In this document: positions 1 to 64,000 of the stretch, piece by piece
Layout of the letters: each line of letters starts with the position of its first letter
How positions within the stretch are numbered: the stretch's first letter is position 1
Assembly: GCF_014701235.1 (NCBI RefSeq)
Contig: NZ_AP022873.1
Location: 930,001 to 994,000 of the forward strand
Length of the DNA stretch: 64,000 nt
Direction: 5' to 3'
DNA from: Dissulfurispira thermophila
Lineage (GTDB): Bacteria; Nitrospirota; Thermodesulfovibrionia; Thermodesulfovibrionales; Dissulfurispiraceae
Notes under the pieces: generated by a model
The model's input: only the letters and a program-made list of their open reading frames with translations
The model's database searches: none
What the model was told of the DNA's origin: nothing
Program-made: the position numbers and the translations under genes

Positions 1-2
1 CA

Positions 3-1565
3 ATAACCATAAGTTTTGGCTCAGGATCAAGGACTATGGAACTTGTAACAAACCCAACATCAAATGCTATGAGGCTTTATGCAATAGGTGCAAAGACTTA
101 TGTTGAATGTTCTTCATGTCATGACCCGCATTTAGAGAATACCAAATTTTTAAGGGATACCACCGGAGCAAACCTTGCGGCAAAGATAAGCAATACATGC
201 ACTGCATGCCATGATAAGTCAGGGTGGTCAGGAAGTATTCACCAATCAAGCGGGTTATCATATTCAGATGCAAGCGTGAGCACAACCTTTGGCACAGGCA
301 CAATATCATCCCTTGTCTGCATGAACTGCCACAGAACGCATAAAGGACTTGGCACACCCTATCTTTTAAGACAGGCTGAAGAGACTACATGTTTTCAGGG
401 TGCTTCAAGTTTAACTAACGAGACAGCATGTCACGGCTCGAGTTCTACAGCCACGACAAATAGGATACAGACTGTTATAACGAGGACATATAAACATCCT
501 ACAACAACAATTTCAGGAATTCATACAGACCTTGATGTCCTTTATCCATTAGGCGGAACTCCGGCCGGCAGTAAGGGTCTTGACTGGGCATCTTCAAAAC
601 ATGCTGAGTGCGTTGACTGTCACAACCCACATGAGGCAAAGAATACGCCAGCACGTGTGGCTACAAATGCGTGGTATCCATCAACCATTACCAACACATC
701 CAATCAGACATCAAACTCTGGTGCACTCACAGGTGTTACAGGCGTGGAACCTACATGGCCGTCCATCTGGACAGTCCCTACTACATTCACCACTCAGAAG
801 TCATCAGCAAATGAATACCAGATATGCTTTAAGTGCCATTCATACTGGGCATTGAGGAGTGCTTCAGGAATTACAACATATACCACTGCTTCAGGTGCTA
901 CAGTAACAGACCAGGCAATGGAGTTTAATACTAATAACAAATCTGCTCATCCTGTTGTGGTGGGATTGAACAGCCAGACAGGCTCTTACTCACCTAAGGC
1001 ATTAGGCACTTCTCAGATGTCATCACCGTGGACGAATGTAGGCAATCAGACAATGTATTGCTCTGACTGTCATGGCACTGATAATGAGGCATCGGGAGAC
1101 CCTAAAGGACCGCATGGGTCGAGCTATAAATATATGCTAAAAGGAACAGGAAAATATTGGCCATATAAATCTGACGGAACTACATTATGGAGATTAAATT
1201 CTACTGATGCTCAAAATAGCCAACTTTTCTGCAGAAACTGTCATCCTATTTGGAATACCAATGGCGTCCATAGCAAAGGGGATCACAATAGTAAAAATTA
1301 TACAATAGGAGGACAAAGTGGAACAGGCGTTCCATGTGTTGGATGTCATTTGGTTATTCCGCACGGAGGTAAGAGGTCAAGGCTTATCGCATATGGCTAT
1401 CAGGCAACATCTCCTGATGTGAGTCCATATATCATAAATACAAATACAGCGGTTTTAAGGGGGTTCAAAAAAGCAAGCGGACCAAATAACTATTCGAAAT
1501 CCAATTGCTATTCCACATATAGCGGCTGTACAACGCATGGTTCTATTACAGGCGCTGACCCGTAA
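3..1565 (+). CDS. Multiheme c-type cytochrome (at least 8 hemes), 5' truncated
   Basis: Exported electron-transfer protein of the doubled-CXXCH type. Eight canonical CXXCH sites are visible: CSSCH, CTACH, CMNCH, CVDCH, CFKCH, CSDCH, CRNCH and CVGCH. A ninth, loose site with 12 residues between the cysteines (C...ETACH) could hold one more heme. The frame is open to the left edge and the first internal ATG (36) is not followed by a signal peptide, so the true start lies upstream of the window. Extra histidines after several motifs (CSSCHDPH, CVDCHNPH) fit bis-His ligation. It is probably part of a respiratory or extracellular electron-transfer set with the tetraheme at 2189 and the pentahemes at 8211 and 9152. 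Partner and substrate cannot be told. Confidence 0.85.
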   Translation: MTISFGSGSRTMELVTNPTSNAMRLYAIGAKTYVECSSCHDPHLENTKFLRDTTGANLAAKISNTCTACHDKSGWSGSIHQSSGLSYSDASVSTTFGTGTISSLVCMNCHRTHKGLGTPYLLRQAEETTCFQGASSLTNETACHGSSSTATTNRIQTVITRTYKHPTTTISGIHTDLDVLYPLGGTPAGSKGLDWASSKHAECVDCHNPHEAKNTPARVATNAWYPSTITNTSNQTSNSGALTGVTGVEPTWPSIWTVPTTFTTQKSSANEYQICFKCHSYWALRSASGITTYTTASGATVTDQAMEFNTNNKSAHPVVVGLNSQTGSYSPKALGTSQMSSPWTNVGNQTMYCSDCHGTDNEASGDPKGPHGSSYKYMLKGTGKYWPYKSDGTTLWRLNSTDAQNSQLFCRNCHPIWNTNGVHSKGDHNSKNYTIGGQSGTGVPCVGCHLVIPHGGKRSRLIAYGYQATSPDVSPYIINTNTAVLRGFKKASGPNNYSKSNCYSTYSGCTTHGSITGADP

Positions 1566-1613
1566 GAGTGGGAAAAAGAGACAGGGTGCTTTTTGTTTGA
1601 TTTGTCCATAAAA

Positions 1614-1638
1614 TCTGCTGTTTTACAGCATAAAACTT
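1614..1638. repeat. 25-bp direct repeat, copy 1 (left of DUF4258/DUF2283 pair)
   Basis: An exact 25-base match to 2147-2171. It contains a perfect hairpin TGCTGT-TTT-ACAGCA followed by TAAAACTT. The two copies bracket the small gene pair at 1680-2140, like a duplicated insertion site or a recombination scar. Confidence 0.75.
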
Positions 1639-1679
1639 AAACAGGGTTCGATAACAAGAAAAAAATTTAAAGGTTTGTT

Positions 1680-1925
1680 GTGAAGATAAATTTTTCAAGA
1701 CATGCGAGAAGAAGGATAAAACTTTATAGCATAGATGAAGGGGATGTAAGGAATATAATAGAGACAATGCTGTTGGACATTGGTGCAGATGTAGGTAAAT
1801 ATGAGAAGATTAATTATTCGTTATCAGAAAAATACGGGTATCCATTAAAGGTTGTGTTTTTAGTGGAAGGTAAGGATATAATTGTTATAACAGCATATCC
1901 TTTGAAAAGGGAGAAAAACCGATGA
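1680..1925 (+). CDS. DUF4258-type small protein (possible toxin of a TA-like pair)
   Basis: An 81-residue basic protein that looks like the DUF4258 family: 'FSRHARRRI' near the N-terminus and a strand-rich C-terminal half ending in 'IIVITAYPLKRE'. It starts at GTG (1680). The stop overlaps the start of the DUF2283 gene by 4 bases, the usual arrangement of this two-gene unit. The pair is generally treated as a putative TA module; its activity is not established. The pair is flanked by a 25-bp direct repeat. Confidence 0.65.
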   Translation: MKINFSRHARRRIKLYSIDEGDVRNIIETMLLDIGADVGKYEKINYSLSEKYGYPLKVVFLVEGKDIIVITAYPLKREKNR

Positions 1926-2140
1926 AGATATATTATGACAAAGATGTGGATGCCGCTTACATAAGGCTTTCGGATGAAAATCCTTCTGGTGTCGTAGAAA
2001 TTTCTGAAGGGATTAATATTGATACCACGGATAAAGGAGAGATTGTAGGCATAGAAATACTGGATGCCTCGAAGAAGTTTCCTTTAAGGTCGCTGTTTTC
2101 ATGCGAATTTGACAGTGAATTGTTATTAAGCAAGACATAA
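1922..2140 (+). CDS. DUF2283 family protein (putative partner of DUF4258)
   Basis: A 72-residue protein with the DUF2283 signature: 'YYDKDVDAAYIRLSDE' at the N-terminus and 'GEIVGIEILDASK' in the second half. It overlaps the DUF4258 gene by 4 bases (ATGA) and is translationally coupled to it. By analogy with the family it is the likely antitoxin or regulatory partner, but this is inference. Confidence 0.7.
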   Translation: MKIYYDKDVDAAYIRLSDENPSGVVEISEGINIDTTDKGEIVGIEILDASKKFPLRSLFSCEFDSELLLSKT

Positions 2141-2146
2141 TTTTGC

Positions 2147-2171
2147 TCTGCTGTTTTACAGCATAAAACTT
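2147..2171. repeat. 25-bp direct repeat, copy 2 (right of DUF4258/DUF2283 pair)
   Basis: Identical to 1614-1638, with the same TGCTGT-TTT-ACAGCA hairpin. It lies just before the AGGAGG ribosome binding site of the tetraheme cytochrome. Removing one copy plus the enclosed genes would leave a simple cytochrome-cytochrome junction. Confidence 0.75.
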
Positions 2172-2188
2172 TATTTTTAGGAGGTTCC

Positions 2189-2791
2189 ATGTTTTTTATC
2201 AGAATGTTTTTTGTAGTAGCTGCATGTCTTCTTTTGCCTCTGAGTGCTTTTGCTTTCGGGGGCCATGACGGTCTTGTCTGCTCGGGCTGTCACAGTATTC
2301 ACGCTGCAAAGGATGCATTGATATTTGCGGTGGAGGCAAACAAAAAGGATGTTAATCCAAGGACAAAGCAGTCATACACAGGTATAACCGCACTCTGTCT
2401 AGGTTGCCACCAGACGCCTGAAAAGGGCGGCATGGGCATTAAGCCAATATCTGCACATATGAGCCATCCATATGGCTTAAATAGTGTAAATGCAAAGGTG
2501 GCGCGTGTTCCTGAAGAAGCATTAAGAGACGGCAAATTCGAGTGCATTGGTTGCCACGACCCTCACCCATCAAATCCGAATTACAGGTATCTCAGGTATG
2601 ATGCCGGGGCTAATGGCTCAAAGATGGAGAATTTCTGCGCAGCATGCCATCCGATGAAAGCAGACCCAAAGGCAGCAAGCGTAAAGCCGCAGGGTTTCAA
2701 CAGCATGGATGAAAGGCTCTTTGGAGCATCAGGTTCATATGTCCCTGCTGTGCCTGCAGAGACCCCAGCACCAAAGCCTAAAAAGAAATAA
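2189..2791 (+). CDS. Tetraheme c-type cytochrome, periplasmic
   Basis: A 200-residue protein with a clear signal peptide (hydrophobic residues 4-22, cleavage near AFAFGG) and four CXXCH sites: CSGCH, CLGCH, CIGCH and CAACH. Spare histidines (HSIH, SAHMSHPYG, HDPHPSNP) could be the distal ligands. A strong AGGAGG lies about 6 bases before ATG. The tail is proline/lysine rich (PAETPAPKPKKK). It probably hands electrons to or from the large multiheme protein just upstream. A rho-independent terminator follows directly. Confidence 0.88.
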   Translation: MFFIRMFFVVAACLLLPLSAFAFGGHDGLVCSGCHSIHAAKDALIFAVEANKKDVNPRTKQSYTGITALCLGCHQTPEKGGMGIKPISAHMSHPYGLNSVNAKVARVPEEALRDGKFECIGCHDPHPSNPNYRYLRYDAGANGSKMENFCAACHPMKADPKAASVKPQGFNSMDERLFGASGSYVPAVPAETPAPKPKKK

Positions 2792-2798
2792 ATTGCAT

Positions 2799-2831
2799 GG
2801 GCTGGTATTAATTGGTGCCAGCCCTTATTTT
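2799..2831 (+). terminator. Rho-independent terminator after the tetraheme cytochrome
   Basis: The 7-bp stem GGGCTGG / CCAGCCC (2799-2805 with 2818-2824) is followed by TTATTTTTG. It lies 8 bases after the stop codon at 2791. Confidence 0.75.
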
Positions 2832-2935
2832 TGATAAATCTTCAATATTTGTCCAAATATGATGTCCGTATGCATTGCCTTATTTCTCAAAATGCTGCAT
2901 ACTGTATACATCACTTTGATTTGGGAGGTGTTAAA

Positions 2936-3221
2936 ATGCCAGTTGTTGAAAAAAAGGACACAAGTCTATTTCCCGATGGAACTATACAGGAAAGTAGAGA
3001 AAAAGGCTAAAAGGGAATCCATGTCTTCCGCTGCGATTATCAGGGAAGCTGTTGCACAGTATCTTGAGAAAGAGGGAGAAAAAGAGATTGATTGGGAGAA
3101 TGACCCGATATTCAAACTGGTTGGGATTATAAAAGACGGTCCCACGGACCTTTCAGTAAATCATGATTATTACCTATACGGAATGAAGAAAAAGAAGAAA
3201 CACCAACGATGTCAAAAATAG
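2936..3221 (+). CDS. Ribbon-helix-helix antitoxin (VapB-like), frame broken near its start
   Basis: The body reads as an RHH DNA-binding antitoxin: 'RTQVYFPMELYRKVEKKAK' (strand plus first helix), then 'SSAAIIREAVAQYLE'. The natural start is ATG 2936 behind GGGAGGTG, giving MPVVEKK. That frame leaves the RHH frame at a run of seven A (2949-2955) and stops after 24 codons; eight A would restore MPVVEKKRTQVYFP. Without slippage, translation would need a poor TTG at 2942/2945 or a far upstream ATG (2859). It overlaps the PIN toxin by 13 bases. This may be a sequencing error, slippage, or a real lesion. Confidence 0.6.
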
Positions 3222-3631
3222 ATAGGATTTTTGTTGATACGAGTACCTTTGTTGCATTGTTTAATGAAAGGGACGAAATGCATTATGAAGCTATAAGGTT
3301 GTTAGAGGAAATTAAAAACAAAAGGATTCGACTTGTTGTTACTGACTATATTTTGAGTGAATCCATCACGACTACTTTGGCAAGGGCAAGCCATAAGGCT
3401 GCCGTTACAGTAGGAGAGTTTATTCTTGGTAGTCATGTGATCGACCTTATATGGCTTGATAAACCGTTCAAATTCAAGGCATGGGAATTTTTTAAGAAAC
3501 ATTCTGATAAAAGTTATTTTTTTATTGACTGCACGAGCTTTATTGTGATGAAGGAGATGAAGGTTAATCATTATTTTGCCTTTGATGAGGATTTTGTTAA
3601 GACTGGATTTATTGATTTTGCGAGTAAATAA
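3209..3631 (+). CDS. PIN-domain ribonuclease toxin (VapC-like)
   Basis: A 140-residue PIN protein. The acidic active-site residues are in the expected places: D10 (FVDTS), E51 (LSES), D107 (IDCTS) and D126/D128 (FDEDF). The family cleaves RNA (often tRNA or rRNA) using Mg2+ and is held by the preceding RHH antitoxin. Its start lies inside the antitoxin gene, so the two are coupled. The toxin frame is intact, while the antitoxin frame looks disturbed. Confidence 0.8.
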   Translation: MSKIDRIFVDTSTFVALFNERDEMHYEAIRLLEEIKNKRIRLVVTDYILSESITTTLARASHKAAVTVGEFILGSHVIDLIWLDKPFKFKAWEFFKKHSDKSYFFIDCTSFIVMKEMKVNHYFAFDEDFVKTGFIDFASK

Positions 3632-3633
3632 CC

Positions 3634-5037
3634 TTGCAATTTTTTACAACCATAACTAAACCTAAGTTTGTTATTTCTCTTATTATTTTAACTCTTATTG
3701 CCTCTTTCATAGGTGTGATGATTCCTCAGATTGATGATAAGAGCCCTTCTTATTTCGAGGAATGGAAGTTAAAGTCTCCCCAGACATTTTACATCGTAGA
3801 TCTCCTCCAGCTTAATAGGGTCTATACATCCGTATGGTTTCTGACGCTTGTGTTTATTATTATGCTGTCATTGGGTTACTCAATCTATCAACAGGTTAAG
3901 AGGAATATCAAGGTTCATAGTTCATCGTTTATTGTGCATAGCAAAGAAGAAGTTCATGGCAAGGATATTTGCAGCAATGAACAATCAATGATGAACTATG
4001 AACGAATAATAAAACTCATGAGGAAGAGACGATATAAATTGGTTTATAGTTTATCGTCTGTAGTTCATGCTGACAATGAACAATCAACAATGAACGATGA
4101 ACGGCCAACGATGAACTATGAACGAATACTGGTATTCTCAAAAAATTCCATTAATCGATGGGGAGGTGTGATATTTCACTCAGGGTTGTTTTTGATAATT
4201 GTTGCGGCCATTGTCGGACTTTCTTTTCAAAAGAGGGGATTTGTGCAGGTTATGGAAGGAGAGGTGTTTTCAGGTAGGCATGAGGATTTCCTTGTGAGGA
4301 ATTTAGGGATATTTCAAAAGAGGTTTGATGTGGGTTTTAAGACACAATTATTGAAGTTCAGTCATGAATATTGGGAAACTGACCAGATAAAGGATATTTC
4401 AAGCTCTGTGAATGTTATTGATAAAGACGGCAATATGATAGATAAAACTATTGCAGTAAATACTGCTGTTAAATATAAGGGTATAAATATTTATCAATCC
4501 TTTGATTATGGTTATGCCCTCACATTTGTACTTAAATCGCCTGACGGCAAAGAGACAGTTACACATTTTCTTCTTGACCATCCTGACAAAAGGACAAAGC
4601 CATTTGTAGGCAAGACCGACTTTCCCCAGACACCGTATATTTTTAATATGAAGTTTTATCCTGACATATCCATGAATTCCTTCCATTTAGGAAAGCCGAT
4701 TTTGTATCTACAGGTATTAAAAGGCATTAACAATATGGTTTTTGATGGGCTCGTTATACCGGGCAATGTGATAAAGGTAGAAGGAAATCTTGTAAGGTTT
4801 TATAGCATATCGCAATGGAGCGGTTTGATTTATGCTAAAAGCCCTGATATGTCTCTGGCATATGCAGGATTTTTTATAAGCTGTATTGGTGTTTCGATTA
4901 TATTTTTGCTGCCGCATAAAGAGATATACATCTCTCATAAAGACAATGTGGTATCATTATATAGTAGGACGAACAGATACAAACCACTTTTTAAAGAGGA
5001 AATGGAAAAGATTAAAGAGGAATTGAGTGAACAGTGA
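3634..5037 (+). CDS. resB: Cytochrome c biogenesis protein ResB (Ccs1), with an in-frame repeat insertion
   Basis: System II cytochrome c maturation: ResB with CcsA forms the heme export and ligation complex. Membrane spans are visible near residues 10-30, 65-85, 180-200 and 408-430, with a large periplasmic domain between the last two, as in the family. It starts at TTG 3634, two bases after the vapC stop. Residues about 95-165 are an odd hydrophilic stretch with repeated 'NEQSTMNDER' and 'MNYERI' words, encoded by palindromic DNA (3913-4128) inserted between spans 2 and 3. The gene overlaps ccsA by 11 bases. Its role fits the many cytochromes around it. Confidence 0.85.
   Translation: MQFFTTITKPKFVISLIILTLIASFIGVMIPQIDDKSPSYFEEWKLKSPQTFYIVDLLQLNRVYTSVWFLTLVFIIMLSLGYSIYQQVKRNIKVHSSSFIVHSKEEVHGKDICSNEQSMMNYERIIKLMRKRRYKLVYSLSSVVHADNEQSTMNDERPTMNYERILVFSKNSINRWGGVIFHSGLFLIIVAAIVGLSFQKRGFVQVMEGEVFSGRHEDFLVRNLGIFQKRFDVGFKTQLLKFSHEYWETDQIKDISSSVNVIDKDGNMIDKTIAVNTAVKYKGINIYQSFDYGYALTFVLKSPDGKETVTHFLLDHPDKRTKPFVGKTDFPQTPYIFNMKFYPDISMNSFHLGKPILYLQVLKGINNMVFDGLVIPGNVIKVEGNLVRFYSISQWSGLIYAKSPDMSLAYAGFFISCIGVSIIFLLPHKEIYISHKDNVVSLYSRTNRYKPLFKEEMEKIKEELSEQ
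3913..4128. repeat. Two palindromic word-repeat units inside resB
   Basis: Arms such as GTTCATAGTTCATCG (3913-3927) are mirrored by complementary words CGATGAAC / GATGAACTATGAAC further on (3975-4003, then a second unit at about 4041-4128). The DNA could fold into two large hairpins. The insert keeps the resB frame open and adds about 70 residues to a cytoplasmic loop. Confidence 0.7.
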
Positions 5038-5851
5038 ACACCAGATAATCTTTAACTGGATAGCCATAGGATTTTATATTGTCTCAACAGTCTTCTTTGC
5101 CTATAGTGTTTCCTTTCAGAAGGAGAGGGGTTTGAAGCCTGCGATGGTAGTAGCACTGCTTGGACTCATTCCCCATGCAATCGCTATTGCTATCAGATGG
5201 AAAATCACAGGTCATGGGCCATATATGGCAAAGTATGAGGTTTTATCATCCAATGCATGGATAGCGGTATTGTTGTTCTTGACTGTATCATGGAAAGTTC
5301 CAAAACTTAGGCCTGCTGGCGTTATCGTGATCCCTTTGAGTTTTTTGATGATGGCATTTGGATTGTTCATGAACCCTGAGATCAGGAGACTCCCGCCGTC
5401 TCTAAGGAGCATTTGGCTAATAATTCATGTTACATTTAATAAATTAGCAGCAGGTGCAATAATTATTGCCCTCGGGACATCAGTGCTTTATCTGCTTAAA
5501 GAGAAGCACCAGGAAAGCGATTTTTATAAAAGGCTTCCATCTCTTGAGGCACTTGATGCTTACAGCTATAAGTTCATAGGCTTTGGTTTTATCTTCTGGA
5601 GCATTACAATTGCGGCAGGAGCGATATGGGCAAACGAGGCATGGGGAAGATACTGGGGATGGGACCCTATAGAGACATGGTCGCTCATAACATGGCTTCT
5701 TTACGGCTTATATCTTCATGCCCGATATTTCTTGAAATGGCAGGGCAGAAAGGCTGCATTGCTCATGGTGGTGTGCTTTGCGTTTTCGGTATTAACGATA
5801 TTCGTCATCCCGTTTATAGTTGAATCACTGCATTCAGAGTATTTCAGATGA
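5027..5851 (+). CDS. ccsA: Cytochrome c biogenesis protein CcsA (ResC/CcsB type)
   Basis: A multi-span membrane protein with the tryptophan-rich heme-handling signature near residues 205-220 (WGRYWGWDPIETWSL) and conserved histidines flanking the signature. It works with ResB to move heme outward and attach it to CXXCH apocytochromes. It starts at GTG 5027 inside the resB 3' end. It overlaps the next lipoprotein-like gene by 4 bases, so the three form an operon. Length (274) is normal for the family. Confidence 0.9.
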   Translation: MNSEHQIIFNWIAIGFYIVSTVFFAYSVSFQKERGLKPAMVVALLGLIPHAIAIAIRWKITGHGPYMAKYEVLSSNAWIAVLLFLTVSWKVPKLRPAGVIVIPLSFLMMAFGLFMNPEIRRLPPSLRSIWLIIHVTFNKLAAGAIIIALGTSVLYLLKEKHQESDFYKRLPSLEALDAYSYKFIGFGFIFWSITIAAGAIWANEAWGRYWGWDPIETWSLITWLLYGLYLHARYFLKWQGRKAALLMVVCFAFSVLTIFVIPFIVESLHSEYFR

Positions 5852-6333
5852 GTAGATTCATTCGTTTCTTGACCTTGACCTTAACCTTAACCTGCCTTTC
5901 CTGCGTTCAGATTGAAAAGTCGCAGGACAGGATGCTGGTCAAGGACACGATTATAAGCTACAATAAGCTGCTTATTGAGGCTGCAAAGACTGGAGATGCA
6001 GAGCCATTGAAGGACATATTGATTCAGAGGGAGAGAGAAAAGCTTGATCACTGGATAGCATCCTGGCATGACTCTAAAGTGTACATGGATAGCAGACTTG
6101 AAGGTATCAAGTTTAAAAATATTGCCATATCTGGAAATACTGCAAATGCTATAACATCAGAGGACTGGATATACGAATACAGGGATCTTGAAACAGGACA
6201 GTCGGTATTACCTGTTTCGAGTACTCATTACGAGATGGAATACATCTTGCAAAGAGCTAATAAAGAAGATAAAAAGTGGGTCATTACTGGTATAAATATA
6301 AAGGCAGAGAAGTCCGAGAAAATCACTAAATGA
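5848..6333 (+). CDS. Small exported or lipoprotein-like protein, third gene of the resB-ccsA operon
   Basis: A 161-residue protein. The hydrophobic N-terminus is unusually repetitive (FLTLTLTLTCLSC), because it is encoded by tandem 'CCTTAA' words like those in other repeats here. The cysteine at the end may be lipidated, although CLSC is a poor lipobox. The body (about 30-155) looks like an NTF2/IMS-like alpha+beta fold, with helices followed by strands ending 'KKWVITGINIK'. The function is unknown. The 4-base overlap with ccsA suggests a role in envelope or cytochrome assembly. Confidence 0.6.
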   Translation: MSRFIRFLTLTLTLTCLSCVQIEKSQDRMLVKDTIISYNKLLIEAAKTGDAEPLKDILIQREREKLDHWIASWHDSKVYMDSRLEGIKFKNIAISGNTANAITSEDWIYEYRDLETGQSVLPVSSTHYEMEYILQRANKEDKKWVITGINIKAEKSEKITK

Positions 6334-6347
6334 GAGGAGAGATTTTC

Positions 6348-6450
6348 GTGTCATTCCGAACGAAGTGAGGAATCTCGTTAGAGATTGCCATGGGCTTTGC
6401 CATCGCAACGACCTTTCAGGTCGGATTGCTTCGTTTTACTCGCAATGACA
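6348..6450. repeat. REP-like dispersed palindromic repeat (GTCATTCCGA...GCAATGAC type)
   Basis: It begins GTGTCATTCCGAACGAAG and ends TACTCGCAATGAC, with inner matching blocks AGGAATCTC / GAGATTG and CGACCTTTCAGGTCG. This family of short repeats occurs in many bacterial genomes. A second member lies at 8941-9068 and a fragment at 43094-43127. It fills the gap between the 5848 gene and the radical SAM gene. Confidence 0.7.
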
Positions 6451-6474
6451 GCATAGTAGAAGTTAAGGATAAAA

Positions 6475-7950
6475 ATGAAAAGAAAAAAGGTAATGCTTAT
6501 AACACCACCTTATCACTCAGGCGTGGTTGAGTCAGCAGGCACATGGCTGAATTTAGGCTTCGTATATATTGCAGAAAGCCTGAGAAAAGCCGGTTATGAT
6601 GTGGAGATATACGATGCAATGTCCTATTTTAATGATTACACGGATATTGCTAAAAGAATAGAGACGCACAAACCAGATGTGGTTGCAACAACAGCAATCA
6701 CAGCTTCAATCAATGACTGCATTGAGATATGCAGGCTCTCAAAGCAGATTAATCCCAAAGTTATAACTGTGCTTGGAAATGTCCATCCTACATTCATGTG
6801 GGAAGAAATCCTGAATGAGCATCACACTTGTGTGGATTACATCGTAAGAGGCGAGGGTGAGATTACGCTCCCTGAACTTTTGAACTGCTATTTTTCAAGA
6901 GGTAATGTATCAAAGATCAAAGGTATTGCATTCTGGGATGGCAGCAGGGCATCAGCTACACTTGCAAGGGAATACATCACAGACCTTGATTCGATTGAGG
7001 GCGCATGGGACCTTGTGGATTGGAGCATCTATACATATCGCCCCAAACCAGATTCTGTGCTTGCAATAGTAAATTCATCGAGAGGGTGCAATCAATATTG
7101 CAGTTTTTGCTCGCAGCAGCTCTTCTGGAGCCGAAAATGGAGAGCAAAATCGCCTGAAGTGTTTGTCTCTGAACTTGAGCATATTCATACGAAATACGAC
7201 GTTAATGCAGCCATGATAGCTGATGAGACCCCTACATATGACAGGCAGAGATGGGAAAGGATATTGGATTTACTTATAGAAAGGTCGATGGATATTGAAC
7301 TCTTTATGGAAACAAGGGTGAAAGACATTGTAAGGGACAGGGATATTTTATGGAAATATAGAGAGGCTGGAATAGTCCATATCTATGTTGGTGTTGAGTC
7401 AACAAGCCCTGATACACTTAAGAGGTTTGAAAAGGATGTGAGCATTGAAGAATCAAGGCTTGCAATCGAGCTCATAAATAAACACGATATAATCTCAGAG
7501 ACATCATTTGTCCTTGGAATGCCTGACGAGACAATGGCATCGATTAATATGACGGTTGAACTTGCAAAACATTATAATCCGGATATGGCATTCTTTCTTG
7601 CAATAGCCCCGTGGCCGTATGCCAACATATATAAAGAACTCGAACCATATGTGGCTACAAAGGATTACAGCAAATATAACCTCATAGAGCCTGTTGTAAA
7701 ACCTGCAGGTATGACCATCGATGAATTGAGGGATGGGCTTAACAGGGCTACGAGACTCTTCTATATGGATAAGTTTTCGAGGCTTAAAAATATGACTTCT
7801 TTTAAGAGAGACTATTTGATAGCTGTAATGAAGCTCCTTATGGAGCATTCGTATATCGGCTCCCAGATCAAGTCCATACACGATTCTATGCCAGAAGAAA
7901 TGAAAAGATTTATCAGAGACTTTGCAGAGCATTTCTCACCAATTCCATGA
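6475..7950 (+). CDS. B12-binding-domain radical SAM protein, BchE-like family
   Basis: The N-terminal third (about 1-160) is a Rossmann-like cobalamin-binding domain (MLITPPYHSG, VVATTAITAS, VRGEGE). The radical SAM cluster motif follows at C205-X3-C209-X2-C212 (GCNQYCSFCSQQ), then a TIM-barrel core with 'IYVGVESTSPDTLKRF'. Members of this class do difficult methylations or ring closures. The nearest named relative by architecture is the anaerobic Mg-protoporphyrin ester cyclase, but nothing else here points to bacteriochlorophyll, so the substrate is open. It stands alone between repeat-filled gaps. Confidence 0.8.
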   Translation: MKRKKVMLITPPYHSGVVESAGTWLNLGFVYIAESLRKAGYDVEIYDAMSYFNDYTDIAKRIETHKPDVVATTAITASINDCIEICRLSKQINPKVITVLGNVHPTFMWEEILNEHHTCVDYIVRGEGEITLPELLNCYFSRGNVSKIKGIAFWDGSRASATLAREYITDLDSIEGAWDLVDWSIYTYRPKPDSVLAIVNSSRGCNQYCSFCSQQLFWSRKWRAKSPEVFVSELEHIHTKYDVNAAMIADETPTYDRQRWERILDLLIERSMDIELFMETRVKDIVRDRDILWKYREAGIVHIYVGVESTSPDTLKRFEKDVSIEESRLAIELINKHDIISETSFVLGMPDETMASINMTVELAKHYNPDMAFFLAIAPWPYANIYKELEPYVATKDYSKYNLIEPVVKPAGMTIDELRDGLNRATRLFYMDKFSRLKNMTSFKRDYLIAVMKLLMEHSYIGSQIKSIHDSMPEEMKRFIRDFAEHFSPIP

Positions 7951-7956
7951 GTAACC

Positions 7957-7974
7957 TTGTGTAAAATCACACAA
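7957..7974. promoter_or_regulatory. 18-bp perfect palindrome, CRP/FNR-like operator candidate
   Basis: TTGTGT-AAAATC-ACACAA has perfect 6-base arms spaced by six. It is close to the TTGTGA-N6-TCACAA pattern bound by CRP/FNR-family regulators. It sits just after the radical SAM stop and about 240 bases before the cytochrome at 8211. No T-run follows, so it is not an obvious terminator. Confidence 0.35.
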
Positions 7975-7977
7975 TAA

Positions 7978-8110
7978 AGATAGGTTAATGTTAGGGATAG
8001 GGTTGAGGGGAAAGATAAATTGTTTTTTTCTTAACCTTAACCTCAACCTTCTTTTAGCCTTAACCTTAGCCTTAACCTATCTTTTGGCATTTACCTTTTC
8101 CTTTACCTAT
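7978..8110. repeat. Word repeat (TTAACC/CTTAACC tandem) with inverted arm
   Basis: Most of the 260-base gap before the pentaheme gene. The left part AGATAGGTTAATGTTAGGG is partly complementary to the right part CCTTAACCTATCT (8070-8083). Between them lie repeated CCTTAACCT / TTAGCCTTAACC words. The same word occurs in the 5848 gene and at 34334-34355. I see no gene in 7951-8210. Confidence 0.6.
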
Positions 8111-8115
8111 CTATT

Positions 8116-8132
8116 CTGGAATGACTTTTGCT
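8116..8132 (+). promoter_or_regulatory. Sigma-54-type promoter upstream of pentaheme cytochrome 1
   Basis: CTGGAATGACTTTTGCT matches YTGGCACGRNNNTTGCW with the invariant GG and GC at -24/-12 and correct spacing; only two less critical bases differ. A nearly identical element precedes the paralogous gene at 9152, which supports both. Confidence 0.6.
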
Positions 8133-8210
8133 ATAAAACTATGGCTACATAACACAGCCTCATTAAAGTTTTATCTTTTTTTATAGCTGTTATTTTTTGT
8201 ATCATAGTTT

Positions 8211-8885
8211 ATGAGGAATAAGTTTAAAATAATTTCTTTAATTGTGTGGATAATATGCCTGTTTTTATCCTATATAATGGCTTATGCTGCTGGGGTTTCA
8301 GGCACTAAACACGACCTCACTACACCAACGACAACAGACCCCTGTATATTCTGCCATACATTCCGTAACCCTGCTCCGGGCATCAGTCCTGCATGGAACA
8401 GGAATATATCAAACCTCAGCGCCTTTACAATGTACACGAGCCCAACAATGAAGACAACTCCAAGCATGCAGCCAGGTCCTTATTCTCTTGCCTGTCTGAC
8501 CTGTCATGATGATGTGGGTGCATCAAGTGCTGTGAACTATACAGATACGCATACATTGAGGACAGATGTGAACTCAAGTTCCCCTTCGGTATCTAATTGC
8601 AGTAAGTGTCATGCGGGAGGAAGCGGGCCATCAGGTCTCAATCCACATTTTACAATTGGACCTGATTTGAGGGACGACCATCCGGTCTCAATGCCATATC
8701 CTACAAATTTATCAGAATTTTTTAATATTCCTCCTGACGTTATGAATGGATGGGCCGATGTGAAGCTCTATAATGGTAAGGTTGAATGCGGCTCATGCCA
8801 TGACCCGCATGATACAACAAAGGGCATGTTCCTGAGAAAATCAAATACTGGAAGTGCATTGTGCACAACATGCCATAGAAAATAA
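8211..8885 (+). CDS. Pentaheme c-type cytochrome (paralogue 1)
   Basis: A 224-residue exported protein with a signal peptide (residues 7-27, cleavage near AYAAG) and five CXXCH sites: CIFCH, CLTCH, CSKCH, CGSCH and CTTCH. It aligns along its whole length with the gene at 9152 ('FTMYTSPTM', 'CLTCHDD', 'DDHPVSM', 'CHDPHD', 'FLRKSN'). It is probably a periplasmic or outer-membrane electron carrier. The ATG has no obvious Shine-Dalgarno. The sigma-54-like element 80 bases upstream is the likely control point. Confidence 0.85.
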   Translation: MRNKFKIISLIVWIICLFLSYIMAYAAGVSGTKHDLTTPTTTDPCIFCHTFRNPAPGISPAWNRNISNLSAFTMYTSPTMKTTPSMQPGPYSLACLTCHDDVGASSAVNYTDTHTLRTDVNSSSPSVSNCSKCHAGGSGPSGLNPHFTIGPDLRDDHPVSMPYPTNLSEFFNIPPDVMNGWADVKLYNGKVECGSCHDPHDTTKGMFLRKSNTGSALCTTCHRK

Positions 8886-8940
8886 TTCTGTTAAATTTCC
8901 CCCACCTCGTGAGTAAAATTTCGCAGCGAGATCCTTACTC

Positions 8941-9068
8941 GTGTCATTCTGGGTGTTAACAAAAAATTTTGACACATCGCTCATGGCAGTTCACATGGCG
9001 AAGTAATCTCTTGATTTTCCTTGTTTTTTTTTGAGATTACTTCGTCGCTACTGTTCCTCACAATGACA
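8941..9068. repeat. REP-like repeat, second copy, with 12-bp perfect inverted core
   Basis: It begins GTGTCATTCTGGG and ends CACAATGACATT, like 6348-6450. The core CGAAGTAATCTC (8999-9010) is the exact reverse complement of GAGATTACTTCG (9033-9044). It occupies most of the 265-base gap between the two pentaheme genes, upstream of the second sigma-54 element. Confidence 0.7.
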
Positions 9069-9108
9069 TTAAAAAACCTCTTGTTATTGAACAGCTTTAC
9101 CCTTTGTT

Positions 9109-9125
9109 TTGGAATGATTTTTGCT
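9109..9125 (+). promoter_or_regulatory. Sigma-54-type promoter upstream of pentaheme cytochrome 2
   Basis: TTGGAATGATTTTTGCT has the same GG/GC spacing and almost the same bases as 8116-8132. The -12 element ends 26 bases before ATG 9152, leaving just enough leader for the GAGGAGGG ribosome binding site. Confidence 0.6.
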
Positions 9126-9151
9126 AACAATTAGGATTTAGAGGAGGGACA

Positions 9152-9847
9152 ATGGTGGTCAAAGGGAAAACGATAACTTTACTTTCGATATTCTTAATGT
9201 TACTCATAATAGCTGTGGCTGCATATGGAGCAACTGTTGTAGGCTCAAAGCATGACCTCAGCACTACAACTACGCCTGAGCCATGTGCATTCTGCCATAC
9301 TCCGCATTTTGCAAACGCTACTAACACTGCTGCTCCACTATGGAATAGAAATATTACGAATATAAATGCCTTTACAATGTATACGAGCCCAACAATGAAT
9401 ACTTCTGTTCCTTCGCATCCGAATCCTATCTCGATATCATGTCTGACCTGTCATGATGATGCTGGTGCATCCAGTGCGGTAAACGCTTCTGATACTCATG
9501 ACTTAAGAAATGCCCCTGGTCCCGGTGGAATACCAGATACATCATCTTATCCAAATTGTAATAAATGCCACACATGGGGTGGCGGTGGAGGAGGTACATC
9601 TGCCTATTTCCCGATAGGTCCTAATCTTAGTGATGACCATCCAATCTCCATGACATATCCAACTACAGCGCAGGATCCTGCTTTTAATATACCGCCTGAC
9701 CTGCAGAATGGATGGAGCGATGTGAAATTATTCGGTGGTAAGGTTGAATGCGCATCTTGTCATGACCCTCATGATTCTACAAGAGGGTCTTTCCTCAGGA
9801 AATCCAATTCAGGAAGTGCTTTGTGTCTTACATGTCATAAAAAGTGA
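9152..9847 (+). CDS. Pentaheme c-type cytochrome (paralogue 2)
   Basis: A 231-residue exported cytochrome with a signal peptide (residues 8-26) and five CXXCH sites: CAFCH, CLTCH, CNKCH, CASCH and CLTCH. It is a close paralogue of the 8211 gene, so the two arose by tandem duplication. The first site is CAFCHTPH, which keeps the extra histidine that paralogue 1 has lost (CIFCHTFR); the distal ligand of heme 1 may differ. Its stop overlaps the upstream GTG of the receiver gene, so the two are likely cotranscribed. Confidence 0.86.
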   Translation: MVVKGKTITLLSIFLMLLIIAVAAYGATVVGSKHDLSTTTTPEPCAFCHTPHFANATNTAAPLWNRNITNINAFTMYTSPTMNTSVPSHPNPISISCLTCHDDAGASSAVNASDTHDLRNAPGPGGIPDTSSYPNCNKCHTWGGGGGGTSAYFPIGPNLSDDHPISMTYPTTAQDPAFNIPPDLQNGWSDVKLFGGKVECASCHDPHDSTRGSFLRKSNSGSALCLTCHKK

Positions 9848-9855
9848 GAAATAAA

Positions 9856-10224
9856 ATGAAAATATTGGTTGTAGATGATGAAGAACTCATATGCTGGTCG
9901 CTGAAAAGGACATTTGAAAAGCACGCAGGCCATTCTGTCTGTTGTGTTTATACAGGTAATGAGGCAATGCAGAAGATTATGGAAAACCAGTATGATATTA
10001 TAATCACTGACCTTAAACTACCTGATGTGAATGGCAACGAGCTTGTAAAAAAGATTAAAGAACTTGGTATAGATACCCCTGTGATTGTAATTTCTTCTTA
10101 TCTCTCTGATAATGTGCTGGGTGAAATGATGAGACAGGGAATTGTACGGTGTATAAACAAACCATTCCAGATAGAAGATATTCTAAACGATGTAGAGCAT
10201 CTCACACCTGCGATTAAGGCTTGA
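9856..10224 (+). CDS. Single-domain response regulator (receiver only)
   Basis: A CheY-like receiver with acidic pocket D7/D8 (LVVDDEE), phosphoacceptor D52 (IITDLKLPD) and Lys102 (NKPF). The usual Thr/Ser switch is a Ser (VISS). It ends after the receiver fold, with no DNA-binding or ATPase domain. ATG 9856 is preferred over GTG 9844 because it begins exactly at the receiver strand (MKILVVDDEE). It sits directly after the sigma-54-controlled pentaheme gene, but having no output domain it cannot itself be the sigma-54 activator. The histidine kinase is not in the window. Confidence 0.85.
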   Translation: MKILVVDDEELICWSLKRTFEKHAGHSVCCVYTGNEAMQKIMENQYDIIITDLKLPDVNGNELVKKIKELGIDTPVIVISSYLSDNVLGEMMRQGIVRCINKPFQIEDILNDVEHLTPAIKA

Positions 10225-10254
10225 TGGTATTACCTTTGCCCATGTCTGTTTTTC

Positions 10255-11472
10255 TTATGTGCATGTTTCTTTTTTAAGGTGATGAATGCAATAAAGCCTA
10301 ACTATATCAGTTACCTTTTTAATAGGTGTATTTGTTTTTTTTGCAATGACTTTTAAATCCTCATACTCAGGAGAAATATTAATTTCATCACTTTTCAGGG
10401 ATGATACTTTCATTCTAACAACCCCATATTTTGTCTTAATTTTTTTAATTTCTCTGTTCAGGGTCATTCTGCATGTCTTGTAAAATCGTATGCCTATTGT
10501 TGTTGTTTCCTGAAATAGTATATTTGACAACTTTTCGACATTGCTTTCTTCTGATATAACTGTGAGTTTTATAGCAGGTCTGCCTTTTTTCATAATGATA
10601 TTTTCTAAAAATACATCCAATGCCCCTGCCTCAAAGAGCCTATCCATAACATATTCGTAAAACTGTGGATTCATATCATCGATATTTGTTTCTATGACTG
10701 TTACAAAGTCTTTGCATTTATCTGCATTTATCTTTTTGCCAATCAGTATTCTCAAGGTATTGGGCATATTTGGAATATCTTTGTTTCCAGCGCCATATCC
10801 GATTTTTTCAGCAGCTATTTTAAAATTGCTGTAGGGATCTGCATTTATGCCTGATATAATAGCAGCTCCTGTGGGTGTTGTAAGTTCAAATGGAATTTCT
10901 GACAGATAAACAGGGTAACCCTTGAGGAGTTCTGTAGTAGCGGGCGCTGGCACAGGCAGGATGCCGTGTTCTGTTTTTATACTGCCGCTTCCAAGATTTA
11001 TTGATGAAACATATATTTTCTCTATTCCAAGGATATCAAGACCTATCAATGTCCCGAATATATCCACAAGGCAATCAATGCCACCAAGTTCATGGAGATG
11101 TATTTTGTCAAATGACTCACCGTGAACCCTTGCCTCTGCCTCGAAGAGTTTTTTAAAGATATGCAATCCTTTTTGCTTTATCCTGTCAGACAGGGTTGAT
11201 GCTTCAATAATCCTTTTTATATCTTTCCATTTTTTACCTTCAGCCTTTAGCCTTTTGCCTTTTGCCTTTATTATCACATCTACCTTTGTTGCAGAAATGC
11301 CGCTCTTTGAAACCCTTTGCGATGTGAGACTGTAATTTTGAATAGGGAGTTTTTTCAATTCTTTTTTGATGCTTGATAAATTTATCCCAGCATCTACAAG
11401 TGCACCGAGGCACATATCACCGCTTATCCCTGAGAAACAGTCGAGATAGGCTATTTTTTCATGTTTCAGCAC
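10255..11472 (-). CDS. larC: LarC-type nickel insertion protein (nickel-pincer cofactor)
   Basis: The LarC family inserts nickel into the pincer nucleotide cofactor of lactate racemase-type enzymes. Family marks are the N-terminal 'AYLDCFSGISGDMCLGALVDAG', then 'KIHLHELGGIDCLVDI', 'PVPAPATTELLKG', and 'ELTTPTGAAI'. The His-rich linker often seen before the 'KDI..II' helix is replaced by KAKGKRLKAEGKK, encoded by tandem CCTTTTGCC words (11229-11275). No larA, larB or larE is visible in the window. It is convergent with the receiver gene, 30 bases apart. Confidence 0.85.
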   Translation of the reverse strand: MLKHEKIAYLDCFSGISGDMCLGALVDAGINLSSIKKELKKLPIQNYSLTSQRVSKSGISATKVDVIIKAKGKRLKAEGKKWKDIKRIIEASTLSDRIKQKGLHIFKKLFEAEARVHGESFDKIHLHELGGIDCLVDIFGTLIGLDILGIEKIYVSSINLGSGSIKTEHGILPVPAPATTELLKGYPVYLSEIPFELTTPTGAAIISGINADPYSNFKIAAEKIGYGAGNKDIPNMPNTLRILIGKKINADKCKDFVTVIETNIDDMNPQFYEYVMDRLFEAGALDVFLENIIMKKGRPAIKLTVISEESNVEKLSNILFQETTTIGIRFYKTCRMTLNREIKKIKTKYGVVRMKVSSLKSDEINISPEYEDLKVIAKKTNTPIKKVTDIVRLYCIHHLKKETCT

Positions 11473-11586
11473 AAGAGTATTTTACACTTTTGATAATATT
11501 GCTGAAAAGACTTTTGTTTGTTGAGTTCATGAAATTTATTGGGTTATACTTTTAAATCAAATACTGACACATAATCGGAGGATATT

Positions 11587-12129
11587 ATGAAGATTGTTTC
11601 TGAGCATAAGATTAATAATAAAGTCCTGAGACTTGTTCTTGGAGACATCACAGAACGGGATGTGGATGCAATTGTGAATGCTGCAAACTCACATCTTCAG
11701 CACGGAGGCGGTGTTGCAGGTGCTATTGTTAGAAGGGGTGGACAGGTCATACAGGAAGAGAGTGATAAAATAGGCTTTGTTCCTGTAGGTAATGCAGCTA
11801 TTACCACTGCAGGGAAACTGCCTTCGAGATTTGTTATCCACGCAGTTGGACCAAGAATGGGGGAAGGCGATGAGGACAATAAATTGAAAAATGCAGTAAT
11901 AAATAGTCTGAAACTTGCGTCAGAAAAGGGTCTAAAAAGCATATCCATGCCTGCTATAAGTTCAGGTATATTTGGATTTCCAAAGGATAGATGCGCAAGA
12001 ATACTTGTAAATGAAGCAAAGAGATTTCTTGAAGAAAATCCAACTGTTTCCCTTGAAACAGTCGAATTCTGCATCTTTGATGACCTTACACTTGGCTATT
12101 TTAAACAGGAATTTGATAAACTAACTTGA
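11587..12129 (+). CDS. Macro-domain protein (ADP-ribose / O-acetyl-ADP-ribose hydrolase type)
   Basis: A 180-residue single macro domain. The ligand loops are clear: 'GDITERDVDAIVNAANSHL', the glycine loop 'HGGGVAGAI', and 'SSGIFGFP' near residue 130. Relatives remove ADP-ribose or hydrolyse O-acetyl-ADP-ribose in the cytoplasm. AATCGGAGG lies 7 bases before the ATG. A terminator and a tRNA follow. It is divergent from larC, with 114 bases between. Confidence 0.85.
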   Translation: MKIVSEHKINNKVLRLVLGDITERDVDAIVNAANSHLQHGGGVAGAIVRRGGQVIQEESDKIGFVPVGNAAITTAGKLPSRFVIHAVGPRMGEGDEDNKLKNAVINSLKLASEKGLKSISMPAISSGIFGFPKDRCARILVNEAKRFLEENPTVSLETVEFCIFDDLTLGYFKQEFDKLT

Positions 12130-12137
12130 GGCTTTTA

Positions 12138-12160
12138 GGGGGGATGAAATCCCCCTTTTA
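12138..12160 (+). terminator. Rho-independent terminator after the macro-domain gene
   Basis: GGGGGAT-GAA-ATCCCCC (12139-12155) followed by TTTTA; 9 bases after the stop codon. Confidence 0.85.
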
Positions 12161-12164
12161 TTCA

Positions 12165-12236
12165 GCCGGGATAGCACAGTGGTAGTGCAGCTGATTCGTA
12201 ATCAGCAGGTCGAGGGTTCGAATCCCTTTCCCGGCT
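12165..12236 (+). tRNA. tRNA-Thr (anticodon CGT)
   Basis: A full cloverleaf can be folded by eye. The acceptor is GCCGGGA/TCCCGGC, the D arm GCAC...GTGC, the anticodon arm GCTGA-TTCGTAA-TCAGC with anticodon CGT, and the T arm GAGGG-TTCGAAT-CCCTT. The discriminator is T. No CCA is encoded; the gene is followed by a run of T. Confidence 0.93.
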
Positions 12237-12269
12237 TTTTGTTTTTTTTAATCATCTTAAACTTTTTTT

Positions 12270-12310
12270 GGTAATTTTCCCTTGACTTTTTAATCAATTA
12301 AGTAATAATA
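12270..12310 (+). promoter_or_regulatory. Promoter with shared box GTAATTTTCCC next to -35, for the caspase operon
   Basis: GGTAATTTTCCC (12270-12281) runs straight into -35 TTGACT (12282-12287), with AT-rich -10-like bases (ATAATA) about 17 bases on. Related boxes precede -35 elements at 36553, 39119, 49283 and 52106. It is the only good promoter seen ahead of the long gene run 12352-32206. Confidence 0.5.
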
Positions 12311-12351
12311 AAGCTATAAAATTATTTTGTAAAACTTCTGGAGGTTTTGAT

Positions 12352-13401
12352 ATGAAGCGATTGGCTTTTATTATGATTATGTTTATATCTCTTTTTATAT
12401 TTTATTCCTACAGTGAAGGCGATGTTGTTGGAAAGTTATCAGATATGAGCGGAAGGGTTTTATTCAAAGAAAAAAGTATTGCTACATACCAAAAGGCTGA
12501 AAAAGGTATGACATTAAAGAAGGGTTTTTGGATAAAGACAGGCACTGATGGTTGGGCTGTTTTACAGTTGTCAGATAACAGCAGATTGACACTGGCGAAT
12601 AATACAGAGTTGGAGATAACAGAGTTTCTTGTAAGTAAAGGGAAAAAGGACGGTGTGTTTAGTGTAATGCATGGTAAACTCCGAGCATCTATCACAAGGC
12701 TTGCAGGAGAAAATGTAAATTATAAGATTAAGAGCCCAACAGCAGTTGCCGGTATTAAAGGCACTGAGTTTATGATGATGACACAAGGGTTTGCGAATGT
12801 ATTTTTTGGAAATGAAGGACAGGTAGAGGTTTCAGGTGATGCAACTCCCTCAAAGCCACTTACAATTGATACAATGGTGCAAAATACAAGAAACTATACA
12901 CCAACAGACCCTGTGAAGGTAGAGCCTGACACACCTCTTTATGCTGCCAAAAAGGATTTTGAAGCTATTACTGAAGCTGTACCACCAAAGGACTGGGAGA
13001 TTTCAGGCAATCTGCCGAATATTATTGCAAGATGGAATATAAACTATGGGCACTATCTTGCAGATGCAGGCAGGTATGAAGAAGCACTGTATGTATTTCA
13101 GATAGCCCTTGACCTTACGAGCCTGCCTGAAATAAGGAGCGATGCAAGATTGGAAAGAGGTGCAGTGTATTCGAGATTTTTAAGAAATCCAGAGGCTGCA
13201 CTGGCAGAGTATCTATTAGTGATAGAAACATATCCTATAGTTCCACAAAGAGAGACAGCGCTTTACCTTGCAGGTATGACCTTATATGAGCTTGGCTTGA
13301 AAGAGCAAGCAAAGGAAAAACTCCTACAGTATAAGAAAGAATATCCGTCAGGGAAACATATCAGCAATGTGGAGACAATACTGGATATTTTAGATAAATA
13401 A
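12352..13401 (+). CDS. Exported FecR-domain protein with C-terminal TPR repeats
   Basis: Signal peptide at residues 3-20. FecR domain at about 25-165 ('GMTLKKGFWIKTGTDGWAVLQLSDNSRLTLANNTELEI', in pieces; 'AGIKGTEF'). TPR-like helices at about 225-345 ('NYGHYLADAGRYEEALYVFQIAL'). FecR domains are periplasmic and bind signals or partners; proteins like this often accompany CHASE2 cyclases. The gene starts behind GGAGG and opens the nearly 20-kb operon of caspase, cyclase, CHAT and serpin genes. It is 24 bases before the DUF4384 gene. Confidence 0.8.
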   Translation: MKRLAFIMIMFISLFIFYSYSEGDVVGKLSDMSGRVLFKEKSIATYQKAEKGMTLKKGFWIKTGTDGWAVLQLSDNSRLTLANNTELEITEFLVSKGKKDGVFSVMHGKLRASITRLAGENVNYKIKSPTAVAGIKGTEFMMMTQGFANVFFGNEGQVEVSGDATPSKPLTIDTMVQNTRNYTPTDPVKVEPDTPLYAAKKDFEAITEAVPPKDWEISGNLPNIIARWNINYGHYLADAGRYEEALYVFQIALDLTSLPEIRSDARLERGAVYSRFLRNPEAALAEYLLVIETYPIVPQRETALYLAGMTLYELGLKEQAKEKLLQYKKEYPSGKHISNVETILDILDK

Positions 13402-13425
13402 TTTTTAGTCTATGAAGGAGAAGGG

Positions 13426-14292
13426 ATGAAAATTTATCTTTTATCATTTTTTATCATTTTTACATCTTTTGTTAATGTTGCTTATTCTGCCCAATCCACT
13501 ATCACTGAATCCGAAGGCTATGCATGCATGGGAGAGGATAGGACAAAGAGACAGACAGAAGAGACAGCCTTTCAGGATGCAAAAAGAAAGGCTGTTGAGC
13601 AGGTCAGCACCTACATACAGTCCGAGACACAGGTTAAGGATTTTGAGTTACAGAAGGATATTGTAAATGCTTATACTAATGCAAAGGTAAGGATAATAGA
13701 GTCTCATGCAAAATGGGATAATGAGCCTCCGAGGATAGGGGATTGCTATAAGATCAAGATAAAGGCAGAGGTCATACCTAATGAAGATACAATGAAAAAG
13801 ATATCCCAGTCAAAAGAATTTGATGACCCATCTGCACCACTTAAGGTTCAAGTCTGGACAGATAAAAAGGAGTATGAGAGCGGAGAGAAGGTAAAGATAT
13901 ATATCAAAGGAAACAAGCCTTTTTATGCCATTGTTCTGTATAATGATGCCAAGGGGGAATTACTGCAATTGCTGCCAAATCCTTATAGAAAAGACAATTA
14001 TTTCAATGGTGGTGTAGTTTATGAAATCCCTTCAGGAAATGACCGATTTGAATTGGAGGTCAGCCCTCCATTTGGTGAAGAAAAGGTTTTTGTTTATGCA
14101 GCTACATCAGCACTTGGAGATATAAATGTAGAGGATATAGGAGGGGTATATCAAGTAAAAACAAGGCATGCTGATATAGGAGATAGGACAAGGGGTATTA
14201 AGTTGAAAGAAAAAACATCGAATAAGGGTATGACTGCGTCAGAGTTTTTCGAGGGAGTGGTGGTATTGAAAACAGGAGGATATAAAAAATGA
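13426..14292 (+). CDS. Exported DUF4384 protein with LPP20/FlgT-like N-terminal domain
   Basis: Signal peptide at residues 3-21. Residues about 25-125 ('GYACMGEDRTKRQTEETAFQDAKRKAVEQV') resemble the LPP20/FlgT N-terminal fold. Residues about 140-240 are a DUF4384 beta domain ('SGEKVKIYIKGNKPFYAIVLYND', in part; 'LLQLLPNPYRKDNYF'). DUF4384 is repeatedly found beside caspase-like proteases. It overlaps the WD40-caspase gene by 4 bases. A second protein of this plan lies at 43070. Confidence 0.78.
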   Translation: MKIYLLSFFIIFTSFVNVAYSAQSTITESEGYACMGEDRTKRQTEETAFQDAKRKAVEQVSTYIQSETQVKDFELQKDIVNAYTNAKVRIIESHAKWDNEPPRIGDCYKIKIKAEVIPNEDTMKKISQSKEFDDPSAPLKVQVWTDKKEYESGEKVKIYIKGNKPFYAIVLYNDAKGELLQLLPNPYRKDNYFNGGVVYEIPSGNDRFELEVSPPFGEEKVFVYAATSALGDINVEDIGGVYQVKTRHADIGDRTRGIKLKEKTSNKGMTASEFFEGVVVLKTGGYKK

Positions 14293-17177
14293 GCAACTTA
14301 AGATGTTTAATGAAAAGGGCATGTTATCTATCTGTAATGATTTTTGTTCTGTTTTACAATTGGGTTTATGCAGGAGAGCCTCCATCAGAGCCGATCTTAA
14401 GGATTGAGACAGAGATGCATACTGCAATGATTGGAAGAATCAGCATAGATAGGGATGAGAGATTCCTTGTAACTGGCTCAGATGACAAGACCATCAGGTT
14501 ATGGGAATTAAGGACTGGAAAGCTTCTTAAGACACTAAGACCACCAATAGATGAGGGCAATGAAGGCAAGATCTATGCAGTAGCCATATCCCCTGATGGA
14601 AGGTATATTGCAGGAGGTGGATCGACAGGATATGAATGGGACAAAACTGAATCTATCTACATCTTTGATAGGGAAAGAGGTGCCCTCATAAAGAGGATAG
14701 ACGGTCTGCCAGAAGTAATACTTCATCTTTCCTTTTCAAAGGATGGCAGGTTCCTTATTGCAGGGCTTGGGGGCAATAATGGCATAAGGATTTATTCTAC
14801 GAAGGACTATTCACTCATAAAGGAGGATAAAGACTATGGAGATAGTGTCAATGGCTTTGACCTTAGTAGTGATAGAAGGCTTGTGGTAAGCTCCCTTGAT
14901 GGTTACATAAGGCTTTATGATAAAGAGTTTAATCTAATAAAAAAAGAGAAGGCACCAGGTGGAAAACGACCTTATCACATATCTTTTTCTCCTGATGGCT
15001 CAAAGATAGCAGTAGGATATGAGGATACACCAGATGTTGACATTATCTCAGGCTATGACCTTAAGAGCCTCTACAAAGCAGATACATCAGGGTTTTCTAA
15101 ATGTGATTTTGGCAGTGTCACATGGTCTTATGATGGGATGTTTTTGTATGCTGGTGGAAGATGCCAAAAGCTATTTGATGGCAAACCGAAAGATATCATC
15201 CGTCGTTGGGGTAATGGTGGTAAAGGTGGTTTTATTGATATACCTGTGGCAGAAAATACCATCATGCACATCCTTCCACTTAAGGGCAATGGAGTTGCCT
15301 TTGCCTCTGGTGAGCCATCCTTTGGTATAGTTGATGGAGTTGGAAGGATCAGCCTTTATAAAGGAAATGCAATAGCTGACTTAAGGGATCAATGGGAAAA
15401 ATTCCTTTTATCCTATGATGGCTCTACTGTGAGATTTGGCTATGAGGTATTGGGTAATTCCCCAGCAGTCTTTGATGCAGAAAAAAGGGAGCTTAAGATA
15501 GGTGAAAAAACCTCTTTAAGGCTTTTACCACCAATCTTTAAGACAGAAGGGATAAATGTAACAGACTGGAAGAGCAATTACAATCCCAGACTCAATGGAA
15601 AGCCTATTAAACTTGAGCAGTATGAAATTTCAAGAAGCCTTGCCATATCACCTGATGGGAAGAGGTTTGTATTAGGCACAGGGTGGCTTTTAAGATGTTT
15701 TGATAAAGATGGCAATGAGCTATGGAATGTCCCGGCACCCGGCACTGTTTGGGATGTAAATATCTCTGGAAATGGAAGGGTAGTGGTTGCTGGACTTGCT
15801 GATGGCACAATAAGGTGGTTTAGGATGGAGGATGGAAAGGAACTCCTTGCCCTATTTCCGCACAAAGACAAAAGACGCTGGGTCTTATGGACACCAAAGG
15901 GCTACTATGATGCAAGCCCAGGTGGAGAAGAGCTCATTGGCTGGCACATAAACAATGGAAAGGATAGCTCTGCAGACTTCTATCCTGTGGGAAGGTTCAG
16001 GGATAGGTTTTATAGACCAGACATAATTGCAAAGCTCTTTACAACCTATGATGAGGAAAGAGCTATTGCCCTTGCCAATGAAGAATCTGGAAGAAAGAGG
16101 GTAGAGACCTCCATAAAAGACATTCTTCCACCAGTAATCACCATCCTTTCACCAGCAGACGGTACAAGCATATCAAAGAAAGAGCTCACAGTAAGATACT
16201 CCCTCAGAAATCCATCAGGAGAGCCAGTAACAGCAATAAAGGTCCTGATTGATGGAAGACCAGTATCAGGGCAGAGGGGACTTATAATCAAACCAAAGGG
16301 TGAAGAGGTTGGAAAGCTTAATATTACAGTTCCAGAGAGGGACTTTGAACTTAGCCTCATTGCAGAGAATAAATACTCAGCAAGTGTCCCAGCAACTGTA
16401 AGGCTTTTCTGGCGGGGAAAGAAGGAAGAATTCATTGTAAAGCCAAAGCTATATATCCTTGCCATAGGGATAAGCAGATACAAGGATGAACACTTAAGGC
16501 TACAGTTTGCCCATAAGGATGCAGAGGATTTTGTAAAAACAATGAAGAAACAGAAAGGGAAACTCTATGAAGATGTAGTTGTCAAACTCCTTACAGATGA
16601 AAGGGCAACAAAGGATGAGATCCTTGATGGACTTGACTGGCTACAGAAAGAGACAACCCACAAGGATTTGGCAATGCTTTTTATAGCAGGGCATGGGATA
16701 AATGACACTGCAGGGATATATTACTTCCTTCCCCAGAATGCAGACATTGAAAAGTTAAAAAGGACAGCAATAGCCTTTTCAGACATAAAAAACACAGTCT
16801 CATCCCTTGCAGGCAAGGTAGTTATGTTTGCTGACACCTGCCATTCTGGAAATGTAATGGGCAAAAGGGCAGTGACAGACATAACAGGAGTGATAAATGA
16901 ACTTGCCAGTGCAGAAAACGGAGTTGTTGTATTTGCCTCATCCACTGGAAGGCAGTATTCCCTTGAAGACCCTGAGTGGAGAAACGGTGCATTCACCAAA
17001 GCAGTTGTGGAAGGCATACAGGGAAAGGCAGACCTTCTGGGCAAGGGCAAGATAACAGTAAACATGCTTGATGCCTTCATCGCAGAGCGAGTAAAGGAGC
17101 TCACAAAGGGCAGGCAAACACCAGTTACCACAAAACCCGTAACAGTGCCAGATTTCCCCGTGGCTGTCAGAAAGTAA
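14289..17177 (+). CDS. Exported WD40-repeat caspase-like protease (C14), copy A
   Basis: A 962-residue protein: signal peptide (about 10-28), a WD40 propeller (about 35-540; 'LVTGSDDKTIRLWE', 'AISPDGRYIAGGG', 'SLDGYIRLYD'), a beta-sandwich linker ('PPVITILSPADG'), then a caspase-like domain at about 720-960. The catalytic dyad is His802 (FIAGHG) and Cys851 (ADTCHSG). The propeller is the likely sensor and the C14 domain the effector, working outside the cytoplasm. It overlaps its neighbours by 4 bases (upstream) and 1 base (downstream). About 1.8 kb encoding residues 318-928 is identical to copy B (22765). Its protein target is unknown. Confidence 0.88.
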   Translation: MSNLRCLMKRACYLSVMIFVLFYNWVYAGEPPSEPILRIETEMHTAMIGRISIDRDERFLVTGSDDKTIRLWELRTGKLLKTLRPPIDEGNEGKIYAVAISPDGRYIAGGGSTGYEWDKTESIYIFDRERGALIKRIDGLPEVILHLSFSKDGRFLIAGLGGNNGIRIYSTKDYSLIKEDKDYGDSVNGFDLSSDRRLVVSSLDGYIRLYDKEFNLIKKEKAPGGKRPYHISFSPDGSKIAVGYEDTPDVDIISGYDLKSLYKADTSGFSKCDFGSVTWSYDGMFLYAGGRCQKLFDGKPKDIIRRWGNGGKGGFIDIPVAENTIMHILPLKGNGVAFASGEPSFGIVDGVGRISLYKGNAIADLRDQWEKFLLSYDGSTVRFGYEVLGNSPAVFDAEKRELKIGEKTSLRLLPPIFKTEGINVTDWKSNYNPRLNGKPIKLEQYEISRSLAISPDGKRFVLGTGWLLRCFDKDGNELWNVPAPGTVWDVNISGNGRVVVAGLADGTIRWFRMEDGKELLALFPHKDKRRWVLWTPKGYYDASPGGEELIGWHINNGKDSSADFYPVGRFRDRFYRPDIIAKLFTTYDEERAIALANEESGRKRVETSIKDILPPVITILSPADGTSISKKELTVRYSLRNPSGEPVTAIKVLIDGRPVSGQRGLIIKPKGEEVGKLNITVPERDFELSLIAENKYSASVPATVRLFWRGKKEEFIVKPKLYILAIGISRYKDEHLRLQFAHKDAEDFVKTMKKQKGKLYEDVVVKLLTDERATKDEILDGLDWLQKETTHKDLAMLFIAGHGINDTAGIYYFLPQNADIEKLKRTAIAFSDIKNTVSSLAGKVVMFADTCHSGNVMGKRAVTDITGVINELASAENGVVVFASSTGRQYSLEDPEWRNGAFTKAVVEGIQGKADLLGKGKITVNMLDAFIAERVKELTKGRQTPVTTKPVTVPDFPVAVRK
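15240..17072. repeat. Long direct repeat (about 1.83 kb), copy A
   Basis: I find no base difference and no indel against 23695-25527 (constant offset 8455). It covers the last blades of the WD40 propeller, the linker and most of the caspase domain. The repeat ends at a G/A difference (17073/25528). Confidence 0.85.
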
Positions 17178-19324
17178 TGAAGTCACATAGATTTTTTATA
17201 TTTATTGCAATAGGGATTGCATCTGTCATCTTTACAGTTGCCTTATATGCGGCAAGAGTAGATTTTTTTAATTCCCTTGACCTAAAACTCAAGGATGTCA
17301 GATTCAGGGCAAGGGGAAATGTAGAGCCGGACAAAAGGGTTGTTATTGTTGCTATAGATGAAAAGAGCATCAACGAGCTTGGCAGATGGCCGTGGGACAG
17401 AAAGACTATTGCAAGGCTTGTTGAAAATCTTAATTTCTATGGCGCAAAGACTATTGTTTTTGATGTTATCTTTTCAGAGCCATCCAATGAAGTATCAGAT
17501 AGGGCATTGTCAGATGCAATCCTGAAAAGTAACAATGTAATACTCGGTTATTTTATGAGGTCAGAAGGAGAACCTCCTTTAAAGGAATCGCTTGCACTGC
17601 TTGAAGACACGAGGATAAAGATTGTTAAGACTATAGGTAATGTTACCGAAGTGCCTGTCTATAGCTTTCCATCTATTGAGTTGAATATCCCTATTATTGC
17701 AAAATCTGCGCACGGCGCAGGCTATTTCAATATCATTCCAGATAGTGATGGGATTTTAAGGTCAGTTAATATCTTGATGCTATATGACGGAAATATTTAT
17801 CCATCGCTGGCACTTTCAGCATTGAGACATTATACAGGAAGCGAGATAGTCCTTGAGATCGCCAATTACGGCGTTGACAATCTCCTCATAGGAAGCTATC
17901 GCATACCATGTGATGAATCAGGAAGGCTCACACTTAATTACTACGGCAAGCAAGGGACATTCAGAACCATACCTGCTGTTGATATAATCAAAAAAAGACT
18001 CAAGCACGATGAATTGAAAGATTCTCTTGTCTTTATCGGGGCAACAGAAATAGGTCTTTCTGACCTCCGTGCAACACCTGTTGATCCTGTGCTGCCTGGT
18101 ATAGAAGTTCATGCAACAGTTGTATCCAATGCCCTTCAGAACAAACTCCTAATAAAGGACGGCAGGGTAATAGCATTGGATATTTTATTTATTATAATCT
18201 TTGCCCTTATGCTGACCACGTCGTTGAGTCTTGTCAGAAGGACGCTTGCTGCACTTATACTATTTCTGGTGGTGCTTGGACTTTACTACATTACAAATCA
18301 TCTTGTCTTTAAGCATTATCCGTTAAACACATCTGTGCTATTTCCGCTTATTTCGATAACCCTTTCGTATTTTGGCTCAGAGGCATACAGGAATCTATTT
18401 GAAGAAAGACAAAGCAGATTTCTTAAAAAGGCTTTCTCAAGTTATGTGTCTCCTGAACTTGTTAGCGAAATAATGAAGAGGCCTGACATGCTTAAGCTGG
18501 GCGGCGAAAAAAGAGAGATAACCGTCTTATTTTCTGATATACGGGGATTTACAACACTTTCTGAAAGGCTTACGCCTGAATCGCTTGTCTCTGTCTTAAA
18601 TCAGTACCTTAGCCCTATGACAGATATTGTTCTTAAAAATAAGGGGACGCTCGATAAATATATTGGTGACGCAATAATGGCAATATATAATGCACCTTTA
18701 AACATACATGACCATGCTGCACTCGCATGCAAGAGTGCTATTGAAATGCTCGAAAGGCTTAAAGATATTAATAATTCATTCAAAGAAAAAGGACTGCCTG
18801 AGATTGATATCGGAGTTGGCATAAACACAGGTGAGGTGATTGTAGGCAATATGGGAACTGATATGAGATTTGATTATACGGCTATTGGTGATACAGTGAA
18901 TCTTGCATCAAGGCTTGAAGGTATGAACAAGGTTTATAAGACTCACATTATTATAAGTGAGTTTACATTCAGGTATTTGACCCGTTTGAACGATTTAACT
19001 CATAAGGTAATAGTTCAACACAGTTTAAATAGTTCAACATTGTATATTAGAGAACTCGATATGATAAAGGTCAAGGGTAAGGATAAACCTGTCACCATCT
19101 ATCAGGTCTCTTCAGATATGGATGAGGTGTTGATTAACAAATTTGAAGGGGCATTGCAACTTTACAGAAAACAGCAATTTAAAGAGGCAAGGGAGGTATT
19201 CGAAATGCTTGAAGCAGAATACAGTGATAAGACCGCCGGTGTATTTGCTGAAAGATGTGCTGAGTTTATAAATAATCCGCCAGGCGATAATTGGGACGGT
19301 GTATATGTTGCAAAAATTAAGTAA
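17177..19324 (+). CDS. CHASE2-domain class III adenylate cyclase
   Basis: A 715-residue membrane protein: N-terminal span (about 7-24), extracytoplasmic CHASE2 domain (about 30-330), three spans (about 335-400), then a class III cyclase (about 445-645). The metal-binding Asp residues are D454 (FSDIRGF) and D498 (GDAIM). Lys494 (LDKYIGD) and Asp566 (FDYTAIGD) are the adenine-choosing pair, so the product should be cAMP. The C-terminus (about 660-715) is TPR-like. It starts on the last base of the caspase stop (TAATG). It probably reports an envelope signal as cAMP; a CRP-type receptor gene lies at 35846. Confidence 0.9.
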   Translation: MKSHRFFIFIAIGIASVIFTVALYAARVDFFNSLDLKLKDVRFRARGNVEPDKRVVIVAIDEKSINELGRWPWDRKTIARLVENLNFYGAKTIVFDVIFSEPSNEVSDRALSDAILKSNNVILGYFMRSEGEPPLKESLALLEDTRIKIVKTIGNVTEVPVYSFPSIELNIPIIAKSAHGAGYFNIIPDSDGILRSVNILMLYDGNIYPSLALSALRHYTGSEIVLEIANYGVDNLLIGSYRIPCDESGRLTLNYYGKQGTFRTIPAVDIIKKRLKHDELKDSLVFIGATEIGLSDLRATPVDPVLPGIEVHATVVSNALQNKLLIKDGRVIALDILFIIIFALMLTTSLSLVRRTLAALILFLVVLGLYYITNHLVFKHYPLNTSVLFPLISITLSYFGSEAYRNLFEERQSRFLKKAFSSYVSPELVSEIMKRPDMLKLGGEKREITVLFSDIRGFTTLSERLTPESLVSVLNQYLSPMTDIVLKNKGTLDKYIGDAIMAIYNAPLNIHDHAALACKSAIEMLERLKDINNSFKEKGLPEIDIGVGINTGEVIVGNMGTDMRFDYTAIGDTVNLASRLEGMNKVYKTHIIISEFTFRYLTRLNDLTHKVIVQHSLNSSTLYIRELDMIKVKGKDKPVTIYQVSSDMDEVLINKFEGALQLYRKQQFKEAREVFEMLEAEYSDKTAGVFAERCAEFINNPPGDNWDGVYVAKIK

Positions 19325-22300
19325 TTCCCAATTTAGCGATAAGGATAAGTCTCTTTCGTTCAGAAGCTCTGTTTTGACAGCTCTAATAATGCTCCTTTCG
19401 CTACAACCGCAAAACTCCCTTCGCTCAAACACTTGCGGCTGTTTAAAGCTCCGGTCGCAAAGAACTGTTACCAAAACATCGCTATTCACTTCAGAGACCC
19501 ATCCTTATCGCTGGATTTGGGTCTTATGTTTATTAGTTTTGGTTGTATTTTGTGGCAACCTCTTTGCCCAGCCAAGAAATGAAGCAGAGAGGCTGTGGGA
19601 ACTGGGAGATAAAGCATATGAAAGTGGAAGATACAAGGAAGCAATCTCCTATTATGAAAAGTCCCTTACATTATGTGGAAGAGATTATTATGAATGCTAT
19701 GCCAATAACTACCACGGTCTTGGCGCATCCTATGAAGGCATGGGTGATGATAACAGAGCAATTTTTTATTACGAAAAAGCGATTGATGCTGAAAGAAGAC
19801 TCGGGAATAAAGAATGGCTTGCCACAGATTTGCTTCTTGCAGGTTCTATATACTCTCGCAAAGCAATAGATTTCAACAAAGCATATAACTATCTTGAAGA
19901 ATCAAGAAGACTTTTCAGTGAAATCGGTGCTAAAGACTCTCTTCCCATCGTATATCATGAACTTGGGAAGGTTGCAAGGGCTATTGGCAAGTTTGACAAA
20001 GCTCTTTCAAGCTTAGATGAGTCTTTGAGACTTTACAGACAAAATAGAGATGAAAATTCCGTTGGAGCAAATCTTTCTCAAATAGGATTAACATATTCTA
20101 AGATGGGACAGTATGAAAGGGCTCTCTCATACTATGAAGAAGCTCTTAAAATTGCAAAAAAGTCCAATGATCCAGTAGGCACATCAATTGTCCTGCGAGA
20201 GATTGCGGATGCATATTGTGACCTTTACAAACATGACAGGGCAATCTCCTATTATGAAGAGGCAATAGAGATTCAGAAGAAAAGCAATCTTAAACAGGAA
20301 TTGGGAACAACTCTAAATAATCTTGGCACACTTTATATGGACATGCACAGATATGAAAGGGCTCTCTCATACTATGAAGAGGCATTAAAACTGGCAAGAC
20401 AGGAAAAAGACTTGCCAACAATCGCAACCATTTTAAACAACATTGGGCATGTATGTGGAAAAATGGGTTACTCTAACAAAGCCCTTGAATATCATAGAAA
20501 ATCACTGGAGATTGAAGAGAAGCTTCAAAGACCTTTTGCACTCGTTTATGTATTAAACAACATTGGCATGGAGTATTTCAGAGCAGGCAGATATGATGAG
20601 GCTCTGAAATACCTGAATCAAGCACTTGAGATTGATAGAAAGCTCAATAATCCGACTTTTATTGAAACAAGACTTAATAACATCGGAGCGGTTTATCTAA
20701 AGCAGGGAAGACTGAAAGAGGCAGAACAGGTATTCCTTGAAAGAAAAAGGCTTGAAGAAAGAATCAAGCCAAACAGAATGCTTCATCAAGGGCTTATAGA
20801 GGTATATCTTCTAACAGGAAGATATGATTCTGCTTTAAGGCTTGCAAATGAGATTCCACCTTCATGGAGAGATAATCCAAACAGGCACTTTGAGTATTAT
20901 ACTCAGGCAGGGCTGGCATTGAAGGGCAAGGGGGCTTTGCAAGAATCAGCAATCAATCTGATGAATGCTATAAACATAGTTGAGGATATGAGACAGTCCA
21001 TCACTGAAAAAGGACAATTTTTTGCTGGAGGTGGATATTACGGAAGGCTTACTCCATACAAAGCCATAATATCAGTTCTTTATGAGATTGCGGAAAAAAA
21101 CTATAATCTTACTCCTGGTAGCAAAATAACTTTCACACCAGAGGCTTCATCATGGCAAGTTCGCACAAGAAGAAGCGCTTTTAACTTTTCAACCTTTGGA
21201 CAGGATCCTGCATCCGCTGCCTTTTATTTTTCTGAGCTTACAAAAGCCCGCACACTTCTTGAGGCAATGGCAGGTGCTGCAAGAAAAACAATGAGCGAAG
21301 AAATACCAAAGAATTTAAAAGAATCTGAAGATAGACTTCTACAGGAGCTTTCATATATTGATAGCAGATGGGCGGAGGCATTAAAAAAAGGCGAACAGGC
21401 AGTAAAACAGCTTCAGCAGAAGAGGGAAGGAGTTAAAAAACAGCTTGATGTATTGATAGAAGTGCTGAGAAAGCATCATCCAAGATATGCAGCACTCCAT
21501 TATCCTCTTCCAATTAAAGCCGAAGAACTACCATTGAGAGAGAATGAAGTTTTATTTGAGTATGCCATAACCGATGATGCCACATATTTATTCGTTATCA
21601 AAAAAGGCGGTGTAAAAAGCCTTATAAAAATACCTTTGACAAGGCAGTCCCTTGAAGATATAGTAAAATCCTTCATTGAGCCAATGAATACGAGGAATCC
21701 ATCAATATTTTCAGTTAGTATGGCTAAAAAACTATATGGAGCACTGCTTTCAGAGGCATTGAAAGAGGTAAAAGAAAATGAAAGAATAATCATCGTTCCT
21801 GATGGAATTTTGGGATTACTTCCCTTTGAAGCACTCATCATAAAGGAAGGAACAAGTATCAAAGACAGCACATATGTTGCAGACAAATACACAATCACCT
21901 ATTATCAATCAGCAACAATAATGGCACTTCAGAGGATTTTAAAAGAAACACAGCCGGAAAAGCCTCTTTTTGCCCTTGGAAACCCAGTTTACAGCAAGGA
22001 TGACCCAAGATACATTGCATGGAGACAGGGAAGAAAGGATGTGCAATTTGCAAATCTCAATCAATATGCCTTCAGAGGGCTTGCAATAAAAGCAAAATGG
22101 GGTGCTGTCACAGAGCAAGACAGAGAAGACAAGGTAGTGTTTCCACCACTTTTAGAGACAGAAGATGAAGTAAGAGAGATTGCAGAGATAATGGGAGTAA
22201 AGCCTGAACCTCCACAGGTTTTGCTCTCAGTAATGGCTAATGAGACAAACTTAAAGAGAGCAGGGCTTGAAAAATACAGATATATTCATTTTGCAACCCA

Positions 22301-22715
22301 TGCATCACTTCCAGGAATGGTTCAGGGAATAAATGAGCCATTTATTTTGCTTTCTCAGGTTGAAAATAAAGGAGATGATGGATTTTTAACGCTTAGTGAG
22401 GTTACAGGCATGAAACTCAATGCAGATATGGTTGTTTTGTCTGCATGTGTTACAGGTGTTGGCAAGGAGGTTGAAGGAGAAGGAGTTGTAAATTTTGCAA
22501 GGGCATTTCAACAGGCAGGAGCAAAGGCAGTGATAGTGAGCCTCTGGGAAGTTGCATCTGATCCAGCAGTGGAATATATGAAGACTTTTTATAGACATCT
22601 GAAATCAGGTAAGAGCAGGGCAGAGGCAATGAAGCTCACAAGGGCTGAGATAAAGACAAAATATCCCAATCCATTCTACTGGGCAGTGTTTATATTGCAT
22701 GGTGAAGGCATTTGA
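19299..22715 (+). CDS. TPR-CHAT protease, probably exported
   Basis: A 1138-residue protein. At least nine TPRs (about 95-520; 'YERALSYYEEALKLAR' type), an alpha-helical linker, and a CHAT domain (about 830-1137) with catalytic His1001 (HFATHAS) and Cys1050 (LSACVTG). CHAT is a caspase relative (separase/TPR-CHAT type). A hydrophobic segment 'WVLCLLVLVVFCGNLFAQ' at about 70-90 looks like a signal peptide or anchor but is preceded by about 68 odd residues encoded partly by a palindromic repeat (19407-19438). The start (GTG 19299, 26 bases into the cyclase gene) is therefore uncertain; no better start with a ribosome site is seen. Confidence 0.83.
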   Translation: MYMLQKLSNSQFSDKDKSLSFRSSVLTALIMLLSLQPQNSLRSNTCGCLKLRSQRTVTKTSLFTSETHPYRWIWVLCLLVLVVFCGNLFAQPRNEAERLWELGDKAYESGRYKEAISYYEKSLTLCGRDYYECYANNYHGLGASYEGMGDDNRAIFYYEKAIDAERRLGNKEWLATDLLLAGSIYSRKAIDFNKAYNYLEESRRLFSEIGAKDSLPIVYHELGKVARAIGKFDKALSSLDESLRLYRQNRDENSVGANLSQIGLTYSKMGQYERALSYYEEALKIAKKSNDPVGTSIVLREIADAYCDLYKHDRAISYYEEAIEIQKKSNLKQELGTTLNNLGTLYMDMHRYERALSYYEEALKLARQEKDLPTIATILNNIGHVCGKMGYSNKALEYHRKSLEIEEKLQRPFALVYVLNNIGMEYFRAGRYDEALKYLNQALEIDRKLNNPTFIETRLNNIGAVYLKQGRLKEAEQVFLERKRLEERIKPNRMLHQGLIEVYLLTGRYDSALRLANEIPPSWRDNPNRHFEYYTQAGLALKGKGALQESAINLMNAINIVEDMRQSITEKGQFFAGGGYYGRLTPYKAIISVLYEIAEKNYNLTPGSKITFTPEASSWQVRTRRSAFNFSTFGQDPASAAFYFSELTKARTLLEAMAGAARKTMSEEIPKNLKESEDRLLQELSYIDSRWAEALKKGEQAVKQLQQKREGVKKQLDVLIEVLRKHHPRYAALHYPLPIKAEELPLRENEVLFEYAITDDATYLFVIKKGGVKSLIKIPLTRQSLEDIVKSFIEPMNTRNPSIFSVSMAKKLYGALLSEALKEVKENERIIIVPDGILGLLPFEALIIKEGTSIKDSTYVADKYTITYYQSATIMALQRILKETQPEKPLFALGNPVYSKDDPRYIAWRQGRKDVQFANLNQYAFRGLAIKAKWGAVTEQDREDKVVFPPLLETEDEVREIAEIMGVKPEPPQVLLSVMANETNLKRAGLEKYRYIHFATHASLPGMVQGINEPFILLSQVENKGDDGFLTLSEVTGMKLNADMVVLSACVTGVGKEVEGEGVVNFARAFQQAGAKAVIVSLWEVASDPAVEYMKTFYRHLKSGKSRAEAMKLTRAEIKTKYPNPFYWAVFILHGEGI

Positions 22716-22764
22716 ACTTTGAACTTTAAACTTTGAATCGCCCGAAGGGCGGAGGGAGGTAAAC

Positions 22765-25629
22765 ATGAAACTCATTAAACTTACAACCATCATCCTTATC
22801 CTTATCAATGCCCTATACTGCCTTGCAGGAGAACCTCCAAGAGAGCCGATCTTAAGGATTGAGACAGAGATGCATACCACAATGATTAATCGCCTCAGCA
22901 TAGACAGGGATGAGAGATTCCTTGTAACTGGCTCATTTGACAAGACCATCAGGTTATGGGAATTAAGGACTGGAAAGCTTCTTAAGACACTAAGACCACC
23001 AATAGATGAGGGCAAAGAAGGCATGATCTATGCAGTAGCCATATCCCCTGATGGAAGGTATATTGCAGGAGGTGGCTGGACAGGAGGCAAATGGGACAAA
23101 ACTGCCTCCATCTACATCTTTGATAGGCAAAGAGGTGCCCTCATAAAGAGGATAGAGGGTCTGCCAGAAGTAATACTTCATCTTTCCTTTTCAAAGGATG
23201 GCAGGTTCCTTATTGCAGGGCTTGGGGGCAATAATGGCATAAGGATTTATTCTACGAAGGACTATTCACTCATAAAAGAGGATAAAGAGTATGGAGATAG
23301 TGTCTTTGGCTTTGACCTTAGTAGTGATAGAAGGCTTGTGGTAAGCTCCCTTGATGGTTACATAAGGCTTTATGATAAAGAGTTTAATCTAATAAAAAAA
23401 GAGAAGGCACCAGGTGGAAAACGACCTTATCACATATCTTTTTCTCCTGATGGCTCAAAGATAGCAGTAGGATATGAGGATACACCAGATGTTGACATTA
23501 TCTCAGGCTATGACCTTAAAAGCCTCTACAAAGCAGATACATCAGGGTTTTCTGAATGTTCTTTTGCCAGTGTCACATGGTCTTATGATGGGATGCTTTT
23601 GTATGCTGGTGGAGGATGCCAAAAGCTATTTGATGATAAATGGAAAGTTATCATCCGTCGTTGGGATAATGGTGGTAAAGGTGGTTTTATTGACATACCT
23701 GTGGCAGAAAATACCATCATGCACATCCTTCCACTTAAGGGCAATGGAGTTGCCTTTGCCTCTGGTGAGCCATCCTTTGGTATAGTTGATGGAGTTGGAA
23801 GGATCAGCCTTTATAAAGGAAATGCAATAGCTGACTTAAGGGATCAATGGGAAAAATTCCTTTTATCCTATGATGGCTCTACTGTGAGATTTGGCTATGA
23901 GGTATTGGGTAATTCCCCAGCAGTCTTTGATGCAGAAAAAAGGGAGCTTAAGATAGGTGAAAAAACCTCTTTAAGGCTTTTACCACCAATCTTTAAGACA
24001 GAAGGGATAAATGTAACAGACTGGAAGAGCAATTACAATCCCAGACTCAATGGAAAGCCTATTAAACTTGAGCAGTATGAAATTTCAAGAAGCCTTGCCA
24101 TATCACCTGATGGGAAGAGGTTTGTATTAGGCACAGGGTGGCTTTTAAGATGTTTTGATAAAGATGGCAATGAGCTATGGAATGTCCCGGCACCCGGCAC
24201 TGTTTGGGATGTAAATATCTCTGGAAATGGAAGGGTAGTGGTTGCTGGACTTGCTGATGGCACAATAAGGTGGTTTAGGATGGAGGATGGAAAGGAACTC
24301 CTTGCCCTATTTCCGCACAAAGACAAAAGACGCTGGGTCTTATGGACACCAAAGGGCTACTATGATGCAAGCCCAGGTGGAGAAGAGCTCATTGGCTGGC
24401 ACATAAACAATGGAAAGGATAGCTCTGCAGACTTCTATCCTGTGGGAAGGTTCAGGGATAGGTTTTATAGACCAGACATAATTGCAAAGCTCTTTACAAC
24501 CTATGATGAGGAAAGAGCTATTGCCCTTGCCAATGAAGAATCTGGAAGAAAGAGGGTAGAGACCTCCATAAAAGACATTCTTCCACCAGTAATCACCATC
24601 CTTTCACCAGCAGACGGTACAAGCATATCAAAGAAAGAGCTCACAGTAAGATACTCCCTCAGAAATCCATCAGGAGAGCCAGTAACAGCAATAAAGGTCC
24701 TGATTGATGGAAGACCAGTATCAGGGCAGAGGGGACTTATAATCAAACCAAAGGGTGAAGAGGTTGGAAAGCTTAATATTACAGTTCCAGAGAGGGACTT
24801 TGAACTTAGCCTCATTGCAGAGAATAAATACTCAGCAAGTGTCCCAGCAACTGTAAGGCTTTTCTGGCGGGGAAAGAAGGAAGAATTCATTGTAAAGCCA
24901 AAGCTATATATCCTTGCCATAGGGATAAGCAGATACAAGGATGAACACTTAAGGCTACAGTTTGCCCATAAGGATGCAGAGGATTTTGTAAAAACAATGA
25001 AGAAACAGAAAGGGAAACTCTATGAAGATGTAGTTGTCAAACTCCTTACAGATGAAAGGGCAACAAAGGATGAGATCCTTGATGGACTTGACTGGCTACA
25101 GAAAGAGACAACCCACAAGGATTTGGCAATGCTTTTTATAGCAGGGCATGGGATAAATGACACTGCAGGGATATATTACTTCCTTCCCCAGAATGCAGAC
25201 ATTGAAAAGTTAAAAAGGACAGCAATAGCCTTTTCAGACATAAAAAACACAGTCTCATCCCTTGCAGGCAAGGTAGTTATGTTTGCTGACACCTGCCATT
25301 CTGGAAATGTAATGGGCAAAAGGGCAGTGACAGACATAACAGGAGTGATAAATGAACTTGCCAGTGCAGAAAACGGAGTTGTTGTATTTGCCTCATCCAC
25401 TGGAAGGCAGTATTCCCTTGAAGACCCTGAGTGGAGAAACGGTGCATTCACCAAAGCAGTTGTGGAAGGCATACAGGGAAAGGCAGACCTTCTGGGCAAG
25501 GGCAAGATAACAGTAAACATGCTTGATACCTTCATCGCAGAGCGTGTAAAGGAGCTCACAAAGGGCAGGCAAACACCAGTTACCACAAAACCAGTAACAG
25601 TGCCAGATTTCCCCGTGGCAGTGAGATGA
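22765..25629 (+). CDS. Exported WD40-repeat caspase-like protease (C14), copy B
   Basis: A 954-residue twin of the 14289 gene, with its own signal peptide (about 5-21). The catalytic dyad is His795 (AGHG) and Cys844 (DTCHSG). The C-terminal two thirds equal copy A apart from one Ala/Thr change near the end. The first 310 residues differ from copy A at about 25 positions, many at matching places in the WD40 blades (TGS-D/F-DKTIRLW; GGG-S/W-TG; DSV-N/F-GF), which suggests altered ligand specificity with a fixed effector. A strong GGGAGGT lies before the ATG, after a 49-base gap with a word repeat (GAACTTT) and a small GCCC/GGGC hairpin. Confidence 0.88.
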   Translation: MKLIKLTTIILILINALYCLAGEPPREPILRIETEMHTTMINRLSIDRDERFLVTGSFDKTIRLWELRTGKLLKTLRPPIDEGKEGMIYAVAISPDGRYIAGGGWTGGKWDKTASIYIFDRQRGALIKRIEGLPEVILHLSFSKDGRFLIAGLGGNNGIRIYSTKDYSLIKEDKEYGDSVFGFDLSSDRRLVVSSLDGYIRLYDKEFNLIKKEKAPGGKRPYHISFSPDGSKIAVGYEDTPDVDIISGYDLKSLYKADTSGFSECSFASVTWSYDGMLLYAGGGCQKLFDDKWKVIIRRWDNGGKGGFIDIPVAENTIMHILPLKGNGVAFASGEPSFGIVDGVGRISLYKGNAIADLRDQWEKFLLSYDGSTVRFGYEVLGNSPAVFDAEKRELKIGEKTSLRLLPPIFKTEGINVTDWKSNYNPRLNGKPIKLEQYEISRSLAISPDGKRFVLGTGWLLRCFDKDGNELWNVPAPGTVWDVNISGNGRVVVAGLADGTIRWFRMEDGKELLALFPHKDKRRWVLWTPKGYYDASPGGEELIGWHINNGKDSSADFYPVGRFRDRFYRPDIIAKLFTTYDEERAIALANEESGRKRVETSIKDILPPVITILSPADGTSISKKELTVRYSLRNPSGEPVTAIKVLIDGRPVSGQRGLIIKPKGEEVGKLNITVPERDFELSLIAENKYSASVPATVRLFWRGKKEEFIVKPKLYILAIGISRYKDEHLRLQFAHKDAEDFVKTMKKQKGKLYEDVVVKLLTDERATKDEILDGLDWLQKETTHKDLAMLFIAGHGINDTAGIYYFLPQNADIEKLKRTAIAFSDIKNTVSSLAGKVVMFADTCHSGNVMGKRAVTDITGVINELASAENGVVVFASSTGRQYSLEDPEWRNGAFTKAVVEGIQGKADLLGKGKITVNMLDTFIAERVKELTKGRQTPVTTKPVTVPDFPVAVR
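23695..25527. repeat. Long direct repeat (about 1.83 kb), copy B
   Basis: Second copy of 15240-17072. The identity even at silent sites implies recent duplication or ongoing gene conversion. Confidence 0.85.
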
Positions 25630-26223
25630 ATGGGACAAATTGAAATGGAAACAAAATGTATCTTATATCGGGTTCTGTATATAATTTTTGTTACATTTTT
25701 TCTTCAGTCCTGCTCGTGGCTAACAGAGTTTTTTGTGCTTAATAGCTCAAAAGATCAGATAGTTGTTACTTTCAAATATCCAGTGGAGATAGAGAGAACA
25801 ACTCCATACCTTGAAAGATTGAAAATAGAAAATCCCAAACTTTATGAAGCAACAAAGCCTACTCCTTGTAAGTTTGAAAAAGAAATAAAAAACCGCTGGT
25901 TTCCAAAGATATGTGATGAAAATTTAGAAAACTGCAGATTATTACAATCTAATGAATTCATCTACAATCAAGACGAATGCTTTGTGGAAATACATTTAAA
26001 ACCCAGTCAGTCCATCAAATTATTTGAAATCTGCTGTAACTATACTGGCACACCTGAAGAAAAAGATAATGGCAGATCTATTGCTGATGTCATCAATGTT
26101 ATGAGCCTTACCATCAAGTCCCCGGATGAGACAAAGGTTTACAAAGGGATTAAACTCATGAGGGCGTTTAAAAAGATTGATAAGACAAAATATGTAATAG
26201 AATATAAGGGGGATAAGAAATGA
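25630..26223 (+). CDS. Cysteine-rich lipoprotein of unknown function
   Basis: A 197-residue protein with a hydrophobic N-terminus (about 11-26) and lipobox 'FLQSC' with Cys28. The mature part contains several cysteines (TPCKF, KICDENLENC, DECF, EICCN) that could form disulfides. I do not recognise the family. It begins immediately after the stop of caspase copy B and overlaps the next gene by 4 bases, so it belongs to the operon. A surface-anchored partner or inhibitor would fit, but this is a guess. Confidence 0.6.
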   Translation: MGQIEMETKCILYRVLYIIFVTFFLQSCSWLTEFFVLNSSKDQIVVTFKYPVEIERTTPYLERLKIENPKLYEATKPTPCKFEKEIKNRWFPKICDENLENCRLLQSNEFIYNQDECFVEIHLKPSQSIKLFEICCNYTGTPEEKDNGRSIADVINVMSLTIKSPDETKVYKGIKLMRAFKKIDKTKYVIEYKGDKK

Positions 26224-26588
26224 AACAGGTAAAGCCAGGGCGAGTGCCATCTTTGATGGAGTTTATTGGATCAATTATAGCCATTCTATTCGGAATATTC
26301 TGGACAATAGGTGCTATTTCATTAGAAGCTCCATTTGTTTTTCCTCTGTTTGGGTTTGTATTTATTATTGCTGGGATAGGAATGGCTGTTTATCATTACA
26401 ATAATGCCTTTGGTAAAAGACGCATTTCTGAATATGACATCATTGACACATCAGAAGAAGATGAGACTATCAAACAGATAAGAGATGAAAAGGATGATGT
26501 AGAGACTGCAGGTTATTGTCCATATTGTGGAAATCCCGTAAAAGAAGTATTCTTATTTTGCCCGAAATGCGGGAGAAGGATTAAGTAA
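26220..26588 (+). CDS. Small membrane protein with C-terminal zinc ribbon
   Basis: A 122-residue protein with two membrane spans (about 13-33 and 38-58), an acidic linker, and a zinc ribbon (CPYCG...CPKCG) at about 100-118. Zinc-ribbon membrane proteins of this shape are common and uncharacterised. The ribbon should face the cytoplasm if the N-terminus is inside. It overlaps the upstream lipoprotein gene by 4 bases and lies 19 bases before the serpin gene. Confidence 0.7.
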   Translation: MKQVKPGRVPSLMEFIGSIIAILFGIFWTIGAISLEAPFVFPLFGFVFIIAGIGMAVYHYNNAFGKRRISEYDIIDTSEEDETIKQIRDEKDDVETAGYCPYCGNPVKEVFLFCPKCGRRIK

Positions 26589-26607
26589 AAATCTCTGGAG
26601 GCATATC

Positions 26608-27840
26608 ATGGGTAATAGACTTAAACATTTTTTACTAACAATTATTCTGGGAGTAATTTTTATTTTTAGCCCTTTGCCCTGCAAGGCTGAAGATATCGTT
26701 GATGGAAACAATAAATTTGCTTTTGATTTATACTCAAATCTCACACAGGGTAAAGAGGATAAAAATGCATTCTTCTCGCCCTTCAGCATAGTCTCTGCAA
26801 TGGGTATGACCTATGAAGGAGCAAAGGGAAAGACAAAAGAAGAGATGCAAAAGGTCTTTCATTTTCTGGTAGATGATAAGGCTCGCAGAGAAGGGTTTCT
26901 CAAACTAATCAGTGAGATAAATAAAAAAGACAAAAAATATGAACTCCACACTGCCAATGCCCTCTGGGTTGATAAGAGCTATAAAATTTTAGAAGATTAT
27001 CTTAAAACAGTTGAAAAATATTATTACGGCAAGGCAACGAATGTTGGATTTATTGACCCATCAGAAAGAGAGCAGACAGTATTTTTGATAAATAGCTGGG
27101 TTATGGGGAATACAAAAGGTAAAATCAAAGATATTATAAAGCCACAGGCAGTGTCTCATGATACAAGACTAATCCTTACAAATGCGATATATTTCAAAGG
27201 CAAGTGGAAGCTCCAGTTTGATAAAAAATTAACAAAAGATGAGGACTTCAAGGTTTCAACAGAGAAAAAATTAAAGGTGCCAATGATGAGAATGGCTATG
27301 AAAGGGTTTAATGACTACCCTGAGTTTAACTATGCTGAAACAGATGAACTGCAAGCCATTGAACTTCCCTATGAAGGAGAAGAACTCTCAATGCTAATAT
27401 TACTTCCAAAGGGAAATCTTGAGGGTATAGAAAAGACTTTGACCTATGAAAGAATAGAGGAGATAAAAAGAAGTTTAAGTTTAAGACCTGTTGATTTATA
27501 TCTACCAAAGTTTAAGTTTGAAACAGAATACTCACTCAAGCCAGTATTTGCTGATATGGGGATGCCAACTGCTTTTTCTAATGATGCTGATTTTTCAGGC
27601 ATGGATGGCACAAAGAAGCTTAAAATAGATAAAGTAATCCATAAGGCATTTGTTGAGGTCAATGAAGAAGGCACAGAGGCAGCAGCAGCCACTGCAGTGA
27701 TCATGGTAACAAAGTCTGCAGTGGAAGAAGTAAAAAAGCCTGTCATCTTCCGTGCAGACCATCCATTTATCTTCATAATTCAGCATAACAAAACAAGTGC
27801 TATACTGTTTTTCGGCAGAGTGCATGAGCCGAAGAAATAA
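26608..27840 (+). CDS. Exported serpin (serine/cysteine protease inhibitor)
   Basis: A 410-residue complete serpin. Signal peptide at 8-26 (cleavage near CKAED). Serpin core marks: 'NAFFSPFSIVSAM' (about 52), 'LILTNAIYFKGKW' (about 190), 'ELPYEGEELSMLILLPK' and 'ADHPFIFII' near the C-terminus. The reactive loop has an inhibitory hinge (G355-T-E-A-A-A-A), and counting from P15 places P1 at Lys369 and P1' at Ser370. It should therefore trap proteases that cut after Lys. It lies between two exported caspase-like genes, 14 bases before one of them. Regulating those proteases is the obvious hypothesis. Confidence 0.9.
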   Translation: MGNRLKHFLLTIILGVIFIFSPLPCKAEDIVDGNNKFAFDLYSNLTQGKEDKNAFFSPFSIVSAMGMTYEGAKGKTKEEMQKVFHFLVDDKARREGFLKLISEINKKDKKYELHTANALWVDKSYKILEDYLKTVEKYYYGKATNVGFIDPSEREQTVFLINSWVMGNTKGKIKDIIKPQAVSHDTRLILTNAIYFKGKWKLQFDKKLTKDEDFKVSTEKKLKVPMMRMAMKGFNDYPEFNYAETDELQAIELPYEGEELSMLILLPKGNLEGIEKTLTYERIEEIKRSLSLRPVDLYLPKFKFETEYSLKPVFADMGMPTAFSNDADFSGMDGTKKLKIDKVIHKAFVEVNEEGTEAAAATAVIMVTKSAVEEVKKPVIFRADHPFIFIIQHNKTSAILFFGRVHEPKK

Positions 27841-27854
27841 GATTGAGGTGTGAG

Positions 27855-30800
27855 ATGAGAAAGGAGATATTCATATTTTTAATAGCTTTGGCAGGTCTTT
27901 TAATGGGCTTTAATCATACCCTTTTTGCCTCTGAAAAGCCCGAGATTTTTGTGCAGTTGGGGCATTCTGATACGATTCAATCTGCATCTTTTTCATCTAA
28001 TGGAAGATATCTTGTTACAGCTGATCCTCATCTCATTAAGATCTGGGAGGTTGGTACATGGAAGGAAATTAGAACTTTTAAAAATGAGAAGGAGATTAAC
28101 ACTGTTAATCTTTCTCCTGATAACAGAACTATTGTTTTAGGTGACAAAGAAGGAAACATAAAGTTTTTGGACATTCAGACAGGTAAGATATTCGCAAGTC
28201 TTAAGTCTAAATATGGAGTCGAATTTCTATCATTTTCTCCAGATGGAAAACATATTATTTACTCACACTATCCGGGAATTGTTTACATTGATTTGTCAAC
28301 GCAAAAACAGCTTTTTGAAATAAAAAAGGAGTCTCAGATAGTAAAAGCTGCTACTTTCTTATCAAGTGGAAAATTAATAGCAATGGGAGTAGATGACTAT
28401 GAAATTCCAATTTATTCTTATCCTAAAAGAACAAAAATAGATATTTATGATGTTGTAAAAAGAAAAGTTATTAAAAGTTTTAATCTATATAAAAAAACTG
28501 GCAGTACAAATGAAGAAATATGGAATATGGTAGTCTCTCCTGATGAGAGATATTTTCTCATAAATAGTGTTGTAAGAGATGAAAATCGATCAACTGATAA
28601 AAGTGGAAAACTATATATTGTTGATGCAAAAACTGGCAATACAATTAAAGATATTGTTTCATCTGATATTTATCATTCCTTTACCTTTTCGCCTGATGGC
28701 AAATTTATTGTAACTGCAAAATTTGGGAAAGTATTATTTTTAAACATAGAGGACTGGAAGATATTGCGAGAAGGCGATGGTAGCCTGCCAGTAGCTTTTT
28801 CTCCAGATAATCGTTTTTTTGTGTATAGCAATAAGCTTAACACCCTGGATGTTATTGATGTTCAATCATGGCAAAAAATTGCAACCCTGTCAGGGAATAC
28901 TTCTTTTCAGAAATCTCCAATCTTTAGCTTGCAGGAAGATGGATTTTTAACGATAGATAGCCGTAGTGATGTAGATATTAATTATTGGGATTTAAAAAAG
29001 GGGTTGCTGAAAAATAGCAGTGCACCTTTACTTAGCCCAAGCAATGAACACCTTGTAACGATTAAAATTAGTAGGGATGGGAAATTAAGTGTAATGAATA
29101 ATCAAAATGGGGAGGGAAGTTATCTTTTTAATTTTGAGAATGGCAAATTAGAAAAGATATTAGCAAAATCTATAGGTAATGTAGATTTTAGTCTTGATAA
29201 TAGGTTCCTTTTATTTTCAACATATGACAGAAAAATTGTTCTGTGGGATTTAAAAGAAAATCGAGAGGTTAGCACTCTGTTTGATAAAAGGAATAATGAT
29301 AAGATTCATATAAAGATTGTCGGATTTGCGCCGGATGGCAAATATGCCTTTGCAGGATACGATGAATATTATTATGAAGAAAATGGTGTATTAGATAGTC
29401 GTTACATAACGAAACTATGGAATATTTCAACCGGTCGAGAAATCAAAACATTTAAAGCTCACAATAATGTCTATACGCAAGCAATCTCGCCCGATGGTAA
29501 GTATATTCTTTCCGCAGAGTTTTCAGGCTCTGAGGATTTTCTTGTTTTAAGGGAAATAACAAGTGGTAGAATATCTAAGAAATTCAAAGGTCATAGCGAC
29601 AGTATATATAAAACGGCTTTTTCGCGTGATGGAAAGTATATAGCTTCAGGCGGCAACGATCAGGCCATAATAATATGGGATGCGAAATCAGGAAGACAAA
29701 TAAAGGTTCTTCGTGGGCATAGTGGAACTATTTGGTCCCTTACTTTTTCGCCGAATGACACACGGCTGATTTCTACAAGTTTTGACGGCACAACTCACCT
29801 CTGGGACATTTCTACTGGCAAAGAGCTTGCCCAGTTCATTGCCTTCACTGACGGTGAATGGATAGTTATTACTCCTGAGGGTTATTACAATGCGTCCCCT
29901 AATGGCGACAAGCATCTCAATGTCCGCATCGGAAATAATGTCTATGGCATTGAAAACTATCGCGAGGCATTTTACCGTCCAGACCTTGTAAAGCTTGCCC
30001 TTTCTGGCGGTTCGCTTAAGGAATATAAGACCTTAGCTGATGTAAAACAGCCACCTGTGGTAGAGATAATTGATACTCCATTAAGCATAGAAAAAGATGA
30101 GATAAAGGTTACTGTGAGGCTTACAGACCAGGGTGGTGGTATAGGAGATGTGAGGCTCTATCTCAATGACACCGCTGTATTGGTTGACAGCTCAAGGGGG
30201 ATAAAGATTACTCCAAAACCTGGAGAGAAGTCCATTTATAAAACTTACACAGTAAAACTCTTAAATGGTGAAAATGTCATAAAAGCCATTGCATTCAACG
30301 GTGACAACACTATGCAGAGTAACCCTGCTGTGCATAAGGTCGTGGCAAGCCTCGGGATTAAAAAGCCTTCCATGTATGCAGTTGCAATTGGTATCAATGA
30401 ATACAAAAACCCCAAGCTTGAGCTCAAATATGCAGTGGCAGATGCAAAACTTTTTGCAGAGACATTAAAGCAGGTTGCCACACCATTATTTGAAAAGGTA
30501 GATGTGAAGCTGTTGACTACAAAAGAGGAGACCACAAAGGAGCACATTAAAAAAATCCTTGATGCATACAAAAATCTCAATCCAGAGGATGTCTTTGTCT
30601 TTTATGTGGCAAGCCATGGCACAGTGGATGAGGGAGAGTATTTTCTCATTACAAGCAATGTGGGCTCACTTAGCACCTTCAGGCTTAAGGAGAATGCCCT
30701 AACACAGGCAGAACTGAAGGAACTCATAGCAAATGTGCCATCAACAAAGAAAATGATAGTAATAGACACCTGTAATGCAGGAAAACTTGGAGAGGCACTG

Positions 30801-31127
30801 CAAGTTGCAATGCTTACCCGTGGCATGAGTGAGGAGACAGCAGTAAAGATACTCTCAAAGGCAGTAGGTTCAACGATTATATCAGCATCCACATCACTTC
30901 AAGAAGCACTTGAGGGTTATCAGGGCCACGGGCTATTTACCTATGTGCTTGCAGAAGGCTTAAGAGGCAAAGCAGATACAGATAGAGATGGATTTATCAA
31001 GACCTTTGAACTTGCCACCTATGTGGACAGTGAGGTGCCAGCCCTGGCTGAGAGGGTATTCAAGCGTGACCAGTACCCAACAGCAACACCAACAGGGCAG
31101 GCATTTCCAGTGGGAAGGATTAGATAA
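27855..31127 (+). CDS. Exported WD40-repeat caspase-like protease (C14), third member
   Basis: About 1090 residues: signal peptide (3-25), long WD40 region (about 35-640; 'GHSDSIYKTAFSRDGKYIAS', 'IWDAKSGRQIKVLRGHSG'), a beta-sandwich linker, and a caspase-like domain (about 830-1090). The dyad is His921 (VASHGT) and Cys973 (IDTCNAG). It is clearly related to copies A and B in layout ('GYYNASPNGD' against their 'GYYDASPGGE') but diverged throughout. ATG 27855 with GAGGTG just ahead is preferred to TTG 27843. It is the last protease of the operon. Confidence 0.87.
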   Translation: MRKEIFIFLIALAGLLMGFNHTLFASEKPEIFVQLGHSDTIQSASFSSNGRYLVTADPHLIKIWEVGTWKEIRTFKNEKEINTVNLSPDNRTIVLGDKEGNIKFLDIQTGKIFASLKSKYGVEFLSFSPDGKHIIYSHYPGIVYIDLSTQKQLFEIKKESQIVKAATFLSSGKLIAMGVDDYEIPIYSYPKRTKIDIYDVVKRKVIKSFNLYKKTGSTNEEIWNMVVSPDERYFLINSVVRDENRSTDKSGKLYIVDAKTGNTIKDIVSSDIYHSFTFSPDGKFIVTAKFGKVLFLNIEDWKILREGDGSLPVAFSPDNRFFVYSNKLNTLDVIDVQSWQKIATLSGNTSFQKSPIFSLQEDGFLTIDSRSDVDINYWDLKKGLLKNSSAPLLSPSNEHLVTIKISRDGKLSVMNNQNGEGSYLFNFENGKLEKILAKSIGNVDFSLDNRFLLFSTYDRKIVLWDLKENREVSTLFDKRNNDKIHIKIVGFAPDGKYAFAGYDEYYYEENGVLDSRYITKLWNISTGREIKTFKAHNNVYTQAISPDGKYILSAEFSGSEDFLVLREITSGRISKKFKGHSDSIYKTAFSRDGKYIASGGNDQAIIIWDAKSGRQIKVLRGHSGTIWSLTFSPNDTRLISTSFDGTTHLWDISTGKELAQFIAFTDGEWIVITPEGYYNASPNGDKHLNVRIGNNVYGIENYREAFYRPDLVKLALSGGSLKEYKTLADVKQPPVVEIIDTPLSIEKDEIKVTVRLTDQGGGIGDVRLYLNDTAVLVDSSRGIKITPKPGEKSIYKTYTVKLLNGENVIKAIAFNGDNTMQSNPAVHKVVASLGIKKPSMYAVAIGINEYKNPKLELKYAVADAKLFAETLKQVATPLFEKVDVKLLTTKEETTKEHIKKILDAYKNLNPEDVFVFYVASHGTVDEGEYFLITSNVGSLSTFRLKENALTQAELKELIANVPSTKKMIVIDTCNAGKLGEALQVAMLTRGMSEETAVKILSKAVGSTIISASTSLQEALEGYQGHGLFTYVLAEGLRGKADTDRDGFIKTFELATYVDSEVPALAERVFKRDQYPTATPTGQAFPVGRIR

Positions 31128-31159
31128 TAAGTGCAGTTAAGACCAAGGAGGAGAAAACA

Positions 31160-32206
31160 ATGAAGAAAAAATCAATTGCAATTGCATTTTTACTGCTGAT
31201 TTTGTCTCCTCCTTTGTTATTTGCAGACAAAGGACATTTTTGGTGGAATATGAATGCAAAAGTAAGCGAGGATTCTCAGAAGGCAATTATATTTCACAAT
31301 AAAAAAGAAGAGGTGCTAATTCTCGGAATAGAATTGAAGGCAGATGAAAAAACAGGGGTTTTAGAGTTTATTCCTTTTCCTTCAGAGCCCCAGGTAAGCC
31401 TTGCCAAAGGGAATCCCTTTGATGCGATAAATAAGCTTTTGAGAGTAAAAAGGATTAAGTTTCAAGGAGCACTCACAAAAGGTGGTGCAGGCACTGAGCC
31501 TGTGGAGATAAAAATGAGCCAGAAGATAGGACTTCACGATGTAACAGTGACAAAGATAAATGACATAAATGGCTTTAACATCTGGATTATTGATTTTCTT
31601 GATAAGAAAGGAATTAAAAGGATTGAAATTAAAGCCCTTAAGAATTTTTCAACAATTGCTGAAGATTACATAAAAAGAGGGATTCAATACTTTGTGTTTG
31701 ACTATGTAGAAGTAAATAAGACACAACAATTTATTGAGCCATTAATCTACAGGTTCAAAACAGATAAACTCTACTATCCCTTAAAAACCTCAAACATTAT
31801 TGGAGGAATTGGAAGGGTAGAAGTTGTGCTTATACTTCCAGGAAGTCTTGGAATAAATGAAGATGAACGAATAAAAATAATTGAAGCATTTCCAGAAACA
31901 CGCAGACCAAAATTAAGCAGTTCTTCAAAGGTTTATCTCAATGAACTCAAGCCAGTTTATGAAAAGGTAGCAAACATTTTCCCTGAAAAAAGCAAAATCT
32001 ATCTTCAGATGCTTCGTTATGAAGGAAGGTATGATTTCAGAGATGATCTTAACCTTGATATATCTAATATTGCACCCTATGCAAGGAAGATAGAAAGAAG
32101 CTGGGGATGGGATAATGAACTTAATTTTCTTGACGACTTTACCATTGATGAACTCAATGACTACTTTGAAGCCCACCCAGAGCTGAGAAAAAAGAGTAAT
32201 AAGTGA
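31160..32206 (+). CDS. Secreted protein of unknown function, end of the caspase operon
   Basis: A 348-residue protein with a signal peptide (5-22, LLFADKG). The body is beta-rich ('EVLILGIELKADEKTGVLEFIPFPSEP', in part) and recalls DUF2330-type proteins, but without their cysteine pattern, so the link is weak. The C-terminal 60 residues are acidic and hydrophilic. GGAGG precedes the ATG and it follows the third WD40-caspase by 32 bases. It could be a substrate or accessory protein of the cluster. Confidence 0.5.
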   Translation: MKKKSIAIAFLLLILSPPLLFADKGHFWWNMNAKVSEDSQKAIIFHNKKEEVLILGIELKADEKTGVLEFIPFPSEPQVSLAKGNPFDAINKLLRVKRIKFQGALTKGGAGTEPVEIKMSQKIGLHDVTVTKINDINGFNIWIIDFLDKKGIKRIEIKALKNFSTIAEDYIKRGIQYFVFDYVEVNKTQQFIEPLIYRFKTDKLYYPLKTSNIIGGIGRVEVVLILPGSLGINEDERIKIIEAFPETRRPKLSSSSKVYLNELKPVYEKVANIFPEKSKIYLQMLRYEGRYDFRDDLNLDISNIAPYARKIERSWGWDNELNFLDDFTIDELNDYFEAHPELRKKSNK

Positions 32207-32424
32207 TGGATAGGGATGGGCTTGGTAGGCATTATACTATAGACAGCATTAGCTTCTGTTGATGCTGGAGCAATGGGCATTGGGATAATTCTTTCTGTTT
32301 TTGCATTCATCGATATAATTACAGGATGGAAAGTAAATTACGACAGAATACTTCTAAAAATAACGGTATAGCTTAACTGTAACAGCAGGCAGAACTGCTT
32401 GAATAGAGAAATCATGCATCAGAT
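32207..32424. other. Gap with a small hydrophobic reading frame, possibly a gene remnant
   Basis: Between the convergent operons. A frame from ATG 32269 to the TAG at about 32371 would encode roughly 30 mostly hydrophobic residues ('GIGIILSVFAFIDIITGW'). No ribosome site is seen. It is probably the tail of a decayed membrane protein. Confidence 0.3.
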
Positions 32425-33366
32425 TTATTTTCCCTTCAGGCATTCTTTTATCAAAGTTTCTATCTTTGAGATTTCTGCCTTGTCCTTGTCCTCTGATGCC
32501 TCATTTACAGAGATCGCCCTTTTGAAATAGGCTGCTGCTGATTTGCAGTTTCCTTGCTTGAGAAAGACATTCCCTAACCCTATTAAGTCCATTACTATTT
32601 TTCTACTTAATCCGAGTGTCTTATCTATGTAAAGGGCATCCTCATAAAATTTTTGAGCATCTTCATATTCAGATCTCATTGCCTTTATATCTGCAATCAA
32701 TCTCATGGAGTTCGCTTTTTCGCTTTTATGTTCGTCTTCTTTATTTGACTCAAGTCCTTTATTCCCATAGGATATGGCTGAAGTAACATCGCCTTTTTCA
32801 AGATATGCCCTTCCTTTGAGGTTATAAACCTTGCCTATGTTGGTGCATTGCGAGCTCTGGCAAAAGGATAATGCTATGTCTGACCATTCCAATACCTTGT
32901 CATAATTCTTTTCGTCAAAGTAAAGCATTGCTTTTAAAAATGCTGCCTCAAATCGATGTAATGGATTATAGTTAATTGGAGAAGGGTTTAGTATTTCATC
33001 TATCTGCTTGTGAGCGTTGTCTTTATCACCGAGTTTGCGATAGGTGGCGGTCATATTAATTATATTTATCGCAATTCCGTCAATATCTTCTATAGAGCGG
33101 TTGATTCTAATCGCCTCATTGTAAAGTATGAGTGCATCTTTATAATCACCTTTTTTAAATGCTAACTCGGCTCTTTGATTGAATTTGATTGCTGAAAGAT
33201 GGGCATCTGACAATGTTGGATGTTTTGCCCCGCAACTAATTAAAAACAGGCAAAAGGCAATGGGTAAAAGGCGATAGGCAATTTTAGGCTTAAAGCTGAA
33301 GAAATTAGTAATAAAATCCTTCAGCCTATTGCCTATAGCCCATTGCCTTTTGCCTGTCTTATTCAT
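32425..33366 (-). CDS. TPR lipoprotein
   Basis: A 313-residue protein with a lipobox 'FLISC' at about residue 45, followed by TPR helices throughout (about 55-310; 'FKKGDYKDALILYNEAIRIN', 'YNLKGRAYLEKGDVTSAISY'). The first 45 residues, including the signal peptide, are encoded by a large palindrome (33247-33356), so 'RQWAIGNRL' and 'IAYRLLPIAFCLF' are read from its two arms. It overlaps the MlaD-like gene by 8 bases and is the last gene of the Mla-type operon. It is likely an outer-membrane TPR partner, role unknown. Confidence 0.75.
   Translation of the reverse strand: MNKTGKRQWAIGNRLKDFITNFFSFKPKIAYRLLPIAFCLFLISCGAKHPTLSDAHLSAIKFNQRAELAFKKGDYKDALILYNEAIRINRSIEDIDGIAINIINMTATYRKLGDKDNAHKQIDEILNPSPINYNPLHRFEAAFLKAMLYFDEKNYDKVLEWSDIALSFCQSSQCTNIGKVYNLKGRAYLEKGDVTSAISYGNKGLESNKEDEHKSEKANSMRLIADIKAMRSEYEDAQKFYEDALYIDKTLGLSRKIVMDLIGLGNVFLKQGNCKSAAAYFKRAISVNEASEDKDKAEISKIETLIKECLKGK
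33247..33356. repeat. 110-bp palindromic word repeat within a lipoprotein signal-peptide region
   Basis: CAGGCAAAAGGCAATGGG (33247-33264) is the exact reverse complement of CCCATTGCCTTTTGCCTG (33339-33356). Further partial pairing lies inside (GGCGATAGGC / GCCTATTGCC). It lies within the coding sequence and stays in frame. Confidence 0.85.
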
Positions 33367-34315
33367 AGCTGTCGGTATTTAATGTCTTTTGTTCCGGTTC
33401 CTTTATGAATAGCCTAATTGGCCATATCTTTTTTACAGAATCTGTAATATCTTTGGCACCTTCAGCAGCCTCCCCTCCCTTTTTAATAGCAGACGGGATT
33501 TGAGGTGCTGTTTGCTCTGTTACTTTCTTTATTTCTTCGGTTGTCTTTTGAATATTTTCGAGGCTCTTATTTGTCTTTTCGAGGATATTCGGTATATCGT
33601 TATCCACTTTTTTGATGAGACCATCAATATTGTTTACAGTCTGTTTTGTGGAGTCAAGCACAGAATCTATTTTCTTTACTGTTGTATTCACACCCTTGTC
33701 AGCGTCTTTTAATAGGGCATTTAAATGCTGCTGTGTCTCTGATAAGCTATCAGAGAATTTTTTAAGATTTTGCAATGTCTGTTTTACATCGCCCTGTGGA
33801 TTATTGATATAATGGATTATCTCCTTTACATCGCCGAGAACAGGCTTTATCTCATTTTTTAATTCTTCTGCTATTTCTGCAAGCCCTCTTGCCCTTTCAA
33901 ACTCTATTGTTCCATTTTCTGTGATATGTTTTGCTGTTATAGAGCCCGGAGTTATCTCTATGATGCTATCTCCAATAAAGCCCTCTTTAAAAAGCCTTGC
34001 CTTTGAATCTGTCCTTATCCATTTCATATATCGAGTGTTTATAGATAGTTCTACCTTTACTTTTGCCACATCGTCAAGGGACAGTCTCGAAACCTTTCCT
34101 ATTTTAAATCCGCTTAGTTTTACTGCCATCCCTTCATTTATCCCTTGCCCACTGTCAGCAATAAAATATATTGTTGTTTTTGGAGTAAATATCCCTTGCT
34201 GCACCCCTATAAAAGCAGTTACTACAATAATGCCTACTATTGCAATAATAACAAATAGTCCTATTTTTTTTTCTATACCAATAAATCTTTTGTCTGTTTC
34301 TTTCATTAATTCCAT
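33359..34315 (-). CDS. MlaD-type MCE protein (phospholipid transport)
   Basis: A 318-residue protein: N-terminal span (about 18-38), MCE domain (about 45-125; 'DSGQGINEGMAVKLSGFKIGKV', in part), then a long coiled coil (about 150-270). It ends in 'KKIWPIRLFI', as in many MlaD/MCE tails. It binds and moves lipids across the periplasm with the MlaE permease. AGAGGAAG lies before the ATG. The 46-base gap after the ABC gene carries a short AACCTTAACC word repeat. Confidence 0.85.
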   Translation of the reverse strand: MELMKETDKRFIGIEKKIGLFVIIAIVGIIVVTAFIGVQQGIFTPKTTIYFIADSGQGINEGMAVKLSGFKIGKVSRLSLDDVAKVKVELSINTRYMKWIRTDSKARLFKEGFIGDSIIEITPGSITAKHITENGTIEFERARGLAEIAEELKNEIKPVLGDVKEIIHYINNPQGDVKQTLQNLKKFSDSLSETQQHLNALLKDADKGVNTTVKKIDSVLDSTKQTVNNIDGLIKKVDNDIPNILEKTNKSLENIQKTTEEIKKVTEQTAPQIPSAIKKGGEAAEGAKDITDSVKKIWPIRLFIKEPEQKTLNTDSYE

Positions 34316-34361
34316 AATATCTTCCTCTTACTTATATATACCCTCAACCTTAACCTATTTC

Positions 34362-35003
34362 TTATATTCTTATGATGGTATCTGCCCTTACATGCTTGAC
34401 AGATTGTTCATCAAATGTGATATATACAGATGTCCTCTCATGTTTTTCTGTATGGAAATTCATTGTCATCTTTATTAATCTATCAGACATATCAGGGGTC
34501 AGTCCCTCAAATAGAGATTCATATATCATTATATCCGGCTCCATGAGCATTGCCCTTATAAGACCTATTAACCTTTTTTCGTGAATAGGCAATGGTCCTG
34601 GGAGTTTTCCCATTAATTCCTTAAGATAGGTTATGTCTATACCTACCTCGTTGAATTTTTGTATCATTTTTGCTTCTGCCTTATCTGCTTTTTCGTTTTT
34701 GTGATATGATATAGGAAGTATTATGTTTTCCCATACCTTGAGGTTGCTTATCAATCCCCCGTCTTTCAGAACAACCCCGATTCTATTTAGAAGCCTGTAT
34801 GAATCTCTTTCAGGAAGTGCATATATTTCTTTGTTGAGCAGAAAAACCCTTCCTGTTAAAGGTCTTTCGAGTCCAGCAATAATATTAAGCAGTTTTCTGT
34901 TTTCATATTCAGACCGAGTGATGATTTTGCATTCAGATCCACTCTTTATATCAAACGAGAGTGCATTGAAATCTCCTGTAGTAATATTTTCAAGTCTTAT
35001 CAT
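34362..35003 (-). CDS. Degenerate ABC protein in the MlaF position (ATPase motifs lost)
   Basis: A 213-residue protein with the fold and length of an ABC ATPase, placed where MlaF normally is. The nucleotide motifs are gone: the Walker A region (about 28-37) reads 'ITRSEYENRKLL' with no GXXGXGKS, the signature region (134-143) is 'LPGPLPIHEK' instead of LSGG, Walker B (157-162) is 'DIMIYES', and the H-loop is 'YITFDE'. It still aligns elsewhere (IAGLERPLTGRV, IGLIRAMLMEPD). It overlaps mlaE by 4 bases. It is probably a structural pseudo-ATPase; energy would have to come from elsewhere. Confidence 0.75.
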   Translation of the reverse strand: MIRLENITTGDFNALSFDIKSGSECKIITRSEYENRKLLNIIAGLERPLTGRVFLLNKEIYALPERDSYRLLNRIGVVLKDGGLISNLKVWENIILPISYHKNEKADKAEAKMIQKFNEVGIDITYLKELMGKLPGPLPIHEKRLIGLIRAMLMEPDIMIYESLFEGLTPDMSDRLIKMTMNFHTEKHERTSVYITFDEQSVKHVRADTIIRI

Positions 35004-35776
35004 ACAAACGATATAACTGTAATTATACCATCAAATATGAATACTAAAAATAGGCTCTGCATAACTGCCTTTGTAGCAGCTTGCGGAATCTCTGTTATCG
35101 ATGCCTCTACATTAAAGCCATGATAACATGAAACCACAGAAATTAATAATCCAAATACAAGGCTTTTGAACAGAGATATTAAAATCTCAAAGAGTCCGAG
35201 TGCTGAGAATATGCCTTTAATATGCTGTGAAAAAGACAGTTCAAGAAATGCTGAAGTAAAAGCTAATCCGCCTGTGATTGCCATTATTTGAAAATAAAAG
35301 GTAAGAATAAAAACAGAGATTGTAATCCCTGTAATTCTTGGAACAATTAGATAATCCACAGGATTAATTCCCATTATTTTAAGGCTGTCTGTCTCCCTAT
35401 TGACTTTCATTGAGCCTAATTCTGATGATATGGCAGTGCCGCTTCGGGCAATTATTATTATAGCAGCAAATAATGGACCGAGTTCCCTTACTATTGTCCA
35501 GATGAGTATCTTGCCTGTAAGCACAGCATTTGATCCAACAAGATTTACTATTTGAGCGATGATAACTATCCCTATGAGTATTCCTATTGCAGCTACCTTG
35601 CTAAGTGCCTCTATTCCTGTGAAGTATAATTGTTTGTATAATACAGAACGAATCGGGGCGTTGCGCAATAAGGAAATGTTTCTTATTGAATAACATAGCA
35701 ATATGTAATATCCCTTCAGATATTTTAAGGCATTGATTATATTTCTCCCGATTTTCTCTGCACTAATGAATGTCAT
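35000..35776 (-). CDS. mlaE: MlaE-type permease of an MCE lipid transporter
   Basis: A 258-residue membrane protein with five to six spans and the family core 'IVRELGPLFAAIIIIARSGTAISSELGSM' (about 93-121, quoted in part: RELGPLF, ARSGTAI, ELGSM). First gene of the minus-strand Mla operon (mlaE, mlaF-like, mlaD, TPR lipoprotein). It is divergent from the CRP-type regulator, with 69 bases between. Confidence 0.88.
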   Translation of the reverse strand: MTFISAEKIGRNIINALKYLKGYYILLCYSIRNISLLRNAPIRSVLYKQLYFTGIEALSKVAAIGILIGIVIIAQIVNLVGSNAVLTGKILIWTIVRELGPLFAAIIIIARSGTAISSELGSMKVNRETDSLKIMGINPVDYLIVPRITGITISVFILTFYFQIMAITGGLAFTSAFLELSFSQHIKGIFSALGLFEILISLFKSLVFGLLISVVSCYHGFNVEASITEIPQAATKAVMQSLFLVFIFDGIITVISFV

Positions 35777-35845
35777 AAATCAAATTTTAGCATAATCAAT
35801 TTTTATATTCAGGATTTTTTCAAAATCTGATAAAATTGTAATGCT

Positions 35846-36544
35846 GTGAAAAGTGATACAAACAGAGAATTGATCAATGGCTTTCTCAAAGAGATACCTA
35901 TTTTCAATGCCCTTTCTGATAGGTACATAAGGCATTTGTCAGATGATTTTATCATTCGCAGTGTGAATAAAGGAGAGACTATATTTTATCAATCAGACAA
36001 CAGCACAGACCTTTATATAGTTCTTGAGGGGGCTGTAAAAGCATCACTTCTAAATCAGGACGGCGAGGAACTCATACTTGCTACATTTTGTAAGGGTGAT
36101 TTCTTTGGGGAAATGAGTCTTCTTGATGGAAAACCAAGGTCTGCAACAATGATAGCAGTGGATGATTCGATACTCGGGATTTTAAGACGGGAGAAGTTTC
36201 TCCTTGCAGTCAAAAATGACCCGATGATTGCCATAGATCTACTCTCAGCACTGGTGCAGAGAATGAGAATGGCAAACGGTATGATAGAGTCTCTGGCATT
36301 TTTAGATGTGAGCCAGAGGCTTGTAAAACTATTACTTCAGATTGCAAAGACAGATGGAGATATAGATAGAAACGGATTTTTCAGGATAAAAAAACTCACG
36401 CACAAAGAACTTGCAGCACATGCAGGTGCATCGAGGGAGGCAATAACAAAAGTCATGAAGGTGCTTGCCTTCAAAGAGTTGGTAAAAGAGGAAGGTGGTT
36501 ATTTTTTAATTTCACCTAATGCAGAAGATGTATATAACGAATAA
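35846..36544 (+). CDS. CRP/FNR-family transcription regulator, likely cAMP-binding
   Basis: A 232-residue protein with a cyclic-nucleotide-binding domain (about 18-135) and a C-terminal winged helix-turn-helix (about 165-225; 'THKELAAHAGASREAITKVMK'). The phosphate-binding cassette 'FGEMSLLDGKPRSATM' has the Gly-Glu and Arg-Ser-Ala expected of cAMP binders, and there is no N-terminal cysteine set as in FNR. It starts at GTG. A CHASE2 adenylate cyclase is encoded at 17177, so both halves of a cAMP circuit are present. The shared promoter box at 36553 lies right after this gene. Confidence 0.85.
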   Translation: MKSDTNRELINGFLKEIPIFNALSDRYIRHLSDDFIIRSVNKGETIFYQSDNSTDLYIVLEGAVKASLLNQDGEELILATFCKGDFFGEMSLLDGKPRSATMIAVDDSILGILRREKFLLAVKNDPMIAIDLLSALVQRMRMANGMIESLAFLDVSQRLVKLLLQIAKTDGDIDRNGFFRIKKLTHKELAAHAGASREAITKVMKVLAFKELVKEEGGYFLISPNAEDVYNE

Positions 36545-36552
36545 TAAGGAAT

Positions 36553-36593
36553 GTGAATTTTCACTTGACACTATGAATACGCAGTTCTACACT
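36553..36593 (+). promoter_or_regulatory. Promoter with shared palindromic box GTGAATTTTCAC, for the FlgT-like/CsgG genes
   Basis: GTGAATTTTCAC (36553-36564) abuts -35 TTGACA (36565-36570). Seventeen bases on lies -10 TACACT (36588-36593). It is the clearest member of the five-promoter set. Confidence 0.6.
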
Positions 36594-36644
36594 TACTTAA
36601 CCCACGAGGTACTGAAGTTTTGCAGAGTCAGGAGGTTTATTTCA

Positions 36645-37832
36645 ATGTATTGTAAAAATGTGGTTTTGATTTTTCTGTTTATCTGTGTTTTTTTTGCGTC
36701 AGAAGGACTGTGCGAGGTGAAGTGCATTGACGCCGAGGGCGAGGCTATTATCATAAACAATGATACTCCCTCTGCAAAGGCTGAGGCAATAGCACGGGCA
36801 AAATGGGCAGCAGTGGAGCAGGTGGTTGGCGTTGAGGTAAAGGCACAGTCTATTGTTCAGAATATGGCATTGATTGACGATGCTGTGAGCAAGAACATAA
36901 GAGGGTTCGTTGCTAGATATAAGTTATTGCAACAAGAAAATAGAAAAGACACGATGTGGGTAAAGATAAACGCCTGTGTAGAGCCTGTTAAGGCAAGAGA
37001 AGCTATTTCATCCCTTGCGCTTAACAATTCTATAGCAGTTTTTATACCTGCAAGAAAGCCGAAAGTAGTAAAAGAATTCGAAGAAAAATACAAAACTCCT
37101 TACAGCAAGACCCAGAGAAGCGGGCTGGAGAGAAAAGATGAATATGATGAGACTAATATTTTATCTGAAACTCTTATTGGAAGACTTACAGAGTATGGAT
37201 ATACTATTGTAGATGTTGCACCAACTAACGCGGTGGATGCACGGGAAATAGAGAGTGCTATAAAAAGCGGTAATTTTATGACAATGAGAAGCCTGATGTA
37301 TAAATTCCTCTCGAATATTTTAATTATAGGCAGCATTGACTACACAATATCAACAAGGAAGGGACAGGATATAGGCTATGGAATATCAATGCCTTTTAAT
37401 AATGTAACAGTTAGGCTTACATATAGAATCGTGACCAGGGACGCATCAGGCAAAACAAATATTCTTGCAGCAGACACAGCAGATGGAAAGGGAATGAGCT
37501 TGAATGTGGAAGATGCTGTTGCAAACGGGATGAAGGACCTCGCGGCAAAACTTATACCTGTTGTCATTGATAAGGTTGGACAACATGTTAAAGGCATTGC
37601 CAAAAAGATTCAAATTAAAGTTACAGGCGTCAATGATATAAATACAAACTTTGAGATAAAGGATATTCTTCAAAATATTGCATGGGTGTCGAATGTTGAA
37701 GATAAAGGAATTGGAGAGTTTATTGTAAGTTATCCTGAAAATACAGTCTATCTTGCAAACAGTATAAGTCAGAAGGGTTTTCAGGTGGTGAGCTTTTCAC
37801 CATATTCGATAACAGTAAAATATCAAAAATAA
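36645..37832 (+). CDS. Exported FlgT-like / LPP20-domain protein
   Basis: About 395 residues from ATG 36645, chosen because AGGAGG lies 9 bases before it and a signal peptide follows at once (VVLIFLFICVFFASEGLC). The upstream in-frame ATG at 36519 would add a non-signal extension running back into the crp gene. The N-terminal domain ('GEAIIINNDTPSAKAEAIARAKW') resembles FlgT/LPP20; a second alpha/beta part (about 190-310) and a strand-rich tail follow. It is 15 bases before the CsgG gene, a pairing seen in envelope assembly loci. No flagellar genes are nearby. Confidence 0.7.
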   Translation: MYCKNVVLIFLFICVFFASEGLCEVKCIDAEGEAIIINNDTPSAKAEAIARAKWAAVEQVVGVEVKAQSIVQNMALIDDAVSKNIRGFVARYKLLQQENRKDTMWVKINACVEPVKAREAISSLALNNSIAVFIPARKPKVVKEFEEKYKTPYSKTQRSGLERKDEYDETNILSETLIGRLTEYGYTIVDVAPTNAVDAREIESAIKSGNFMTMRSLMYKFLSNILIIGSIDYTISTRKGQDIGYGISMPFNNVTVRLTYRIVTRDASGKTNILAADTADGKGMSLNVEDAVANGMKDLAAKLIPVVIDKVGQHVKGIAKKIQIKVTGVNDINTNFEIKDILQNIAWVSNVEDKGIGEFIVSYPENTVYLANSISQKGFQVVSFSPYSITVKYQK

Positions 37833-37847
37833 GGGAGGGATATTAGG

Positions 37848-39116
37848 ATGCGCATAAGGAGTTTTTTGTCAGCATCAATGGTTACTTTTTTCTTGATTTT
37901 TTCTTTTCTGCAAAGAGCGGAAGCTGGTGTTAAAAGAATAGCTGTATTGGATTTTGAGGATTCTTCAGTCACGACATCACAAACACAGCAAGTGATTGTA
38001 ACTCAAGGAGGGGTGATGTCCCAACAGATGGAAAGAGGAAAGGTTGGCCGTGCAGTATCAGATATGCTGATTACAGAGTTTGTAAAAGACGGGACATTTA
38101 AGGTGATAGAAAGAAACCAGTTAGAAAAAATATTAAGCGAACAGAAATTATCAATAAGCGGTGTTATTGATCCATCGGATGCAGCAAAATTGGGCAAGGT
38201 GCTAGGTGTAAGCGCTGTTATTGTAGGAAGTGTTACACAGTTCGGTGTGGACAGGCAGACCATTGGACTTTTTGGCATAGGAATTAAGAAGAGTACCGCA
38301 AAAGTGGCAATAAATGCACGGATGATCGATACCTCATCAGGTGAAATCTTTTTTGCTGCAGAAGGATCAGGCGAGGAAGAAGCCTCAGGTGTAGATGTGG
38401 GTGGATATATAAATGTAGATTCAGCAAGCTTTGCAAATTCCATTTTAGGAGTTGCAACAAAAAAGGCATTGAAAGATATAGTGAAACAAATTAGAGAACA
38501 ATCGGCAAAACTAAAAGAGTCGGCTATTACCGCATATGTGGCGATGTGTGACATAAAAGCCAATACTTTTATTATCGACAGCGGCAAAGAAAGTGGTATT
38601 GAAAATGATCAGACATTGTATGTAATTAAGGTCTTAAAAGAGGTAAAAAGCCCTAAAACAGGAGAGGTGATAAAGAGAATAACGGATGTTATAGCTGAAC
38701 TCAAGATTACAGAAGTAGACAAGACATCGGCTACTGCCACCTGTGTCAGCGGGAAATGCGACATTATCAAAGAAGGAGATATGGTCTCGACATCGTCCGG
38801 GAAAGAGACGAAAGAGCAATTAGCTAAATTGAAAGCCTCAATTAACGCTTCAGTTGCTTATGTAGAGCCGTCAAATAAGACCATAATTTTTGATGCAGGT
38901 AAAGATCAAGGTGTAGAGAAAGATCAGATATTTTATGTTACAAAAGTAATAAAAGAAATAAAAAGCCCTACTACAGGAGAGATAATTAAGCGGATTACTG
39001 ATATTGTAGCTGAGTTTAAGGTGACCGAGGTGGATAAGTCATCTGCAACTGCTGCTTTTGTTAGTGGAGGTTTTGAAAATGTTAAGGAAGGCGACAAAAT
39101 TTCATCATCAAAGTGA
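37848..39116 (+). CDS. CsgG-family protein with duplicated C-terminal domain
   Basis: A 422-residue protein with a signal peptide (about 8-26). The CsgG/curli-assembly domain spans about 28-215 ('IAVLDFED', 'FKVIERNQLEKILSEQKL', 'VSAVIVGSVTQFG'). Two tandem copies of a domain of about 75 residues follow ('FIIDSGKESGIENDQTLYV' and 'IIFDAGKDQGVEKDQIFYV'; 'SPKTGEVIKRITDVIAE' and 'SPTTGEIIKRITDIVAE'), resembling the FlgT C-terminal domain. The mature N-terminus has no lipid cysteine, unlike true CsgG. It is probably a periplasmic or outer-membrane assembly factor. Confidence 0.8.
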   Translation: MRIRSFLSASMVTFFLIFSFLQRAEAGVKRIAVLDFEDSSVTTSQTQQVIVTQGGVMSQQMERGKVGRAVSDMLITEFVKDGTFKVIERNQLEKILSEQKLSISGVIDPSDAAKLGKVLGVSAVIVGSVTQFGVDRQTIGLFGIGIKKSTAKVAINARMIDTSSGEIFFAAEGSGEEEASGVDVGGYINVDSASFANSILGVATKKALKDIVKQIREQSAKLKESAITAYVAMCDIKANTFIIDSGKESGIENDQTLYVIKVLKEVKSPKTGEVIKRITDVIAELKITEVDKTSATATCVSGKCDIIKEGDMVSTSSGKETKEQLAKLKASINASVAYVEPSNKTIIFDAGKDQGVEKDQIFYVTKVIKEIKSPTTGEIIKRITDIVAEFKVTEVDKSSATAAFVSGGFENVKEGDKISSSK

Positions 39117-39118
39117 AT

Positions 39119-39160
39119 GTGAAAATTACCTTTACATACTATCTCACATGAGTGTAAACT
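39119..39160 (+). promoter_or_regulatory. Promoter with shared box GTGAAAATTAC, for the TPR-SLH lipoprotein
   Basis: GTGAAAATTACC runs into -35 TTTACA (39131-39136). Eighteen bases on is -10 TAAACT (39155-39160). Start codon 39200 follows. Confidence 0.5.
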
Positions 39161-39199
39161 TGCTTCAGAATGGCAAAGGTAAATAGGAGGTGTTTAAAA

Positions 39200-40453
39200 A
39201 TGGGCAATAGGCAATGGACAATAGGTAATGGGCAAATGGATAAGAAACAATGGATTTTAGTATCCATCACAATATTTGTCTTGTTTTTTCTTTCTAATTG
39301 CGCTCCGAAGGAGGTTGTGAAATGCACATCTCCGGAAGACAATCCCCAGCATCATTATTTAATGGGGATGAAGGCTTTAGAAGACGGGAAAATTGATGTT
39401 GCACAGTCTAAATTTGAAAGGGCTATTTACTGCGAGGAGAAATTCTCTCCTGCCCACAGTGGTCTTGCTATTGTTTCAGCAGAAAAGGCAAAAGCACAGA
39501 CAGATGCTGGATTTAGAAAGGTTGAGATTGACAGGGCAATGGAATATCTGAAGAAGGCAAATAAACTCTCAGAAACCAATGAAGATAAGTTTGATTATCT
39601 CACAGCAGCTATCAGGGTCTATACGATATTAAAGACGCAGGATTGGCTTAAAAAAGCTGAAGAGGCATTTAGCGATATAAGGATGCTCAAGATTGATGAA
39701 AGAAAGTTGTCCTATTATCAGGGCGTCGAGGCTGCGGATTATTTTATGGGATTAGCATATCTCGAGGCTTTTGAATTCAGGCAGGCAAGGGATAAATTTG
39801 CTGATGTCCTTAATGCAAAGAGAGAGGGCAAATGGCATGAAAAGGCAGACAAGGCATGGAAAAAAACAGACAAGATCGTCCGTGCGATGGCGGGGATAAC
39901 AGTGGGCGATGTTGGAAGAAAAATAGCTGTCAAGGACTCAATTACACGCGGGGATTTAGCGGCATTACTAATTGATGAGATGAAGATAGATAAATTATTT
40001 GCGGGACGCATACCTGTTCAATCTGTAATTGATAAAATGAAGGCTGAATTTATACCTGCCGATATCCTTAATTATCACTTCAAAGATGAGATACTTACTA
40101 TTCTGAAATGGAAGGTGCGAGGGCTTGAGCCAAAGTATGATGAGATGACAAAGGCATATCTTTTTAAGCCTACTGATGTTGTAAAACGAGGCGAAATGGC
40201 ATTTATTCTTGAGGATGTCTTAATAAAACTCACAGGCGATGAAAAGATGGCAACTGCATTCTTTGGACACTCAAAGTCACCATTTCCTGATGTAAGGGCT
40301 ACATCACCGTTTTACAATGCTGTCATGAATATGACAACAAGGGGAATAATGGAAGGAGAATTATCAGGTGAATTCAGGATAGATGCTCCTGTTGATGGTG
40401 CAGAGGCTATCCTTGCAATAAGGGTATTGAAACAAAAGATGAATGTTTATTAA
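39200..40453 (+). CDS. TPR lipoprotein with C-terminal SLH-like domains
   Basis: About 417 residues from ATG 39200, chosen for the AGGAGGTG 7 bases before it. The N-terminus 'MGNRQWTIGNGQMDKKQW' is encoded by the GGGCAATAGGCAATGG word repeat. A span and lipobox (FLSNC) follow at about 33. TPR helices at about 45-225, then SLH-type segments (about 230-415; 'FPDVRATSPFYNAVMNMTTRGIM', in part). SLH domains bind cell-wall or envelope polymers. It probably anchors an envelope complex encoded by its neighbours. Confidence 0.75.
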   Translation: MGNRQWTIGNGQMDKKQWILVSITIFVLFFLSNCAPKEVVKCTSPEDNPQHHYLMGMKALEDGKIDVAQSKFERAIYCEEKFSPAHSGLAIVSAEKAKAQTDAGFRKVEIDRAMEYLKKANKLSETNEDKFDYLTAAIRVYTILKTQDWLKKAEEAFSDIRMLKIDERKLSYYQGVEAADYFMGLAYLEAFEFRQARDKFADVLNAKREGKWHEKADKAWKKTDKIVRAMAGITVGDVGRKIAVKDSITRGDLAALLIDEMKIDKLFAGRIPVQSVIDKMKAEFIPADILNYHFKDEILTILKWKVRGLEPKYDEMTKAYLFKPTDVVKRGEMAFILEDVLIKLTGDEKMATAFFGHSKSPFPDVRATSPFYNAVMNMTTRGIMEGELSGEFRIDAPVDGAEAILAIRVLKQKMNVY

Positions 40454-40561
40454 ACAAATTGAATAACTTAAATGGTTTGAACTTTTTAAACTTCTTGAAC
40501 TGTTTAAACTATTTGAAGGGCTTGAATGATTTTAACCATATTAAAAAATGAGGAGGATAAG

Positions 40562-41479
40562 ATGAAAAGAAAGGTATTTATTTTGTTATTTTTGATTGTC
40601 GGATTAGCAAGCATTGCATTTGCCCAGCAGGAAACTGTTCCTTCACAGGTTGACCAGAGATTTCAAGCAGCAAATGAGTGGTTGAATCAGAATAATCTTT
40701 CTATAACAACATCACCTGAACAGGCATTTATGAACGATTATATACTTGTTATGGCTGAAGGGCTTCCGTCTCCTATGGCTAAGTCCTCTGCACAGAAGAG
40801 ATTAACTGCTGAAAGGGCAGCAACAGCCCTTGCATATCGCCAGCTTGCAGAAATATTAGAAGGCGTGGCAGTGGTTGGTGATACACTTGTAAAAGATGCA
40901 GAACTTCAATATGATGTTGTAAGAACAGCAGTTGCAGGATTTGTAAAAGGGGCTCAGGTTATATACAAGGATTATAATAAGCAGGAGGAAGTGGCTATAG
41001 TTATGGTTAAGATTGGTATGACAGGACCACAGAGTTTTGCTAAAGTTATGTATGAAAAGATGCTCGGAGACCCTGAGATCAAAAAGACTATAGTTGAGCC
41101 AAAACCAGTCTATAGGCACAAACCTGTTCCTCTTGATGAACGGTATGATGGCCTTATAATTGATGCTACAGAGCAAAGTTTCAGACCAGCACTTATTAAT
41201 AGGATATTTACTGTAAAAGGCGAAGTGCTTTATGACCCTTCAAAGATAAGTCAGAAGGTGCTTGTTGAGCAAGGGTGTGGAGAATATACAAATAGTGTTG
41301 ACAAGGCAAAGGCAGCACTTGAGACACGGGGTGTAAAGAATCCATTGATAGTAAAGGCATCTGGAACAGTGTCTCCATCTGACCTACAGGTTACTGATGA
41401 TGATGCTGTAAGGATTTTCTCTGCCAATCAGAAGACAAACTTTCTTGCAGGTGCAAAGGTAGCATTTGTATTGAAATAG
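40562..41479 (+). CDS. Exported LPP20-family protein
   Basis: About 305 residues from ATG 40562, preceded by GAGGAGG. Signal peptide (4-20, AFAQQ). The LPP20 domain is at about 60-170 ('SAQKRLTAERAATALAYRQLAEILEGV', in part). A second alpha/beta region at about 200-300 has 'NPLIVKASGTVSPSDLQVTDDDA', in part. The 5' gap 40454-40561 holds a word repeat of TTGAACTxTTTAAAC units. The repeated LPP20/FlgT/CsgG folds in this stretch suggest one envelope assembly. Confidence 0.7.
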   Translation: MKRKVFILLFLIVGLASIAFAQQETVPSQVDQRFQAANEWLNQNNLSITTSPEQAFMNDYILVMAEGLPSPMAKSSAQKRLTAERAATALAYRQLAEILEGVAVVGDTLVKDAELQYDVVRTAVAGFVKGAQVIYKDYNKQEEVAIVMVKIGMTGPQSFAKVMYEKMLGDPEIKKTIVEPKPVYRHKPVPLDERYDGLIIDATEQSFRPALINRIFTVKGEVLYDPSKISQKVLVEQGCGEYTNSVDKAKAALETRGVKNPLIVKASGTVSPSDLQVTDDDAVRIFSANQKTNFLAGAKVAFVLK

Positions 41480-41510
41480 AAATGGTTATGAGATAGAGAG
41501 GGAGGAGATA

Positions 41511-41912
41511 ATGAAGGCAACAAAGGCTCTTTTAATATCTCTTTGTCTGCTTCAATTTGTATTTTTTCAGGCAGCAATATCTGAAGGCGGTATTACACAG
41601 TCAGTTATTGACGAATATCGTCAGGTGAAAGAAAGTGTTGAAAAACTGCCGCAGACAAAGGCAGGTAAATATGCAAAGGAAATAGTAGAAAATGCATCAA
41701 GGAGCATCCTTATGGCAAGGGAAGGTCTGGAGGCAGGTGATGAGAAAAGGATGAAAGAGGCAATTGATATGGCAAAGATCCAGATAACATTTGCTGATGC
41801 AGTTGCTGCAGAGCGCGAAACTGCTGAGAAAATAGAGGTATTGAAGGCTGAACTCAGGCTGCTTGAGCAGAAGCTGAATGATTATCTATCAGCAAAAGGA
41901 GTTACGAGATGA
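41511..41912 (+). CDS. Small exported coiled-coil protein (DUF4398-like)
   Basis: A 133-residue protein with a signal peptide (about 4-24) followed by three charged helices, the last a clear coiled coil ('EKIEVLKAELRLLEQKLNDYL'). It resembles the small helical proteins that precede OmpA-like genes. It overlaps the OmpA-like gene by 4 bases, and the two probably act together at the cell wall. Confidence 0.65.
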   Translation: MKATKALLISLCLLQFVFFQAAISEGGITQSVIDEYRQVKESVEKLPQTKAGKYAKEIVENASRSILMAREGLEAGDEKRMKEAIDMAKIQITFADAVAAERETAEKIEVLKAELRLLEQKLNDYLSAKGVTR

Positions 41913-42988
41913 AGAAGTTATTTGTGATAGCCATTGTTTTATTCTATGCATCTACATGCATTGCATCTGATAAAGATAAGGTGCTTTATCAGATTGAGAA
42001 GGCAAGATCTATAATCAAAGAGTTCACTGCTAAACCTGAATCAGTAAATTATGCTGATGATATTACTATGGCATGGAACTATATTAAAATTGCAGAAACA
42101 GAATTTCAAAAGAATACAAATATACTCGGCAAACTGAGCGACCAGGCTGTTCCTACCATAATCCATTATGCAAATATGGCAGAATTCACAATTCGTATTG
42201 CTTTATCTCGTCTGGAAAAGGCAAGTCATGAAAAAGAAATATCTCGTCTGGAAGGATTAATCTCTGATATAAAGGCAAAGATTAAGGTATTGGAGGATAA
42301 AGATGCAGAGATTATCAGATTGAAGAAAGAGCTTGAAAAGGCAAAATCAGACATAACAAAATTACCATCTGAGATCTCAAAAGAGAAGGATTTAGAAATC
42401 GAAAGACTTTCAAAAGAGGTCTCTGCATTGAAATCAGAAAAGGAGGAATTGAACACCAAACTCACTTCGCTTAAGAAGGAACTTGATGATAAAAATAAGG
42501 CATTCGAAGCCTTACAGACAGAACTTAAATACAAGCTAATCGAACTCACAAAGATGCAGAAGGACTTGCATTCACTTGGCAAATTAAAGGAATTTCTTGA
42601 TGTAGTAGGTGTGTTAGGTATCCCTGTAAGAACATCGGAAAATGGAGTAACAATTGTTATTCCAAGAAGGGATTTCATCAAGATTACAAGTAAAGGTGCT
42701 GTGCTCTCTCCTACTTCGGAAAAGGTTATTAGCCAGCTTATATCTCTAATAAAGAGATTCTCTGAATACAGGATAGCATTAAAAGTTTATGGTTTTGGGC
42801 AGCCAACTAAGTATGAAGGCACGAAAGCCACAGAGCATATGGCTATTATAGTAAAAGATGCACTGATTCAAAGAGGCAATATAACACCAGAGATGATTAC
42901 AGCAGAAAGTGGTGGTAATATGCCAATATTTCCAAAAGACGCTGTTGAGTTAAATAGGAGGGTAGAAATAACATTCTTAACTAAATAG
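41909..42988 (+). CDS. Exported coiled-coil protein with OmpA-like C-terminal domain
   Basis: A 359-residue protein: signal peptide (2-19), a helical domain (about 20-105), a long coiled coil (about 105-220; heptads of E/K/L), and an OmpA-like peptidoglycan-binding domain (about 235-357; 'VLSPTSEKVISQLISLIKR', 'ELNRRVEITFL'). The usual 'NxxLSxxRA' motif is altered to 'YEGTKATEHMAIIV', so peptidoglycan binding may be weakened. It is coupled to the 41511 gene. Confidence 0.78.
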   Translation: MKKLFVIAIVLFYASTCIASDKDKVLYQIEKARSIIKEFTAKPESVNYADDITMAWNYIKIAETEFQKNTNILGKLSDQAVPTIIHYANMAEFTIRIALSRLEKASHEKEISRLEGLISDIKAKIKVLEDKDAEIIRLKKELEKAKSDITKLPSEISKEKDLEIERLSKEVSALKSEKEELNTKLTSLKKELDDKNKAFEALQTELKYKLIELTKMQKDLHSLGKLKEFLDVVGVLGIPVRTSENGVTIVIPRRDFIKITSKGAVLSPTSEKVISQLISLIKRFSEYRIALKVYGFGQPTKYEGTKATEHMAIIVKDALIQRGNITPEMITAESGGNMPIFPKDAVELNRRVEITFLTK

Positions 42989-43069
42989 ATGATATTTGGG
43001 GATATTAGGGATTAGATAGTTTTTGTTGAGCAATATGGGCAAATAAAGGAAAAGTTTGGGTTTGAGGAG

Positions 43070-43915
43070 ATGATTATATTGTGCTTCCAAAAAGAGAGAT
43101 TCTTTTGGTTGCTCCTCGTAATGACATCAATGTTTGTGGCATCAATATCCTTTGCCTCTGAAAAGCCTGTCTGGGTGGAGGCTGATGGCGAGGCTTATAT
43201 GAGCGAGATTGACACCCCAAAAGAGGTGATGGAAAGGGCAAAGAGGGATGCGCAAAGTAAGGCAATAGAAAAGGCAGTCGGCGTATTCATAAAATCTCAT
43301 ACCCTTGTCTCAAACAGTCAGCTTGCAGAGGACCTGGTATATGCCTCTGTGAGAGGAAAGATAGAGAAGGTCAACATCATCAAGGAAGGTTGGGATGAAA
43401 AGGACAGAAACATTTATAGAGTTACGATTAAAGCACATATTAAGCCTGTTTATCCGGAAAAAGGAGAAGGTATATCTGTAAGGCTTTCCCTGTCAAAGGC
43501 TGACTTAAAGGAAGGCGATGAAGTAAAAATATTTTATAAGGCAGATAGAGACTGCTATATTTACCTCTTTTCAGTTGCTGCCGACGGCTCAGTGACCATG
43601 CTCATGCCTAATTCGATTAATCAGGACAATTTCATAAAAGCAAATAAGGCATATGAATTCCCTCCTTCTAAAAGTCCGATACACTTAAGGGCTATGTTTT
43701 TGCCTGATTTTAAAGAAAAAACTGCAGAGGAGAGGATTAAAATCATAGCTACAAAGAAAAAAGAAGACCTGATTCAATTGGGCTTTCAAGAAGGTATGTT
43801 TAAGGTGTATGACTCAAAATCCACAGGCATGATAAGCGACCTCATAAAAAGACTCAACCAGCTTGAGCCAGATGACTGGGCAGAGGCTACGGTGGTTTAT
43901 AGGATTGAGAGGTGA
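43070..43915 (+). CDS. Exported DUF4384 protein with LPP20/FlgT-like N-terminal domain (second)
   Basis: A 281-residue protein with the same plan as the 13426 gene: signal peptide, N-terminal domain ('ADGEAYMSEIDTPKEVMERAKRDAQ', in part), then DUF4384 (about 135-215; 'CYIYLFSVAADGSVTMLMPN'). The signal peptide core 'RFFWLLLVMTSM' is encoded by a fragment of the dispersed repeat (GAGATTCTTTTGGTTGCTCC...AATGACAT). The last 64 coding bases recur as an orphan at 49201-49264. It directly precedes the HicBA / ANK-caspase unit. Confidence 0.78.
   Translation: MIILCFQKERFFWLLLVMTSMFVASISFASEKPVWVEADGEAYMSEIDTPKEVMERAKRDAQSKAIEKAVGVFIKSHTLVSNSQLAEDLVYASVRGKIEKVNIIKEGWDEKDRNIYRVTIKAHIKPVYPEKGEGISVRLSLSKADLKEGDEVKIFYKADRDCYIYLFSVAADGSVTMLMPNSINQDNFIKANKAYEFPPSKSPIHLRAMFLPDFKEKTAEERIKIIATKKKEDLIQLGFQEGMFKVYDSKSTGMISDLIKRLNQLEPDDWAEATVVYRIER
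43094..43127. repeat. Fragment of the REP-like repeat used as a signal-peptide coding stretch
   Basis: AGAGATTCTTTTGGTTGC followed by TCCTCGTAATGACAT matches the right end of the dispersed repeats at 6348 and 8941 and lies within codons 9-19 of the DUF4384 gene. Confidence 0.55.
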
Positions 43916-43996
43916 TGGTGCTTTTCAGTCTTTATTGGATGATTCATCTGGTATATAATAAATATCAGATATTTTATGCGAAAAGAGGCGATTGTG

Positions 43997-44209
43997 ATGA
44001 AGGAGATAATTTTTATCCTTGAAGAAGATATTGAAGGCGGATACACTGCCCGCGCCCTTGAGTTTCCTATATTTACTCAAGGAGAAACATTAGAAGAAGT
44101 AAAAAGAAATATAAAAGATGCCCTTAAATGCCACTTTGATGAAGAAGATAAGATTCCAAAGGTAATAAGGCTGCATACGGTAAAAGAGGAAGTTTTCAGC
44201 TATGCCTAA
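43997..44209 (+). CDS. HicB-type antitoxin
   Basis: About 70 residues from ATG 43997 (an upstream ATG at 43976 adds seven residues but lacks a ribosome site). It is a HicB partial RNase-H fold: 'FILEEDIEGGYTARALEFP', 'TQGETLEEVKRNIKDAL'. The protein stops soon after the fold, without a DNA-binding tail. It overlaps the hicA remnant by 8 bases. The toxin partner is damaged, so this may be a leftover antitoxin. Confidence 0.8.
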   Translation: MKEIIFILEEDIEGGYTARALEFPIFTQGETLEEVKRNIKDALKCHFDEEDKIPKVIRLHTVKEEVFSYA

Positions 44210-44342
44210 AATCCCGAGGGATATATCAGGAAGGGAACATACACCTTTAAAGATCGGGACATTGAGTCATATTTTGAAAGATATTGCGAATTACTTAAAA
44301 ATCGGGAAAGATGATTTTATAAAGAAACTTTTTGAGAAGTAA
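44202..44342 (+). pseudogene. HicA toxin remnant with internal in-frame deletion
   Basis: It encodes 46 residues: MPKIPRDISGRE joined directly to HTPLKIGTLSHILKD. Both ends match HicA (usually about 80 residues), but the middle that carries the catalytic histidine ('GSH.R') is absent, a loss of roughly 35 residues. The frame stays open. It is probably inactive as an mRNA interferase, although it might still bind HicB. Confidence 0.7.
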
Positions 44343-44373
44343 ATAGTATTTTTTAGATTTCAGGAGGCGGGGG

Positions 44374-46014
44374 ATGAAAAGGATATTTTCATTTGAGTTG
44401 ATTATTCTAGTTCTTATGACAATAACCTATCTTATTCCTTTGGAAGCCTTTGCTACTGAAATGATACCTGGAGAAGTTTTACAGGAAATAAGAAAGATGA
44501 CTGTTTCCAGTGACCAGGAAATTGAGATTTCCACTACTATATCACGAGAGAGAGGCATAATTTACGTAGTAAAATATATAGGCGATGATTATGTTGATGA
44601 AATAAGGTTGGCTAAAAAGGGCAGTTTTGTTAATGTTGTATTTTACGATATAACAATGCCTGAACGCGTATATAAAAGAGGGTTAAGTCAAAATTATCAG
44701 ATAATGGATGCCGCAAAAATGGGGGATATTGTTGGAGTAAAAGAGCTTTTAGGCAAAGGGGCTGATGTCAATGCAAAGGACAGCAATGGCTGGACAGCAT
44801 TGATATGGGCAGCAATGGAAGGCAAAATAGATGTTATAAATTTTCTCATAAGTAAAGGAGCTAATGTCTATGTAAAAGACAATATGGGCTGGACTGCGTT
44901 GATGAGGGCAGCAACGAAGGGGCATACATCTGTGATGGAACTTCTTATAAATAAAGGAATTGATGTCAATGCAAAAGCCAATGATGGCTGGACAGCCTTA
45001 ACAGAGGCAGCATGGTATGGCCACGTATCCGCTGTATATCTCCTATTAAATAAAGGTGCTGATATAGATTATGCCATTATAAGGCTTGAAAGTCAGGCTA
45101 TTAAGGATCCCGAAAAAACTTCTTATTACAAGCAGGCTATTGCTCTCCTTGAGAGGTTGAGACCGAAGAAGGAGATGGTCAGCCAGCAGTTACCCTCTCA
45201 AGTTGCAGTAAAACAAGATATTCATCCGGTTATCAAATCTGATATTGATGAACTCCCTACAATTGTAAACAAGCATAAAATTATAGGAGACAAGGATATT
45301 GCCATTATCATTGGGATAGAGAAATACCAGGGTCTTCCAAAATCTGATTATTCTAAAAACGATGCAAAGCTCGTAAAGGACTATCTCAAAGCATTGGGTT
45401 TTCAGGAAAGAAACATTGAACTCATCACAGATGAAAAGGCAACGCTATCAGCAATCACAAAGACAATAGAGGCATGGCTTCCGAATCGAGTAAAGCCTGA
45501 TGGTAGGGTATTTGTCTATTATTCTGGACATGGCGCTCCTGAGCCAAAAACAGGCGATGCTTACATAGTGCCTTATGATGGAGACCCCAATTATCTTGAG
45601 GTTACAGGCTATCCATTAAAGAGGCTCTATGCTAAACTCGGTGAGCTTAAAGCAAAAGAGGTGATTGTGGCTCTTGATTCATGTTTTTCAGGTGCTGGTG
45701 GCAGAAGCGTGCTTGCAAAAGGTGCAAGACCACTGGTAATAATGGCAGCGGGGGCTGTTCTGCCATCAAACATAGTTGTTCTTTCTGCAACGCAAGGCAC
45801 ACAGATAAGCACATCATCACCTGAAAAAGGGCATGGGGTATTCACATACTATTTCCTTAAAGCGTTAAAAGAGGGTAAGAAGACCATTTCAGAGATTTAC
45901 GAACATATAAAGCCTTTGGTTGAAGATGAGGCAAAACAGTTGAATGTCCAGCAAAGCCCGAGCATAAACCCTGATGCAGAGAAATTAAAGGGACGGTTTA
46001 TTTTGAGGCGGTGA
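44374..46014 (+). CDS. Exported ankyrin-repeat caspase-like protease (C14, metacaspase-type motif)
   Basis: A 546-residue protein: signal peptide (about 8-27), a small beta domain, three ankyrin repeats (about 110-220; 'GADVNAKDSNGWTALIWAA' type), a linker, then a caspase-like domain (about 310-545). The dyad is His386 (YYSGHGAPE) and Cys437 (LDSCFSG), the latter a typical metacaspase Cys motif. The caspase part (DNA 45256-46014) is almost identical to that of the broken gene at 50057. A strong AGGAGGCGGGGG precedes the ATG. It sits between two TA modules. Confidence 0.88.
   Translation: MKRIFSFELIILVLMTITYLIPLEAFATEMIPGEVLQEIRKMTVSSDQEIEISTTISRERGIIYVVKYIGDDYVDEIRLAKKGSFVNVVFYDITMPERVYKRGLSQNYQIMDAAKMGDIVGVKELLGKGADVNAKDSNGWTALIWAAMEGKIDVINFLISKGANVYVKDNMGWTALMRAATKGHTSVMELLINKGIDVNAKANDGWTALTEAAWYGHVSAVYLLLNKGADIDYAIIRLESQAIKDPEKTSYYKQAIALLERLRPKKEMVSQQLPSQVAVKQDIHPVIKSDIDELPTIVNKHKIIGDKDIAIIIGIEKYQGLPKSDYSKNDAKLVKDYLKALGFQERNIELITDEKATLSAITKTIEAWLPNRVKPDGRVFVYYSGHGAPEPKTGDAYIVPYDGDPNYLEVTGYPLKRLYAKLGELKAKEVIVALDSCFSGAGGRSVLAKGARPLVIMAAGAVLPSNIVVLSATQGTQISTSSPEKGHGVFTYYFLKALKEGKKTISEIYEHIKPLVEDEAKQLNVQQSPSINPDAEKLKGRFILRR
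45256..46014. repeat. Direct repeat encoding the caspase domain (759 bp), copy 1
   Basis: It matches 50594-51352 at constant offset 5338 with about a dozen base changes, only three of them altering the protein (T/S, G/A, V/I). The ankyrin parts upstream are not repeated. Confidence 0.85.
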
Positions 46015-46086
46015 AATAAAATCTATGAGGGAATAGTCTCATTGAGATAGGCTGTTTTGTGATAAAATAGTCATCAAGGGGGTGAG

Positions 46087-46440
46087 ATGATGGCTGGAAT
46101 AAAGGAAAGGGCACTATATCTTACTGAAGCTGAAAACTTTGCATTAGACGAAATTATATCTGTTTTAAAAACTGACTGGCCTTCTGTTAAATTTAAATTA
46201 TTTGGCTCAAAGGTAAATGGAACCTTTGACGAAGAGTCAGATTTAGACCTTTTAATTATACTTCCCTGTCATGTAACTAATGATATAAGGCGGCAGATAG
46301 TCCACAAGGTTTTTGATATAAATCTTAAATATGAAACTAATATTAGTGTATTTATTGTTTCAGAAGATGAATGGCAAAAAGCTCCGCTATCGCTTCTTCC
46401 TATTCATGCCTTTGTTGAAGAAGAAGGGGTTGTCCTGTGA
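46087..46440 (+). CDS. MNT-type nucleotidyltransferase (antitoxin of HEPN/MNT pair 1)
   Basis: A 117-residue minimal nucleotidyltransferase with G40-S41 ... D52-L-D54 (GSKVNGTFDEESDLD), the catalytic GS-X10-DXD motif. In HEPN/MNT modules this enzyme neutralises the HEPN RNase by adding AMP groups to it. GGGGGTGAG lies before the ATG. It overlaps the HEPN gene by 4 bases. The enzyme is intact while its HEPN partner is frameshifted. Confidence 0.8.
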   Translation: MMAGIKERALYLTEAENFALDEIISVLKTDWPSVKFKLFGSKVNGTFDEESDLDLLIILPCHVTNDIRRQIVHKVFDINLKYETNISVFIVSEDEWQKAPLSLLPIHAFVEEEGVVL

Positions 46441-46836
46441 ATGAAGAAGAAAGCCTAAAAGAACTTGTCTCTTACTGGTTAAACAAAGCAAGGGAGTCTC
46501 TTGATGCAGCTCAAGATGAGTTGAAGGCATGCCGTCTTTCCTTTTCAGTAAACCGGATTTATTATTCTTGTTTTTATGCTGTAAGCGCGGTTTTGCTTCA
46601 GGAGAAACTTCGTTTTAAAAAGCACTCTGGCGTAAGAGCAGCTTTTCATCAGTATTTCGTCAAATCTGGAAAAGTAAGTTGTGAGCATGGGAAATTGTAT
46701 GATGAGCTTTTTTGAAGCTCGTCAAAGAGGCGATTATATTGAACTTGTCAGCTTTGAGAAAGAACAAGTGGAAGATTGGCTTAAACAGGTGGGTCAATTT
46801 GTCGATGCAATTAAATTATTGATTAAAAGCGTCTGA
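46437..46836 (+). pseudogene. HEPN-domain toxin (UPF0332-like), frameshifted at T6
   Basis: The first 92 residues are a HEPN helix bundle ('ARESLDAAQDEL', 'SVNRIYYSCFYAVSAVLLQ') ending '..GKLYDELF' at TGA 46713-46715. In the next frame the family's tail continues without a break: EARQRGDYIELVSFEKEQ and so on, to TGA 46836. Removing one T from the run 46708-46713 joins them. The lost part holds the RXXXDY-type motif needed for function. Confidence 0.75.
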
Positions 46837-46872
46837 TTATTACTTCAAAAAAGATTTTTCAGGCGCCGGAGG

Positions 46873-49187
46873 ATGAAGATGAAAAAGATATTTAAATTTG
46901 TTTCAATTTTTTCCCTGTTTATTTTGCTTTCAGGCTGTGCTGCCTCACTTGAGAATGTAAAGGTTGAAAAAGTGACGCTCTGTGAAAATCAAAGATGTAG
47001 ATATTTGACAGATGCTGATTCAAAGGAAGATTTGCTGGTTAAGATATTTAATCTTCTAAAAGACGCAGAAGGTAGAGATAATGAATTATTTGAGTCAGAC
47101 CCTGTGGAGAAAAGTTTTGAAAAGCAAGGTATTAAGTTTTTTGTGCAAGGTGGACCAATACCGGGTATAGCAAGATGGAATTCAGTGAAGTTTACAGATG
47201 TCCTTTATATTGACCGTGAGAATATGGAAATAAAATTCAAGATAAAAGATAGCGCGACATGGATTGGTATCCCTGTTATTACTGCTAATGTTGAAGGTAA
47301 TATAACCATAAAATCACTGACAGAAATCAGGCTAAAGTATTCTGGACTTTCATCAGGAATTGTTGTAGGTGTATCTGGTTCAAAGGTTGAATGGCTTATA
47401 GATTACATAGATTTAGACAATAAGGTGATTGGCGCCCACTATGCCATTAGTATAGCGGGTCTCGGCTTTGGAGGCGGTAGCGGATACCAGTTGGTCAAAT
47501 TAAAAGAAGGAGAGATTAAACAAAAGCCACTGGTAGTTGCTGACATAAAGTCTATTTCAGAGTCTAAGAAAGTTGAAACTCCAGCAACTACTATTGAGCC
47601 ACCCCGAATTATACCCCCCGCCCTTTTTACAAATGTTGCTTTTACTGAAACCTCTGGAAACCGCATTCTTGAGGGCGGAGAAGAGGCTGTTTTGAGGGTA
47701 GAGGTTGAAAATAAAGGCGAAGGCATTGCAAAGGATGTGCAAATTATTCTATCAGGCAATCAAATGCTTGTTGGTTATCTTGGACAGATGAAATCTGTAG
47801 GGGACATAGGAGCGAAAGAAAAAAAGATTGCCGAGTTTAAGGCTGTTTTGCCGCCGCAGATACCGTCAGGAGATCTGGATTTAAAGATTGAAATAAAAGA
47901 AGCACAGGGATTTTCACCTCCTGAGACAAAGACCCTTAAAATCGCTGCAATGCAGGCAGAGAAGAAAGAAATTGTAGAGGTCATATCAGAAGTTCCTCGT
48001 CTTACATTCACCACATTTTTGAGAGACCAGAACAACAATCGTGTTCTGGATGGCGGTGAAGAAGTCTTACTGAAAGTAACTGTTGAAAATAAAGGTGAAG
48101 GCATTGCAAAGGATGTGCAGGTTATTTTATCAGGCAATAAAATCCTCACTGATTATCTTGGTGAAAGGAAGTTCATAGGAGATATTAATCCTGCAGAGAA
48201 AAAGGTCGTTGAATTTAAGGCAGTTTTGCCAGCCCAGATTCCTTCTGAATCAGCAACTTTGAGAATAGCATTGAAGGATGCGATGGAACTCTCTTCATCA
48301 GAGGTGAAGGTGTTAAAGATTGCAATGAGACCAAAAGAGATTAAGGAAAAAGAAGTTGTTGAGGTTATTTCAGTGGTAAATGTAGATGACATCCCACTTA
48401 AGACAAAAAACTTTGAAAGAAAGGATGCATTTGCATTAGTAATAGGGATTAGCAAATATAGAGAAGAAACAATACCTCAAGTCAAGTATGCAAGTAGAGA
48501 TGCTGAGGTATTTGCAAAATACCTTGAAAATATAGGAGGCATTCCCAGAGGTAATATCAAGGTATTAACAGATACATCTGTCACAAAAAGCGACCTTGAG
48601 GCATATATTGAAGACTGGCTTGCAAGGAGGGCTACTAAAGACTCAACAGTTTTTGTCTATTATGCAGGACATGGTGCACCTGATATGGAAAACAAAGAGG
48701 CTTATATTGTCCCATACGAAGGACATCCTGATTTCCCATCAAAGTTATATCCACTAAAGAAGATGTATGAATCTCTCAATAAACTTCCTGCCAAAGAAGT
48801 CATCGTAATGATTGATAGCTGTTTTTCTGGTGTAGGCGGTAGAAGTGTTGCAAAAAGCGGGCCCGTCCATTAGTAATATCAATAGAAAATCCTGTGCTTA
48901 TAAGTGGGAAGATAAATGTCCTTGCAGCATCAACAGGAAGCCAGATAAGCTCTGATTATGACAGCGTCAAGCATGGATTGTTCACATACTTTCTTTTAAG
49001 GGGAATGAGAGGAGAGGCAGATAAGAATGAAAACGGTATGATTGAACTTGGAGAACTTTACGATTATGTAAAAACAAGTGTATCTGAAAAGGCATCTTTA
49101 GAACTTAACAGAGATCAAACACCTGTGTTATTGCCTTCTGATACCCATAAAGAAAAGCTCAAAGTGCCGGTTGCTAAAATAAGATAG
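46873..49187 (+). pseudogene. Caspase-like lipoprotein with two CARDB-like domains, frameshifted after the catalytic Cys
   Basis: Lipobox 'LLSGC' (about 21). A beta-rich N-terminal domain, then two tandem repeats of about 110 residues ('RILEGGEEAVLRVEVENKGEG' and 'RVLDGGEEVLLKVTVENKGEG', CARDB-like; about 250-490). A caspase-like domain starts at about 515, with His600 (YYAGHGAP) and Cys650 (IDSCFSG). The frame ends at TAG 48871-48873. In the next frame the domain resumes (ARPLVISIENPVL ... to TAA/TAG 49187). One extra G at GGG 48859-48861 would repair it. As read, the product stops about 15 residues after the catalytic Cys. Confidence 0.8.
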
Positions 49188-49200
49188 TTAAGTAAGATAG

Positions 49201-49264
49201 TAAAAAGACTCAACCAGCTTGAGCCAGATGACTGGGCAGAGGCTACGGTGGTTTATAGGATTGA
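49201..49264 (+). repeat. Orphan 64-bp copy of the DUF4384 gene end
   Basis: Identical to 43845-43908, the last codons of the 43070 gene ('KRLNQLEPDDWAEATVVYRI'). No start and no upstream part of that gene is present. It marks the left edge of a duplicated unit that ends with the second ANK-caspase. Confidence 0.85.
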
Positions 49265-49282
49265 AAGATAAGGCTTGGATTT

Positions 49283-49324
49283 GGGTAATTTTCACTTTCA
49301 ATAATAGCTGTTTTCTGCTATAAA
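49283..49324 (+). promoter_or_regulatory. Promoter with shared box GTAATTTTCAC, for HEPN/MNT pair 2
   Basis: GGGTAATTTTCAC abuts -35 TTTCAA (49296-49301); 17 bases on is -10 TATAAA (49319-49324). ATG 49347 follows 22 bases later. Confidence 0.55.
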
Positions 49325-49346
49325 TGAGATAGAGGCTATAATATAT

Positions 49347-49735
49347 ATGCGGAGAGATACAGAGAACTTTATCACTTCTGCCGAGTACGACCTTAATACT
49401 GCGGGACATATGCTTAAAACCGGCAGATACATATATGTAATCTTTATGTGCCATCTATCTATAGAAAAGATGTTGAAGGCTGTATCAGCAGAGGTCACAG
49501 GCAAGACGCCGCCTAAGACTCACAATCTACTTTACCTAACAAAACTTGGTGAGATTGATTTTCCCGAGAGACATTTTGAATTTATATCAAAGATAAACAA
49601 TGCCAGTGTAGTTAATACCCTGAAGATTTCAACAAACTCATTGAGGCTTATCCAGAAGATATAGCCATGGCATATTTAAAGCAGACGAAAGAGGTAATGG
49701 AATGGTTAAGACAGCACAAGAGATTAAAGAGATAG
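49347..49735 (+). pseudogene. HEPN-domain toxin, pair 2, frameshifted in its last third
   Basis: Residues 1-88 are a HEPN fold ('FITSAEYDLNTAGHMLKTGRY', in part; 'CHLSIEKMLKAVSAE', 'KTHNLLYLTKL') ending near 'NNASVV'. The frame then drifts and stops at 49664. In another frame the normal tail is intact: YPEDFNKLIEAYPEDIAMAY..., to TAG 49735. The family usually reads '..VVTRYPED', so about four bases seem to be missing near 49615-49620. The tail overlaps the MNT gene, the arrangement expected for an intact pair. Confidence 0.7.
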
Positions 49736-50031
49736 TAGAGCGATACGCAGCAGAGCTTGAGAAAATAGGCATAAGACCCCAGCGGGTAATACTTTACGGT
49801 TCTTATGCCAAAGGACAAGCCAGAGAAGACAGCGATATTGACCTTATTGTAATCTCTGAAGACTTTAAGGGTAGAAATTTGAGAGAAAGGCTGGAGATTC
49901 TTGGTCTGGCTGCAGGAAGGGTATTTGAACCTATAGAGGCAAGGGGATATACAGAAGAGGAGATTATTGCAAAAGAAGATGGGAGTTTTTTAGATGAAGT
50001 GGTAACAGAGGGTTTGGCAGTTGCTTTGTAA
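49702..50031 (+). CDS. MNT-type nucleotidyltransferase (antitoxin of HEPN/MNT pair 2)
   Basis: A 109-residue enzyme with G33-S34 ... D45-I-D47 (GSYAKGQAREDSDID). Its order relative to HEPN is reversed compared with pair 1 (here HEPN first). As in pair 1, the antitoxin frame is whole and the toxin frame is not. It lies 25 bases before the second ANK-caspase gene. Confidence 0.82.
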   Translation: MVKTAQEIKEIVERYAAELEKIGIRPQRVILYGSYAKGQAREDSDIDLIVISEDFKGRNLRERLEILGLAAGRVFEPIEARGYTEEEIIAKEDGSFLDEVVTEGLAVAL

Positions 50032-50056
50032 TAACTGATTTAGAGGAAGTGAAATT

Positions 50057-51352
50057 ATGAAAATGAAGGATAGTTTAATTTCTTTAATCAGCGTAATCTT
50101 TATCCTGCTTGTGGGCATGGGTGTGACAGGGTGCGCAGCACTGAATTATGCAGCTTATAAGGGTGATGTTAATGCTGTTAAGGACATGCTTGATAAAGGT
50201 GCGAATGTAAAAGAAGGTGATATTGGGGGTCGGACTCCATTAATGGAGGCTGCATGGGGAGGACATCTTGATGTTGTAAAGCTTCTTGTGGAGAGAGGTG
50301 CAGATGTGAATGCAGTCTACAATCCAGGGGGTGTCTCTTAAACAGCATTGGGTTACGCTGCTTTGAGTGGTAACAAAGAAATCGTAAAATATTTGATTGA
50401 TAAAGGTGCTGATATTGATAAGGCAATTTTTTGGTTAGGAAGAACTGGAAATGAGTTTGCCATAAAAGAAAATCAGGCTGCTAAAGAATTTCTACAAGAA
50501 TTCAAAAAGGAAATGGCTCTTGCCCAACAGAAAGGTATGCAACCAGTGGCTATTGATATAACCCTTCAAAAGAAATCCGATATCGACGAATTGCCTACAA
50601 TTGTAAACAAGCATAAAATTATAGGAGACAAGGATATTGCCATTATCATTGGGATAGAGAAATACCAGGGTCTTCCAAAATCTGATTATTCTAAAAACGA
50701 TGCAAAGCTCGTAAAGGACTATCTCAAAGCATTGGGTTTTCAGGAGAGAAACATTGAACTCATCACAGATGAAAAGGCAACGCTATCAGCAATCACAAAA
50801 TCCATAGAGGCATGGCTTCCAAATCGAGTAAAGCCTGATGGTAGGGTATTTGTCTATTATTCTGGACATGGCGCTCCTGAGCCAAAAACAGGAGATGCCT
50901 ACATAGTGCCTTATGATGGAGACCCCAATTATCTTGAGGTTACAGCCTATCCATTAAAGAGGCTCTATGCTAAACTTGGTGAGCTTAAAGCAAAAGAGGT
51001 GATTGTGGCTCTTGATTCATGTTTTTCAGGTGCTGGTGGCAGAAGCGTGCTTGCAAAAGGTGCAAGACCACTGGTAATAATGGCAGCGGGGGCTATTCTG
51101 CCATCAAACATAGTTGTTCTTTCTGCAACGCAGGGCACCCAGATAAGCACATCATCACCTGAAAAAGGGCATGGGGTATTCACATACTATTTCCTTAAAG
51201 CGTTAAAAGAGGGTAAGAAGACCATTTCAGAGATTTACGAACATATAAAGCCTTTGGTTGAAGATGAGGCAAAACAGTTGAATGTCCAGCAAAGCCCGAG
51301 CATAAACCCTGATGCAGAGAAATTAAAGGGACGGTTTATTTTGAGGCGGTGA
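50057..51352 (+). pseudogene. Ankyrin-repeat caspase-like lipoprotein, interrupted by an in-frame TAA
   Basis: Lipobox 'VTGC' at about residue 28, ankyrin repeats ('DMLDKGANVKEGDIGGRTPLMEAAWGGH', in part), then TAA at 50339-50341. The same frame continues 'TALGYAALSGNKEIVKYLIDKGADID' (in part) into a caspase domain with His (YYSGHGAPE, codon 271) and Cys (LDSCFSG, codon 322). The stop falls within ankyrin repeat 3. Downstream translation could restart at TTG 50348 but would lack the export signal. The caspase part is nearly identical to 45256-46014. Confidence 0.8.
50594..51352. repeat. Direct repeat encoding the caspase domain (759 bp), copy 2
   Basis: Partner of 45256-46014. The break in similarity lies at the linker before the caspase domain, so effector halves are shared while sensor halves differ. 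Confidence 0.85.
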
Positions 51353-51417
51353 AAGCTATCGGCTTGAGTTTGATATTAATTTGATGTATGATGTAAGATG
51401 TAATAGGAGGTGATGAT

Positions 51418-51672
51418 ATGGAAACTTCAAAGCACAGGACTCAAATATCCCTTGAAGACTGGCAGTATCAGCTACTTCTTGAAATGTCAAAAAAGCAAAA
51501 AAAGAGCCTTTCTCAGATTATCAGAGAGTTTTTGTCCGAAAAATTTTCAAAGCAGGTTGTGAGGACAAAAGAAGATTCTGTCTGGAGTATTATCGGTATT
51601 GGTTCTGGCGATGGCTCTCCGGTGGCACGTGAACACGACAGATTCCTTTACGCGAAAAGGAAAAAGAAATGA
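51418..51672 (+). CDS. Ribbon-helix-helix antitoxin (VapB-like)
   Basis: An 84-residue RHH protein ('HRTQISLEDWQYQLLLEMSK', 'SLSQIIREFLSEKF') with a C-terminal toxin-binding tail ('GDGSPVAREHDRFLY'). GGAGGTGAT lies before the ATG. It overlaps the PIN gene by 4 bases. Both frames of this pair are intact. Confidence 0.8.
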   Translation: METSKHRTQISLEDWQYQLLLEMSKKQKKSLSQIIREFLSEKFSKQVVRTKEDSVWSIIGIGSGDGSPVAREHDRFLYAKRKKK

Positions 51673-52070
51673 AGAGGTTATTTGTTGATACCGGAGCGTG
51701 GTATGCCCTTGTTGACAAGAATGACCCCGACCACAAAGAAGCATTGTCTTTCATAAAAAATAACAAAATCCCGCTTTTGACGACAAATTTTATATTTGAT
51801 GAGACTATTACTCTACTCCGAAGCCGACTTGGATGGAGCGTAGCCAAGGAGTTTGGACAGAGACTTAAGGACAGTCGGTTTGTGAGCCTTATCTCAGTGG
51901 AGGACGAGGACGAAGAAAAGGCATGGGAGATTTTCCTGAAATACAAAGATAAAGATTTCAGCTATACGGATTGCACAAGTTTTGCAGTGATGAAACGACT
52001 GAAGATAGATTTCGCTTTTACTTTTGACAGCCATTTTCAAACAATGAAATTTAATGCTATGCCATTATAA
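51669..52070 (+). CDS. PIN-domain ribonuclease toxin (VapC-like)
   Basis: A 133-residue PIN domain with D7 (FVDTG), E45 (FDET), D101 (TDCTS) and D120 (FDSHF) in the active-site positions. It is related to the 3209 toxin ('DCTSFAVMK' against 'DCTSFIVMK'). After its stop, bases 52080-52091 (CAGGAGGCGGGG) repeat the ribosome-site block of the ANK-caspase at 44374 with no caspase following, perhaps a recombination scar. Confidence 0.82.
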   Translation: MKRLFVDTGAWYALVDKNDPDHKEALSFIKNNKIPLLTTNFIFDETITLLRSRLGWSVAKEFGQRLKDSRFVSLISVEDEDEEKAWEIFLKYKDKDFSYTDCTSFAVMKRLKIDFAFTFDSHFQTMKFNAMPL

Positions 52071-52105
52071 TATTTTTCTCAGGAGGCGGGGAATATTCAG
52101 TATGC

Positions 52106-52147
52106 GGTGAAAATTACCTTGACTTCATTGCCTTGTCAATGTAGGTT
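52106..52147 (+). promoter_or_regulatory. Promoter with shared box GTGAAAATTAC, for the GNA1162-like/transglutaminase genes
   Basis: GGTGAAAATTACC abuts -35 TTGACT (52119-52124). The -10 17 bases on is weak (TAGGTT). ATG 52190 follows. Confidence 0.45.
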
Positions 52148-52189
52148 TAGAGTATAAGATTTTTTGATAATTTTACATAGGAGACAGTT

Positions 52190-54472
52190 ATGAAAATACG
52201 AAAAATGGCAATTATATTATTTGCGTTGTTATTTCTTTTTTCCTGTGCTCAGCCTTCGGAAGTAAAAAAGGATATTCCTGAAATAACCGTATCCGAAGAA
52301 GAATTGCCGAGGATGGTTGCGGTGCTTCCGTTCCAGAACGAGACGCAGGAACCTGGTATTGCCAATCAGGTGAGAAGGGCTTTTTATAATCACTTTAGCT
52401 CAAAGCCATATGCTGATGTGGAACTTAATGTTGTTGATGAAAAGATTATTCAGCTTGAAAAATCAACAGGTAAAAATATTCTTGATCTCAAGCCACAGGA
52501 TATAAGTCAATCAATAGGATGCGACGGATTAATCTATGGTAAAGTTACTGATTATAAAAAGGTATATGCAGCAGTTTATTCGCAACTTGGTGTTGAGGCT
52601 GAGGTCTGGATGATAAATACGAAGACAGGCAAAGAGGTCTTCAGAATAAAGGACTCTGTCAGATACCATGAAGGAGGCATTCCAATGTCTCCACTCAGTG
52701 TGATAATGACTGCTGTATCCACTGCTATGAATATCAGAGATATACAGCAGATGAGGATGATAAATGAGCTTGCTTATAAATTCAATGAAAAGATTCCATC
52801 ACCTACTGGAGTTGCTATTGAAGAAAGACCAATTATCAAAGAAGTGCTTACAAATATAAAAGAGGGTCCGTTTGGCAAAGGCAAGATAATCAGGGTTGGT
52901 CTCGAAGGTGACAAGGGAATGGTGGCGACATTTGATATAGGTAATTTCAAGAAGGGTATCCCTATGAAGGAGACAAAACCCGGAATATATATGGGTGAGT
53001 ATTTAGTTATGCCGGGGGACAACGCAAAGGACATGCCCATAATAGCATCATTGAAAAAACCTGGGGGTTATGAGAGCCAGTGGATTGATGTAGGCGGCTT
53101 TTTGACAATAGATACTACACCGCCTCCACAGGTAACTGGTCTCAGGGCAAAGGGATTCCATGATAGGATAGAGGTCTCATGGGAGGGAGTAAAAAATGTT
53201 TCTGATCTGAAGGGATATAAAGTTTTGAGGAGTGAGCAGCCGCTAAGCGGCTATAGTGAAATCGGCTCTGTGGAGCTTAATTCTTTTGAGGACAGGACGG
53301 CAATTCATGGGAATGCCTATTATTACAGGGTTGTTGCCTTTGATAGTGCTGGCAACGAGTCGGAGATTCAGGATGCTGTAAGGGCTTCTTTGATGACAAA
53401 AGAGCCTGTTGTGCTTGCAGGCGAAATCAAGAAGGATACTGTTCTTTCAGGGGTGTATATTGTAAAAGATACATTTACAATTCCAAAGGGCTTATCTTTG
53501 ACAATAGAGCCTGAGACAAGGCTCATGTTTGATGAGAATGCGTCTCTTGCTGTATTTGGCAAAATTATTGTCAATGGCAAGGAATCGCCTGTTGAATTCA
53601 TATCTTCTGGGGAAAAAAAGTGGAAAGGCATTGTTGTTGATGGTGGAAGTATCATGATGAATGGTTTTCGCATTAAAAATGCTGATGTTGGATTATCTGC
53701 TAAGAATTCAGAAGGACTTATGGAAAGTGGGGTAATCACAGACAGCAATACAGGGATGTCAATATCAGGCACTCCTTCTGTTAATGTCAAAAATATTGCT
53801 GCATCAGGTAATAAAACAGGTATTGAACTAATAAAGACAGATGCAAAGATTTTCATGAGCAGTGTTTTTCAGAATGAGACGGGAGTTGCAATCAACAGTT
53901 TTTCAGGAGATATGAAGGACAACAATATTTTTGATAATAGTCTGAATATCTCGTCTGAGTCTATGGTTAAAATCGACCCCAACTATCTCGGCTCTATAAA
54001 TATTGATGAAATGAAAATCAAGGGTGTTAGCATAAATAAGGTTTATGACAACAGGATACCGGGCGGAAAGATTGTGGATGCTGTTTCAAATCCTTATGCA
54101 AATCTATCACAGGAAAACCGTCAGAAAAAGGCAATGGAATTCGTTATCGAGGCAGGAAATTATTTCAGACAGAGGAATTACGGCAAGGCATCTTCTCTTT
54201 TTGAAGAGGCATTAAAGGCATATCCAACAGCAGATGTTTATTACTACCTTGCCCTATGTTATCAGGAGATGAAGGAAGATGAAAAGGCATTAAAATATCT
54301 AAAAGAGGGTGCAGAAAAATTTCCGAGGGATTCCACGCTCCAAAAATCCCTTGGCCTTATGTATTACCAGAAAGGAAATGAGGCGGAAGCTAAAAAGGTA
54401 TTTGAAGAGGTTTTGAGATTGAGTCCTGAAGACAGGCAGGTAAGGTTCTTGATAGAAAGAATAGGGAAATAG
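52190..54472 (+). CDS. GNA1162-like lipoprotein with FN3, beta-helix and TPR domains
   Basis: A 760-residue protein with lipobox 'LFSC' (about 19). The N-terminal domain (about 40-210; 'VAVLPFQNETQEPGIANQVRRAFYNHF', in part) is of the DUF799/GNA1162 kind, related to CsgG-like outer membrane assembly proteins. An FN3 domain follows (about 311-400), then a right-handed parallel beta-helix (about 410-610) and TPRs (about 645-755; 'YYYLALCYQEMKEDEKALKYL'). It is a modular surface protein, directly joined to the transglutaminase gene. Confidence 0.75.
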   Translation: MKIRKMAIILFALLFLFSCAQPSEVKKDIPEITVSEEELPRMVAVLPFQNETQEPGIANQVRRAFYNHFSSKPYADVELNVVDEKIIQLEKSTGKNILDLKPQDISQSIGCDGLIYGKVTDYKKVYAAVYSQLGVEAEVWMINTKTGKEVFRIKDSVRYHEGGIPMSPLSVIMTAVSTAMNIRDIQQMRMINELAYKFNEKIPSPTGVAIEERPIIKEVLTNIKEGPFGKGKIIRVGLEGDKGMVATFDIGNFKKGIPMKETKPGIYMGEYLVMPGDNAKDMPIIASLKKPGGYESQWIDVGGFLTIDTTPPPQVTGLRAKGFHDRIEVSWEGVKNVSDLKGYKVLRSEQPLSGYSEIGSVELNSFEDRTAIHGNAYYYRVVAFDSAGNESEIQDAVRASLMTKEPVVLAGEIKKDTVLSGVYIVKDTFTIPKGLSLTIEPETRLMFDENASLAVFGKIIVNGKESPVEFISSGEKKWKGIVVDGGSIMMNGFRIKNADVGLSAKNSEGLMESGVITDSNTGMSISGTPSVNVKNIAASGNKTGIELIKTDAKIFMSSVFQNETGVAINSFSGDMKDNNIFDNSLNISSESMVKIDPNYLGSINIDEMKIKGVSINKVYDNRIPGGKIVDAVSNPYANLSQENRQKKAMEFVIEAGNYFRQRNYGKASSLFEEALKAYPTADVYYYLALCYQEMKEDEKALKYLKEGAEKFPRDSTLQKSLGLMYYQKGNEAEAKKVFEEVLRLSPEDRQVRFLIERIGK

Positions 54473-56101
54473 ATGAAAAAATTTTCTTGTTATTTACTGC
54501 ATATTTTATTTCCCCTTTTGTTGTGTAATCTTGCATATGCCAAGACCGTTATCCTTGAAGGGAAATTAAATAGCAGGATTTCTGTTAATCAGCAGATAGA
54601 TTTTAGTATAGATAAACCTCTCTCAGTGCTTACATTTAAGTTTGCTATTCCTTCTGAATTCAATAATAAATCTGTCTCACAAAAAACTCATGGGCTTAGT
54701 ATTAAATTCAGCCAGCAACCTGTAAAGATTGAAGATGCAGCCGATGAATTCGGAAATCGTTTTAAAGTGGTTACATGGAATAACTTGCAGAATGATGTGA
54801 GGGTAAACATAACCTTTGAGACTAATATCAAGTCAGAGCTTTCTGCAATGGAAAGCAAAGCCTTATTTCCTCTTAATTCAGTTCCTACTGGTGAGTTGCT
54901 TTATTTAAAATCTACAGAATTAGTGCAGAGTAATCATCCTGATATTGTTTCTCTTTCGAAAAAATTAACATCAGGTGCAGCTACAGAATATGAAGCAGTT
55001 ACTGCTATATTGAACTATGTTATAGATAATGTCAAATATACCTATAATCCTCCTCGATACGATGCCCTTTATACATTAAAGACAAAGTCAGGAAATTGTC
55101 AGAACTTTGCACATTTAAGCATGGCGCTTTTAAGGGCAGTAGGGATTCCTTCAAGGATTGTCGGAGGAATAAGCCTGAAGCAGTCATGGAAGATCCCTGT
55201 CGGCAATAACAACTTCCTTGTCCAGAGCATGGGACAGGGAGGGCATGCATGGATAGAGGTTTACTTCCCTGATCTCGGATGGCTTTCATATGACCCACAG
55301 CAGTCAAAGCAGTTCACATCATCAAGGCATATAAAACAAACACATGGGCTTGATTCAGATGATATAAATGATACATGGAAGGCAGCACCATATCTGCCTG
55401 ATTATAAAGAAACTGTTGATGCAAAATTTTTAGATGATGCAATTTCCCTACAACTAAAATCATCAGAAAGATCGCCCCGCTCATATTTTCTCAGCAATAA
55501 TCTGTTTGTAAAGGTGCCTCTTGTAGAAAAGCCAAAACTGCCGCCGGTGGAGAGGCCAAAATTGCCGCCCGGCAAGGTCATAGAATTTGGTAATATGGAA
55601 TTTCCAAGCCTTGTGGACATATACCATGTGGTTGGAGACAAAGGTGTAAAAATACTCGATAAAGAAACAGCAGAGTATGTTACATCTAAATATGTCTATG
55701 CTCAGGCATTTGAGATAGACGAAAGGCTTAAGATTAACACTATATCATTGGCAATGCGAAAATTTGGAGGTGACGGCACAATCTATATTGATCTTGTATC
55801 TGATGAGGGTGGCAGACCAAGCCTTAAAGGCATGAGGTCAGCGATACTACCACTTGAAAGTATAAATAAGAGATCTGGCTACTACTGGATTGATTTTTCT
55901 TTCCTTGATGATGTCATTTTGGAAAAAGGCAGATACTGGATTGTTCTCAGACATTCTGGAGAGGCTATAATGAACTGGTTTTATATCCCGGGCAATCCAT
56001 ATGGTGACAGTGATGACACTCGCTCCACACTCAAGGGCTATAAATGGGAAGATATTCAAAATTATGACTTTGTTTTTAAGATAAAGGCGAACAGGTTGTA
56101 A
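54473..56101 (+). CDS. Exported transglutaminase-like protein
   Basis: A 542-residue protein with a signal peptide (about 5-23). The transglutaminase-like core (about 150-290) has the catalytic triad C209 (KSGNCQNF), H258 (GGHAWIEVYFP) and D274 (YDPQQS). A proline-rich linker ('KPKLPPVERPKLPPGK') leads to a C-terminal beta-sandwich (about 380-542). Such enzymes act as cysteine peptidases or cross-linkers in the envelope. It starts on the base after the upstream stop, so the two genes are one unit. No terminator is clear in the 230-base AT-rich gap that follows. Confidence 0.82.
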   Translation: MKKFSCYLLHILFPLLLCNLAYAKTVILEGKLNSRISVNQQIDFSIDKPLSVLTFKFAIPSEFNNKSVSQKTHGLSIKFSQQPVKIEDAADEFGNRFKVVTWNNLQNDVRVNITFETNIKSELSAMESKALFPLNSVPTGELLYLKSTELVQSNHPDIVSLSKKLTSGAATEYEAVTAILNYVIDNVKYTYNPPRYDALYTLKTKSGNCQNFAHLSMALLRAVGIPSRIVGGISLKQSWKIPVGNNNFLVQSMGQGGHAWIEVYFPDLGWLSYDPQQSKQFTSSRHIKQTHGLDSDDINDTWKAAPYLPDYKETVDAKFLDDAISLQLKSSERSPRSYFLSNNLFVKVPLVEKPKLPPVERPKLPPGKVIEFGNMEFPSLVDIYHVVGDKGVKILDKETAEYVTSKYVYAQAFEIDERLKINTISLAMRKFGGDGTIYIDLVSDEGGRPSLKGMRSAILPLESINKRSGYYWIDFSFLDDVILEKGRYWIVLRHSGEAIMNWFYIPGNPYGDSDDTRSTLKGYKWEDIQNYDFVFKIKANRL

Positions 56102-56331
56102 AGATTTCCCTGAATTTTAGTTCTTAAAGTTTCTATGCTTATAATCCGATAACAAAATAGAGTCAATTTTATGACATGATAGTCAAAAATTATCTTTAAA
56201 AATCGCATTTTTAGAAAAATATGTTTTGTTTTTTCAAGTAGTTATTTTTAATGGTATGTTTATTGCTATCTTATGCTTATAAGTAAAATTGAGCGATTTA
56301 AGTGTAATCTAAAAGGAGTTTTTGATAGATA

Positions 56332-57375
56332 ATGCAGAGTTTTTCTAATGAAGGGATAAAATGTATTCTGATTACAGGTGGAGCAGGGACTGTAGGTAAA
56401 ACACTGATTAGGCAACTCTTATTGTCAGATATTCAAGAAATAAGGATTTTTGATAATAATGAAACAGAACTCTTTTATCTCACTGATGAATATCGTGGTG
56501 AGTCAAGGGTTGTATTTTTTTTAGGCGATGTAAGAGACAGGGATAAGCTCATTAAAATAACAAGGGGTGTAGATGTAATCTTTCACACAGCAGCATTTAA
56601 GCATGTAATTCTTTCTGAGTTCAATCCATTTGATGTTGTTCAGACAAATATAAATGGCACGCAAAATATTATAGAAGCAGCATTAACTAATAATGTGGGA
56701 AAGGTTATATTTACAAGCAGCGATAAGGCTGTAAATCCTACAAATGTTATGGGGACTTCCAAGTTGATGGCTGAAAAGCTGATCACTGCTGCAAACACAA
56801 TACGCTATGACAAAAAAACAATCTTTTCAAGCACACGATTTGGGAATGTGCTTGGTTCGAGAGGGTCTGTTGTTCCCATATTCAAGAAACAGATTAAAAA
56901 CGGAGGTCCTGTTACGCTCACAGACAACAGGATGACAAGGTTTGTAATGACTGTTGACGAGGCAGTTGGACTTGTAGTGGAGTCGTCATTGATAGCAAGG
57001 GGTGGTGAGGTCTTTGTGACAAAGATGCCTGTGATAAGGATTTCTGACCTTGCAGATGTGATGATAGACATTTTAGCTCCTATGTATGGTTATAAACCTG
57101 ATAGCATAAAGATTATAGAGATAGGTAAAAAGCCTGGTGAAAAACTATATGAAGAACTTATGTCTCATGAAGAGATGGGTAGGGCTATTGAACTTAAAAA
57201 GCTATTTGTAATATTTCCTGCGTTCCGTGATTTGTATAAGATTGATTATACATATAAAGACATTGTTTCATATGCCCTTGAAAATCCCTATATATCTTCT
57301 GATGAGCCATATATGAGCAAGGAAGAACTAAGAGCATACATTCTCAAGCATAGATTAGTGGAGGAGGTCTGTTAA
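56332..57375 (+). CDS. Nucleotide-sugar dehydratase/epimerase, CapD/FlaA1-like
   Basis: A 347-residue short-chain dehydrogenase fold of the polysaccharide-synthesis type: cofactor loop G16-GAGTVG (ITGGAGTVG), 'TSSDKAVNPTNVMGTSKLMAEK' (quoted in two parts: TSSDKAVNPTN and VMGTSKLMAEK) with Met in place of the catalytic Tyr, as in CapD/WbpM types, and 'STRFGNVLGSRGSVVPIF'. It probably starts a UDP-GlcNAc-derived deoxysugar pathway (4,6-dehydratase). AAAGGAG precedes the ATG. It is the first gene of the glycan cluster. Confidence 0.85.
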   Translation: MQSFSNEGIKCILITGGAGTVGKTLIRQLLLSDIQEIRIFDNNETELFYLTDEYRGESRVVFFLGDVRDRDKLIKITRGVDVIFHTAAFKHVILSEFNPFDVVQTNINGTQNIIEAALTNNVGKVIFTSSDKAVNPTNVMGTSKLMAEKLITAANTIRYDKKTIFSSTRFGNVLGSRGSVVPIFKKQIKNGGPVTLTDNRMTRFVMTVDEAVGLVVESSLIARGGEVFVTKMPVIRISDLADVMIDILAPMYGYKPDSIKIIEIGKKPGEKLYEELMSHEEMGRAIELKKLFVIFPAFRDLYKIDYTYKDIVSYALENPYISSDEPYMSKEELRAYILKHRLVEEVC

Positions 57376-57377
57376 AT

Positions 57378-58541
57378 ATGAAAGGCAAAGTACTTATACT
57401 CGGTGGCGATGGTTATCTTGGATGGCCTACTGCTATGAATCTCTCAAATCTCGGGTATAGTGTTGCAGTAGTAGATAATTATCTCAAAAGGTGGATATTT
57501 AATAAACTTGGCGTAATCCCGTTGATTGATTGTCCTGACCTTCAGGAAAGAGTAAACATATGGAAAGGATTGACAGGACATGAGATTAAGGTTTATATCG
57601 GAGATATAGGAGGGCATGATTTTCTTATCAATCTGGTAAAAGAATTCCAGCCTGACACAATAATACATTATGGAGAGATACCATCTGCACCTTATTCTAT
57701 GCTCAATCATAATACCTCATGGGAAACCATACAGAATAACCTCAATGCTACTCTGTCTGTTATGTGGGCAATAAAGACAATAGACACTGATATACATCTC
57801 ATAAAGTTAGGAACAATGGGAGAATATGGCACCCCGAATATCGATATAGAAGAAGGATTTATCGAGATTGAAAAAAATGGAAGAACAGATAGACTGCCAT
57901 TCCCAAAGCTTCCCGGCTCATTTTATCATTTGAGCAAGGTTCAAGACAGTGACATGCTTTATCTTGGTGTAAGAATGTGGGGACTTAGGGTTACTGACTT
58001 AAATCAGGGGCCTGTTTATGGAATTCACACAGACGAAAGCAGGATAGATAAGGAAAATCGACTCATACCACATTTTCATTATGATGAGTTCTGGGGTACG
58101 GTGTTGAATCGCTTTATTACACAGGCAGTAGTTGGTATTCCTTTAACTGTTTATGGCAAAGGTGGTCAAAAGAGGGGATTTTTGAATATTACTGACACCC
58201 TTCAGTGTGTAAGGCTTGCAGTTCAACACCCTGCCAATAGAGGCGAATTCAGGGTGATGAACCAGTTTACAGAGATATTCAGTGTTAATGAACTTGCTGA
58301 TAAAGTTAAGACTGTTGCTAAAAGTCTTGGGCTTAAAGTAGCTATACAGAATTATCCAAATCCGAGAAAAGAGGCAGAGGAACATCATTACAATGCAAAA
58401 AATACCAATCTTATGGGTCTTGGACTTCAACCAAATTATTTAACAGATAATGTTCTTATAGAAATGCTTGAGATTGCAATGCGCAATAAGAAAAATATAA
58501 GGCAAGATATTATCCTGCCGGGAAGGGCAAAATGGCAATAA
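57378..58541 (+). CDS. UDP-sulfoquinovose synthase-like protein (SQD1/SqdB/Agl3 type)
   Basis: A 387-residue protein that matches the SQD1 family closely: 'LGGDGYLGWPTA', 'LTGHEIKVYIGDI', 'APYSM', 'KLGTMGEYGTPNIDIEEG' with Thr146, 'FYHLSKV' with Tyr183 and Lys187, 'DLNQGPVYG', 'VYGKGGQKRGFLNITDT', 'EFRVMNQFTE'. The enzyme makes UDP-sulfoquinovose from UDP-glucose and sulfite. In plants and cyanobacteria it serves sulfolipid; the archaeal Agl3 serves a protein glycan. The glycan cluster here favours the latter use. It starts 2 bases after the upstream stop. Confidence 0.87.
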   Translation: MKGKVLILGGDGYLGWPTAMNLSNLGYSVAVVDNYLKRWIFNKLGVIPLIDCPDLQERVNIWKGLTGHEIKVYIGDIGGHDFLINLVKEFQPDTIIHYGEIPSAPYSMLNHNTSWETIQNNLNATLSVMWAIKTIDTDIHLIKLGTMGEYGTPNIDIEEGFIEIEKNGRTDRLPFPKLPGSFYHLSKVQDSDMLYLGVRMWGLRVTDLNQGPVYGIHTDESRIDKENRLIPHFHYDEFWGTVLNRFITQAVVGIPLTVYGKGGQKRGFLNITDTLQCVRLAVQHPANRGEFRVMNQFTEIFSVNELADKVKTVAKSLGLKVAIQNYPNPRKEAEEHHYNAKNTNLMGLGLQPNYLTDNVLIEMLEIAMRNKKNIRQDIILPGRAKWQ

Positions 58542-58563
58542 TCAAAGAAGAGGAAAGGATGAT

Positions 58564-59715
58564 ATGAAAAGAAAAATATGTATTGTATTAACAGTGCGTG
58601 GCAATTACGCAAAAATGAAATCTATAATGAGAGAAATAAAAAACCATTCAAACTGTGAATTGCAACTTGTTGTAGGTGGGGCTGTTATACTTCATAAATT
58701 TGGTAACCCTGTAAATATTATCGAAGCCGATGGATTTGAAATAAGTGAAATGGTACATTTTCTGGTTGAAGGTGGCAAACCCATAACAATGGCAAAATCT
58801 ACAGGTCTTGCTGTTGTTGAACTCTCGACAGTCTTTGAAAATCTGCGTCCTGATATTGTAATGGCAATTGCTGATAGATTTGAAGCACTTGCAGTTGCTG
58901 TAGCAGCAAGCTATATGAATATACCTGTTGCACATCTTGAAGGAGGTGAATTATCAGGCTCTATAGATGAATCCATAAGGCATGCAATCACAAAACTCTC
59001 ACATATTCATTTTGTTGCAACTCAAAAAAGTAAAGAGCGCGTAATAAAAATGGGAGAAGATCCTCAAAATGTCTATGTTGTTGGTTCTCCGACGATTGAC
59101 CTCATACGAGATTTAAATCTTGACCTTGATTTTGATGTGTTTGAGAAATATGGCGGAGTAGGTGCTTTTATCTCTGTAACAAAAAATAACTATATTGTTG
59201 TATCACAGCATCCTGTTACAACCGAATACGAACAGGCAGGCGAACAGATTCAGGAAACACTTCATGCCATCAATGATATAAACATGCCCACACTATGGCT
59301 CTGGCCAAATATGGATGCTGGAACAGACGAAATATCAAAAGGCATTAGGAAATTCAGAGAAAAATATCAGCCGTCACACATACACTTTTTTAAGAACTTT
59401 GCATTTGAAGACTACGCTAAACTCATTAATAATGCCGCTGTTTTAGTTGGAAATACAAGTAGTGGTATTAGAGAATCTGCATATCTTGGTGTGCCTGTTG
59501 TGAATATTGGCACAAGGCAGAATTACAGAGAGAGGGGAGAAAATGTAATAGATGTAGGCTACAATAAGGATGAAATAAAAGAGGCGATAAAAAAGCAGAT
59601 TGCACATGGAAAATATTCAAGCAACCATTTATATGGCGATGGTCATGCTGGAGAAAAGATTGCAGAGATATTGAGCACATGCAAGATAAGTGTTCAAAAG
59701 AGACTAATGTATTGA
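58564..59715 (+). CDS. UDP-GlcNAc 2-epimerase, hydrolysing type (NeuC/LegG-like)
   Basis: A 383-residue protein with the GT-B-like epimerase fold: 'VLTVRGNYAKMKSIMREI', 'DRFEALAVAVAASYMNIPVAHLEGGELSG' (in part), 'HFVATQKSKERVIKMGE', 'NTSSGIRESAYLGVPVVNIG', 'DGHAGEKIAEI'. NeuC/LegG enzymes convert a UDP-HexNAc to a free mannosamine-type sugar for sialic or legionaminic acids. The partner synthase is not in the window, so the end sugar is open. The stop overlaps the next start (TGATG). Confidence 0.85.
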   Translation: MKRKICIVLTVRGNYAKMKSIMREIKNHSNCELQLVVGGAVILHKFGNPVNIIEADGFEISEMVHFLVEGGKPITMAKSTGLAVVELSTVFENLRPDIVMAIADRFEALAVAVAASYMNIPVAHLEGGELSGSIDESIRHAITKLSHIHFVATQKSKERVIKMGEDPQNVYVVGSPTIDLIRDLNLDLDFDVFEKYGGVGAFISVTKNNYIVVSQHPVTTEYEQAGEQIQETLHAINDINMPTLWLWPNMDAGTDEISKGIRKFREKYQPSHIHFFKNFAFEDYAKLINNAAVLVGNTSSGIRESAYLGVPVVNIGTRQNYRERGENVIDVGYNKDEIKEAIKKQIAHGKYSSNHLYGDGHAGEKIAEILSTCKISVQKRLMY

Positions 59716-61664
59716 TGGAAAAACAACTTATTTTTAATACAGAAGGCATATCAATGGATAATTTTGCAGACATGGATGGGCTTCGTTTGTCTCTACAATC
59801 AACTTATGACAAAAATAGTTTACTTGAGTTACTCGACAAAGTTTTAGATATGGGTGAAATTAGAGAAATTCCAATAGATATATTACAATTGCTGCGGGAA
59901 AAGATTTTTCTAATTTTTATAAACAAGCTGGAATTCGACACAAAACTCTTCAGACTGCATAAAGTTTTTAATAATGACTTAATACCCTATCACAAAGGCA
60001 TGGCTCATATCAAAGACAGATTATTATTCGATTATTATGAACGAGTTGATGTTGTCAATAAAGAAGCAATTTTAATGTTGGCTCTATTGATAGACATCTT
60101 GAACAATGATAAAGACAGAGGTATCAAAGACTTTATAATGCAGTGTGCAGATATATTTTCACGATCAAAGACATTCGGAGAAATAATAAATAATCTACAT
60201 ATCACGGCTGAAGATATCGTAGATATTTATATTGAATCAGGGATTCTTTCCCCTGATATATTTATGAAAAAGGCAATCAATATTCAAAAAAACAATCTTT
60301 TATTTCTTCGGCTTATATGGTTATTATCTGATGCTCCTGTTTGTTATACAAGACTTTATGACCTTTTGAAGACACTTCTTTATGAATCCATAAAAGCAAA
60401 GAATATAGAGCTTGTCTTATACATTGGCTTTTTTACTCGTTATTATTATGGTAATCTGCAGGTAGATATGGATGCATGGAAAAGACTCGATGAAGAAATA
60501 GAAAAACCAATGAGTGATTTTTTTGTAAGGTATTGCAGGGAAAACAATATCCTGCCCTGCAGCAGAATGCCTGAAAAGGGCAAAAAGATAAAGGTTGGAT
60601 ACATCTATCAGCGGTTAGCCATGTCTTCCCCTGTGACTGTTTTGCTGTCTTTACTATATGGACATTATTTAAATCAAAATCCAGATTTTGAGTTTTATGT
60701 TTATAGCTGTGATTATAAAGAAAAAATTGGAGATGATCAAGGAGTTATAGACAAATTTATAAGACCAATGGGTTTTAAATGCATCAGTGCAGGTAATTTA
60801 GGTGAGTTCAATGATTATCAGCATAGCCATTTCGAAAAGGCAATGGCATTAAGAAGACAGATTATCAAGGATGAAATAGACATATTTGTTACAACAGGCA
60901 CGCAGATAGGCAATTTCCTTGTGTCATCAAGGGTCGCCCCAATCCAGATTTACTGGTCGCACGGTGACCCTTATTGGAGTGTAAACAATTTAGATTACAG
61001 GATAGTACACTCTGCCGAGAAATCTGTTACAAAGGGCTTATATGGAGGCATGGAATATTTCAAATTCCCTAATCTCATGTCAATGGAGTTATTGAATCCA
61101 AATATTTCACCAGAGAAAATAGAGAAAATCAGACTGAAATTTCCAGAAGATAAAATACTGCTCGGAGTTTTTGGAAGGCTTGTCAAATTGTATCATCCTG
61201 ATTATCTTTTTGCTGTATCTGAAATACTAAAGAAAAACCAGGAAACTGTTTTTTTAATATGCGGCTCAGGGGATAATGAGCCGATTAAGAAATATTTTGA
61301 AATCGCAGGATGCATTGATAGAGTCTATTTTGAGGGACATGTTAATCCTAACATTTATGGGCATATCATTGATATAGCTCTTGACCCTTTTCCTATTCCA
61401 ATGGGAGTTGCATTTTTGGAGCTTCAGGCAAAAGGTAAACCCATAGTTTCTTATAAAGTGAATCTTTATGAGATAAACGAGTTCAGACTGAAAGATGTTT
61501 TGGCTTCTACTACAGGAGAGTATATTCAAATAGCTGGTAAACTTATTAAAGATGAAATGTTTCGGAAAGAGATAGGTGAAAAATATCGCAAGTTTGTCGA
61601 AGAAAAGCTTGATTGCCAAAGAGCAGCTAAAGAGCTTGAAAGGCTTTATAAAGGCTTAATCTGA
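59715..61664 (+). CDS. Large glycosyltransferase (GT-B fold, SPINDLY/OGT-like C-terminal half)
   Basis: About 649 residues from ATG 59715, which shares a base with the upstream stop; an in-frame ATG 36 bases earlier is less likely. The N-terminal half (about 1-280) is alpha-helical. The C-terminal half has a GT-B nucleotide-sugar site ('KILLGVFGRLVKLYHPDYLFAV', in part; 'FEGHVNPNIYGHIIDIALDPFP'; 'MGVAFLELQAKGKPIVSYK'). It is similar in layout to O-GlcNAc-transferase-type enzymes that modify proteins. It probably builds a surface glycan or glycoprotein. Confidence 0.72.
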   Translation: MEKQLIFNTEGISMDNFADMDGLRLSLQSTYDKNSLLELLDKVLDMGEIREIPIDILQLLREKIFLIFINKLEFDTKLFRLHKVFNNDLIPYHKGMAHIKDRLLFDYYERVDVVNKEAILMLALLIDILNNDKDRGIKDFIMQCADIFSRSKTFGEIINNLHITAEDIVDIYIESGILSPDIFMKKAINIQKNNLLFLRLIWLLSDAPVCYTRLYDLLKTLLYESIKAKNIELVLYIGFFTRYYYGNLQVDMDAWKRLDEEIEKPMSDFFVRYCRENNILPCSRMPEKGKKIKVGYIYQRLAMSSPVTVLLSLLYGHYLNQNPDFEFYVYSCDYKEKIGDDQGVIDKFIRPMGFKCISAGNLGEFNDYQHSHFEKAMALRRQIIKDEIDIFVTTGTQIGNFLVSSRVAPIQIYWSHGDPYWSVNNLDYRIVHSAEKSVTKGLYGGMEYFKFPNLMSMELLNPNISPEKIEKIRLKFPEDKILLGVFGRLVKLYHPDYLFAVSEILKKNQETVFLICGSGDNEPIKKYFEIAGCIDRVYFEGHVNPNIYGHIIDIALDPFPIPMGVAFLELQAKGKPIVSYKVNLYEINEFRLKDVLASTTGEYIQIAGKLIKDEMFRKEIGEKYRKFVEEKLDCQRAAKELERLYKGLI

Positions 61665-61683
61665 AGAATACTAATATAAAAAA

Positions 61684-62286
61684 ATGTATAAAAATTTGGG
61701 CAAGAAAATAAGATGCCTGATATGGAGATTAAGGGGGTTATCGATAGGCAATGGAAGCTTGATCGAAGGCGGATTATATATACGAGGTCGGTCTCGCATC
61801 TGTATAGGAAGGAATGCTTATATATCGCGACATGTTTCTCTCAAGGCTTCTACAGAAGGATACATTATAATAGGTGATAACTGTCTAATTCGAGATGGTG
61901 TAAGAATTCAGGGTGGTTTAGGCACTTTGCGGATTGGTGATTTTTTTGCGATCAATCACAATTCGTCTATAACATTTAATGGCGATCTGGATATAGGGAA
62001 TTATGTCATGATAGGACCTGGTGTGACAATAACAACATCTGGGCATTCTTTTAATAATAAGGAGATAATGCGGTTTCAGAAGGATACTTACAAGAAGATT
62101 GTTATAGAGGATGATGTCTGGATAGGGGCAAATGCAGTGATTTTGCCTGGTGTAACAATAGCTAAGGGAACTGTTGTGGGAGCGGGTAGTGTAGTTACTA
62201 AAAATACCGAGCCGTATAGTATTGTAGTGGGTAACCATGCCAAGGTAATAGGTTATAGGGGTGAAACGGAGCAGTGCATATCATGA
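61684..62286 (+). CDS. Hexapeptide-repeat acyltransferase (LbH family)
   Basis: A 200-residue left-handed beta-helix protein with repeated [LIV]-G-X4 turns ('IIIGDNCLIRDGVRIQG', 'IVIEDDVWIGANAVILPGVT', 'KGTVVGAGSVVTKN') and the usual catalytic His in 'TSGHSF'. It probably acetylates a sugar of the glycan. It overlaps the methyltransferase gene by a few bases. Confidence 0.85.
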   Translation: MYKNLGKKIRCLIWRLRGLSIGNGSLIEGGLYIRGRSRICIGRNAYISRHVSLKASTEGYIIIGDNCLIRDGVRIQGGLGTLRIGDFFAINHNSSITFNGDLDIGNYVMIGPGVTITTSGHSFNNKEIMRFQKDTYKKIVIEDDVWIGANAVILPGVTIAKGTVVGAGSVVTKNTEPYSIVVGNHAKVIGYRGETEQCIS

Positions 62287-63464
62287 AGTGTCCAATCTGT
62301 AACCATGAAAAGATGAATAATGTATATTCGATGGAACGAATGCCTTATAGCGTCTTCTGGCAGGATGACAAAATAATTCCAACAATCGATTTAGTGGTGT
62401 CCATGTGTGATACTTGTTCCCTTCTGTTTCAGAGCTCAGCTTATGCAGACAATGAATATGACGCTGTTATGCAGAAAGTTTACAATGCTTACCAGCTAAT
62501 GGACAGCAGCATAAGGCCTTTCCCCATTTCCGAGGATTCCATAGGATATGCTTTGAAGTTTTTATCAGATACTGTTGATTTTTCCCATATCGTAAATGTT
62601 CTCGAAGTCGGTTCTAACAGGGGAGATTTTCTTTATCATCTAAAGTTTCGATTCAGCCATATTAATATTATCGGAATAGAACCATCAAATCTTGATTTTG
62701 TCGGGGTGCCAACAGTCAGGGCATTCTTTTCGAGGAATATTTTTTTAAACAAATTCGACCTTGTGATTGTTAGACATGTGCTTGAGCACATAAAACATCC
62801 CGTTAATTTTTTAAGTGATATAAAAGCTATTCTTGCTGACGAAGGAAAATTATTTATAGAGGTGCCTAATACCATGAATGACCTTATGGAAAAAATAGAG
62901 GTGTTCAATCCAGACCATGTCTGTTATTTTACAGCCCAATCAATGAATAGACTGGTTGAAGAGTCTGATATGAGTTTGTTGACGATAGGAGATGAAGACG
63001 GTGTTCCTCTTATGGTGCTCATGAGCAATGCTGTAACTATGAGAACTCATAATTCATATGACAATAGCAAAGAGATAAAAGCGCTGATTGGTGAATACAG
63101 AAAATCCATGGATGACACTGTTCGCTCTGTCAAAGAATTGATAAATAAAGGTTATAAGATAATATTTTACGGGTCAAAGAACACCTTTCTCTGGTTCTAC
63201 AATGCCCTTGATGTTAGCATTGTTCATACCCCTTTGAAAGAACATGTTTTGGCAGTAATCGATGATTCCGCGGAGAGAATCGGGAAAAGGGTATCGGGAT
63301 TTTCTGTGAAGGATTTTGGGTATCTCAATGCCATAAAGGATGAGGAAATAGTATTTATCCTCTGCGCGGCCAGAGACAATGCTAAAGCAATGATTAATAA
63401 AATAAAAAAATTGGGTTTGAAGGATTATAAAATAATCCTGCCATGGATTGGCGAAGTGGTATGA
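62283..63464 (+). CDS. SAM-dependent sugar C-methyltransferase-like protein
   Basis: About 393 residues from ATG 62283 (GTG 62274 adds three). Three parts as in NovU/TylC3-type sugar C-methyltransferases: a zinc-binding N-terminus (CPICNH ... CDTC), a methyltransferase core ('VLEVGSNRGDFLYHL', 'VRHVLEHIKHP'), and a C-terminal domain with 'GYKIIFYGSKNTFLW'. It may act on a deoxysugar of the cluster. It overlaps the radical SAM gene by 4 bases. Confidence 0.8.
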   Translation: MKCPICNHEKMNNVYSMERMPYSVFWQDDKIIPTIDLVVSMCDTCSLLFQSSAYADNEYDAVMQKVYNAYQLMDSSIRPFPISEDSIGYALKFLSDTVDFSHIVNVLEVGSNRGDFLYHLKFRFSHINIIGIEPSNLDFVGVPTVRAFFSRNIFLNKFDLVIVRHVLEHIKHPVNFLSDIKAILADEGKLFIEVPNTMNDLMEKIEVFNPDHVCYFTAQSMNRLVEESDMSLLTIGDEDGVPLMVLMSNAVTMRTHNSYDNSKEIKALIGEYRKSMDDTVRSVKELINKGYKIIFYGSKNTFLWFYNALDVSIVHTPLKEHVLAVIDDSAERIGKRVSGFSVKDFGYLNAIKDEEIVFILCAARDNAKAMINKIKKLGLKDYKIILPWIGEVV

Positions 63465-64000
63465 ATGAAATTTATAAGATAGATGATGTTCAGTATATGG
63501 TCTCTCTTTACTGTCCCGGCAGGTGCAGAAATTGTAATGTATGGCAGAGAAAAAAGGAAGAAGTTACAAAAAATGAAATGGAATTGCTCTTACTTGAAAA
63601 GGCACTTCAGAGCAAGACTCTATGCAAAACAACGCACTTTGAACTTACAGGTGGAGAATCGCAGTTGTCTCCTAAATATATAGATGTTGTCAAATTAATA
63701 GCTCAATATAAACCTGATGCAATTATACATACAAATATCAGTGGCTGGTATCCTAAAAGACACTTTGAGGTTGTAAAGGAATGTATCCAGTATGTAATGC
63801 CTTCAAATTTCAAGATTGATATTTCTCTCGATGGCCGCCCTGAGAATTATAAGTCTATCAGATTTGTTAAAGATGGTTTTTATAAAGCAGTAGAGACCGC
63901 AAGGCTTCTCAAGCAATTAAATATTCCTATACGATTTATAATGACTACATTCAGGGAAATCTATAGAGATATAGAGTGGTTTGTTGATTTTGCAAAGGAA
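63461..64000 (+). CDS. Radical SAM protein, 3' truncated by the window end
   Basis: ATG 63461 overlaps the upstream stop (ATGA). The 180 codons present begin with a radical SAM cluster motif C18-X3-C22-X2-C25 (CPGRCRNC), then 'ELTGGES' and 'DISLDGRPENYKSIRF', as in SPASM-type enzymes. The rest lies outside the window. Its place at the end of the glycan cluster suggests sugar or peptide modification, but the substrate is unknown. Confidence 0.82.
   Translation, partial: MNEIYKIDDVQYMVSLYCPGRCRNCNVWQRKKEEVTKNEMELLLLEKALQSKTLCKTTHFELTGGESQLSPKYIDVVKLIAQYKPDAIIHTNISGWYPKRHFEVVKECIQYVMPSNFKIDISLDGRPENYKSIRFVKDGFYKAVETARLLKQLNIPIRFIMTTFREIYRDIEWFVDFAKE

Follow-up and report, generated by a model that had tools for sequence, protein, structure and literature searches.

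The serpin gene examined here lies in a tightly packed string of genes, all on the forward strand (12352–32206, +), within the 64-kb stretch of Dissulfurispira thermophila DNA that was analysed (the window). The string comprises, in this order, the genes for a FecR-domain protein, a DUF4384 protein, the protein WD40-C14_1, a CHASE2-cyclase, a TPR-CHAT protein, WD40-C14_2, a 197-aa and a 122-aa protein, the serpin, WD40-C14_3 and a DUF2330-like protein (Table 1). CHAT is a protease domain of the caspase fold, and the TPR-CHAT protein is predicted to be exported if its start is placed at the downstream hydrophobic segment. The genes WD40-C14_1 and WD40-C14_2, located about 8 kb apart, share 98.2% DNA identity over 2,803 bp and are the result of a recent duplication. 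The CHASE2-cyclase matches the PADLOC models of Pycsar cyclases (2.4e-28), probably only through the common cyclase domain. Scans for promoters and terminators gave results at background level.

Table 1. Features of the window. Positions are counted from its first nucleotide.
Feature	Position	Strand	Remarks and basis
FecR-domain protein and DUF4384 protein	12352..14292	+	head of the gene string
WD40-C14_1	14289..17177	+	predicted exported; Pfam
CHASE2 – adenylate/guanylate cyclase membrane protein	17177..19324	+	Pfam
TPR-CHAT protein	19299..22715	+	PF12770, 2.1e-58; His and Cys motifs of the CHAT domain kept
WD40-C14_2	22765..25629	+	predicted exported; upstream of the serpin; Pfam
197-aa putative lipoprotein	25630..26223	+	without Pfam match
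122-aa membrane protein with zinc ribbon	26220..26588	+	directly 5′ of the serpin
Serpin	26608..27840	+	410 aa, inhibitory type, predicted exported; Pfam PF00079, conserpin alignment, reactive loop alignment
Codons of the predicted scissile bond Lys369–Ser370 (P1–P1′)	27712..27717	+	count from P15 Gly355, conserpin alignment
WD40-C14_3	27843..31127	+	WD40 beta-propeller and C-terminal caspase-like domain (~30357–31124), predicted exported; PF00656 3e-17, WD40
DUF2330-like protein, 348 aa	31160..32206	+	predicted exported; PF10092 4.1e-5, just below cut-off
Second C14 block	44374..51352	+	secondary candidate targets: ANK-C14, frameshifted CARDB-C14, split ANK-C14 copy
ANK-C14	44374..46014	+	in the second C14 block, ~17 kb from the serpin

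The serpin gene is the only one in the single-contig genome of 2,370,875 bases. The genome contains six matches to the C14 family (PF00656). All of them are found inside the window, where they span 34.8 kb, and the placement of the lone serpin gene within this span by chance has a probability of about 0.015. The original prediction described the serpin as encoded among caspase-like proteases, including both WD40-C14 and ANK-C14 proteins. This description is correct for the WD40-C14 neighbours; the ANK-C14 gene is real but belongs to the distant second block. Two of the six C14 genes appear to be disrupted. Duplication and decay are visible in the second block: the CARDB-C14 gene (46873–49187) carries a frameshift within the caspase domain, and the second ANK-C14 copy (50057–51352) is split and shows 97.8% identity over 780 bp to the first one.

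The product of the serpin gene matches the Pfam Serpin family over almost the entire model (E=2.9e-125, residues 33–408, model positions 2–370 of 370), in agreement with its original assignment. Among the solved structures its closest relative is conserpin (E=6.7e-85), which is a designed consensus serpin, followed by chicken MENT (4.7e-83) and then by human serpin B3/B4. The conserved serpin positions (SPxS, NxIYFKGxW, G-T-E-A-A and DHPF) are kept in a 17-row alignment of relatives (A2). The N-terminus, MGNRLKHFLLTIILGVIFIFSPLPCKA-ED, resembles a cleavable signal peptide of approximately residues 1–27, as judged by eye and from hydropathy. The searches with NCBIfam and PADLOC returned no match for the serpin. 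Outside the order, archaeal sequences predominate among its nearest relatives, with 44–50% identity.

The hinge of the reactive loop, P17–P9, corresponds to Glu353–Ala361 (EEGTEAAAA, continuing as EEGTEAAAAT). It contains the small residues of the inhibitory consensus, namely Gly at P15, Thr at P14 and Ala at P12–P9, and is invariant in all four close orthologues, this genome included. With Gly355 as P15, a count of 14 further residues places P1 at Lys369 and P1′ at Ser370. In the HMMER alignment the P1 Arg of conserpin falls on the same Lys369. Both the inhibitory hinge G-T-E-A-A-A-A and the P1 lysine were features of the original prediction; the hinge proved identical in the four orthologues, and the two ways of locating P1 agree, with no shift of the position. 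Lysine is found at P1 in each of the four orthologues (this genome, G051, G039 and G002), whose serpin bodies are 67–86% identical, and it stays while the P′ side of the loop drifts. By its hinge the serpin is of the inhibitory type, and it probably acts as an inhibitor.

The gene WD40-C14_3 directly follows the serpin gene in the same orientation. Two start codons are available, a TTG at 27843 and an ATG at 27855; the latter is preceded by GAGGTG and is the likelier start. The distance from the serpin stop codon is 2 nt for the TTG and 14 nt for the ATG. Signal-peptide-like N-termini, recognized solely by eye and by hydropathy, are present on both proteins. This is in line with the earlier proposal of a neighbouring protease and inhibitor that are both exported, with export standing as a prediction. 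With a six-row alignment as input, the model of the WD40-C14_3 caspase-like (C14) domain reached a pLDDT of 79.7 and a pTM of 0.85, compared to a pLDDT of 39 for the single-sequence prediction. The model has a caspase fold. Foldseek ranked the MALT1 paracaspase and plant metacaspases first. The alignment of the model with VIA-align gave Z 20.4 for MALT1, 20.0 for the Arabidopsis metacaspase 4 (AtMC4) and 19.8 for caspase-6; since the caspases tie within 1 Z, the fold alone cannot decide between a metacaspase or paracaspase and a caspase. When the PDB was searched with the profile of the domain, the matches at E<=0.01 were confined to MALT1, metacaspases and a C14 protein of Geobacter. The C14 proteins reach a caspase subfamily of NCBIfam only below the cut-off.

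The likely specificity of the protease can be read from an alignment (A3) of the C14 domains from the window, G002, G039 and G051. The catalytic dyad His87/Cys139 and the residues Asp29 and Asp137 are invariant in it. In metacaspases, the residues aligned with these two aspartates are those of the xDA and DxC motifs, the second located two residues before the catalytic cysteine. Metacaspases owe their cleavage after Arg or Lys to an acidic S1 pocket (PMC6657590; also PMC9820594). The acidic residues of S1 type that the original prediction expected in the caspase-like domain are therefore present, and from them cleavage after lysine or arginine is predicted for WD40-C14_3. Among the proteases searched in the genome (C14, C11 and trypsin), no C11 protease was found, and the three matches to the trypsin family are DegP/HtrA-like.

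A loop with the sequence M/L-L-T-R-G follows the catalytic cysteine of WD40-C14_3. It is kept in all ten C14_3-type sequences that were compared and has low confidence in the C14 model. The serpin bait, M-V/L-T/S-K, resembles this loop, which raises the possibility that the inhibitor mimics a processing site of the protease. The similarity between MVTK-S of the bait and MLTR-G of the loop is exceeded by only 0.7% of the K/R sites in the window. For the linker, with its four K/R sites, a likeness of this degree, which was noticed post hoc, is expected by chance in about 3% of cases. The mimicry is only suggestive and is given little weight, because similar baits occur in serpins of genomes without C14 genes.

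Serpins are present in 8 of the 176 genomes of the order. The serpin of this genome (G000) forms a close clade with 100/100 support together with those of G051 (84% identity), G039 (77%) and G002 (67%). Of these, G002 belongs to the same genus as this genome; G039 and G051 come from a different family. A C14 gene is located within 8 kb of the serpin gene in all four genomes of the clade, that is, in two genera and two families. G039 and G051 each contain a single serpin and a single C14 gene, which are 0.3 and 7.5 kb apart; the probabilities of such closeness by chance are about 0.0015 and 0.009, and the two cases are not independent. In G002 the C14 genes flank the serpin on both sides. Direct adjacency of the serpin and a C14 gene is common to this genome, G039, where the C14 gene is truncated, and G002, where a C14 scar remains. 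The genes for the 197-aa and 122-aa proteins precede the serpin gene in this genome, G039 and G051, the 122-aa gene being directly upstream. The serpin, TPR-CHAT, 197-aa and DUF2330 proteins of this genome are 81–86% identical to those of G051, with TPR-CHAT at 86%, whereas nearby MlaD-like genes are only about 35% identical. This difference indicates lateral exchange of the cassette, and because of this exchange the four linked cases cannot be regarded as independent.

The C14 genes next to the serpin are not always intact. In G002 the gene that follows the serpin is an internally deleted remnant of 96 aa, which is itself followed by another WD40-C14 gene. In G039 the adjacent C14 gene has lost the WD40 part and the signal peptide, and its C14 domain is open. 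The serpin gene is intact in both genomes. The DUF2330 gene upstream and the WD40-C14 gene downstream of the G002 serpin (L012 / L047 / L048) both carry large internal in-frame deletions that leave only their ends. In the serpin-free genome G127, short C-terminal pieces are all that is left of a DUF2330 gene and a second C14_3-like gene (C1:58263-58331 and 62619-62723). These pieces are located near an intact WD40-C14 gene and are a sign of continuing deletion in the island.

The distribution across the order shows that the serpin and the protease also occur separately. Orthologues of WD40-C14_3 with 72–88% identity in the C14 domain are encoded in seven genomes in which no serpin was detected (G127, G037, G134, G013, G054, G024 and G043). 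Serpins with Lys or Arg at P1 are encoded in G011, G356 and G101, the last being 75% complete, with no C14 gene detected in these genomes; the baits MATK-S and MGTK-S of G011 and G101 are nearly identical to that of the serpin studied here. A C14 gene accompanies the serpin in five of the eight serpin genomes, which is borderline (p=0.055), and the two do not co-occur across genomes as the partners of a dedicated pair would. The DUF2330 gene is likewise present in five of the eight, compared to 10 of the 176 genomes overall (p=1e-5), a stronger association than that of C14, and is located near the serpin in G000, G002, G039, G051 and G356. In G356 (L099:577-3380), where no C14 gene was detected, the serpin and DUF2330 genes overlap by 4 nt, and DUF2330 may be a real partner of the serpin. 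Near the gene of the exported G011 serpin (L049:9669-16478) lie the genes of two ankyrin proteins, one of them an ankyrin-repeat protein that carries a Kunitz domain at its C-terminus. In G101 (L100) the gene of an ankyrin protein overlaps the start of the serpin gene. The original prediction regarded the protease and the serpin as a self-contained control unit. This view is contradicted by the occurrence of C14_3 without a serpin in seven genomes, by the serpins without C14 and by the broken C14 genes adjacent to the serpins of G002 and G039. Together with the DUF2330 statistics, these observations speak against an obligate unit, and what remains is a facultative one.

A parallel arrangement was found in G259, a genome from another class of the Nitrospirota. 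Its serpin has an arginine at P1 (MEGR-S), and the gene starts about 100 bp after the gene of an exported trypsin-like protease (L103:8289-10928). This trypsin is animal-like, with the motif KDSCQGDSGG containing Asp189 and an R-IVGG activation site. This single case follows the same logic with a protease of another fold and appears to support the view of basic-P1 serpins in this phylum as partners of neighbouring exported proteases with basic specificity. The distant serpin loci of other phyla that were scanned have no C14 gene nearby. Clustering of the neighbour families of the distant serpins revealed housekeeping neighbours shared by the Bacteroidales serpins and no recurring protease. The HycI and M20 peptidases adjoining two archaeal serpins were set aside as targets, as they are not endoproteases with basic specificity.

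We propose that the serpin is a facultative, laterally shared, exported protein and that its likeliest target is a C14 protease of its own cluster, foremost WD40-C14_3. The probability of this explanation is estimated at about 0.4. The serpin would be exported to the periplasm or to the outside of the cell and would offer its Lys369–Ser370 bond as bait. A protease with a basic P1 preference would form the acyl bond at Lys369, and the inserting loop would then trap it. This protease would be WD40-C14_3, encoded directly downstream, or a sister C14 enzyme of the same gene string. The serpin would be passed between lineages together with parts of a caspase-like module of the periplasm, on which it would act as an optional brake. 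We infer that the serpin is exported and inhibitory, which protease it targets and that it acts as a brake. The broader statement that exported serpins are gene-linked brakes on bacterial caspase-like proteases, with a bait that may mimic the processing site of the protease itself, seems to us rather doubtful.

The main rival, to which we assign a substantial though minority probability, is that the exported serpin is a general shield. It would guard envelope proteins from foreign trypsin-like proteases or from stray proteases of the cell, and the C14 neighbourhood would merely be an island shared by exported proteins. The serpins of the C14-free genomes G011, G101 and G356, which have similar baits with Lys or Arg at P1, are in favour of this explanation, as are the frequent occurrence of WD40-C14_3 without a serpin and, in G002 and G039, the persistence of an intact serpin next to a broken C14 gene. 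The Kunitz domain of the ankyrin protein near the G011 serpin would represent a second type of inhibitor. Protection from endogenous or environmental proteases has also been proposed for the prokaryotic serpins of group S (PMC8233489). A shield does not readily explain why the only serpin lies beside the only C14 gene in two genomes of another family, G039 and G051, why the serpin gene is tightly packed in a long same-strand string, or why the lysine at P1 persists in spite of drift on the P′ side.

It is unlikely that the serpin truly works with a different exported product of the cassette, for example the DUF2330-like protein or the 197-aa and 122-aa proteins, and that the C14 genes are hitchhiking. 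The association of DUF2330 with serpin genomes, the 4-nt gene overlap in G356 and the recurrence of the 197-aa and 122-aa genes before the serpin in three genomes are consistent with such a partner. However, DUF2330 occurs without a serpin in G332, G217, G124, G226 and G192, a large in-frame deletion has removed the interior of the DUF2330 gene upstream of the G002 serpin, and no known protease-like feature is recognized in DUF2330 here. That the serpin restrains the TPR-CHAT protease or another protease instead of the C14 enzymes is very unlikely, even though CHAT is itself a caspase-fold protease domain and the TPR-CHAT protein is 86% identical in G051, much like the serpin. A non-inhibitory serpin is likewise very unlikely: the hinge conforms to the inhibitory consensus and does not vary among the four orthologues, and the conserved serpin positions are kept across the 17 relatives.

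In plants and algae, serpins are established inhibitors of metacaspases: AtSerpin1 inhibits AtMC9 and AtMC1, and CrSERPIN acts on the metacaspases of Chlamydomonas (PMC10609998, PMC10896300). As in these systems, the target proposed here has the caspase fold and, by prediction, prefers a basic residue at P1. AtSerpin1 and CrSERPIN are eukaryotic, and their genes are not described in those papers as linked to those of their targets, whereas the serpin studied here is bacterial, predicted to be exported and encoded beside a WD40-fused protease. Inhibition was shown for AtSerpin1 and CrSERPIN; here, we infer it. Bacterial operons of a protease and its inhibitor exist with other inhibitor folds, as in the staphopain–staphostatin and serralysin–Inh systems. 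There, too, the genes are located side by side and at least one of the products is exported. Those inhibitors are not serpins, the proteases do not have a caspase fold and the pairing is standard, whereas it is facultative in the present case. The pair of G259, from the same phylum, likewise combines an exported basic-P1 serpin with an exported protease of basic specificity, but the protease is a trypsin of the chymotrypsin fold. In bacterial metacaspases WD40 is the commonest partner domain, and operons with several metacaspases are known (PMC3501461); the WD40-fused C14 genes of the string resemble such operons. The words serpin and inhibitor are absent from the main text of that survey. The group S serpins comprise archaeal and bacterial members, and the mainly archaeal outside relatives found here would fit such a group; C14 linkage is unmentioned in the consulted passages of that paper (PMC8233489).

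In the literature searched, which included few subscription papers, no report of a bacterial serpin linked to C14 genes was found. To our knowledge, no natural protease target has been established for the serpins of free-living environmental bacteria, and we know of no established inhibitor of bacterial caspase-like proteases. As a candidate for a bacterial serpin–caspase control pair, the serpin–C14 pair is a good one and can be tested. With its matching bait and predicted S1 pocket, this gene-linked pair offers a defined, purifiable test of both the serpin-target and the caspase-inhibitor question. The pair of G259 suggests a wider rule, according to which basic-P1 serpins would be encoded beside exported proteases of basic specificity. 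If the proposed explanation is true, the control of caspase-fold proteases by serpins would exist in bacteria besides plants and algae.
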